This document shows, in pieces, positions 1 to 33,077 of a stretch of 33,077 nucleotides of DNA. Each line of letters starts with the position of its first letter. The stretch's first letter is position 1. Source of the stretch: Nanobdellota archaeon (GTDB lineage: Archaea; Nanobdellota; Nanobdellia; PEZQ01); NCBI GenBank assembly GCA_018220985.1, contig JAAOXS010000011.1:1-33077 (forward strand). The letters are read 5' to 3'. The translations under genes were made by a program, and so were the position numbers. Under the pieces are notes generated by a model that ran no database searches, was not told the DNA's origin, and saw only the letters and a program-made list of their open reading frames with translations.

Positions 1-558
1 GGATACAGGTTTTCAAGCAAATGGTGGGAAGAATGGCCTTTAACCGCTGAAAAATACGCTAAATGGCTTAGCGTATCACAAGGTCAAGTTGTTAATGTGT
101 ACATTGATTTCGAAACTTTCGGAGAGCACCATTGGGAGGATTCTAAAATTTTTCATTTTCTTAAAGCAATGCCTTGGTTTGTGGATAGGGAACCTCACGC
201 GCAGTTCGTTTTACCGAGCGAAGCTGTTGAACGCCACGAACCTGTAGCGCGTTTACCTGTGCAATGGGCTATTAGTTGGGCTGATATGGAACGAGATGTT
301 AGTGCCTGGTTGCGTAACAAAATGCAGTTCGAAAGCTTTGAAAGAGTTAAAAACATGCGTGAAAAAGTTTTAGCAACTAAAAACCCTAATATAATCAAAG
401 AATGGCGCCACTTGCAAACCAGCGACCACTTGTACTACATGTGTGATAAATGGTGGCAGGAAGGCGACATACACAAATACTTCAGCTACTACGACACTCC
501 AAAAGCAGCATACCACAACTATAACCGTGCACTGAACGAATTAGAGAAAAAAATATAA
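1..558 (+). CDS. GH57 alpha-amylase family protein, C-terminal part (5' end outside window)
   Basis: The frame is open from the first base, and 185 residues plus a TAA stop are visible. A GTG at position 97 lies inside conserved sequence, so it is not taken as the start. The segment VYIDFETFGEHHW (about residues 33-45 of the visible part) is the GH57 motif-4 signature (DYETFGEH in relatives), whose Asp is the catalytic acid/base. The remaining ~140 residues are the helical C-terminal region, rich in Trp and Tyr, as in GH57 amylases. Family knowledge: these enzymes hydrolyse or rearrange alpha-1,4-glucans such as glycogen. The nucleophile Glu and motifs 1-3 would lie upstream of the window. 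A glycogen synthase, debranching enzyme and phosphohexomutase sit at the other end of the window, which fits a role in glycogen turnover. Exact specificity (amylase versus glucanotransferase or branching enzyme) cannot be decided from this fragment. Confidence 0.85.
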   Translation, partial: GYRFSSKWWEEWPLTAEKYAKWLSVSQGQVVNVYIDFETFGEHHWEDSKIFHFLKAMPWFVDREPHAQFVLPSEAVERHEPVARLPVQWAISWADMERDVSAWLRNKMQFESFERVKNMREKVLATKNPNIIKEWRHLQTSDHLYYMCDKWWQEGDIHKYFSYYDTPKAAYHNYNRALNELEKKI

Positions 559-733
559 TCATTCACTGAAACATTTATTTCTAACACTCGCACACGAAAA
601 TGAATAAAAATTGTACAAACACCTACACACATGAACAGGGATGACATATAATAATGATAGTAAAAAAGTCACTAAAAACAAAACAAACTCCGCTAAATAA
701 AATGTCATAACAATAAAAAAGTATTACAAAGTA

Positions 734-1813
734 TTAAATTTTTCTGAACACGCGAATAACGCGCAACAACCTACTTTCACGCTTAGAATACTCATAAACA
801 AAACCTGTTTCTTTAAGTCCCTTACCTTTAACCAACTTTTTAACATCAATGTCAACAATTTTTTTTCCAACACGAAAACGCGGTAAAACAAAAACGAAAA
901 AACCATTCTTCAACAAAACCCTATCAACACCCTTAAACAAAGTATCATAAAAAATTTGCAAACCATGAACCCTCTCCAATGTTTCCCTTAAACTCAAACG
1001 AGTTCTAGTAATCAAAGGTCCTAAATAAGGCTCACTAACTACTACGTTAACTTTATCCTCAACCAATTTTTGCAACCCTTGAGAATCACCATGAATAACA
1101 TTAAAAGAAGTGTTCAAACCAAACTTTTTCTTAATCCAACGCAAATTACGGCGAGCATTATCAAACATGATTTTACTATTATCCACTCCAACAACGTTCA
1201 CACCTTGCAATAACGCTTCCTGCAAAACCGTACCAACACCGCAAAACGGGTCTAATAACACTTCTCCTTTTTTGACAAACGATAAATTAACCAATATTTT
1301 AGCTAAACGAATACTAATCGACTTCGTTTCCTTATCTCTTGGACGCGCAATGTCCCGCGTGATATGTGAAAAAGGATTAAAGAAAGTGATTGTCTCACCC
1401 CAAAAACCTTGAGCGAACACGAACTCTTTCTTAATTCTTTTAACCAAATCCATCGGGCTTAATTTCAAAACTCTCTTACCCCCTTTTGAAGGATGCTTAA
1501 AATATTTACTGCCTAACAAATTTTTTAACTCTGTTAATTTTTTAGCGTGCTCAGTTCTGTTCAAACCATAACTCGTAAAACCCCACTTCTCCTTTTCATC
1601 AACGAATAATTCATCAAAACTTTTTAACTCAACAATTCGAACAGTGCCACCCAAATGATTTTGCAATTTCTTAAAATCCGTCTCACAGTCCAAAATAACC
1701 ACTTCACCAAATTCTTCAATCACAGCATAATTAACATTCCAAGAATCAAGCTTACTAAATAATTCTTCTTTAGCTAAAGGAACATCACGACCCAAATCGA
1801 ATAAACATTTCAT
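734..1813 (-). CDS. TrmG10/Trm11-like tRNA guanosine methyltransferase
   Basis: This is a 359-residue SAM-dependent methyltransferase of the COG1041 type. The N-terminal ~150 residues resemble a THUMP-containing RNA-binding region (for example residues 28-65). The Rossmann domain follows: motif I is DPFCGVGT at 188-195, and an acidic loop GVDNS lies about 20 residues later. Motif IV is SEPYLGP at 260-266, where N2-guanosine methyltransferases normally carry (D/N)PPY. Known members methylate G10 of tRNA in the cytoplasm. The start codon lies only 34 bases from the divergent start of the small membrane-protein gene at 1848. About 175 bases without a recognisable gene separate its 3' end from the amylase fragment. 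The Ser-Glu in place of Asp-Pro in motif IV is the main oddity. The family assignment is firm, but the target base is inferred. Confidence 0.85.
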   Translation of the reverse strand: MKCLFDLGRDVPLAKEELFSKLDSWNVNYAVIEEFGEVVILDCETDFKKLQNHLGGTVRIVELKSFDELFVDEKEKWGFTSYGLNRTEHAKKLTELKNLLGSKYFKHPSKGGKRVLKLSPMDLVKRIKKEFVFAQGFWGETITFFNPFSHITRDIARPRDKETKSISIRLAKILVNLSFVKKGEVLLDPFCGVGTVLQEALLQGVNVVGVDNSKIMFDNARRNLRWIKKKFGLNTSFNVIHGDSQGLQKLVEDKVNVVVSEPYLGPLITRTRLSLRETLERVHGLQIFYDTLFKGVDRVLLKNGFFVFVLPRFRVGKKIVDIDVKKLVKGKGLKETGFVYEYSKRESRLLRVIRVFRKI

Positions 1814-1847
1814 TAATTATTTAACTAATAAAAAAGAATAAAAAACT

Positions 1848-2018
1848 ATGGTAAAACACAAATGTGATTGGAAACCCGGCTGGATTAAAATGTTCCTCGG
1901 CGCAGCGCTAATGATTTGCGGATTCGTATGGAAATATTACGGGCCTGAAATGGCGGTTGTTGCAGGTGGAGCAATACTGTTCGTAAAAGGATTCCTACTC
2001 ACATATGTAAAAAAATAG
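1848..2018 (+). CDS. Small membrane protein, 56 residues
   Basis: An ATG-started frame of 56 codons ends in TAG at 2016-2018. It encodes two hydrophobic stretches, residues ~14-30 (MFLGAALMICGFVW) and ~34-53 (MAVVAGGAILFVKGFLL), with a Lys-rich N-terminus and a Lys-Lys C-terminus, so it is probably a two-pass membrane hairpin. It lies 22 bases upstream of the deacetylase-family gene on the same strand, consistent with co-transcription. Codon use (GGC, GCG, GCA) looks like a real gene rather than random AT-rich sequence. I recognise no family and propose no function. Confidence 0.65.
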   Translation: MVKHKCDWKPGWIKMFLGAALMICGFVWKYYGPEMAVVAGGAILFVKGFLLTYVKK

Positions 2019-2040
2019 AAAAAATAAAATAAGATTAACA

Positions 2041-2844
2041 ATGAAAACGTACTACCATCCGGATTTCTTAAAATACAAACACGCATTACACTCAGAAAGC
2101 CCTGAACGATTAAAAGGAATACTAAAAAAAGTGAAAACGTTACTTCCAAAAAAGTACGGGGAAGAAATACTACTACTAGCTCACACCCAAGAACACATTA
2201 ATCACATAAAAAGCGGAGCACTAATCGATAGGGATACGCCTAACAACCCTGGAATGCACGCTATCGCTTTGAAAAGCGCTGAGTGCGCAATAACAGCCGC
2301 TGAAAACAACGGATTCTCACTTGCCCGCCCACCTGGACACCACGCGGGACCTGACTACGCAATGGGCTTCTGCTACTATAATAACATAGCAATAGCTGCT
2401 AAGTATTTGAAGAAAAATGTTCTAATAATTGATTTGGATGTGCACCATGGTAATGGTACACAAGACATAATCAAAAACGACGAAAAAATTCACTATTTGG
2501 GACTACACCAAAACCCAGCATACCCTGGAACAGGAATAACAAGCGAACTAAACTATTCTAATTACCCATTACAACTAGGAACAACTGGAAAAGAATATTT
2601 AAAAATACTAACGCACGCATTAGACAAACTAAAATTTAAACCAGAACACGTGGGAATAAGCATTGGATTCGATACTTACTATAAGGAAAATTTGGCAAGT
2701 CTGAATTTAATGCTGGAAGATTATGAGAAAATCGGGAAATTATTAAGTGAACGGCTCGAAAACGTTTTCTGTGTCTTAGAAGGAGGATACTACATTCAAG
2801 ATTTGCCATTAATGTTCGAGAACTTTACCAAACACTTTATTTAA
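2041..2844 (+). CDS. Histone deacetylase/AcuC-family Zn-dependent deacetylase
   Basis: This 267-residue protein carries the arginase/deacetylase-fold motifs in order. RPPGHHAG (96-103) supplies the tandem catalytic His pair. DLDVHHGNGT (131-140) supplies the zinc-binding Asp and His. GFDTYY (209-214) supplies the second zinc Asp. LEGGY (246-250) has the transition-state Tyr. All catalytic residues are therefore present. It is shorter than typical family members (about 300-370 residues), lacking long loops. Family knowledge: these enzymes remove acyl groups from lysines, polyamines or small molecules. The substrate here is unknown. It probably forms a short operon with the upstream membrane protein. 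Its last 36 bases overlap the convergent AOR-like gene. Confidence 0.88.
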   Translation: MKTYYHPDFLKYKHALHSESPERLKGILKKVKTLLPKKYGEEILLLAHTQEHINHIKSGALIDRDTPNNPGMHAIALKSAECAITAAENNGFSLARPPGHHAGPDYAMGFCYYNNIAIAAKYLKKNVLIIDLDVHHGNGTQDIIKNDEKIHYLGLHQNPAYPGTGITSELNYSNYPLQLGTTGKEYLKILTHALDKLKFKPEHVGISIGFDTYYKENLASLNLMLEDYEKIGKLLSERLENVFCVLEGGYYIQDLPLMFENFTKHFI

Positions 2845-4056
2845 ACCATTAAACTTATTAACAATTTTACTTAACTCAACTGCTTCTTTACCGAAATTAA
2901 TTGATTTACCTGAATTAAGCGCGCAAATCTTACCCGTAAAATCAATATTCCAAGCGCCACCATTAAAACCAGAAATAGCCTTTGCTAAATCAACACTACT
3001 GCCCAATTTAAAAAAGTTAACAGACTCTTTACCATAATTATTCTTCAAATACGAAAAAAGCTGACTGCGAGAAAGATTAAGATTATCAAACAATAAAGAT
3101 AACACACCCCTGCTAAAATTGTAATGCTCATTAGAATAAAAAACGGGATTAGAATTGAACTCGCGGAAATCAAAACAAACATCAAAATCACTGACAAAAT
3201 CCTCCCTGAAAACGTGACCAGCATGGACAGCATGCAAAAAACCACTAATCAAATTAGAAACCAACTCAACATCAAAACCCTTAACTGAAATCTCATCGAA
3301 TAATTTATCAACCAAGAACTCATCAAAAATACCTAACTTCAAACCCAAATCCTTATTCTTAAAATTCCAAAACAACCTATTAGGCAACGCATCATACTTT
3401 TTGTTAAATAACAAACTAGAATCACTCAAAAAATTTTCCTGAAAAACAAAACCATCACTTAAACCACTAACCAAAGATTCATCCAAATAATTCAAACCAT
3501 TCTTTTGAGATAAAACAACTCCAACCACTCCATGAGCTTGACGTAAAACACTACCCACACCACCACTATTCGTAAAACTTTTCTCTTTAACATTACCGAA
3601 AACAGTGTTAGAACCCGAACTCGTAGTAAGAACGCTTCCACCAAAATTTTTTGAAATAAAATACTTCAAAGCATTATGACCTTTATCATGCAAACTTTTA
3701 ACAAAACCATTCCCTAACTCTAAAAAACTAATTTTTTCACCATCCAAAAAAAGGATTACGGGCTTCTCGCTTTTCCGCTCAAATCTTAAACCACTCAAAC
3801 CCGCACGCGCAAGAGACTCACCAAAACCAGGGAACTCTGAAAAACAAACTTCATTAGTGAAAGGAGACTTATTCACGCAACACGCACTTGAAAAATTTGG
3901 GTGAACACCAGCTAGTGTTCCAGCATTAATTGTTAATACATTAGCCTGCGAACTCCAATGCTTACGATGCGCCTTATTTTTTAATAACTCACTAACACCA
4001 ACACTTTGCTTGGAAAATTCTACTTCATGATTATAACAATCCACCACTCCAAACAT
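2809..4056 (-). CDS. Cluster-less, short homologue of aldehyde:ferredoxin oxidoreductase (AOR)
   Basis: This 415-residue protein matches the AOR N-terminal domain by eye. NAGTLAG (44-50) corresponds to AAGPLTG of AOR. NKSPFT (62-67) corresponds to TKSPLTG. EKPVILFLDGE (97-107) corresponds to EKPVYIYIKD. SGGVGSVL (164-171) followed by GVVGVVLSQ corresponds to the pterin-binding AGRGGVGAVMGSKNLKAIAV region. KGFDVELVSN (259-268) plus AVHAGHV corresponds to the middle-domain helix that contains DTIS in the Pyrococcus enzyme. The CxxCxxxC [4Fe-4S] motif is absent from the region before that helix, and the C-terminal domain with the fourth Cys is missing (AOR is ~605 residues). The frame is uninterrupted, so this is not a recent pseudogene. 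A tungstopterin enzyme activity is doubtful. A TATA-like box lies 20-33 bases upstream, and the 3' end overlaps the deacetylase gene by 36 bases. Confidence 0.6.
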   Translation of the reverse strand: MFGVVDCYNHEVEFSKQSVGVSELLKNKAHRKHWSSQANVLTINAGTLAGVHPNFSSACCVNKSPFTNEVCFSEFPGFGESLARAGLSGLRFERKSEKPVILFLDGEKISFLELGNGFVKSLHDKGHNALKYFISKNFGGSVLTTSSGSNTVFGNVKEKSFTNSGGVGSVLRQAHGVVGVVLSQKNGLNYLDESLVSGLSDGFVFQENFLSDSSLLFNKKYDALPNRLFWNFKNKDLGLKLGIFDEFLVDKLFDEISVKGFDVELVSNLISGFLHAVHAGHVFREDFVSDFDVCFDFREFNSNPVFYSNEHYNFSRGVLSLLFDNLNLSRSQLFSYLKNNYGKESVNFFKLGSSVDLAKAISGFNGGAWNIDFTGKICALNSGKSINFGKEAVELSKIVNKFNGLNKVFGKVLEH

Positions 4057-4075
4057 AACAAAAAATAAACATTAC

Positions 4076-4089
4076 AAATTTATAAAAAC
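4076..4089 (-). promoter_or_regulatory. TATA-like box for the AOR-like gene
   Basis: The minus strand reads TTTTTATAAATTTG, centred about 26 bases before the ATG at 4056. There is no Shine-Dalgarno sequence between box and start. This spacing fits an archaeal leaderless transcript. The box overlaps the stop region of the upstream CYTH gene, so the AOR-like gene may have its own promoter. Confidence 0.4.
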
Positions 4090-4622
4090 TAGCTTGATTT
4101 CTTCCTAGCATCATCAAACATCTTAAAATCATCCTCACCAATTCTAGAAACTAAACAATCGAAATTACTAATCATGCTCTCAACCTTTTTTAAATCATCA
4201 CTTTCAATTTCTAAAATTTTAAACTCAACAGGAAAAATAAAATCAATAAAAACTAATTCAACATCACCAATTTTCCAAACTTCACGATTAGACTTGTTTT
4301 CAGAAACCACACTAAAACCTAGATTTGTAAGAATATCCCTCATTAACTTTTCATCAGATAAATCAACACTTATTTCAGTTCTCTCCCAAACTTCATCAAT
4401 ATTTTTTGAAGAACTCTTAAAAGTTAATTCACAGCTAGAACCCTTAGTTCGAATTCTAAGAATGTCATGATTATTCTTAACATCACTATAAGACAAACTA
4501 AAATAAATATCATGCAAGAAAAATTCTTCTAAACGCTTAGCTTTAAGAAATTTAAGCTTAGAAACTAATTCATCCTTGTTTTCATACTTTAACTTAACTT
4601 CAACTTCAACCTCATTAACCAT
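4089..4622 (-). CDS. CYTH-domain protein (class IV adenylyl cyclase / triphosphatase-like)
   Basis: This 177-residue protein is a single CYTH triphosphate tunnel domain. The N-terminal ExExK signature is seen in EVEVEVK (4-10). LRIR (55-58) gives the basic pair, ELTFK (65-69) and ERTEIS (80-85) are the next strands, and EFKILEIE (133-140) is the acidic C-terminal strand. The residues expected to bind triphosphate and metal are present. Relatives include CyaB adenylyl cyclases and thiamine- or inorganic-triphosphatases. Archaeal members are mostly uncharacterised, so activity cannot be assigned. The gene is 32 bases upstream of the AOR-like gene on the same strand and has its own TATA-like box and a GAGGTT ribosome-binding site. 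Confidence 0.85.
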   Translation of the reverse strand: MVNEVEVEVKLKYENKDELVSKLKFLKAKRLEEFFLHDIYFSLSYSDVKNNHDILRIRTKGSSCELTFKSSSKNIDEVWERTEISVDLSDEKLMRDILTNLGFSVVSENKSNREVWKIGDVELVFIDFIFPVEFKILEIESDDLKKVESMISNFDCLVSRIGEDDFKMFDDARKKSS

Positions 4623-4627
4623 AAATG

Positions 4628-4654
4628 AACCTCAAAAAAATAAGAATTTATATG
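4628..4654 (-). promoter_or_regulatory. Ribosome-binding site and TATA-like box for the CYTH gene
   Basis: On the minus strand GAGGTT (4633-4628) lies 5 bases before the ATG at 4622, and CATATAAATT (4654-4645) lies about 28 bases upstream. A Shine-Dalgarno site is uncommon among the minus-strand genes here. Box and start are too close for a long leader, so the two signals may serve different transcripts. Confidence 0.4.
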
Positions 4655-4762
4655 TTTTGTTTAAAAAAAAAAGACAATAACTCAAAAACCATAGCTACAG
4701 CTTGTACCATTATAAAAATGGCATTTAGAAATACAAAATAATAAAATTTACTATTTATTTTA

Positions 4763-5941
4763 CTAGTTACAATAGCTTAAAACTATTTTTTTTACAATTT
4801 CATAAGTTTTATTTAAAGAGTCTACAAAAACAAACTCTAAGGTATTATGTGCTTTTTCAAGAGGAGAAGGTCCTATTATAATAGAATCAAAACATAATTT
4901 ATCTTTAATAATTCCCGCTTCACTATAACCTGCTCTAAAAACAGTGAATTTCACATTATCTAAAACTGAAGCAACAATACTATAAATGCCATTTAATTTT
5001 TCTCTAGAAACAAACAAGGAAGGTTTATTATTCACTACTTCTTTGTTTATAATTTTTAAACATCTATTAGAAACAGAATCTTCAATAAATTTTGAAACAA
5101 ATTCTATACCATTGTTATCCTCAAATTGTTTAGTTGTTCTAATATCAAAACAAAACTCAAAAATATTTGGAACAGAATTTAATTTATCCCTATCATACAA
5201 ACATAAAGATTTATCTGAAGAATTAACATTATTTATTTCCAATCCAAACTGACCATTACCAAAATTTATTGTCGGATGTAAATCTGACTCGGAATCATAA
5301 AATTCTTTTCTTAACATTTCATTTTCTAAATTAAACAAATCCAACAATAATTTAGCAGGATTATTTCCAAGATTAGGTCTTGAAGAATGCTCACTTTTAC
5401 CACGAATTAAATACCTGCACTCATACAGGCCCTTATGCTTATTTGAAATAGTCAGATTAGTTGGCTCTAAAAAAACAAATAATTCAGGATTAAAATCACT
5501 TTTATTTTTATACTCATCAACAAATTTTTTAATGCCTTTAAAATTTGTTTCTTCATCAACATCAAATAACAACATTAAATCATTACCCTTAAACTCTTCA
5601 GCTATTTTAAGCATAACAGCTAAACCCGCTTTCATATCAACAGCACCACGACCAAAAACCTTACCTTCTTTCTCAACAGGTTTTAAGGGATGTAAACCTT
5701 CTTTTTTCCATTCGTTTATAGTAAAACCAACAGTATCAGTATGACCTGCAAGAACTAATTTAGGATTACCTTTAGAAGCTATAACATTTACTCTATTATC
5801 CTCTACAATTTGAGTTTCGATTTTAAAATCAGTTCTTTTTTTTAAAAATTTTATAATATAATTAGATATTTCAAATTCATTTACTGAACTATCAATTCTA
5901 ATTAAATCAAATAATATTTCCTCAACCGACTTTTTACTCAT
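4763..5941 (-). CDS. M20-family zinc peptidase/deacylase (ArgE/DapE-like)
   Basis: This 392-residue protein has the complete M20 di-zinc motif set. AGHTDTV (65-71) has the first metal His and following Asp. GRGAVDMKAG (97-106) has the bridging Asp. DVDEETN (127-133) has the general-base Glu and metal Glu. LEPTN (158-162) has a further acidic ligand. KAHNTLEF (363-370) has the last metal His. An inserted lid domain is expected at about 170-285. Family knowledge: M20 enzymes cleave amide bonds in N-acyl amino acids or dipeptides, including carnosine and other His dipeptides. The gene follows the GNAT acetyltransferase by 12 bases, and upstream of that lies histidine ammonia-lyase, suggesting a shared small-molecule pathway. 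The substrate is not determined. The DNA is notably AT-rich (row 5041-5100 is 11 GC of 60). Confidence 0.85.
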   Translation of the reverse strand: MSKKSVEEILFDLIRIDSSVNEFEISNYIIKFLKKRTDFKIETQIVEDNRVNVIASKGNPKLVLAGHTDTVGFTINEWKKEGLHPLKPVEKEGKVFGRGAVDMKAGLAVMLKIAEEFKGNDLMLLFDVDEETNFKGIKKFVDEYKNKSDFNPELFVFLEPTNLTISNKHKGLYECRYLIRGKSEHSSRPNLGNNPAKLLLDLFNLENEMLRKEFYDSESDLHPTINFGNGQFGLEINNVNSSDKSLCLYDRDKLNSVPNIFEFCFDIRTTKQFEDNNGIEFVSKFIEDSVSNRCLKIINKEVVNNKPSLFVSREKLNGIYSIVASVLDNVKFTVFRAGYSEAGIIKDKLCFDSIIIGPSPLEKAHNTLEFVFVDSLNKTYEIVKKIVLSYCN

Positions 5942-5953
5942 AAAATCATTAAA

Positions 5954-6685
5954 TTAAAGTTTGACACCATACCATATTTGATCTTTACTAGGGTTCGGGT
6001 CATTAAATAATTCTTTATGATTCTTAAACAATTTTTCATAAACTTTAATCATTGCAGTGTTAGTTGTTCTATAAATTAAATTAGAAAAACCATTATTTCT
6101 AACTTCATCAGTAAAAGCTGACATAAACTTAGTACCAATACCTTTCATTTGGAATTCAGGATCAATACCTATTTCTGAATGATAAAAAGTTGAACTAGGA
6201 TCAATAGATAAATCAACTAACAAATTAGCAATTTCATCTTTATTATGCATTGTATTTGATTCAACACCAAAACCCCAAACAAAACCAACAAGTTCTAATT
6301 TCTTCATAAAAAATTTTTTAGAAACTTTACTACCTAACAAACCAATAAAAGAATTATCACTAGTAGCTTTTGAATAATCGCTAACAACGTTATCTTTTTC
6401 CCAAAAATTTGTAAGCGTTTTATCTAATGGAGAATCACAATTTTTACAATTATCATATGATCCATCTAAAATAAACAAATTAGACCTTCCATTAACAACG
6501 TTCATATCCGGACCATCCTTTTCTTCAACATAGGTAACACCGCAACCTTCAAATTTAGTATTACAAGTAAGTTTTTCATACCAAGGATGTCCTTCAAAAA
6601 CTTTTATATAAAGAGGAGCAACATTATTAGCATCTTTAAAACTAGCTTTCTCAAAAATAATACTTTCTAAAAGCGGTTGTAACAT
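5954..6685 (-). CDS. GNAT N-acetyltransferase with a four-cysteine insertion
   Basis: In this 243-residue protein the C-terminal half is a GNAT acetyl-CoA fold. YHSEIGIDPEFQMKGIG (168-184) combines the pantetheine-binding strand with the QxxGIG loop at 179-184, and the following helix and NLIYRTTN strand complete the core. The N-terminal half starts as a GNAT strand (IIFEKASFKDANNVAPLYIKVF). It then carries C41-x6-C48 and C80-x2-C83, a spacing that suggests a small zinc ribbon inserted before the core. It lies between histidine ammonia-lyase (90 bases upstream) and the M20 deacylase (12 bases downstream) on the same strand. GNAT plus M20 could form an acylation/deacylation pair. The acceptor is unknown. 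The start is the first ATG after the intergenic inverted repeat. Confidence 0.75.
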   Translation of the reverse strand: MLQPLLESIIFEKASFKDANNVAPLYIKVFEGHPWYEKLTCNTKFEGCGVTYVEEKDGPDMNVVNGRSNLFILDGSYDNCKNCDSPLDKTLTNFWEKDNVVSDYSKATSDNSFIGLLGSKVSKKFFMKKLELVGFVWGFGVESNTMHNKDEIANLLVDLSIDPSSTFYHSEIGIDPEFQMKGIGTKFMSAFTDEVRNNGFSNLIYRTTNTAMIKVYEKLFKNHKELFNDPNPSKDQIWYGVKL

Positions 6686-6751
6686 TAAAAAAATATAAAA
6701 TCAAATCTATTTAAAAACCTTTTTTAAGTCTCCTGAAGAGAAATATTTAAA

Positions 6752-6781
6752 TTGTGAAAAAAATTTATAAAAATTTCACAA
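6752..6781. repeat. Inverted repeat at the hutH stop, before the GNAT gene
   Basis: Perfect 8-base arms TTGTGAAA (6752-6759) and TTTCACAA (6774-6781) flank a 14-base AT-only centre that contains TTTATAA. The right arm contains the hutH stop codon. It could be an operator, a hairpin at the 3' end of hutH mRNA, or a promoter element for GNAT-M20. Which of these applies cannot be told from sequence alone. Confidence 0.45.
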
Positions 6782-8266
6782 CTTAAATTTATGATTTTTA
6801 ATAAGTTTTTCAACATTATTCATATCTAAGTATAACTCTCTATCCTCCTCCATAAAACTAACAACACTTCTAACAACATCATAATTAAACTTGTTTTTCG
6901 GAGAAATCTTGGATAAATCACGAAAATCAATAGCCTGACAAGCAGTTAACAATTCAATTGCAAGAACATTACGAGAATTTTCAACAATATCCCTAGCTTT
7001 ACGAGCAGCAATAGTACCCATACTAACATGATCCTCCTGATTAGCACACGTAGGAATTGAATCAACACTAGCAGGATGAGCTAAAACCTTGTTTTCAGAA
7101 ACAAGAGCTGCAGCAGAATACTGAGGAATCATAAAACCACTATTTAAACCACTATTTTTAACTAAGAAAGCAGGTAAACCATTGTTAAAATTAGGATCAA
7201 CAAGTTTAGCCGTTCTTCTCTCACTAATATTCGCTAATTCAGCAACAGCAATACCAAGAAAATCAAAACTCAAAGCCATAGGTTGACCATGAAAATTACC
7301 ACCACACAAAACATCACCATCAAAAATAAGAGGATTATCAGTAGCTGAATTCAACTCAATCTCAACTTTACTTTTAATATAATTAATCGCATCACGAGAA
7401 GCTCCATGAACCTGAGGCATACAACGTAGAGAATAAGAATTCTGAACTTTAACATCACAAGATTTTACTAACTTGCTTCCATAAATTAAATTTCTTAAAT
7501 TCTTAGCGGAAAATAATTGACCACTATGTGGTCGAGCTTCATGAATACGCTTGTCAAAAGCTTCAGGAACTCCTTCAACAGCTTCTAAACTAAGAGCGCC
7601 AGCAATATCAGCAATATCTAATAAATATTCAGCGTCAAAAACTGCAAGAGCACCAACAGCAGTCATAACAGGAGTACCATTAGTAATAGCTAAACCTTCT
7701 TTAGAACTAAGAACAATTGGACTTAAACCAGCACGCTTAAGAGCTTCACCTCCAGATAATAATTCTCCTTTAAAAAAAGCTTCACCCTTACCGAGCATAA
7801 CTAAACCCATATGGGATAAAGGCGCTAAATCACCACTAGAACCAACAGAACCCTTCTCAGGAATAGCAGGATGAACACCATTGTTAAGCATATCAACTAA
7901 TAATTCAACAGTTTTTAAACGAATACCTGAATTACCCTTAGCAAAAGTATTAACTCTTAAAAGCATGATGGCACGAGAAATTTCTTCACTAAAAAAATTA
8001 CCAACACCTGCAGCGTGGCTTAAAATAATATTTTCTTGCAATTTAGCAGTTTCATTTTTGTCAATAATTTTATTTTTCAAAGCACCAAAACCAGTAGTTA
8101 AACCATAAACAACTTTTCCACTATCAACAAAACTCTCAACACTAGCACGTGCTTCATTAATCTTCTCTTTAGAATCATCAGATAAAATAATTTTGTAACT
8201 ATTTCTAGAAACTAGAACAAGATCGTTAATACTTAAACTAAAACCATCAAAAACAATTGAATCCAT
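6776..8266 (-). CDS. hutH: Histidine ammonia-lyase (histidase), MIO family
   Basis: This full-length 496-residue protein belongs to the aromatic amino acid lyase family. VVYGLTTGFG (52-61) contains the catalytic Tyr54. GSVGSSGDLAPL (139-150) is the MIO-forming site. The tripeptide is Ser143-Ser144-Gly145 instead of the common Ala-Ser-Gly. A first-position Ser should still permit cyclisation, since other residues are tolerated at this place in the family. GGNFHGQPMALSFD and the QEDHVSMG segment near the C-terminus are typical of histidases rather than phenylalanine lyases. The reaction is L-histidine to urocanate plus ammonia. No urocanase, imidazolonepropionase or formiminoglutamase is visible, so a full Hut pathway is not shown here. 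Neighbours are a HisRS paralogue upstream and GNAT and M20 downstream, all on this strand. Confidence 0.92.
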   Translation of the reverse strand: MDSIVFDGFSLSINDLVLVSRNSYKIILSDDSKEKINEARASVESFVDSGKVVYGLTTGFGALKNKIIDKNETAKLQENIILSHAAGVGNFFSEEISRAIMLLRVNTFAKGNSGIRLKTVELLVDMLNNGVHPAIPEKGSVGSSGDLAPLSHMGLVMLGKGEAFFKGELLSGGEALKRAGLSPIVLSSKEGLAITNGTPVMTAVGALAVFDAEYLLDIADIAGALSLEAVEGVPEAFDKRIHEARPHSGQLFSAKNLRNLIYGSKLVKSCDVKVQNSYSLRCMPQVHGASRDAINYIKSKVEIELNSATDNPLIFDGDVLCGGNFHGQPMALSFDFLGIAVAELANISERRTAKLVDPNFNNGLPAFLVKNSGLNSGFMIPQYSAAALVSENKVLAHPASVDSIPTCANQEDHVSMGTIAARKARDIVENSRNVLAIELLTACQAIDFRDLSKISPKNKFNYDVVRSVVSFMEEDRELYLDMNNVEKLIKNHKFKL

Positions 8267-8314
8267 TTAAAAAATAATTTAACTAGTAGATTTAAGCTTT
8301 TTGTAATTAAAGTC

Positions 8315-8339
8315 TAATCACAAATTTGACTTAATCACA
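8315..8339. repeat. Direct repeat TAATCACA, two copies upstream of hutH
   Basis: TAATCACA occurs at 8315-8322 and 8332-8339, 17 bases apart start to start, roughly 50-75 bases upstream of the hutH start. The related TGTGATT occurs at 9932-9938 between the two HisRS genes. It could be an operator, but short AT-rich words recur by chance here. Confidence 0.25.
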
Positions 8340-8385
8340 CTATTTCATGCTTTAAACCTTTTTCAATCGTTCATTATAATTTAAT

Positions 8386-8481
8386 TCAACCATTAAAAGC
8401 AGAATCTAATAACAAACCACTATAATCATTGATTTTAACTAATTCTTCAAAATTTTTTTGAGTAATATTATAATTTTTCAT
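8386..8481 (-). CDS. Possible 31-residue peptide between the HisRS paralogue and hutH
   Basis: An ATG-started frame of 31 codons ends in TGA in the 241-base spacer between hutH and the upstream HisRS-like gene, on the same strand. It encodes MKNYNITQKNFEELVKINDY then SGLLLDSAFNG. The composition (an amphipathic middle, few rare residues) is plausible for a peptide, and the ATG is 26 bases after the HisRS-like stop. It could equally be chance in AT-rich sequence or the remnant of a larger gene. No family is recognised and there is no Shine-Dalgarno site. Confidence 0.25.
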   Translation of the reverse strand: MKNYNITQKNFEELVKINDYSGLLLDSAFNG

Positions 8482-8507
8482 AACAAAACAAATACTAAAA
8501 TTTAATA

Positions 8508-9833
8508 CTATAAAAATTTATGTAACTCACTAATTTTTGCAGTAATCTGCTTTTTGTTAGGATCTTTTTCTGAAAAATTTTTAATTTCAACCGAGTTATT
8601 TTCTAACTCTCTTTTACCAATAATAACCACTGTTTTATAACCTAACTTATTAGCTAAATCTAATTGTTTGCTAAGCTTGAGTTCTGGTTTTAAATTGATT
8701 TCAGTGAAAATATTTTTAGAACGAAGCTTATTAGCAATATTTGTCGCTTCAAAATACAAATTTTCCCCAATATTAGCAACATAAACCTTTTTTCTGGAAA
8801 AAGAGGATCCAACATTCTCATTTTTAATAGCTTGAATAATTCTACTAACACCAATGGAAATACCAGTAGCAGGAATATCATTACTATTACCAATGTATTG
8901 TCCAATCATGTCATCATACCTACCGCCACTACAAACACTACCTAGGCTTTCTTGACCAGTAATAATTGTTTCAAAAACAGGCCCAGTATAATAATCAAGA
9001 CCCCTAGCGACAGAAGGATTAAAATTTATTTTATTAGAAATTCTATGAGCTTTAACATAATCTAATAATTCGTTTATTTCAACCAAGCCCTTACTTTCAC
9101 CAAGAATACTCTCTAAATTTTTTAACTTAGAGTCATTTGTTTTACCTTTGATATTAATAACTTCGATAAGCCTATCAATACTATTTTGCTCAATATCTTT
9201 TGCTAATAATTCACTCTTAACACTTTCTAATCCAATTTTATCAAGCTTGTCAAGAGATTGAATAACATTTTTTTGAATTTCTTTATGCATATAATCAGTA
9301 GAATAATTTTCTAAAGCACCAGAGTATTCAATAATATTATCCAATAACTTTCTATTATTCAGGTTTATAACATGATTTTTTAAACCTAGTTTTGAAATTG
9401 TTTTGCTAGCAACGCTTAAAATCTCAGCATCAGCACTCATATTGACAATTCCTACAATATCAATGTCGAACTGCTCAAATTCTCTATAACGCCCTTCTTT
9501 AACATCACCCCAACGCCAAGCAGGTCCAAACTCCATTCTTTTAAAAGGAAGTTTTTGATTAGGATTCATAGCTAAATAAATAGCCAGCGGAACAGTTTGA
9601 TCAAATTTTAAACCAAGCTTATGACCTTTAATCTCAAAAGCGTAAATTTCTTTAAGAATAGCATCACCTGACTTAAAAGAAAGAGAATCCTGATTGTAAA
9701 GAGCAGGTGACTTAAATGATTGAAAACCAAAATTACTAAATCCTTCTTTAATAATTGAAACAACGGATTCTTTGATCTCAACAGTTTCACCAACAAGATA
9801 CTGAACACCTCTTGGTAAAGAAAAATCAGCCAT
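8508..9833 (-). CDS. Histidyl-tRNA synthetase paralogue with altered N-terminal motif
   Basis: This 441-residue, full-length class II synthetase of the HisRS family has motif 2 as WRWGDVKEGRYREF (106-119). The histidine-specific motif ARGLDYYTG (276-284) is intact. SGGRYDDMIG and GISIGVSRI (motif 3) follow, and then a C-terminal anticodon-binding domain (VYVANIG to the end). The usual N-terminal KGTRDxxP segment is replaced by PRGVQYLVGE (7-16), so part of the motif 1 region has diverged. The histidine/ATP loop reads LKFDQTVP (75-82). The gene is divergent from a second HisRS gene 157 bases away that keeps KGTRD, and it is followed by hutH. It may be a second tRNA synthetase, a regulatory paralogue, or an enzyme using histidyl-adenylate for another product. 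Retained catalytic motifs argue against a dead copy. Confidence 0.8.
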   Translation of the reverse strand: MADFSLPRGVQYLVGETVEIKESVVSIIKEGFSNFGFQSFKSPALYNQDSLSFKSGDAILKEIYAFEIKGHKLGLKFDQTVPLAIYLAMNPNQKLPFKRMEFGPAWRWGDVKEGRYREFEQFDIDIVGIVNMSADAEILSVASKTISKLGLKNHVINLNNRKLLDNIIEYSGALENYSTDYMHKEIQKNVIQSLDKLDKIGLESVKSELLAKDIEQNSIDRLIEVINIKGKTNDSKLKNLESILGESKGLVEINELLDYVKAHRISNKINFNPSVARGLDYYTGPVFETIITGQESLGSVCSGGRYDDMIGQYIGNSNDIPATGISIGVSRIIQAIKNENVGSSFSRKKVYVANIGENLYFEATNIANKLRSKNIFTEINLKPELKLSKQLDLANKLGYKTVVIIGKRELENNSVEIKNFSEKDPNKKQITAKISELHKFL

Positions 9834-9854
9834 GAATAATGATAAATTTTAGAA

Positions 9855-9868
9855 AATATAAAAAAATA
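9855..9868 (-). promoter_or_regulatory. TATA-like box for the HisRS paralogue
   Basis: The minus strand reads a T-run followed by ATATTTTC, centred near 9860 and about 27 bases before the ATG at 9833, with no Shine-Dalgarno site. This spacing fits a leaderless transcript. Confidence 0.4.
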
Positions 9869-9979
9869 TCTGTTCTTACATATATAGAAACACTTAAAAA
9901 AATTTAATACGTGATACTATTTAATATGATATGTGATTGCCTTCATTGAGAAAAAACAAGAAATCACTAATTCTAATAA

Positions 9980-9984
9980 GAGGT
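9980..9984 (+). promoter_or_regulatory. Shine-Dalgarno site of hisS
   Basis: GAGGT lies 6 bases before the ATG at 9991. Candidate TATA sequence (TTTAATATGATATG, around 9920-9933) is 60-70 bases upstream, so this gene seems to have a leader, unlike the divergent paralogue. Confidence 0.5.
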
Positions 9985-9990
9985 TAAAAA

Positions 9991-11286
9991 ATGCAAAATA
10001 AACTAGTTTTAGAAAATGTCAAAGGGACAAGAGACACTCATCCTGAAGAGATGCTGATTAAAGAAGAAATAATAAATAAAATAAATAAAATTTTTAAATC
10101 ATATGGTTTTGTACCTTTAGCAACACCAGCCCTTGAAAAATATGAATTATTAGCATCAAAATCAGCAGGTGGAAGTGATATTGATAAAGAAACTTATAAT
10201 TTTGAAATATCAGGTAGGAAACTTGCATTAAAATATGATCAAACAGTACCTTTATCCCGCTACATTGGTATGAATTCTCATTTAACATTACCTTTCAAAA
10301 GATATCAATATGATAGGAGCTGGAGATATGGAGATATTGGTCCTGGAAGATATAGGGAATTCTACCAATTTGACATAGATATTGTTGGGAGCTCATCAAT
10401 GATAGCTGAAGCAGAAATATTATCAGCAATAGTTGATGTTATGAAAGAATTAGGAATAAAAGGATTCAAAATAAGGGTTAGTAACAGAAAATTATTGGAT
10501 GAAATAGTTTTAAAAACAGGCATAAAAAAAATAAACAATAAAGATATTTTTAGAGCAATAGATAAATTAGAGAAAATTGGTGAAGAATGCGTTATAAACG
10601 AACTTGAAAAAATAGGGCTAACCAAAACTATTTCAAAAGAAATATTAAAATACATTAATTTAAGAGGAAAACCTGAAAAAGTACTAGTGGAACTAGAAAA
10701 AAACTTTAAAGAAACAAAAGGATACGCTGAACTCAAGGAACTAGCTGATTACGCTGAGCATTTTGGAATAATAAAATATTTAGATTATGATATAAGCATA
10801 GCACGCGGATTGGATTATTATACTGGGCCTGTTTTTGAAACAAATGTTGAAGAATTAAATCTTGGAAGCATTTGCAGTGGAGGAAGATATGATAATATGA
10901 TTGGAATGTTTTCTGGAAAAGCAATACCTGCAACAGGAATATCACTAGGAATAGATAGGATAATTGACACAATGAAAAGGCTTAACTTAATCAAAGAAAG
11001 AAAAACAGCAACGCAAATTATGGTATGCACTGTTAAAAATGAGTTGTTAAAAGAATCAATTAAGATAAGCAAAGAATTAAGAGAAAATGGTTTTAATGTG
11101 GAAGTTGATTTAATGAATAAATCATTAAAAAATCAAATAAAATACGCTGATAAACAATGTATACAAAAAATAATCATAATTGGGGAAAAAGAACTTGCTG
11201 AAAATAAAATTACAATTAGAAACTTAGAAACAAGCAAAGAAAAAACAGTTTTAAAACAAAAATTGTTAGAAGAACTAAGAATTTGA
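9991..11286 (+). CDS. hisS: Histidyl-tRNA synthetase
   Basis: This 431-residue class II synthetase attaches histidine to tRNA-His in the cytoplasm. VKGTRDTHPEE (10-20) is the normal N-terminal HisRS signature. LKYDQTVPLSRYIGMN (80-95) resembles the eukaryote-like LRYDLTVPFARY form. Motif 2 is WRYGDIGPGRYREF (111-124). ARGLDYYTG, CSGGRYDNMIG and GISLGIDRI (motif 3) follow, and the last ~100 residues form the anticodon-binding domain. This is the more canonical of the two copies and is taken as the housekeeping enzyme. The start is set by a GAGGT site 6 bases upstream. Both copies share the unusual DQTVP and W(R)xGD variants, which suggests they arose by duplication within one lineage. Row 10501-10560 has only 11 GC of 60. 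Confidence 0.92.
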   Translation: MQNKLVLENVKGTRDTHPEEMLIKEEIINKINKIFKSYGFVPLATPALEKYELLASKSAGGSDIDKETYNFEISGRKLALKYDQTVPLSRYIGMNSHLTLPFKRYQYDRSWRYGDIGPGRYREFYQFDIDIVGSSSMIAEAEILSAIVDVMKELGIKGFKIRVSNRKLLDEIVLKTGIKKINNKDIFRAIDKLEKIGEECVINELEKIGLTKTISKEILKYINLRGKPEKVLVELEKNFKETKGYAELKELADYAEHFGIIKYLDYDISIARGLDYYTGPVFETNVEELNLGSICSGGRYDNMIGMFSGKAIPATGISLGIDRIIDTMKRLNLIKERKTATQIMVCTVKNELLKESIKISKELRENGFNVEVDLMNKSLKNQIKYADKQCIQKIIIIGEKELAENKITIRNLETSKEKTVLKQKLLEELRI

Positions 11287-11335
11287 TTAATTCATTTTTT
11301 GAATAAACAGTATGTTTTGTTTAATGGAATAAGAT

Positions 11336-12064
11336 TTATAAAAACTCGCATATACGTTTCAAAGCATCCTTTTTCTCCCCGCGTCCAACCTCGCACACAA
11401 TTTTTTTTCTCATAATCTTTTGATCAACCCAAAAATTAATGAAAAACGCAAGAGCAAGAAAAAACGAGCCGAGCCGAGCGCTAATAAACCAAGGATACAA
11501 AAACACGTTAGCTAAAATAACAAGAGTAATACCCACGCTTTCAGCAACAATTAAACCAAACACGCGCCTATAAGCCCACGTGCCCTTAAACCAATCAGAC
11601 AACCTGTACAACAAATTAAGATTCAACAAAATAACCATAAGAATTGAAGCCAGCCAATAAAAAGTACCTGTGGATAAGAAATGATAAAAATTCTCACCAT
11701 TAAGAACAATACTAAACCAACCACCCTCAAGAATGTAAAACGTGGTGATTAATAAAATAGGAAACATGATTATAATATCAATAATTTTAACATCCCTTTT
11801 CAAACTTAAAGCAAACAAATCACCAACAATTGCGATAAGAGTAGTAATAAAAATTGTGATAACAATAAAAAAATTAGCCAAACCTAAAGAAGTTTTATAC
11901 AAATTGAAAACGTCCAAAAAAATCCAAACAAGAATTAAAACCATAATAGAAGCGTACAACGTGTCAGCACTGCTTAACTTACCTTTCTTATTTTTAAAAA
12001 ACCATAATAATTGGATACAGCACATTACAATACCGCAAAAATAAGTGATTAAATAAAACAACAT
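11336..12064 (-). CDS. Multi-pass membrane protein of unknown function
   Basis: This 242-residue protein is dominated by hydrophobic segments, about seven. The approximate spans are 3-24, 37-54, 64-88, 94-112, 133-155, 168-190 and 193-212. Short Lys/Arg-rich loops separate them, and the soluble C-terminal tail (KIMRKKIVCEVGRGEKKDA...) is basic. An extracellular or lumenal loop with Asn-Gly-Glu-Asn lies around residue 125. The topology recalls the 7TM sensor input modules attached to some signalling proteins, but no kinase or other output domain is present and I recognise no motif. It ends 49 bases after the convergent hisS stop, and its start is 17 bases downstream of the pgk stop on the same strand, so it may be co-transcribed with pgk. 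Confidence 0.75.
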   Translation of the reverse strand: MLFYLITYFCGIVMCCIQLLWFFKNKKGKLSSADTLYASIMVLILVWIFLDVFNLYKTSLGLANFFIVITIFITTLIAIVGDLFALSLKRDVKIIDIIIMFPILLITTFYILEGGWFSIVLNGENFYHFLSTGTFYWLASILMVILLNLNLLYRLSDWFKGTWAYRRVFGLIVAESVGITLVILANVFLYPWFISARLGSFFLALAFFINFWVDQKIMRKKIVCEVGRGEKKDALKRICEFL

Positions 12065-12081
12065 AAATTATATACTCCACA

Positions 12082-13164
12082 CTACAAGTTTTTTAAGTTT
12101 ACCAAACCCGGCAAACGCTTACCTGACAAGTAAACAATCAAAGCACCGCCAGCAGTGCATACATAACTAAAACCTTTACCGCCAACCGTTGTTGAATGGC
12201 CACCTCCAAGAACTGTTAAAGCATTTAATTCACTAACACTTTTCATAATGCTTAAAGTTCCCTTACTAAATCCTTTCTCAAAAACGCCGAGCGGACCTTT
12301 CATCAAAACAGTTTTACTGCCTTTTAATAAATCACTGAACATTTTGATTGTGGCAGGACCAATATCAACAGGATTCTTGTTAACAGGCAATTCGTTAATT
12401 CCAATCACTTTTTTGTTTTCTAAAACTAAATCAATTGGTAAAAAAACTTTCTTACTTAATTTTAAACCATTAACAAACTCTTTTTTTAACAAACAATCTT
12501 TCTTACCTAATTTCAAACCTGCTTTAGCCAAACCCACTTCACCAACCAAACCTCCTAACAAAAACTTATCAGCTTTCAAATTTTTTAACAAAATCAAAGC
12601 TTCTTCTAACTTAGCACCGCCAAGCACAACAGTAAACGGTTTCTTAGGGTTTTTGAGCTTACTTAACGATTTCAATTCTTTTTTAAGAAGCTTACTGGCA
12701 TAACTGGGTAATGTTTTGGTGAAACCAACAACGCTCGCGTGACTTCTATGCGCCACGCTAAAAGCATCAAGCACGAAAGTATCACAAACGCTGGAAAGAT
12801 TTTTTACGAGAAGCGTACGAGAGTGCTGCGTTGCACTTTGCTCTTTTGATTCGTAATCCAAACTTCTAACATTTTTTAATAAGATAACCTCACCTTTTTT
12901 CAAACCCAAAATTATTTTGTCAGGAAACAAACTGTGAACATACTTAACTTTAACATGCTTATTTAATAACTTACAGTGTTGTTCTAAACTCTCTAAATAA
13001 TCACTGCCACCTTTACGACCCTGATGGGACAGTAAGACAACAGCGTGCTTTTTTTTAAATTCTTTAATTGTTTGAGCGTGAGCTTTAAAACGCGGATTCT
13101 CAACAACACACCTATTTTTAATACTTGAATTCAAATCAATCCTTAGCAGAATTGTTTTAACCAT
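12082..13164 (-). CDS. pgk: Phosphoglycerate kinase
   Basis: This 360-residue protein is shorter than the usual ~400. Conserved PGK features appear in order: LRIDLNSS (RVDFNVP site) near residue 7; SHQGRKGG (47-54), matching SHLGRP; VVLGGAKLEEAL, matching VVGGAKVxDK; KGPLGVFEKGFSKGT, the nucleotide-binding GPxGxFE loop; LGGGHS; and CTAGGALIVYLSGKRLPGL, matching the (S/C)TGGGAxLxxLxGxxLPG terminus. The enzyme converts 1,3-bisphosphoglycerate and ADP to 3-phosphoglycerate and ATP. GAPDH and TIM are also in this window, although not adjacent. A TATA-like box lies 23-35 bases before the ATG with no Shine-Dalgarno site. The compact length probably reflects shortened loops. Confidence 0.9.
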   Translation of the reverse strand: MVKTILLRIDLNSSIKNRCVVENPRFKAHAQTIKEFKKKHAVVLLSHQGRKGGSDYLESLEQHCKLLNKHVKVKYVHSLFPDKIILGLKKGEVILLKNVRSLDYESKEQSATQHSRTLLVKNLSSVCDTFVLDAFSVAHRSHASVVGFTKTLPSYASKLLKKELKSLSKLKNPKKPFTVVLGGAKLEEALILLKNLKADKFLLGGLVGEVGLAKAGLKLGKKDCLLKKEFVNGLKLSKKVFLPIDLVLENKKVIGINELPVNKNPVDIGPATIKMFSDLLKGSKTVLMKGPLGVFEKGFSKGTLSIMKSVSELNALTVLGGGHSTTVGGKGFSYVCTAGGALIVYLSGKRLPGLVNLKNL

Positions 13165-13186
13165 ACATCCAATATGTGTTTTGAAG

Positions 13187-13199
13187 AATATAAAAAACC
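13187..13199 (-). promoter_or_regulatory. TATA-like box for pgk
   Basis: The minus strand reads GGTTTTTTATATT, centred about 29 bases before the ATG at 13164. No Shine-Dalgarno site follows. The arrangement is like that of gap and tpiA. Confidence 0.45.
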
Positions 13200-13224
13200 T
13201 TAGTCTAAATTGTTAAGAGAAATA

Positions 13225-14184
13225 TTATCTGATAAAATTTCTTCTTAAACTCATAACACTTTCTGAACGTTTTTTATTAAGAACTTCAACCCAATCATCT
13301 TCTTCAAGAGGAAACAAAAAATCACAAGTGCTTCTAGGCTTATGACCGTAAAAAATGTCACCTTCACCTTGAACATAACAACCAAAAAAATTTTCATTAA
13401 AAGCTTTAGATTCTTTAAAAACGAAAGTAGATTCCTCAGCATAACGCATATCCCAACTCCGCTTACCATCATCTTTAAAAAAATAATAACCTTTATCCAT
13501 GTGCACAATACTACCTTCACAAGAGAGATTAACACCACTAAAAATAGAGCGTCCCTTAATAGGAATATCAACAACAAACAAATCAGGTTTAGTAACAAAA
13601 TTATCATTTGTGTTGATATTATCTAAATACCAATCAAAACTACGTCGTTTTTTAGGAAAAACACCTAATTCGTACAACTCCAAAAAACTCTCAAAAACAC
13701 TTGGATTAGAATTAAAACCTATTAAACTAAAAGCCTGATTATAAAGATAAAGAGAAATATTACGAGTAACACTATCAAACAATTCACCATAACACCGTCT
13801 CAAATCAGAATACTTGTTAAAAATAGAGTTAAAAGAAATTTTATTACCAAAATCTTTACCTCTATAAATCTCCTCTTTTAAAAAATGAGTTAAATTCTTA
13901 TTAAGAGCGTTTTTAACCTGAACTTCAGCACTTTTAACTTGATTGTTAAAATAAAGAAAACTATTTTTATGAGAACGACGTTTTAACTCTGAAATTGAAA
14001 AATAATCAAAGCCATCTTCAATTTGATACTCTATGTTATTTAATATACTATCCACTTTTTCAAGCTTGTTTTTAACAACACTATATTCCATAAAAGAAAA
14101 ATCATTCATGTTCTCAACACGACTAACAATACATTCTAAACCCCATTTGAAATTTTGAGCAAACTCTTCATTTTTCTTTTTCAT
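13225..14184 (-). CDS. Hypothetical protein, 319 residues
   Basis: No family is recognised. The first ~150 residues are charged and probably helical (for example YSVVKNKLEKVDSILNNIEY, then NQVKSAEVQVKNALNKN). The last ~130 are richer in aromatic residues and beta-type sequence (SGVNLSCEGSIVHMDKGYYF, GCYVQGEGDIFYGHKP), with a basic tail RRNFIR. No signal peptide or membrane span is visible, and the Cys residues are isolated. The DNA is AT-rich compared with pgk next door. It stands alone: 60 bases from pgk, with a 164-base spacer on the other side holding no convincing gene. It is a single uninterrupted frame, so a real protein is likely. Confidence 0.6.
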   Translation of the reverse strand: MKKKNEEFAQNFKWGLECIVSRVENMNDFSFMEYSVVKNKLEKVDSILNNIEYQIEDGFDYFSISELKRRSHKNSFLYFNNQVKSAEVQVKNALNKNLTHFLKEEIYRGKDFGNKISFNSIFNKYSDLRRCYGELFDSVTRNISLYLYNQAFSLIGFNSNPSVFESFLELYELGVFPKKRRSFDWYLDNINTNDNFVTKPDLFVVDIPIKGRSIFSGVNLSCEGSIVHMDKGYYFFKDDGKRSWDMRYAEESTFVFKESKAFNENFFGCYVQGEGDIFYGHKPRSTCDFLFPLEEDDWVEVLNKKRSESVMSLRRNFIR

Positions 14185-14348
14185 AATACTTAATATCTAA
14201 CTTAGTAACCCCACTTAAAAAAGAATTTAAAATACTCTGTTTAACCATGAAAAATTGATAAAATAAATCATTATTTAAGCATTTATCTTAAACCAAGACT
14301 CCAATCAGTTTTTTTAATTTGGGTATGGTAATATGGTAAAATTAATAA

Positions 14349-14582
14349 ATGGATATGTCTATTTTTGTGACTATGGTTTCATGGGAATCAGAATTCCAAA
14401 ACAACCATTTCGGTGATGGTGGAGACGACCCTCTAGGCTTATTCACGCCACAAACACCAGAACAAACTCTTAAAAAAAGTTTCAAGTGCCAAGACTGTTT
14501 AACAAAATTTGAGCTGAAAGACAAAAACGAAAAAAAATGCTTGAACTGTAACAGTGAAAACATAATAGAATGGGACTTTTAA
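14349..14582 (+). CDS. Small zinc-ribbon protein, 77 residues
   Basis: The C-terminal ~35 residues form a C4 zinc ribbon: FKCQDCLTKFEL has CxxC, and KKCLNCNSENI has the second CxxC, 16 residues apart. The N-terminal half (WESEFQNN, then FGDGGDDPLGLFTPQTPEQ) is Gly/Asp-rich and probably disordered. Two in-frame ATGs lie close together at 14349 and 14355, and either could be the start. Such small ribbons in archaea often belong to transcription, translation or RNA-processing factors, but nothing here decides between these. The stop codon directly abuts the stop of the convergent nuclease gene. Confidence 0.6.
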   Translation: MDMSIFVTMVSWESEFQNNHFGDGGDDPLGLFTPQTPEQTLKKSFKCQDCLTKFELKDKNEKKCLNCNSENIIEWDF

Positions 14583-14981
14583 TTAAAACTTATCAAAATC
14601 TGGAACACGATACTCAACCCAACTAACCTTTTTATTCTTAATAACTTCTTTCAACTTTTTTTCCTGACTTGATAATTGCGACTTACCTGACTTCACTTCC
14701 ACAAACACGACCTCATCAATACTTTTTTTATCAGCGCCCTTGAAAATCAAAAAATCAATTGGCTTCCCAATAAAACGCGCTTCACTTGGACTCCAAGGAA
14801 AATCTGGCAAAAAAGGAGCTATCTGCTCGGAAAACTGGCCTTTTAAAACAGCACGGGAACGCTCTATTGCTTTACTCCTAATCTCTGGAAGTTCACTAAT
14901 CCATTTCTGGTTTTCAAACCACTTACCTACAACGAAACCAACAACTAAAAGCGCGAACAAAACCAGCAATTCAACAAACAT
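14583..14981 (-). CDS. Membrane-anchored Holliday-junction-resolvase-like endonuclease (Endonuc_Holl family)
   Basis: This 132-residue protein has an N-terminal membrane segment (residues ~4-20, LLVLFALLVVGFVVGKW). The family's characteristic block follows: ERSRAVLKGQFSEQIAPFLP, then ARFIGKPIDFLIFKG, VVFVEVKSGKSQLSSQE and VSWVEY. IDF plus VEVK provide the PD-(D/E)xK nuclease acids (Asp, then Glu-x-Lys). This matches the archaeal Pfam family annotated as Holliday-resolvase related (COG4741). Biochemical activity is not established, as far as I know. The membrane anchor is puzzling for a DNA repair enzyme. Its start is 51 bases from the divergent HAD gene. Confidence 0.85.
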   Translation of the reverse strand: MFVELLVLFALLVVGFVVGKWFENQKWISELPEIRSKAIERSRAVLKGQFSEQIAPFLPDFPWSPSEARFIGKPIDFLIFKGADKKSIDEVVFVEVKSGKSQLSSQEKKLKEVIKNKKVSWVEYRVPDFDKF

Positions 14982-15032
14982 AATATATATTAATAAAGCA
15001 AGTTAATATTTAAAAACGCAACTAAAAATAAA

Positions 15033-15821
15033 ATGAAATCAATAGTTTTTGACGTGGACGGATGCATTGTTAGATTGGATAATGGTTTGTACACAGTTCA
15101 AAAAAGTGATTTGTTAAAAGTTTTTGAAAAAGCAGAACAACATGGAATAACATTTCACTTGAACTCAGCTCGAATTTTTGAAAGTTTAAAACTGGTTTAT
15201 AATGATTTGGGTTTGAAAGGAATAATGATAGTTGAAAACGGCGCTTACTCTTACAATCCTAAAACAAAAGAACTGAAAAATAATGGTTGCAAAAAATTTG
15301 ATGTGAACAAATTATTAAATGTTTTAAAATTAGCTAATAAACAAGTAAGCGCGCTTAACTTTGATGACTTGTTCATGCGACCTGAAAAAATAATTAATGA
15401 ATACTCTGGAAAACACTTGTTTTATAATAGTAAACAACAATACTCTCAACTAGTATGCTTTAGAAATGTAGGGCAAACAATTGAATATATGCATGAAGAA
15501 ATAGACCTAATAAAAAATACTGTTAAACAAGCCTTCCCAAATTTTAACGTTGAAATATTCAAAGACATTTGTGCAGTAGGAATACTACCAAAAAATTTAA
15601 GCAAAGCAAACTTCATGAACACTCTGGAAAAACCAATAGCAAGTTTTGGAGATAGCCTTGCTGACGTAAAAATGTTTGAAGTTTCAAACTATTGCGGATG
15701 CCCTGCTAATGCAAAACCAGAAGTTAAACAAAAAGTAAAAGAACTTGATGGCTACATTTGCAAAAAAAATGTGAGCGAAGGCGTAATAGAATTCATAGAA
15801 CACATTATATCAAATACTTAA
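15033..15821 (+). CDS. HAD-superfamily sugar phosphatase/phosphoglycolate phosphatase-like
   Basis: This 262-residue protein has HAD motif I as FDVDGC (6-11) with both catalytic Asp residues. Motif II corresponds to LNSAR (about 43-47; the usual form has T/S-G-R). A type II cap occupies the middle, motif III Lys is in the KNLSKANF segment, and GDSLADVKMF is motif IV. The final NAKPEVKQKVKELDGYICKK stretch is typical of Cof/SPP-type phosphatases. A small phosphorylated metabolite such as 2-phosphoglycolate or a sugar phosphate is the likely substrate. Its last 12 bases overlap the convergent gap gene. Confidence 0.8.
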   Translation: MKSIVFDVDGCIVRLDNGLYTVQKSDLLKVFEKAEQHGITFHLNSARIFESLKLVYNDLGLKGIMIVENGAYSYNPKTKELKNNGCKKFDVNKLLNVLKLANKQVSALNFDDLFMRPEKIINEYSGKHLFYNSKQQYSQLVCFRNVGQTIEYMHEEIDLIKNTVKQAFPNFNVEIFKDICAVGILPKNLSKANFMNTLEKPIASFGDSLADVKMFEVSNYCGCPANAKPEVKQKVKELDGYICKKNVSEGVIEFIEHIISNT

Positions 15822-16835
15822 ACTTTTATCAGTTTTTTTAATACTTTTCCACTTATCAGACTCCAAACCAGTAAGAGCACGAATAGCATCAACGTTTTCC
15901 GGAACAACAATTGACTCTGAGTGAACAGCGTGAATCCAATAAACATTACTGCCAATAACTTTAACAGTCTCGTCCCAAACCACGACTTCAGGCATATCAC
16001 TACGCCACCGTCCCAAATCACGAGCGCGCTCCATAACCTCACCAGTGCTAAGAAAACCATCACTAGCCTTTAACAATTTAACACGAGGCAATTTTTCAAA
16101 AATATTTTTAACTTCATCAGTGGAGGTGGCTTCATTAGTTTCTAAATGAACCATGTGCACATGAGCCAAAGTTGTAGGAACCTTAACTGCTTGCGTGACA
16201 ATATTTAATTCAGGAAGAACAGTCCTAACATCCACGCCATGATGTGAAGGTACGCGCATAACAGGAACAATAGAATTAACAGGACCGTTTTTAGAATTCC
16301 ACGGGTCAACAGCACGGCGGACTAAACTAATATTAACTTGGCGTACGCCAAACTTTTCGTAAATAGGGAAAACCGTGCGCAAAATTGAAGTGGTATTACA
16401 ACTAACCACTCGAGTTCCAACTTGACCAAAATGAGAATCGTAATTAACAAAAGAATTAAAACTTAAATTAGTAATATTATCACTCGCCCCGCCCTGAAAC
16501 AAATACTTAACCTTATTCACTTGGTATAAACGTTTATACTTAACATCAACTCCTTTTGGAGTAGCATCAATAACCACGTCAACCTTACCTGACTTTAATA
16601 AACTAGGCAAATCACCATTAACTTCAATACCTGTTTTGTGAAAATTATTCTTAAAACTTTTAGAAGACACGAAAAAAGGCACGTCTTTCAAAGCGCCTTC
16701 TAACAAATTAGTTTTCAAAATGCTGGAAGGAAAAGCATCAGAAACACCGACCAAACTCATATCTTTCTGCAACTTCACAGCGTGAGCGCAACGCTTACCA
16801 ATAGCGCCAACACCATTAACAACCACTCGCACCAT
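15810..16835 (-). CDS. gap: Archaeal type II glyceraldehyde-3-phosphate dehydrogenase
   Basis: This 341-residue protein is the archaeal, not bacterial, form. The N-terminal Rossmann motif VVVNGVGAIGKRCAHAV carries GxGxIGKR. The catalytic Cys is in VSCNTTS (Cys146), and the catalytic-His region is PTTLAHVHMVHLE (221-233). RRAVDPWNSKNGPVNSIVP is the hallmark archaeal segment. It oxidises glyceraldehyde 3-phosphate with NAD(P)+ and phosphate to 1,3-bisphosphoglycerate. It forms glycolytic company with pgk and tpiA elsewhere in the window. A single AT box centred at about 16861 lies midway between this start and the divergent hydrolase start. The 3' end overlaps the HAD gene by 12 bases. GC is higher than in the AT-rich blocks (row 16021-16080 is 27 of 60). 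Confidence 0.95.
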   Translation of the reverse strand: MVRVVVNGVGAIGKRCAHAVKLQKDMSLVGVSDAFPSSILKTNLLEGALKDVPFFVSSKSFKNNFHKTGIEVNGDLPSLLKSGKVDVVIDATPKGVDVKYKRLYQVNKVKYLFQGGASDNITNLSFNSFVNYDSHFGQVGTRVVSCNTTSILRTVFPIYEKFGVRQVNISLVRRAVDPWNSKNGPVNSIVPVMRVPSHHGVDVRTVLPELNIVTQAVKVPTTLAHVHMVHLETNEATSTDEVKNIFEKLPRVKLLKASDGFLSTGEVMERARDLGRWRSDMPEVVVWDETVKVIGSNVYWIHAVHSESIVVPENVDAIRALTGLESDKWKSIKKTDKSLSI

Positions 16836-16855
16836 AATGTTTAAAACAACTTTTC

Positions 16856-16868
16856 AAAAATATAAAAC
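16856..16868. promoter_or_regulatory. Shared TATA-like element between gap and the SGNH hydrolase gene
   Basis: The 55-base divergent spacer holds AAAAATATAAAAC, which reads GTTTTATATTTTT on the other strand. It is centred about 26 bases from the gap ATG and about 29 from the hydrolase ATG, suitable for leaderless transcription in both directions. A second box (AAATATAATT, near 16877-16886) is too close to the + start to be its TATA box. Confidence 0.4.
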
Positions 16869-16890
16869 TATTCACAAAATATAATTAAAC

Positions 16891-18021
16891 ATGCGCTATA
16901 ATACTAATGATGTGAAAGAATTATTAAAAAAAACAGGACTCATTTTTTTTTCAATAATATTATCTTTCCTAATACTTGAATTAACACTATTTATTGGAGG
17001 ACTTATAATAAACATTAATCAACAAATTGAAAATCAAATAACAGGATACGCCACGCATAAAAATGTTTATACAATTTTATGCTTAGGTGAATCAACAACA
17101 TCACATTTACCAGGAAATTCCTGGCCATCAGAACTTTACAAAATCCTAAAAGAAAAAAACATAACCGAGTTTAGAATAATTAATGCTGGTAAAGTTAGTG
17201 TAACAACTGGAATGATTATATCAGAATTAGATGAGAATATAGAAAAATATAATCCAGATATGGTTATTTCTATGATGGGGATAAATGATAAACTACTTTC
17301 GCAAATAAACCCTGAAAGAAACTTAAATCTAATTTATGATGATAAAAAAAAATTCTATGAACAATTAAAAACGATTAAATTAATTCAATACATAATTCAA
17401 GCATTACAAAACAAATATGTTGATAATTATATATATTTAGATAAGGATTGGGAAACAATTCGAAACATTACAAACCCACAAAATGATCCAAATGTAGCTA
17501 TTCATAGTGCTAGAATAAAAATTGCGAAAAATCAATTTGAAGACGCTGAAGAAATATTACTCCAAGCATGGAAAATAACGCCCGATGACAAAAGATTACC
17601 TTATGAATTAGCATACGTATACGCAATTAACCCTAAAAAAAAATTAATTAGTTTTCTTGAAGATAATGATTTACCCTTTTTACCCGTGAATCTATTAGAA
17701 CAAGACATTTTAGAATACCACTATAATACATTACACAAAAAAATTCAAGAAAAAAATATAATATATTTTGCAATGCAATATCCAACTCTTAACATTCAAG
17801 AAATTAAAAATTATTTCACGTTAGAAGACCAAACAAAAATAATATTCATAAGTAATAAAGAAAATTTTGAAGAATACTTAAAACAAGGAAAATATGACGA
17901 ATTATTTTATGATTCATTTGGGAAAAGCTTTGGCCATGCAACAAAGAAAGGGAACATAATGATTGCTGAAAATGTTGCAAAAATAATACTTGATTATGAC
18001 AAGTTCATAAAATTATTATAA
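16891..18021 (+). CDS. Membrane-anchored SGNH/GDSL hydrolase with TPR-like insert
   Basis: In this 376-residue protein residues ~15-42 form one hydrophobic anchor (GLIFFSIILSFLILELTLFIGG), so the rest is probably outside the cell. SGNH blocks are CLGESTT (64-70, nucleophile Ser68), NAG (98-100, oxyanion Gly), GIND (130-133, oxyanion Asn), and near the C-terminus YDSFGKSFGHATKKGN with catalytic Asp341 and His349. About 200 residues separate block III from the end. They include a TPR-like helical pair (ARIKIAKNQFEDAEEILLQA, then WKITPDDKRLPYELAYVYAI). It may be an esterase or O-acetylesterase acting on cell-surface glycans. The substrate is unknown. The DNA is extremely AT-rich (row 17341-17400 has 9 GC of 60). 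It is followed by nadM after 22 bases. Confidence 0.75.
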   Translation: MRYNTNDVKELLKKTGLIFFSIILSFLILELTLFIGGLIININQQIENQITGYATHKNVYTILCLGESTTSHLPGNSWPSELYKILKEKNITEFRIINAGKVSVTTGMIISELDENIEKYNPDMVISMMGINDKLLSQINPERNLNLIYDDKKKFYEQLKTIKLIQYIIQALQNKYVDNYIYLDKDWETIRNITNPQNDPNVAIHSARIKIAKNQFEDAEEILLQAWKITPDDKRLPYELAYVYAINPKKKLISFLEDNDLPFLPVNLLEQDILEYHYNTLHKKIQEKNIIYFAMQYPTLNIQEIKNYFTLEDQTKIIFISNKENFEEYLKQGKYDELFYDSFGKSFGHATKKGNIMIAENVAKIILDYDKFIKLL

Positions 18022-18043
18022 ACGAAAAGTAATATTTTATAAT

Positions 18044-18532
18044 ATGAATGTGGGATTGTTCATCGGACGATTTCAACCCTTTCACAAAGGTCACGCCAGC
18101 GTAATTGAATACGCTTTAAAACAATGTGATAAACTAATAATTCTAATCGGCTCGCCAAAACAATACGGTAAAGAATACAACCCATTCACGTTAGACCAGA
18201 GAAAGAAAATGATAAAACTCGCACTGCCAAAAAAAGTTTTAGAAAAATGCGAGATAACAGAAGTAATTGATTATGGAAATAATAAGAAATGGGTTAACGC
18301 AGTTGAAAAAAACAAGTTTAACACAGTATTCACCAACAACCCTCACGTTGAAAAATGCTTGAAAAAACACGAAATAAGAAACATACCAATAACAGTTCAT
18401 TGCAATGCAACAGAAGTGAGAAGAAAAATGTACTTAGACCAGAACTGGAAAGAATGCGTACCAACCAAAGTGATGGAATACTTAGAAAAAATAAACGCGC
18501 AAAAAACAATGAAAAAAATAATCAACAACTAA
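18044..18532 (+). CDS. nadM: Nicotinamide-nucleotide adenylyltransferase (archaeal NadM type)
   Basis: In this 162-residue protein GRFQPFHKGH (8-17) is the nucleotidyltransferase HxGH signature in its NadM form. LIILIGSPKQYGKEYNPFT matches the IGSAQ...NPFT segment of archaeal NMN adenylyltransferases. NATEVRRKM replaces SGTEIRRRM (ISTxxxR motif), and the terminal VPTKVMEYL matches the family. It makes NAD+ from NMN and ATP. The short upstream spacer contains AATATTTTATAATATG. It is followed by a ten-T run that probably ends the transcript before the hydrogenase operon. An NAD-supplying gene next to an NAD(P)H-linked hydrogenase is suggestive but may be coincidental. Confidence 0.88.
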   Translation: MNVGLFIGRFQPFHKGHASVIEYALKQCDKLIILIGSPKQYGKEYNPFTLDQRKKMIKLALPKKVLEKCEITEVIDYGNNKKWVNAVEKNKFNTVFTNNPHVEKCLKKHEIRNIPITVHCNATEVRRKMYLDQNWKECVPTKVMEYLEKINAQKTMKKIINN

Positions 18533-18542
18533 TTTTTTTTTT
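18533..18542 (+). terminator. Oligo-T terminator after nadM
   Basis: An uninterrupted run of ten T residues immediately follows the nadM stop codon. Archaeal RNA polymerase typically terminates at such oligo-U tracts without a hairpin. It separates nadM from the hydrogenase operon. Confidence 0.55.
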
Positions 18543-18549
18543 AGATAAC

Positions 18550-18562
18550 TTATTTAATAAAC
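18550..18562 (+). promoter_or_regulatory. TATA-like box of the hydrogenase operon
   Basis: TTATTTAATAAAC is centred about 28 bases before the ATG at 18584, with no Shine-Dalgarno site in between. It is the only candidate promoter between the nadM terminator and hydB. Confidence 0.4.
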
Positions 18563-18583
18563 AATTCTCTTAAAAAACATAGT

Positions 18584-19522
18584 ATGGAGAGGACAATATC
18601 AATACTTGATTTTAACAAATTATTACAACGCTTAAGCGAAAAAATAAGAGTGATTGTTCCAGTAAAAACAGAACACGGACACTACTACCAAGAATACGAC
18701 GGCGAATACAATTTTAATTTCATTCAAACACTGAACACGCCGAAAGACTGGCTAATGCCAAAAAAAGAATTATTATTCAAATACGAAAACAAAAAACCGA
18801 AAACAAAATATGAAACACAAAGAACAATAATCTTCGGAATAAAACCCTGCGATTTACACGCAATACAAATACTTGACAAAATACTAAAAAAAGACGTGTA
18901 CTACCAAAAAAAACGAGAGAACACAATACTAATTGGTTTGGACTGCGTGAAAGGAGATGAACACTGCTTCTGCACCAGCGTTGGAACGCACGTGCCAACA
19001 AACTATGACGCGTTCATGAAACGAATAAACGAAGGCTACCACTTCAAAAAAGGCTCGAATAAAGTAAACCAAATACTTAACTACAGTTTATTCAAGAACA
19101 CGAGCAAAAAACTAACACCCACAATCCCAATTAAAACGAAAAAATGGCAAATAAAAAACGTCACAAAAAAAATGAATGAAAAATTTAACGATAAGATTTG
19201 GAGCGAACTCGCAAAAGAATGCGTTGAATGCGGCAAGTGCACAGCGATATGCCCAACATGCTACTGTTTCAAAATAGTTGAAAACGAAATAGGAAGATGG
19301 CGAGAATGGGACTCATGCCAATTCACACAATTCACTCGCATTGCTGGAAACCACGTTTTCAGAAAAGACCTAACATCAAGAGTGAGACACAGATTCTACC
19401 ACAAATTCCACTACGCAAGAGGCGATGAAGGACTAATAGAATGCGTAGGATGCGGCAGGTGTTCAAGAACTTGCCCAGCCAACATTCACATGCTAAAAGT
19501 GATGAAAGAGGTAACAAAATGA
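18584..19522 (+). CDS. hydB: Sulfhydrogenase-type [NiFe] hydrogenase, beta subunit (iron-sulfur)
   Basis: This 312-residue electron-transfer subunit opens the hydBGDA operon. IFGIKPCDLHAIQILD (83-98) and LDCVKGDEHCFC (119-130) form the family's conserved N-terminal Cys region. Two ferredoxin-type [4Fe-4S] motifs follow: C213-x2-C216-x2-C219-x3-C223-P and C287-x2-C290-x2-C293-x3-C297-P. It is homologous to the Pyrococcus sulfhydrogenase beta subunit and carries electrons between the flavin subunit and the catalytic dimer. The GC content is far higher than in surrounding blocks (row 19201-19260 has 31 of 60). The stop codon overlaps the hydG start in ATGA, indicating translational coupling. Confidence 0.9.
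   Translation: MERTISILDFNKLLQRLSEKIRVIVPVKTEHGHYYQEYDGEYNFNFIQTLNTPKDWLMPKKELLFKYENKKPKTKYETQRTIIFGIKPCDLHAIQILDKILKKDVYYQKKRENTILIGLDCVKGDEHCFCTSVGTHVPTNYDAFMKRINEGYHFKKGSNKVNQILNYSLFKNTSKKLTPTIPIKTKKWQIKNVTKKMNEKFNDKIWSELAKECVECGKCTAICPTCYCFKIVENEIGRWREWDSCQFTQFTRIAGNHVFRKDLTSRVRHRFYHKFHYARGDEGLIECVGCGRCSRTCPANIHMLKVMKEVTK
19508..19512 (+). promoter_or_regulatory. Shine-Dalgarno site fixing the hydG start
   Basis: GAGGT lies 6 bases before the ATG at 19519, inside the end of hydB. It supports that ATG over an in-frame upstream ATG at 19441 inside hydB. Confidence 0.6.
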
Positions 19523-20286
19523 AAAACGAGTACGCACCAAGAATGCACAAAATCAAAAAAATAATAAACGAAACACCAACAGTTAAAAGTTTTATAATAA
19601 GCAAACCATTCAAAAAATTCACGCCAGGACAATTCGTACAAGTAACAGTTCCAGGAAGCGGAGAAATCACATTAGGAATAACCAGTCCACCAAAAGCAAG
19701 CACACTAAAAATAACAGTTAACAAAGTAGGAAACGTCACGAAAAAAATGCACGAACTACTAGTAGGCGACTTAATCGGGATAAGAGGACCTTACGGAAAC
19801 GGATGGCCAAAACTCAATGATAAAAAAATAATAATGATAGCTGGGGGCGTTGGAATCGTACCATTAAAACCACTAATACACGAATTAAAAGGTGAAGTGG
19901 AATTATACTACGGCGCGAAAACACGAGAAGACTTGCTATTTTACGATGAATTAAAAAAAATAGTGAAAAAAACAGAATTCACAGTTGACGAAAAAACTGG
20001 AAACTCCAATTGTAATGTTGGCGTAGTAACTGAAATATGTAAAAACGTGAATTGTGAAAACAGCGTTGCACTCGTGTGCGGACCACCAGTAATGATGAAA
20101 TTTGTTGTTAAAACATTAAAACAGCAAGGATTCAAAAATGAACAAATATACTTATCACTTGAAAGACTAATGCAGTGCGGGATAGGAATGTGCGAACACT
20201 GCAGAGTCGGAAAAAAACTTGTATGCCAAGACGGACCCGTTTTCAGATATGATGAAATAAAAAACTTTTACGAGGTGGAAACTTGA
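19519..20286 (+). CDS. hydG: Sulfhydrogenase-type hydrogenase, gamma subunit (FAD/NAD(P)-binding)
   Basis: This 255-residue ferredoxin-reductase-like subunit has an FAD domain (FTPGQFVQVTVPG, then LGITSPPK and RGPYGNGWP). A nucleotide-binding domain follows, with IAGGVGIVPLKPL (GGxGxxP) and CGPPVMMKF. The C-terminal [2Fe-2S] site has the spacing CGIGMC-EHC-x7-C and continues QDGPVF, as in PyrK and HydG proteins. It exchanges electrons with NAD(P)H. The ATG at 19519 overlaps the hydB stop and has a GAGGT site. An in-frame extension back to 19441 lies within hydB and is rejected. Its own stop overlaps the TTG start of hydD. Confidence 0.9.
   Translation: MKNEYAPRMHKIKKIINETPTVKSFIISKPFKKFTPGQFVQVTVPGSGEITLGITSPPKASTLKITVNKVGNVTKKMHELLVGDLIGIRGPYGNGWPKLNDKKIIMIAGGVGIVPLKPLIHELKGEVELYYGAKTREDLLFYDELKKIVKKTEFTVDEKTGNSNCNVGVVTEICKNVNCENSVALVCGPPVMMKFVVKTLKQQGFKNEQIYLSLERLMQCGIGMCEHCRVGKKLVCQDGPVFRYDEIKNFYEVET
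20272..20278 (+). promoter_or_regulatory. Strong Shine-Dalgarno site deciding a TTG start for hydD
   Basis: GAGGTGG is the best Shine-Dalgarno match in the window. It ends 4 bases before TTG at 20283, which itself overlaps the hydG TGA. The next in-frame ATG lies within the conserved Cys region, so TTG is the start. Confidence 0.65.
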
Positions 20287-21014
20287 AAAAACTAAAAGCA
20301 GGACTGTACAGTTTCACAGCTTGCCAGGGATGCCAATTAAACATGCTTAACGCGGAAAAAAAAATAGCATGGCTCGCGGAAAGAATAGAATTCACAAGAT
20401 TTCCATGGATACTTGAAAAAAACAGTGAAGGGCCATTTGACGTGGTCTTCGTTGAAGGTGCGATAACCACAAAAGAACATGTTAAAACATTAAAAGCGGT
20501 TAGGGAAAAAACGAAAACGTTAGTGGTAATAGGTTCTTGCGCGGCAATAGGTGGCGTTCCAGCAATTAAAAACTTATCAAACAAAAATCATCATAAAATA
20601 GTTTATGGCGAAAAACAGACTGGTGAAAAAACTCTTAACAAAGTGCACGCAGTAAAAGAATTTGTGAAAGTTGACTACACACTAAACGGATGTCCAATAC
20701 CCATACACGAATTCTTAGAATTCGTAGACGTTATTAGTCAAGGAATGGAATTCAGACAAAAAGATTACCCTGTATGCTACGAATGTATACTCAACAACAA
20801 TCATTGCTTACTATTTCAAGAAATACCTTGTGCAGGGCCAATAACTCGTGCAGGATGTAATTCGATTTGCGTGAATAATGGAGACCATTGCGATGCGTGT
20901 AGAGGAACATTTTCAACAGCGGACGTGAAAAAATACTTGAAACTGATGAACAATTTAGGATTTAAAAAACGAGAAGTGGAAGACTTACTAAGTTTTTATG
21001 GGGGAATAAAATGA
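20283..21014 (+). CDS. hydD: [NiFe] hydrogenase small subunit (delta)
   Basis: In this 243-residue protein SFTACQGCQLN (C14, C17), GSCAAIGG and NGCPIP supply the four ligands of the proximal [4Fe-4S] cluster, as in group 3 small subunits. A Cys-rich second half (PVCYEC, NNHCLLFQEIPC, AGCNSIC, DHCDACRG) can hold medial and distal clusters. FDVVFVEGAITT is the conserved core strand. There is no twin-arginine signal, so the enzyme is cytoplasmic. Translation starts at TTG, with the strong GAGGTGG site just upstream. The stop overlaps the hydA ATG in ATGA. Confidence 0.92.
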   Translation: MKKLKAGLYSFTACQGCQLNMLNAEKKIAWLAERIEFTRFPWILEKNSEGPFDVVFVEGAITTKEHVKTLKAVREKTKTLVVIGSCAAIGGVPAIKNLSNKNHHKIVYGEKQTGEKTLNKVHAVKEFVKVDYTLNGCPIPIHEFLEFVDVISQGMEFRQKDYPVCYECILNNNHCLLFQEIPCAGPITRAGCNSICVNNGDHCDACRGTFSTADVKKYLKLMNNLGFKKREVEDLLSFYGGIK

Positions 21015-22282
21015 CGGTGTACAAACTTGACCATGTGACAAAAATAGAAGGTCATGCAAGATTAAACGTGAAAATAGAAGATGGAATTGTGAAAAAAGTT
21101 GAATTAAACGTTTTTGAAGGCTCACGGTACTTTGAAAGTCTTGTTTTAAACAGGCATTATGAAGAAATTAGCGAACTAACCGCGAGAATTTGCGGAATAT
21201 GCTCTCCAGCGCATAGAATTGCAGCGTTAATAGCAATAGAAGATGCGATAAACGTGAAACCATCAGAGCAAACAACAATATTAAGAGAACTATTAGTTAA
21301 CGGTGCGCACATGGAAAGCCATGGATTACACGCATTATTAGTATCCTTAGTAGATTACTTGGGGTTCAAAGACCCTTTTGAAATGATGCGAAAAAAACCA
21401 GAACTCGTAAAAGACGCTCTTGAAATAAAACGCGTAGGAAACTTAATGGTAAAAATTGTTGGGGGTAGGGCGATACAACCAATTACTCCAAAAGTTAACG
21501 GATTCAAAAAACTACCATCTAAAGATGAGTTGAACAATTTGCTTAAAGAACTAAAAAACGTACGACCACTCGTACTAAAATTTTTGCAAATATTCTCACA
21601 ACTACAATACCCAAATTTTTGGAGAGAATGCAACCACTACTGCACAACATCACCCACTTATTCTATGATTAGGGGCAGACCTGACAGTTTTCGAGGTCAT
21701 AGTTTTCCAGTTCAAGAATTTCAAAAACACGTTAAAGAAATAGTTATACCCTACTCGACTGCGAAATTCTCACGAATTCAGGGGGAAACTTATATGGTGG
21801 GTGCGTTGCCAAGATTGAATGTTAACAGTCATAAACTAACTCCTGAAGCAAAAGAATGGTTGTTTAAAACACCTTCTTTCAACACGTTTCACAATGATTT
21901 CGCGCAAGTAATAGAACTCATTCACTTGGTTGATAATTCAATTAATGTTTTAGAAGGATTTGAAGTAAAAAAAGAAAACACGAATTTCACGTTTAAACCA
22001 GGAGTGGGATTCTCTTCAACTGAAGCTCCGAGAGGAACGCTTTACCATAATTATGAATTCAATAAAGAGGGTAGAGTTGTGAAAGCGGACATATTGACTC
22101 CAACAGCTCAAAACTTGCCGAACTTGGAAAATGATATTAAAGAATATTTATCACAACTAATCAGCAAAGGTGAGAAAGAAATTCTTTGGGGTTGTGAAAG
22201 AATGATACGCGCGTATGACCCTTGCATAAGTTGTTCTACACACTTCCTAAAACTTAAAATAAATAATAAAACTGTTTCTTAG
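21011..22282 (+). CDS. hydA: [NiFe] hydrogenase large subunit (alpha), group 3b-like
   Basis: In this 423-residue protein the nickel-iron ligands are RICGICSPAHR (C61, C64) near the N-terminus and DPCISCSTH (C405, C408) near the C-terminus. Operon order B-G-D-A and subunit sizes match the bidirectional NAD(P)-linked sulfhydrogenases of Thermococcales (group 3b). Members oxidise NAD(P)H to release H2, or the reverse, and some reduce polysulfide. Twelve residues follow His411 (FLKLKINNKTVS). In this family a short tail is cut by a maturation protease after nickel insertion, and a candidate protease gene is at 26192-26515. The alkA gene starts 4 bases after the stop. Confidence 0.94.
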   Translation: MTVYKLDHVTKIEGHARLNVKIEDGIVKKVELNVFEGSRYFESLVLNRHYEEISELTARICGICSPAHRIAALIAIEDAINVKPSEQTTILRELLVNGAHMESHGLHALLVSLVDYLGFKDPFEMMRKKPELVKDALEIKRVGNLMVKIVGGRAIQPITPKVNGFKKLPSKDELNNLLKELKNVRPLVLKFLQIFSQLQYPNFWRECNHYCTTSPTYSMIRGRPDSFRGHSFPVQEFQKHVKEIVIPYSTAKFSRIQGETYMVGALPRLNVNSHKLTPEAKEWLFKTPSFNTFHNDFAQVIELIHLVDNSINVLEGFEVKKENTNFTFKPGVGFSSTEAPRGTLYHNYEFNKEGRVVKADILTPTAQNLPNLENDIKEYLSQLISKGEKEILWGCERMIRAYDPCISCSTHFLKLKINNKTVS

Positions 22283-22286
22283 AATA

Positions 22287-22850
22287 ATGTTTGAAAAAGA
22301 AATTGAAGAATTGAAAAAGGATGAGAAATTAAGAGAAGTAATTGACAAAGTTGGAGAAATAAATTTTGAATGGAGTGAAACAAACCATTTCAAAAACCTT
22401 GTTCAAAGCATAGTATACCAACAACTCGCTGGTAAAGCTGCGAAATCAATATGGAAAAGAGTTAAGGAAAGAACAGAAATCACACCAGAACAAATACTGA
22501 AAAATGATTTAACAGGAACAGGATTAAGCCAGAGAAAAATAAGTTACATGAAAGACTTAGCATCAAAATTTGAAACATTCGGAGACTTTTCTAAAATGGG
22601 TGATGAAGAAGTAATAAACGAACTAACACGCGTTAAAGGAATTGGAAAATGGACTGCTGAAATGTTTTTAATGTTCTCCCTTAAACGATTGAACATTTTC
22701 TCAAAGGGGGATTACGGACTTAGAAAAGCAATACAAAAATTGCACAACCTGCCCGCGATGCCTAAAGAAAAAGAAATAGATAAGTACGCAAAAAATTGGG
22801 CGCCATACAAGACAATTGCGAGCTTATATTTGTGGAGATGGTTAGACTAA
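22287..22850 (+). CDS. alkA: DNA-3-methyladenine glycosylase II (AlkA-like, HhH-GPD)
   Basis: This 187-residue protein has a helix-hairpin-helix, VKGIGKWTAEMFLMF (116-130), followed by FSKGDYGLRKA with catalytic Asp142. IVYQQLAGKAAKSIWKR (42-58) is the conserved N-terminal helix pair. WAPYKTIASLYLWRW closes the domain, as in AlkA/MAG enzymes. It removes alkylated bases such as 3-methyladenine from DNA. Compared with E. coli AlkA it lacks the N-terminal domain, as in other short archaeal and yeast-type enzymes. It starts 4 bases after hydA on the same strand and could be read through from the hydrogenase operon. Its stop overlaps the convergent orphan gene by 4 bases. Confidence 0.9.
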   Translation: MFEKEIEELKKDEKLREVIDKVGEINFEWSETNHFKNLVQSIVYQQLAGKAAKSIWKRVKERTEITPEQILKNDLTGTGLSQRKISYMKDLASKFETFGDFSKMGDEEVINELTRVKGIGKWTAEMFLMFSLKRLNIFSKGDYGLRKAIQKLHNLPAMPKEKEIDKYAKNWAPYKTIASLYLWRWLD

Positions 22851-23386
22851 ATTTTTCTTGGATAAATTAGGCTTTTCTTTTTTCTTTGTGACAATACTTT
22901 GTTTTCATAATGAAATCTATTATTGATTATTGAAAGCACGCTTATTGGATCGGATTCCAAAAACTCTTTTTCATTAAAAAAATACGTTTTTCCTTCTTCT
23001 AAACCATTATTTTTTTTAATTAAATGTTCAATATCATTATTTGAATTAACATACAACTCTTTAAGAGTATTAGAAAAACCAAAATACTTTCTTAAATTTT
23101 CTTCAATTTTATTATAATCCTGACAATTATCCTGACAATTGCTTTTGTTAAGAATAATCTCTAAAGACTTTTGTTTTTTTAGAGTTTCAGAATACAATTT
23201 CAAATCTCTAGCGTTTATTTCTTTAACATTAACAAGTTCTAAACTCTCCAAATTTTTTATACGTAATATTTTCTCATAATTACTATAAGGCTCAGCCAGA
23301 TTTACTGCATTAAAAAAATAAGAAGACTGATCTTTAGAAGCTTTTTCGATTAAATATACTGACTTTTCTGAATTCATATTACCCAT
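22847..23386 (-). CDS. Hypothetical protein, 179 residues
   Basis: I do not recognise this protein. It is charged and Asn/Lys/Glu-rich with no membrane segment. A short repeat NCQDNCQDYN gives its only two cysteines, spaced CxxxC. The pattern of leucines in RIKNLESLELVNVKEINARD and TLKELYVNSN looks faintly like leucine-rich repeats but is too irregular to claim. The ATG at 23386 is chosen over a TTG at 23395; another ATG at 23377 is possible. The DNA is AT-rich. It has a 4-base convergent overlap with alkA. Confidence 0.5.
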   Translation of the reverse strand: MGNMNSEKSVYLIEKASKDQSSYFFNAVNLAEPYSNYEKILRIKNLESLELVNVKEINARDLKLYSETLKKQKSLEIILNKSNCQDNCQDYNKIEENLRKYFGFSNTLKELYVNSNNDIEHLIKKNNGLEEGKTYFFNEKEFLESDPISVLSIINNRFHYENKVLSQRKKKSLIYPRKI

Positions 23387-23486
23387 AAAAATCAAAAATT
23401 TAAAACTATTATTTAAGCTTTACGTTCTTTTTTCATAAAAAATACGTTGATTATAAAAAGCAATAGTAAAATATATCAGTAGAAAT

Positions 23487-23561
23487 ATGTTTGATGAAAT
23501 AGCAAAACTAGACGACACAGGTTATAATAGGTTAAAATTCTTCCTTAAACAATACGCTTAA
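23487..23561 (+). CDS. Possible 24-residue peptide
   Basis: In the spacer between two minus-strand genes, an ATG frame encodes MFDEIAKLDDTGYNRLKFFL followed by KQYA and a TAA stop. TTATAAAAA (23451-23459) is centred about 32 bases upstream and resembles the TATA boxes of other genes here. It may be a microprotein, a gene remnant or chance. No family is recognised. Confidence 0.25.
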   Translation: MFDEIAKLDDTGYNRLKFFLKQYA

Positions 23562-23564
23562 AAT

Positions 23565-23933
23565 TCAAACTTTGAAAAAGTTAAGACTTCCCTTACACTT
23601 AACTGGTTTGATTTTACCAACAAAACCTAAAACGAAACCGTAAACTGGAAACTTACCAGCTTTTTTTGAAAAATGATTATAATAATCCTTCAAAAACATT
23701 TTTTCATCCTCATACTTGACAACACCTATCAAATTAGCTTTACCAACCAAAGCACCAGTAACCAATTTTTTAGAATCTAACTTGAAACGAGCGCACTCAT
23801 CATTATTAACAGTTTTACTCGCGTGAACAAAAAAATCACCTCTAAAATTAGTATTCCAACTCCTTAACTCAATACTCTTCTTACCACTTAAAATGAGTTC
23901 AACCCAAGGTTGACGAATCGACAAAGCTTTCAT
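23565..23933 (-). CDS. ASCH-domain protein
   Basis: This 122-residue protein is a single ASCH domain (PUA-like beta-barrel). The diagnostic N-terminus MKALSIRQPWVELILSGKKS is followed directly by IELRSWNT, then GDFFVHASK and a VGKANLIGVV strand. YGFVLGFVGKIKPVKCKG closes the barrel. ASCH proteins are proposed RNA-binding or nucleoside-processing modules, and some bacterial members hydrolyse N4-acetylcytidine. Its first 35 bases overlap the end of the Nudix gene, which overlaps the transporter gene by 4 bases, so all three are probably one operon. Confidence 0.88.
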   Translation of the reverse strand: MKALSIRQPWVELILSGKKSIELRSWNTNFRGDFFVHASKTVNNDECARFKLDSKKLVTGALVGKANLIGVVKYEDEKMFLKDYYNHFSKKAGKFPVYGFVLGFVGKIKPVKCKGSLNFFKV

Positions 23934-24321
23934 ACTTTTGTAATAAGAATTCTTTAACAGCTTTAGGATATAACCTTATCTTCTCCAAATTTTTTAAATC
24001 AACCCAAGTAATACTCTGAAAAACACCACCTTTTAAATCAGGATTCTTAGAAAAATTTAAAACACCAGACACTAATTTAACAGCGTAATAAAATTCCTCA
24101 CGATGATGAAGTTCACCATCAAAACACTTTAACAACAAGCCACCAACTCTAACACTTAAATCAGCCTTCTCTTTAAACGCCCTAACCAAACACTCACTGT
24201 GCGATTCACCTTTTTCCAAACCGCCACCAGGAAGAACAAAATACTCCTCATTAAAACGCTTATGCAACGCTAACAATATCTTATTATCCTTAACTAATAC
24301 ACCGCAAACACGAGTCATCAT
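23899..24321 (-). CDS. Nudix hydrolase-family protein with altered Nudix box
   Basis: In this 140-residue protein the fold signature is clear: FVLPGGGLEKGESHSECLVR, then AFKEKADL, aligned to Gx5Ex7REUxEExGU. The Gly, first Glu and Arg are kept, but REUxEE is RAFKEK, losing two of the three acidic residues that bind metal. Strands before (RVCGVLVKDNKILLALHKR) and after (FYYAVKLVSG) fit the domain. Typical Nudix enzymes cleave nucleoside diphosphate-linked compounds; this one may be weak, altered or non-catalytic. It is translationally coupled to the upstream BASS transporter (4-base overlap) and overlaps the ASCH gene by 35 bases. Confidence 0.8.
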   Translation of the reverse strand: MMTRVCGVLVKDNKILLALHKRFNEEYFVLPGGGLEKGESHSECLVRAFKEKADLSVRVGGLLLKCFDGELHHREEFYYAVKLVSGVLNFSKNPDLKGGVFQSITWVDLKNLEKIRLYPKAVKEFLLQKYESFVDSSTLG

Positions 24322-25175
24322 TTCTTCCTTAAATAATACTCTTCCAAAAAAACCATGAAAAAAGGAAGAACAAGAATGTTAGCGCCTAACGCGAGCAAAG
24401 CACGATTAGATAAAAAGGATAATGCGACAACACTAGCAATACCCGTATTCTTCATCGTAGAAAACAACACGAACAATTTCTCATCAGTTAATTTTGTTTT
24501 AACAATTTTAGAGAAGAAAGCGAAAAAACCAAAACGGTATACCAAACTAATTCCAACCAATAAAACAAACAAAGCAGGCTCACTGAAAATGAAAAAACTA
24601 TTCTTACCAATCACCACGTAAAAAATTAAAGCCAAACACAATTCGATAACTAACTTATTATACTTGTCAGTGTTAACGTTCCTAACAAAATACGCGACGA
24701 TTAAAGGCAAAACAATCACTAACAATAATTGAACAAACAACAAACTAACAGAAATAGACTCGCCTAAAAACAAGAAAACAAGAATAGGCGAAACAATCAA
24801 ATAAACAAGATAACTAACTGCTTCAGCGAGCAATGCGCCACCAACATCACTCTTCAAAATAAAAGACATGGCAATAACGCTAACAGCAGGAGGCATCAAA
24901 CACCATAATAATAAACCACTAAAAACTTCCAAATCACTAATGAAAAAAGAACTAAAAAAAGCAAGTACCAAACCCGAAAACAGCGAAACTAAAAACAACC
25001 ATTGAACACGCCCAAAATCCTCCCTATCAACTTTCTCGAACTTAGCGTTTTTCAAACTGAAAACCATAAGAACAATCAAAAACAAAGTTGTGAAACTCGA
25101 AAGATAAGGCGCGAGCTGAGGGAAAAACAAACCTAACAAAACACTAGACAAAAAAATGAACAAACTCCGCTTCAT
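24318..25175 (-). CDS. BASS-family (bile acid:sodium symporter-like) transporter
   Basis: This 285-residue membrane protein has about nine or ten hydrophobic segments. MPPAVSVIAMSFILKSDVGGALLAE corresponds to the PPAxSV core motif. STMKNTGIASVVALSFL corresponds to the second conserved (G/S)MKNTGLAxxLA motif. Together these mark the two crossover regions of the BASS fold. Members move organic anions, often with sodium, including pantoate, pyruvate and bile acids. The substrate here is unknown. It is first in an operon with Nudix and ASCH genes, so a nucleoside- or vitamin-related substrate is conceivable but not shown. Confidence 0.8.
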   Translation of the reverse strand: MKRSLFIFLSSVLLGLFFPQLAPYLSSFTTLFLIVLMVFSLKNAKFEKVDREDFGRVQWLFLVSLFSGLVLAFFSSFFISDLEVFSGLLLWCLMPPAVSVIAMSFILKSDVGGALLAEAVSYLVYLIVSPILVFLFLGESISVSLLFVQLLLVIVLPLIVAYFVRNVNTDKYNKLVIELCLALIFYVVIGKNSFFIFSEPALFVLLVGISLVYRFGFFAFFSKIVKTKLTDEKLFVLFSTMKNTGIASVVALSFLSNRALLALGANILVLPFFMVFLEEYYLRKK

Positions 25176-25255
25176 AAAAACAATTACAGGAATTAAACCT
25201 TTTTAACTCTCACGCATAGAAAACAATTTTAACAACACACAAATTAACATTAGTA

Positions 25256-26203
25256 GTGAAAAAAAGGATTAGTGAAATAAAAATTGGAGAAATCATAAAT
25301 AACTTCTTCGTAGTAAAAATCAAAAAAGGAATACAACCATACGCCAACGGATTCTCATTTACATTACTCTTATCAGACGAAACAGGAAAAACAGTGAACT
25401 ACAAATACTGGGGCGGAACAAGCGAAGAAAAAATAAAACTAATTTATGACTCAATAAAACCAGACTCAATAGTTCACGTGCAAGGAAAAGCAGGGGAATA
25501 CAACAATAAAACGCAAATCACTACAAACGAACCGTACACAATAAAAGTTGTTCATAATGGTTTAGAATTCATAAAACCCGCAAAAAAAGACTTGGAAAAA
25601 ATGTGGAACGAATTATTAAACACTATTTCAAAAGTTGAAAACCCTGAAATAAAAAAATTACTACAAAAAACATTTTTAAACCAAGAATTTGCTGAAAAAT
25701 TCAAAAAACACCCTGGCGCAATAGAAATACACCACAATTGGATAGGTGGATTATTACAACACACGCTAGAAGTGTTAAACTACTGTAAAATGGCATGGCA
25801 CCAACACCCAGAATTAAACAAAGACCTGCTAATTGCAGGAGCACTACTCCACGACATAGGAAAACTAGAAGAATTAGAAGTAACCTCCCGAATAAAAGGA
25901 AGTAAGAAAGGCCAACTAATCAGCCACTTAGTATTAAGCGCGATTAAAGTTAATGAAGAAATGCGAGAATTAAATGATGATTTAAAAAATAAGATTTTGC
26001 ACATGATAGTAAGTCATCATGGAAAACCAGAATACGGCTCGCCCAAACCGCCAATGTTTCCAGAAGCACTAGTTGTTTACTACGCTGATGAGATGAGTTC
26101 TAAAACAAGCGAGATGATAGAATTCATAAAAGATGCAAAACAAGACACTGAAGATGACTTCATGTACAGCAGAAGGCATAACAAAAACGTACTACTCAAG
26201 TAA
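25256..26203 (+). CDS. YhaM-like 3'-5' exoribonuclease (OB fold plus HD domain)
   Basis: This 315-residue protein starts at GTG; no in-frame ATG is nearby. Residues ~1-100 form an OB fold (ISEIKIGEIINNFFVVK, SFTLLLSDETGK, VHVQGKAGEYNN). The HD phosphohydrolase domain follows: HHNWIGGLLQHT supplies the first His residues, GALLHDIGKLEEL the HD pair, SHLVLS and VSHHGKPEYGSP later metal ligands, and YYADEMSSK the last Asp. Both order and motifs match bacterial YhaM/CBF1, which degrades RNA or DNA from the 3' end. Its presence in an archaeal setting suggests transfer or an under-described archaeal branch. It has a 12-base convergent overlap with the protease gene. Confidence 0.85.
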   Translation: MKKRISEIKIGEIINNFFVVKIKKGIQPYANGFSFTLLLSDETGKTVNYKYWGGTSEEKIKLIYDSIKPDSIVHVQGKAGEYNNKTQITTNEPYTIKVVHNGLEFIKPAKKDLEKMWNELLNTISKVENPEIKKLLQKTFLNQEFAEKFKKHPGAIEIHHNWIGGLLQHTLEVLNYCKMAWHQHPELNKDLLIAGALLHDIGKLEELEVTSRIKGSKKGQLISHLVLSAIKVNEEMRELNDDLKNKILHMIVSHHGKPEYGSPKPPMFPEALVVYYADEMSSKTSEMIEFIKDAKQDTEDDFMYSRRHNKNVLLK

Positions 26204-26515
26204 TTCTTTTACTTTTTCAACAGCATTAATTAACTCATAATTTTTTGGAATGCCAATCACTTTAACTTTTAAAATACCCTTCATCAATCTAAGATAAGTT
26301 CCTAAATCAAAATCGTGGACGCTAACAGCCTTATGAGATTTTAATTCATTTAACTTAACAAACCGAACATCACTCAAACCCCAAACCACGTCAACAACCA
26401 CATCACCATTTTTAAGTTCGTGCACGTTATTTGAATTCTTAAAACCTAACACATCACCTACGCGCCAAGCTAAATCATCGCCACTAACTTTTGAACCGAA
26501 ACACAAAATACTCAT
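26192..26515 (-). CDS. Probable hydrogenase maturation protease, minimal form
   Basis: This 107-residue protein is much shorter than the usual ~150. By alignment with HycI/HybD, GSKVSGDDLAWRV (7-19) matches GNxxxxDDGxGxxV, giving the nickel-sensing Asp14. VVVDVVWG (39-46) matches the VDA segment with Asp42. SVHDFDLGTYL (65-75) matches SxHxxxLxxLL with His67. KVIGIPKNYE is the last strand (VxGIxP). All three metal ligands appear kept. It would cut the C-terminal tail of the hydrogenase large subunit (HydA, 12-residue tail). The gene is about 4 kb from hydA, beside a divergent DUF6390-like gene whose start is 35 bases away, and near hypC. Confidence 0.65.
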   Translation of the reverse strand: MSILCFGSKVSGDDLAWRVGDVLGFKNSNNVHELKNGDVVVDVVWGLSDVRFVKLNELKSHKAVSVHDFDLGTYLRLMKGILKVKVIGIPKNYELINAVEKVKELLE

Positions 26516-26550
26516 AATGTTTAAGTAATAACTCGAATTTTAAAGAGTTT

Positions 26551-27141
26551 ATGGAAGGACTAACACTTTTAGCAAGATTTGCATTTGGCGCAGCTAACAA
26601 TGAAGATTGCATATGCCCCTTCAAAAGCAAAAAAATAATTGAATTAGAACAAGAAATAAAAACAAACATTAAATTAGAAGAAGGAAACTTGTACGAAAAC
26701 ATTAGAAAAATATCACGAGAAAACCCGCTATCATTAGAAACAGTTGAAGCATACGTAATTGGAAACAAAATTTCATTAAGCAATCATAAACTGCACCACA
26801 ATTACGCAGTACTAAAAATATTGGAAAAACTACCAAACCTGAACAATAATGAATCATTCAAAGAAAAAACAAGGAATTGTTTAATCACGCCGGGAATATA
26901 CAATGGCAAATCAATAAACACTTTTTCTTCAAAAATTGTGAAAAACCCATTCGAATTACAACTCGAAAGAGGAGATATGGTATTAATTCACTACAATTCC
27001 GCACTCACAAAAATTAATGAAAAACAATACGAAACATTAAAAGAAATAACTGAAAAAATAATTGGAAACATTCCAAACAATGAATGGATTAAACAACAAT
27101 TTCCCACACTTGAAAAATTACAACCCATTCAAGACGCATAA
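26551..27141 (+). CDS. Hydrogenase-neighbourhood protein, resembles DUF6390
   Basis: This 196-residue protein begins MEGLTLLARFAFGAANNEDC. It contains ENPLSLETVEAYVIGNKIS (about 57-75), HHNYAVLKI, NCLITPGIYNGK and GDMVLIHYNSALTKI. From memory these match the uncharacterised DUF6390 family, seen beside hydrogenase genes in bacteria (MxGLxLxARYA start, DPxxxxVVEAYWIGN, HHSFHVL, NCRIxWG, GDxVAIHW). This is recollection, not a search. It lies between the protease and hypC, which supports a hydrogenase-related role. No membrane segment or catalytic motif is seen. Conserved His (about 79-80) and Cys residues could bind metal. Its 3' end overlaps hypC by 24 bases. Confidence 0.55.
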   Translation: MEGLTLLARFAFGAANNEDCICPFKSKKIIELEQEIKTNIKLEEGNLYENIRKISRENPLSLETVEAYVIGNKISLSNHKLHHNYAVLKILEKLPNLNNNESFKEKTRNCLITPGIYNGKSINTFSSKIVKNPFELQLERGDMVLIHYNSALTKINEKQYETLKEITEKIIGNIPNNEWIKQQFPTLEKLQPIQDA

Positions 27142-27312
27142 CGCATCTTCTTCAGAAACTTTTTGCACAACCATTCTTTGAGCAACAATAACGTACTCAC
27201 CAACACCCGCACTAATCAAATTCTGAACTTCACTCTCCCCGAACTCGCCGTAACTAACAATAGCATTATTTCCCTCAACTCTCACAATTTTACCAGGCAA
27301 ACTAATACACAT
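27118..27312 (-). CDS. hypC: Hydrogenase maturation chaperone HypC, divergent
   Basis: This 64-residue protein begins MCISLPGKIVRVEGNNAIVS, the HypC/HybG signature in which Cys2 must be N-terminal. The in-frame extension upstream to 27339 is therefore rejected. It continues as a small OB barrel (VGEYVIVAQRMVVQKVSEEDA). HypC binds HypD and carries the Fe(CN)2CO group to the large subunit. In well-studied HypC proteins the stretch YVLVHxGFA has a conserved His after the last Val. Here the aligned residue is Ala44 (YVIVAQRMV), so the partner of Cys2 is missing. It follows the 116-residue orphan by 4 bases in the tpiA transcript. HypA, B, D, E and F are not in the window. Confidence 0.75.
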   Translation of the reverse strand: MCISLPGKIVRVEGNNAIVSYGEFGESEVQNLISAGVGEYVIVAQRMVVQKVSEEDALCVLNGL

Positions 27313-27316
27313 AAAT

Positions 27317-27667
27317 TCATAATTCAAAACTTTTATCAATTAAAAACTTTAACGCTCTTGAAACCTCACTGTCAGGCATCACACCTTCAATACGGCTCTT
27401 CTGAAAATTAGCCCTATGACGCCACAATCGCGACTCCTCACTACTCTTTTTACGCCTGTCCACAAACTGATTGGAAATAACATCCACCTTATTATTCAAA
27501 AACTTGAAATAATTATCCAACCTCTCACCGGGCAAAGACTCGTTAAGCAAAGAGAAACTTTCAAACTCAATAGCTTGCATGAAAGGCTCAATAGTGGCGT
27601 GCTTAAAACCTAAACGCTTCAACTTCAACTCCAACGAGTGCAACTCTTCAATTACTTTATCCTGCAT
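27317..27667 (-). CDS. Hypothetical protein between tpiA and hypC, 116 residues
   Basis: This protein is not recognised. It is helical and highly charged, with a central Arg/Lys-rich segment (FVDRRKKSSEESRLWRHRAN) and no membrane span or cysteine. The start ATG at 27667 is preceded at 4 bases by GAGGTG (27677-27672), which lies inside the end of tpiA, so it is chosen over a TTG at 27679. Overlap with tpiA (11 bases) and the 4-base gap to hypC indicate one transcript. Because of this position a role in hydrogenase assembly is possible, but nothing in the sequence shows it. Confidence 0.6.
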   Translation of the reverse strand: MQDKVIEELHSLELKLKRLGFKHATIEPFMQAIEFESFSLLNESLPGERLDNYFKFLNNKVDVISNQFVDRRKKSSEESRLWRHRANFQKSRIEGVMPDSEVSRALKFLIDKSFEL

Positions 27668-28286
27668 CAAACACCTCAATCACGTTTTCCATCCAGCGCT
27701 CAGGACTACTGCTTTTAATAACAGCACTTGAAACCAAAATGCCCTTAGCACCCAAACGCATTGCAACTTCAACATCTTTTTGATTATTAATCCCTGCACC
27801 AACTAACACATTCCTAAAATTTTTACAAGCATTCCTAATTAAAGAAGGTTTTGCCACGCTAACACTTATTTTACCACCAATCAATTCAGGAGGCTCAACA
27901 GCGATAGCAGTTGGATTAAATTTTTTCACCAAATTCAACTCTTTAACATTCTTAACGCAAACCACGCTTGCCAAACCTAACTTTTTCAAACGCTTAACAG
28001 ATTCTTTAACAACAATCCAAGGAACACGCTTCTCACTATGATTAATTAAACTCCCAAACGCGCCAGCTTCCAAAATTTTTTCAGGAAGAACAGCACCAGT
28101 GAACTTACCTTGTTTTGAAGCATCAACGTGCTGAGCAAGGGTTTGACAAATATGCCCAACTTCTTTTAAATCAGGAAGTTGCGGGCATGCGTACACGTTT
28201 TCAGTAACACTAATAGCGCGAGCGAAAAGAACAGGGTCAATGCTGTACGTTTTAAAATTTACTATTACACAAGGAAAAGTAATCAT
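27657..28286 (-). CDS. tpiA: Triosephosphate isomerase, archaeal type
   Basis: This 209-residue protein is short, as in archaea. Catalytic residues are visible: NFK (Asn10, Lys12), LINHSEKR with His83 as the general acid, and VEPPELIG with Glu131 as base. The phosphate-binding GAGINNQKDV and ILVSSAVIKSSSP loops follow. It interconverts dihydroxyacetone phosphate and glyceraldehyde 3-phosphate and supplies GAPDH. It is first in a transcript with the 116-residue orphan and hypC. A TATA-like box lies about 28 bases before the ATG, and there is no Shine-Dalgarno site. The spacer to the divergent debranching-enzyme gene is 84 bases. Confidence 0.93.
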   Translation of the reverse strand: MITFPCVIVNFKTYSIDPVLFARAISVTENVYACPQLPDLKEVGHICQTLAQHVDASKQGKFTGAVLPEKILEAGAFGSLINHSEKRVPWIVVKESVKRLKKLGLASVVCVKNVKELNLVKKFNPTAIAVEPPELIGGKISVSVAKPSLIRNACKNFRNVLVGAGINNQKDVEVAMRLGAKGILVSSAVIKSSSPERWMENVIEVFDAG

Positions 28287-28306
28287 TGGTATTAATAATA
28301 AAAATA

Positions 28307-28320
28307 CAAATTTATAACAA
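28307..28320 (-). promoter_or_regulatory. TATA-like box for tpiA
   Basis: The minus strand reads TTGTTATAAATTTG, centred about 28 bases before the ATG at 28286. The distance is almost the same as for gap and pgk. Confidence 0.45.
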
Positions 28321-28370
28321 TTACTTAATCACTAAACTAATAAATTCTTAACTCTTACAATTAAATTATT

Positions 28371-30428
28371 ATGGAAATCACAACCACGCCAAAAGGAACT
28401 CACTATTTCTTATCTAATAATAAATTATTCTTAATGCGTAACGATAACGGCGCGTTCACGAACAAGTGGATGGGAATATGGGATGGAGAGAACAAACTAA
28501 TTGACTCTTACTCATACAAAATAAGAATTGACGATAACGAACAAGACCCGTACAATCACTGTGAAAAAATGATTTACCGTGCCTTTGAAAGCGTGCACGC
28601 TTACAAAATTCCAGGAATAATAATGCAAGAAAACACGTACTTACCTCAAAGAAAAAAAGTGATTGTAAGCGTTCTAACATTCAAAAACACGTCACCCGTG
28701 AAAAAAGTGATAACGATAAACTTTGTTATGAACGCGAATCATAGGAATTACGGGGAAAACTGGCATGACACTCAATACAAAACAATTTTCGAAGCATTCA
28801 ATTCACATGTTCAAGTAAGCAGTGAAAAAGGCGACGTCCTGTACGGAACGAGAAAACAAAAAAACGTTGTAATCAACTTTTACCCATTAAGCACTTATAA
28901 CGAATACGACAGCGAAGGGAACAAACAAAAAAACTTCACGCCCGGCGCTTACACAGTTCAATTCGAAATCAACCCAAGACAAACAATTGAAATACCATTT
29001 TTTATAGCTGCAAGCAAAACAGGACTGAAAGGAACACTAGTATCATTCGTAGACTTGCAAAAAAATTATGCGAAAGAACGGCAAGAGCTCGAAAAAGAAC
29101 AGAAAAACGTTTTGAAAAAATACTCTGTAAAACTCGAAAAAGGATTAGAAGAACTAACTTACTGGTCACATCACACGATGAACTTGTTAAAACACGAGAA
29201 CGCGCTCTTCGCAGGACTGCCATGGTTCACGCAATACTGGGCAAGAGATACTTTTTGGAGTTATAAAGGACTATTGTGCGCAGGAGATTTCGAACACGCG
29301 TACAAAATACTAAACTTTTTCGCAGACAAAAAAGGAATACCAAACCAAATCAAAATTAACAAAGAAAAAAACTATGACTCGCTTGACGCTACAACCATGT
29401 ACGTTAACGCACTAATAAACTACGTAAACTACACAGGCGACGTTCAATTCATAAAAAATAACAGAGAACTAATCAGCACAATTGACAAATGGTTTGACGA
29501 AAACCATGATAACGGATACTTAAAAGAAGCAAACGAAAAAGACAAAACATGGATGGACACGCTAAAACGGGAAAGAGGAATAGAAATACAAGCATTATAC
29601 GCACAATCCTGCAAAAACATGGCATTACTACTTAAAATGCTTAAATCAGAAAAAGCAGAACAATACGAAAAAAAATACGAAGAAATAAAACAAAAAATTC
29701 ACGATTACTGGATAGGCGAATACTACAAAGACACTGAAACCAGCAAATCACTAACGCCAAACCAACTAGTCCCACTAATACTTAACTTAATACCTAAAGA
29801 AAACGAGAAAAAAATAATTGACAAAATGATACTACCTGAAATGCTATGCGAAAAAGGACTGAGAACACTATCAAAAAACGACTCTGAATACTTCGCAGAA
29901 GCATACCATAAAGGCAAAGTATGGGGATTAACCACGAACTGGCTGATAACCGCACTACTAAAACAAAACAATTTAGGAAAAGCAACTGAAATACTTGAAA
30001 AAACAAGAAACAATTTAGAAGAACACGCGCTAGGCTGTTTAAGCGAAACATTCAACCCGGAAACTCTTACTCCAACAGACGCTTCATGCCAATTATGGAG
30101 TGCAAGCCTAATATTATCAGGAATTGATGAAGAATTATTCGGGATAAAACCAGAACTAACAAAAAAACAAGTAACGCTCACACCATGCACTGTAAACGGC
30201 AAAATTGAAAGACACAATAAAAAAATAGGAAACGTACTAATGGATGTCATGATTGAAGGATCAGAAAAAAAACAGAAAATACGCGTTTACTTTAATAAAA
30301 AACCAGAATTCAAAATCAAACTCGAATTCAAACAAAAACAACCAATAACCTTAGAAATAAATGGTGAAAAAAACGAATCGTACGAGTTCATGCCAAAACT
30401 CGAAAACGAAATCAAAATCGTTTTTTAA
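28371..30428 (+). CDS. Glycogen debranching enzyme (amylo-alpha-1,6-glucosidase family)
   Basis: This 685-residue protein has an N-terminal beta-sandwich domain (~1-230), a linker helix, and a C-terminal (alpha/alpha)6 glucosidase domain. Diagnostic segments are LPWFTQYWARDTFWSYKG (283-300), DSLDATTMYVNAL, KTWMDTLKRERGIEIQALY (matching TWMDA...VEINALW), and GCLSETFNPETLTPTDASCQ, matching the GQISExFDG...GCxAQAWS segment. It hydrolyses alpha-1,6 branches in glycogen or limit dextrins. The C-terminal ~80 residues form a small beta domain. It lies next to a phosphohexomutase and a glycogen synthase, supporting glycogen metabolism. Its 3' end overlaps the convergent mutase gene by 17 bases. Confidence 0.9.
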   Translation: MEITTTPKGTHYFLSNNKLFLMRNDNGAFTNKWMGIWDGENKLIDSYSYKIRIDDNEQDPYNHCEKMIYRAFESVHAYKIPGIIMQENTYLPQRKKVIVSVLTFKNTSPVKKVITINFVMNANHRNYGENWHDTQYKTIFEAFNSHVQVSSEKGDVLYGTRKQKNVVINFYPLSTYNEYDSEGNKQKNFTPGAYTVQFEINPRQTIEIPFFIAASKTGLKGTLVSFVDLQKNYAKERQELEKEQKNVLKKYSVKLEKGLEELTYWSHHTMNLLKHENALFAGLPWFTQYWARDTFWSYKGLLCAGDFEHAYKILNFFADKKGIPNQIKINKEKNYDSLDATTMYVNALINYVNYTGDVQFIKNNRELISTIDKWFDENHDNGYLKEANEKDKTWMDTLKRERGIEIQALYAQSCKNMALLLKMLKSEKAEQYEKKYEEIKQKIHDYWIGEYYKDTETSKSLTPNQLVPLILNLIPKENEKKIIDKMILPEMLCEKGLRTLSKNDSEYFAEAYHKGKVWGLTTNWLITALLKQNNLGKATEILEKTRNNLEEHALGCLSETFNPETLTPTDASCQLWSASLILSGIDEELFGIKPELTKKQVTLTPCTVNGKIERHNKKIGNVLMDVMIEGSEKKQKIRVYFNKKPEFKIKLEFKQKQPITLEINGEKNESYEFMPKLENEIKIVF

Positions 30429-31686
30429 AATCTTCCAAAAAACGTTTAACAACATGCTCATCCTTGGATTCAGCGCTAAAACGAATAATGGGCTCAGTGT
30501 TAGATTTCCTTAACAAAAACCAACCATCACTCAAACTTACTTTCACACCATCAAGCGTGTTAACACGATCATACAATTTTTTAAACAAAACTTCCAAACC
30601 ATCAAAAACATTATCGCGCTCAACAACACTCTCAAAATCAAAATTTTCACGCACCATAAAAGTTTCAGGTAACTTCTTCAAATAATTTGACAACTTCCTA
30701 CCCTCAACAAACTTAGCTATCTTCAACAAAGCCAAAAAACCATCACTGAAAGGATAAAAATCATTAAAATAAAAATGATTACTCATTTCAAAACCAAACT
30801 CTAAACGCTTATCAGCCAACACTTTCTCAATAAACGGCCTGCCAATAGGCGTCCAAACAATTTTTTGGTTTAAATCATTAACAATCATTGACGTGTTAAC
30901 AGGAGTAACAACAGGTTTTCCAGAATACAGTTCTTTTGAAAGAATCACGCCCATAACATCCCCTGAAATTATTTCACCAGTATCAGACACTACAAGTGAA
31001 CGGTCACAATCACCGTCAAAAATAATGCCGAAATCCAAACCTTCATCAACAACAATTTTAACCAACTCTTTCGCGTTCTCAACTGACGGCTCGGGCTTCT
31101 TCCCACCAAAATCTTGCTTAGGAATACCATTAATAACAGTGCCTTCAATATTATGATTAGCTAAAACGTTTTTAATAATTAAACCTGAAGAACCGTTTAA
31201 ACAATCAACACCAACTCGAACTTTCCGATTAATTTTCACGTCTAATAACTTATTCAAATAATCAAGCTCAGCGTGAAAATTTTTAACCAAACTACCTGCA
31301 CCAATTTCAGGCTCCGATTCCAAATTTTTTTCCAAAAATTTTAAAGCACTCATGTCAGTGCAACCTTCAGAATTCACTATTTTAATCCCATTATACCCTG
31401 CAGGGTTATGCGACGCTGTCACGTAAACACCATGACACTTGTTTTTAAACGCTTGATAAAAACACACGGGATTAGGCACTAATCCAACATCAACCACGTT
31501 ACAACCGCACTTAAGAGCTGCCTGAATAAACGCACGGGCTAAAGATTCACTGCCCTTTCGAATATCATAACCAATAACTAAATCCTTATTTATTTTAGAA
31601 AATTGCGCACCAATCTTCGCAACTAATTCTTCATTAACTTCCTCAGGGTACAAACCTCTAATGTCATACATTTTAAAAGAGCTCAT
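30412..31686 (-). CDS. Phosphomannomutase/phosphoglucomutase
   Basis: This 424-residue alpha-D-phosphohexomutase has the phosphoserine loop VTASHNPAGYNGIK (89-102, Ser92). The metal site is FDGDCDRS (223-230), and the phosphate-contact loop RKSNTEPIIRFSAE is near the C-terminus. The sugar-binding loop, usually E-x-SGH, reads EMSNHFYFND, with Asn for Gly. It converts glucose or mannose 1- and 6-phosphates, linking glycogen to glycolysis or nucleotide-sugar synthesis. Its ATG is 43 bases downstream of the glycogen synthase stop on the same strand, so the two are likely co-transcribed. Confidence 0.9.
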   Translation of the reverse strand: MSSFKMYDIRGLYPEEVNEELVAKIGAQFSKINKDLVIGYDIRKGSESLARAFIQAALKCGCNVVDVGLVPNPVCFYQAFKNKCHGVYVTASHNPAGYNGIKIVNSEGCTDMSALKFLEKNLESEPEIGAGSLVKNFHAELDYLNKLLDVKINRKVRVGVDCLNGSSGLIIKNVLANHNIEGTVINGIPKQDFGGKKPEPSVENAKELVKIVVDEGLDFGIIFDGDCDRSLVVSDTGEIISGDVMGVILSKELYSGKPVVTPVNTSMIVNDLNQKIVWTPIGRPFIEKVLADKRLEFGFEMSNHFYFNDFYPFSDGFLALLKIAKFVEGRKLSNYLKKLPETFMVRENFDFESVVERDNVFDGLEVLFKKLYDRVNTLDGVKVSLSDGWFLLRKSNTEPIIRFSAESKDEHVVKRFLEDFKKRF

Positions 31687-31729
31687 GAAAAGTAATTAAA
31701 CAACTTTGTTTTAAAATGATTTCTGAACT

Positions 31730-33077
31730 TTAAGACCTGCTAACTGCCAACTCATAAGCCTTAAAATAATGCTTAATCAAATCCTTCCAATTATCCAATT
31801 CTACAATAGTGCGTGCACTAACCTTAATTTCTTCAAGAGACTCCCTATCTAACAAAGCTAATAACTTAATTTTATCAACTAAATCATGCACGATATCATC
31901 ATAACTCCTATCCTCCATTTTAAGCACTTGAATACCATCCCTATCTTTAACGTGCTCTTGGATGAACTTACCAAAACCACTTAAATCACTTGCAATACCA
32001 GCACACATGTTAGCACCAGCCTCAATAGGAGTATAACCCCAAGGCTCATAACGCGAAGGGAAAACCCCCAAATCAATACCAGTAATAGCATCATAATACT
32101 GTAATCCTAAAACGCCATCAGACTCGCTGACATAAGTAGGGTAGAACACGATTTTAACAACATCATCCTTACTATTATCCAAACCATTCTCTTTCAACAT
32201 GTTAATAATAGTGTCATTACCGTAATTCAAATTAAAAGCTGAAAGAGGCGGTTTATCACCTTCCTTCTCCAAACCCTTGAAAAAGTTAATAGAATCATCA
32301 AGCATTTCAGGCTTAACTAGCTTACTGGAAGACTTACCGTGAACCATTCCATTAATGATGTTTTCCTTATCAACCACTAGCATTTCATCAACATTATGCT
32401 CCAACTTCTTAAAAATGTTAAAATTATTAACCACACTCGATTTCGGACCGCGAACACTTGCAGGTACGAAAATGAAAGCGAAAACATTCTTATCATAACC
32501 CGCGTTTTTTAATTCATCGTTCAACTTACCAAGCGCGGAAATGAAAATATCAATACCCTTACTCTTCAACTCGTACCTGCCAGATAAGTAAATTACAGGA
32601 CTATGAAAAACTTTACACTTATAATAAGGTAAAAAATAAGAACGTAAAAACATGTACACCTTATCCCTGTTAACTTTATGCTTTCTAAGAATATCATCAA
32701 TAGAACCGAACTTTTTGAAATCCAAACCATTAGGCAAAATCAAATCAGGCTTCTTACCCAAAATGTACGTAGCCTCTTTACCAGTAACTTCACTAACAGT
32801 TGTGAACACACTATTCTTAGCGCACGCTTTCTCAATCAGGTGCTGACCTTCAACATTATACTTGTACGCATCACTGTTTTCAGCAGTCCTACCCTCTTTC
32901 AAACCAGCACTTACCTCACTCATAACATCACGATTATAACCTGTTAAAGTTCTGCCAAGACTTGTAGCATGAGTTGTGAAAACCAAACCCAATTTAGGAG
33001 CGTACTTTTTCAAATGAAGAAGTGCCGCACCACTAATCCATTCATGGCAATGAGCAACGATTTTCTTATTTTTAAAC
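31730..33077 (-). CDS. GT3-type glycogen synthase, 5' end outside window
   Basis: The frame stays open to the window edge, and 448 residues are visible. The TTG near 33013 is inside conserved sequence (VAHCHEWISGAALLHLKK, then GLVFTTHATSLGR), which matches the eukaryotic-type glycogen synthase segment HFHEWQAG...TIFTTHATLLGR. Further matches are SVFTTVSEVTGKEATYILGK with KPDLILPNGLDF directly after it (family: VFTTVSxITxxEAxxLLKRKPDxxxPNG), and FPSRYEPWGYTPIEAG for the conserved (F/Y)PSYYEPWGYTPAE active-site block. It adds glucose to glycogen from a nucleotide sugar. Bacterial GlgA (GT5) is a poorer match. It ends 43 bases before the phosphohexomutase gene. Confidence 0.9.
   Translation of the reverse strand, partial: FKNKKIVAHCHEWISGAALLHLKKYAPKLGLVFTTHATSLGRTLTGYNRDVMSEVSAGLKEGRTAENSDAYKYNVEGQHLIEKACAKNSVFTTVSEVTGKEATYILGKKPDLILPNGLDFKKFGSIDDILRKHKVNRDKVYMFLRSYFLPYYKCKVFHSPVIYLSGRYELKSKGIDIFISALGKLNDELKNAGYDKNVFAFIFVPASVRGPKSSVVNNFNIFKKLEHNVDEMLVVDKENIINGMVHGKSSSKLVKPEMLDDSINFFKGLEKEGDKPPLSAFNLNYGNDTIINMLKENGLDNSKDDVVKIVFYPTYVSESDGVLGLQYYDAITGIDLGVFPSRYEPWGYTPIEAGANMCAGIASDLSGFGKFIQEHVKDRDGIQVLKMEDRSYDDIVHDLVDKIKLLALLDRESLEEIKVSARTIVELDNWKDLIKHYFKAYELAVSRS

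Follow-up and report, generated by a model that had tools for sequence, protein, structure and literature searches.

RESULTS AND DISCUSSION

A hydrogenase maturation locus in the absence of HypD, HypE, and HypF

A small gene cluster in a Nanobdellota archaeon (GCA_018220985.1) probably belongs to a route that matures [NiFe] hydrogenase independently of HypD, HypE, and HypF, with a DUF6390-like protein and HypC together as the scaffold. The window analyzed here was the whole 33,077-nucleotide stretch of contig JAAOXS010000011.1. Its own genome (G000) is 83.6% complete, and most of the genomes compared were metagenome bins or drafts. The features are listed in Table 1.

Table 1. Hydrogenase, maturation, and adjoining genes in the window
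Feature	Position	Strand	Basis
hydB, Fe-S subunit of group-3b-like hydrogenase	18584..19522	+	Profile matches
hydG (hydrogenase subunit), flavin/NAD; start uncertain, likely internal	19441..20286	+	ORF list, profile matches
hydD, hydrogenase small subunit	20283..21014	+	Profile matches
hydA, [NiFe] large subunit, complete ligand-pocket residues, short C-terminal tail	21011..22282	+	Profiles, alignment
Small HycI/HybD-like hydrogenase maturation protease, 107 aa	26192..26515	-	Weak family score; aligns with 56 proteases
DUF6390-like protein, 196 aa: helical N-terminal part and C-terminal HypC-like domain	26551..27141	+	Profiles, models
hypC, 64 aa, N-terminal Met-Cys present, iron-site His absent	27118..27312	-	PF01455
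Orphan ORF, 116 aa, flanked by tpiA and hypC	27317..27667	-	No family, no homolog
tpiA, archaeal triose-phosphate isomerase, heads same-strand run	27657..28286	-	Archaeal-type profile, E 6.6e-58

The initial annotation had placed a protease, a DUF6390-like protein, and HypC within 1.2 kb of one another and about 4 kb from hydBGDA (18584-22282), and every feature it named was present. It had overlooked that the DUF6390-like protein has a HypC-like domain and that hypD, hypE, and hypF are missing. The protease and DUF6390 genes are divergent, while the DUF6390 and hypC genes are convergent with a 24-base overlap; the three are not a single operon. This arrangement was common to several relatives in the locus comparison.

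In profile searches, HypD was found neither in the window's own genome (0/1) nor in its relatives (0/76). HypE and HypF were likewise not found over the cut-off in the 76 relatives, HypF occurring only as single-domain pieces; the other 79 genomes were searched for HypD alone. A large-subunit (HydA) match was obtained in 13 of the 76 relatives, all of which lacked the three proteins. Incompleteness was rejected as the cause of the missing HypD, as four hydrogenase-bearing relatives that are 99 to 100% complete (G020, G039, G055, and G061) were also without it. The HypD model does perform in this group, giving E values of 1e-107 to 1e-120 in 12 DPANN genomes. A related large subunit was present in 60 DPANN genomes, and 48 of these had no HypD. 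Two DUF-type loci seemed to be represented in a HypF-family cluster, but their members are 89-residue acylphosphatases.

The nickel proteins were located on another contig (G000:C11:7604-8432). There, HypB was identified at an E value of 8.8e-62, over the cut-off, and a HypA-like protein also exceeded its cut-off, with the zinc-finger part absent. The compact maturation set suggested earlier was therefore right and stronger than stated, since a search for hypABDEF elsewhere yielded the HypA-like protein and HypB on contig C11 and no HypD, HypE, or HypF. Homologs in genomes lacking a [NiFe] hydrogenase, which would have spoken against the suggestion, were not seen: HypC occurred in 11 of the 76 genomes, and all 11 had a large-subunit match.

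Two modules found in genomes without HypD

Among the HypD-less genomes, 43 carried a DUF6390-like protein and 6 carried a HypC-HydE fusion with HydG. On the HydA tree (83 rows), 53 rows were HypD-less with DUF6390 or HydG, 5 were HypD-less with neither, 1 had HypD with one of them, and 24 had HypD with none. Eight independent pairs could be drawn, of which about 6.3 ran in the expected direction and 0 in the opposite one (median p 0.031 for HypD versus DUF6390/HydG). Five HypD-less genomes (L095, L111, L123, L150, and L154) had none of the three modules, the HydG search covering the four other than L123.

One residue of HypC tracks with HypD. The window HypC matched PF01455 over the cut-off (E 1.9e-10, 41.2 bits; cut-off 28.5) and scored 32.7 against TIGR00074, under the cut-off of 48. 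It begins with MCISLPG and thus keeps the Met-Cys start, and Ala occupies the His column of the GDxVxxH motif (H51 in Escherichia coli). This His has been proposed as a helper in iron binding, according to a 2025 review (PMC12134894). It was conserved in 23/23 genomes with HypD versus 0/48 without, and 7/7 independent pairs followed this division. One exception, G026, with a group-4-like hydrogenase, is HypD-less yet retains the His.

By sequence, the DUF6390-like protein is a HypC-domain protein in which both iron ligands of HypC, Cys and His, are retained. The window protein matched PF19927 under the curated cut-off (E 0.0029, 17.6 bits; cut-off 25), its C-terminal half matched the HypC family PF01455 at E 0.0054, and a profile iterated from relatives recovered it at E 1.3e-25. 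Of 30 aligned members, 18 matched PF19927 at E ≤0.01 and 20 matched PF01455. The HypC-like domain in the window carries Cys110 and His147, and the corresponding iron-binding positions held Cys in 28/30 and His in 30/30 members. HypC was the best match of the structure models; whole-model searches matched the HypC-like half only and found no fold for the N-terminal part, which has an invariant His of its own (30/30). In one HypD-less genome, L090, Ser replaces the Cys. DUF6390 or a remnant was also seen in three DPANN genomes with HypD, with Cys changed to Ala in L124 and a shortened protein in L120 and L101. DUF6390 is also more than a HypD substitute: Sulfobacillus acidophilus and Mycobacterium intracellulare have plasmids on which it adjoins HypD, HypE, and HypF and keeps Cys and His. 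We found no literature on DUF6390 and none on DPANN hydrogenase maturation with hypD, although an earlier mention in archaeal hydrogenase work is possible.

In the other six HypD-less relatives, HydG scored over the cut-off with its C-terminal CxxCx22C motif present. A HydE-type radical SAM enzyme, fused to HypC, was found in the same six genomes; five of the six exceeded the cut-off and L102 nearly reached it (253.8 versus 254.6). HydE and HydG are [FeFe]-hydrogenase maturases, and HydG makes CO and CN from tyrosine. These six genomes have the pair instead of HypD or DUF6390. In the two Peregrinibacteria with HydG and HypC-HydE on one contig, the pair shares that contig with [NiFe] hydD-hydA. 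The HydG maturase was not found in the window's genome (0), and no radical SAM or other CN/CO enzyme was present among the window ORFs checked. Of these ORFs, 16891-18021 weakly resembled a GDSL lipase, and two others, 8508-9833 and 9991-11286, are HisS.

The ligand pocket of the hydrogenase itself is conserved. The four Cys, Arg, Pro, and Thr of the HydA pocket were invariant across the HypD, DUF6390, HydG, and unassigned groups, with gaps only in one row truncated by the end of its contig. The window has the four subunits and four metal-binding Cys of a group 3b hydrogenase, and its HydA scored about 278 bits, under the NCBIfam equivalog cut-offs of 700/880 for ShyA/HydA. Group 3b hydrogenases have been reported in Woesearchaeota, and the word "maturation" is absent from the available part of that paper (PMC8421398). 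The window protease had no Pfam match and reached only E 0.039 with FrhD, under the Pfam/NCBIfam family score. It could be aligned with 56 proteases adjoining other hydrogenases, and the D...D...HD pattern was kept in this alignment of 57; we take these D, D, and H positions to be the metal-binding ones, as in HybD.

Proposed route and alternative explanations

In other systems, HypC and HypD share the job of holding the Fe(CN)2CO unit. In the route proposed here, the DUF6390-like protein and HypC would jointly hold this unit and hand it to apo-HydA, the HypA-like protein and HypB would then insert nickel, and the small protease would trim the C-terminal tail of HydA. HydG and the HypC-HydE fusion may supply the ligands in the six genomes that have them. 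In most DUF6390 genomes, an EamA permease gene overlaps or adjoins the DUF6390 gene, and the supply that we favor for them, with low confidence, is therefore uptake of the iron-cyanide-CO unit, or of its precursor, from neighboring cells. EamA was found in 33/43 DUF6390 genomes versus 0/25 genomes with HypD, and it lay within 450 bases of DUF6390 in 28 genomes. It was not in the compared DNA of 10 of the 43, and a profile search of the window found none; the window permease at 24318-25175 gave only a weak SBF match, under the cut-off. No literature linking EamA, HypC, and hydrogenase was found. A broader scenario is more speculative still: many small host-associated archaea might salvage Fe(CN)2CO or its immediate precursor from other cells via a dedicated EamA permease and load it via HypC-DUF6390, and others might have rebuilt ligand synthesis from [FeFe]-hydrogenase maturases with HypC-HydE and HydG.

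A rival reading, itself short of probable, is that these cells make their own CN and CO with unrecognized enzymes, perhaps the DUF6390 N-terminal domain, and build Fe(CN)2CO on HypC/DUF6390, with EamA exporting a by-product or being unrelated to the ligands. The partner that does not vary is DUF6390 (43 genomes, 80-locus set), whereas EamA is missing from the compared DNA of 10 of these genomes and from the window. The invariant His in an N-terminal part of no matched fold would also fit, and HydG/HydE exemplify the recruitment of other ligand chemistry. However, the neighbors of DUF-type loci showed no common extra enzyme, and DUF6390 coexists with HypE/HypF in aerobes, which speaks against a role in ligand synthesis.

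That the HypD-less enzymes lack a normal [NiFe] site, being inactive relics or having a different metal site and reaction, is unlikely. The 43 DUF-type genomes have no known CN or CO source, and no row of the tree has a longer branch than the window HydA (1.03); against this, the pocket residues do not vary between groups, both the C-terminal tail and the protease are retained, and the modules were repeatedly exchanged on one tree, which argues for selection for function. It is very improbable that HypD, HypE, and HypF are present but were overlooked through incomplete assemblies or strong divergence. The window's genome is indeed incomplete and its relatives are mostly drafts, but three large families are jointly absent from 13 hydrogenase-bearing relatives, including the four that are nearly or fully complete, the HypD proteins found in 12 other DPANN genomes reach E <1e-106, and the HypC His is gone in 48/48 HypD-less genomes.

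Comparison with known systems

As in the canonical HypABCDEF system of the E. coli type, the scaffold-based route proposed here has a HypC with Met-Cys, HypA/HypB for nickel, a C-terminal protease, and a conserved large-subunit pocket. It differs in lacking HypD, HypE, and HypF, in a HypC without the His, and in the added DUF6390-like protein with Cys and His. By contrast, HypA to HypF are all described as required for this cofactor in the 2025 review (PMC12134894). The six HydG genomes resemble the HydE/HydF/HydG system of [FeFe] maturation, of which HydE and HydG were searched; unlike in that system, HydE is fused to HypC, and the Peregrinibacteria pair lies on a [NiFe] hydD-hydA contig. DUF6390 (PF19927) of aerobic H2 oxidizers (Mycobacterium, Sulfobacillus plasmids) belongs to the same family, has the same Cys and His, and likewise occurs with hydrogenase maturation genes. 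Its neighbors there make up a full HypCDEF set, whereas here it is the sole scaffold candidate besides HypC. In O2-tolerant hydrogenases, HoxV/HupK with HoxL/HupF form an extra Fe(CN)2CO carrier from HypCD to the large subunit (PMC12134894). The DUF6390-like protein might be a functional analog as such an extra carrier; HoxV/HupK resemble the large subunit, unlike DUF6390 with its HypC domain.

Should this pattern be borne out, HypD, HypE, and HypF would be replaceable in two ways on the same enzyme backbone, which would provide a natural test of the essential steps of Fe(CN)2CO assembly and a simpler maturation set for producing hydrogenases in other hosts. Uptake, if real, would be a new metabolic dependency of small symbiotic archaea on their partners. 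If salvage and the HydE/HydG reading are both true, cells would in effect trade an organometallic cofactor, and the modules of [NiFe] and [FeFe] maturation could be exchanged for one another.

Gene order around tpiA

On the minus strand, tpiA and the orphan ORF overlap by 11 bases and hypC begins 4 bases past the orphan, so one tpiA-orphan-hypC transcript is plausible from the gene spacing. The 116-residue orphan had no family match and no homolog across the loci compared. The initial annotation had gone further and suggested that hydrogenase assembly may be coupled to glycolysis through this transcript, which is not supported past gene order. Co-regulation of this kind is improbable: there is no regulatory evidence for it, the protease and DUF6390 genes are on other transcripts, and TIM genes were within the compared stretch at only 6/81 loci, two of them near-copies. 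In its favor, besides the tight spacing, tpiA stands in a direct hyp run in the window and in L132, the only such cases among the 81 loci, and the L132 run reads tpiA-hypA-hypC-DUF6390-protease. PGK and GAPDH also lie within the window, which points to a general glycolytic neighborhood.

Hydrogenase and maturation genes of the window

Contig C2, 33,077 bases long, makes up the window; its genome totals 661,534 bases and is 83.6% complete. The compact maturation locus described in the initial annotation was real: a small protease gene (minus strand), a DUF6390-like gene (plus), and hypC (minus) lie four kb from hydBGDA. The protease and DUF6390-like genes are divergent, and the latter converges on hypC with a 24-base overlap. 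This convergent overlapping pair recurs in long-form loci L092, L098, L104, L144, and L068; most short-form DUF6390 genes lie downstream of hypC, in tandem. Of the other hyp genes, those for HypB and a HypA-like protein were located elsewhere in the genome, on contig C11. Named relatives of the window HydA were mostly from Woesearchaeota, Nanoarchaeota, and Aenigmatarchaeota, and on this basis the source organism was taken to be a DPANN archaeon.

The proposed link to glycolysis was borne out only as gene order. The same-strand run exists: on the minus strand, tpiA overlaps a 116-residue orphan gene by 11 bases, and hypC follows after a 4-base gap. Beyond this linkage, the suggested coupling was not supported. 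A second tpiA case was found at L132, and TIM occurred within the compared stretch of four further loci, two of them near-copies.

Coordinates of hydrogenase, maturation, and neighboring genes
Feature	Locus	Coordinates	Strand	Remark
hydB, hydG, hydD, hydA	window	18584-22282	+	strong group-3b sulfhydrogenase model matches, under equivalog cut-offs
NMN adenylyltransferase (NAD synthesis)	window	18044-18532		directly before hydB; related gene in L122 and L134 loci
Histidine ammonia-lyase	window	6776-8266		beside the following gene pair
Two adjoining genes above histidyl-tRNA synthetase cut-off	window	8508-9833; 9991-11286	-; +
HypA-like, ~73 residues, without zinc-finger part	L168 (contig C11)	7604-7825		directly before HypB
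tpiA-hypA-hypC-DUF6390-protease	L132	3528-5625		same-strand run; tpiA beside maturation genes
DUF6390, Peripla_BP_2 binding protein, FecCD permease, ABC ATPase	L241	2590-5968		same strand; iron-complex/B12 type importer replacing usual EamA
DUF6390 next to HypD/HypE/HypF	L251 (plasmid)	10910-14750
DUF6390 next to HypD/HypE/HypF	L252 (plasmid)	9825-14729
HypC-HydE fusion directly beside HydG	L126	6775-9407
HypC-HydE fusion directly beside HydG	L164	799-3456
HypC-HydE fusion directly beside HydG	L224	34-2831
HypC-HydE fusion directly beside HydG	L225/L231; L226/L232; L227/L233
Group-4-like large subunit	L065 (G014, G021, G032, or G026)	7440-10692		others at L066, L067, L063-L064

Distribution of HypD, HypE, and HypF

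HypD (PF01924) was found neither in the window's own genome nor in any of the 76 genomes of the relatives set, 13 of which match HydA. HypE (TIGR02124) and HypF (TIGR00143) likewise gave 0/76 at cut-off; the many weak HypF matches were single-domain pieces. Four hydrogenase-bearing relatives are 99 to 100% complete, including G039, a single contig. HypC (PF01455) occurred in 11 of these genomes, each of which also matches HydA. Since HypA-like, HypB, HypC, and protease genes are present and HypD, HypE, and HypF were not found, the functions of nickel insertion, carrier, and protease remain, and the recognized machinery for ligand synthesis has been lost.

A HydA-alignment scan of GTDB-species contigs left 80 loci (61 DPANN, 3 Nitrososphaera-like, 5 CPR, 9 Actinomycetota, 1 Dehalococcoidales, and one record bearing the name Deltaproteobacteria, as classed by record title). 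HypD was sought in the genomes of 79 of them; the HypE and HypF searches covered the 76 relatives. HypD was present in 12/60 DPANN, 3/3 Nitrososphaera-like, 9/9 Actinomycetota, and 1/1 Dehalococcoidales genomes, and was absent from all five CPR genomes and the record named Deltaproteobacteria. The model scored E values of 1e-107 to 1e-120 on DPANN positives and thus works well in this group. HypD-less [NiFe] hydrogenases are the majority among DPANN.

The HypC residue was read in 71 of the genomes placed on the HydA tree. A histidine (as in GDYVLVHAGFA) was found in 23/23 genomes with HypD and another residue in 48/48 without it, including the window. Independent contrasts on the tree all ran in the same direction (7/7, p 0.016). 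The histidine change is an independent mark of HypD loss within a retained protein. The exception, outside the tree set, was HypD-less G026, whose HypC accompanying a group-4-like enzyme keeps the histidine. A second, group-4-like large subunit occurs in relatives G014, G021, G032, and G026, all HypD-less, in loci with HypC and DUF6390-like genes.

The DUF6390-like protein and an associated permease

Iterated profiles of neighbors of DPANN hydrogenases merged DUF6390 and HypC into one superfamily. The DUF6390 protein has a helical N-terminal part and a HypC-like C-terminal domain. AlphaFold models of the L098 long form (pLDDT 94, pTM 0.90) and the window protein (pLDDT 84, pTM 0.83) had HypC structures as best PDB matches: 2z1c_A gave Z 5.5 with rmsd 2.0 over 70 aligned residues for the former, and Z 5.4 with rmsd 2.1 over 64 for the latter. 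These Z scores would be modest taken alone, but the sequence profiles point the same way: at E 0.01 or better, 20 of 30 members matched PF01455 and 18 matched PF19927. The HypC-type histidine and one histidine of the N-terminal part were invariant in the 30 aligned members. The HypC-type cysteine was retained in 28, the exceptions being L124, a genome with HypD (Ala), and L090 (Ser). The HypC-type cysteine and histidine correspond to Cys2 and His51 of Escherichia coli HypC, where Cys2 and possibly also His51 bind the iron (PMC12134894).

Among HypD-less DPANN, 26 loci carried a DUF6390-like gene locally and L138 (G055) had one on another contig; genome search added 12 full and 2 partial copies, giving 39 to 41 of 48. 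Full copies occurred in 1/12 DPANN with HypD (Fisher p 4.9e-6), with shortened copies in 2 more, and in 0/13 HypD-bearing genomes of other phyla by genome search. Two non-DPANN HypD-less records, L104 and L131, brought the total to 43 such genomes in the 80 loci. L104, named Deltaproteobacteria, groups by HydA with Woesearchaeota, has a DUF6390-EamA pair, and is probably a mis-binned DPANN contig.

An EamA permease (PF00892), detected by clustering of neighbor genes and profile search of the fetched DNA, was found in 33 of these 43 genomes versus 0/25 with HypD (Fisher 7e-11). It lay within 450 bases of DUF6390 in 28 genomes, usually overlapping it; in L145, DUF6390, permease, hydD, and hydA overlap in succession. 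L156 had no EamA in the fetched DNA and a FecCD-type ABC importer downstream of DUF6390. No EamA permease of this kind was found in the window or contig C11.

On the HydA tree (84 rows), 11 changes of HypD label were needed, at least 7 on well-supported branches. The shortened DUF6390 of L120, within a complete hypA-C-D-E-F cluster, and the cysteine-less copy of L124 look like remnants after a module switch. In Sulfobacillus acidophilus and Mycobacterium intracellulare, a plasmid-borne DUF6390 (L251 and L252) also stands beside HypD, HypE, and HypF with Cys and His kept, so the family is best regarded as an accessory scaffold compatible with HypDEF and not, alone, a HypD equivalent. The special feature is the HypDEF-less state rather than DUF6390 as such. 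Sulfobacillus also has a second HypC in which the histidine is absent.

HydG and the HypC-HydE fusion

In two Peregrinibacteria (L126 and L164), a HypC-HydE fusion gene followed by HydG lies on the [NiFe] gene contig. HydG scored 566 and 560 bits (cut-off 312), the HydE part 267 and 293 (cut-off 254.6), and the HypC part 60.8 and 52.7 (cut-off 48). HydG is immediately upstream of hydD-hydA in L126; in L164, the pair lies ~6 kb before hydD-hydA. A search of 75 genomes placed HydG above cut-off in exactly four (L099, L102, L109, and L165), each adjoining a HypC-HydE gene (HydE of L102, 253.8, just under cut-off). In L102's genome, the HypC part apparently begins at a non-standard codon, and a protease gene adjoins. 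L099 has a related but weaker EamA match near the hydrogenase.

The six genomes (3 Peregrinibacteria, 1 Micrarchaeota, 1 Nanoarchaeota, and 1 Woesearchaeota) all have [NiFe] hydrogenase, and HypD and DUF6390 were each found in 0/6. HydG was found in 0/30 DPANN with DUF6390 and without HypD (80-locus set) and 0/10 DPANN with HypD (75-genome search). The fusion proteins likewise lack the histidine in their HypC portion. Both the radical SAM motif and, at the C terminus, CxxCx22C are conserved in each of the six HydG sequences. HydG converts tyrosine to CO and CN for [FeFe] hydrogenases (PMC9431212). In these genomes it could serve both the [NiFe] hydrogenase and a possible [FeFe] one.

Proposed maturation route and the metal site

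Comparison of either alternative module with HypD over 8 independent pairs gave ~6.3 opposed and 0 concordant (median p 0.031). Neither module was seen in five HypD-less genomes; in one, L095, the permease lies near a contig end, so DUF6390 may be cut off. Judged from sequence, maturation would proceed independently of HypDEF by way of either of two alternative modules, a route common across DPANN and also represented in CPR. No description of it was found in the literature searched, and the significance of the window locus lies in this putative route. The four metal-binding cysteines of HydA, the Arg of EAPRG, and the ligand-pocket Pro and Thr were invariant in the HypD, DUF6390, HydG, and unassigned groups, one row being gapped where it is cut at a contig end. 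This invariance suggests that every group builds one and the same Fe(CN)2CO site.
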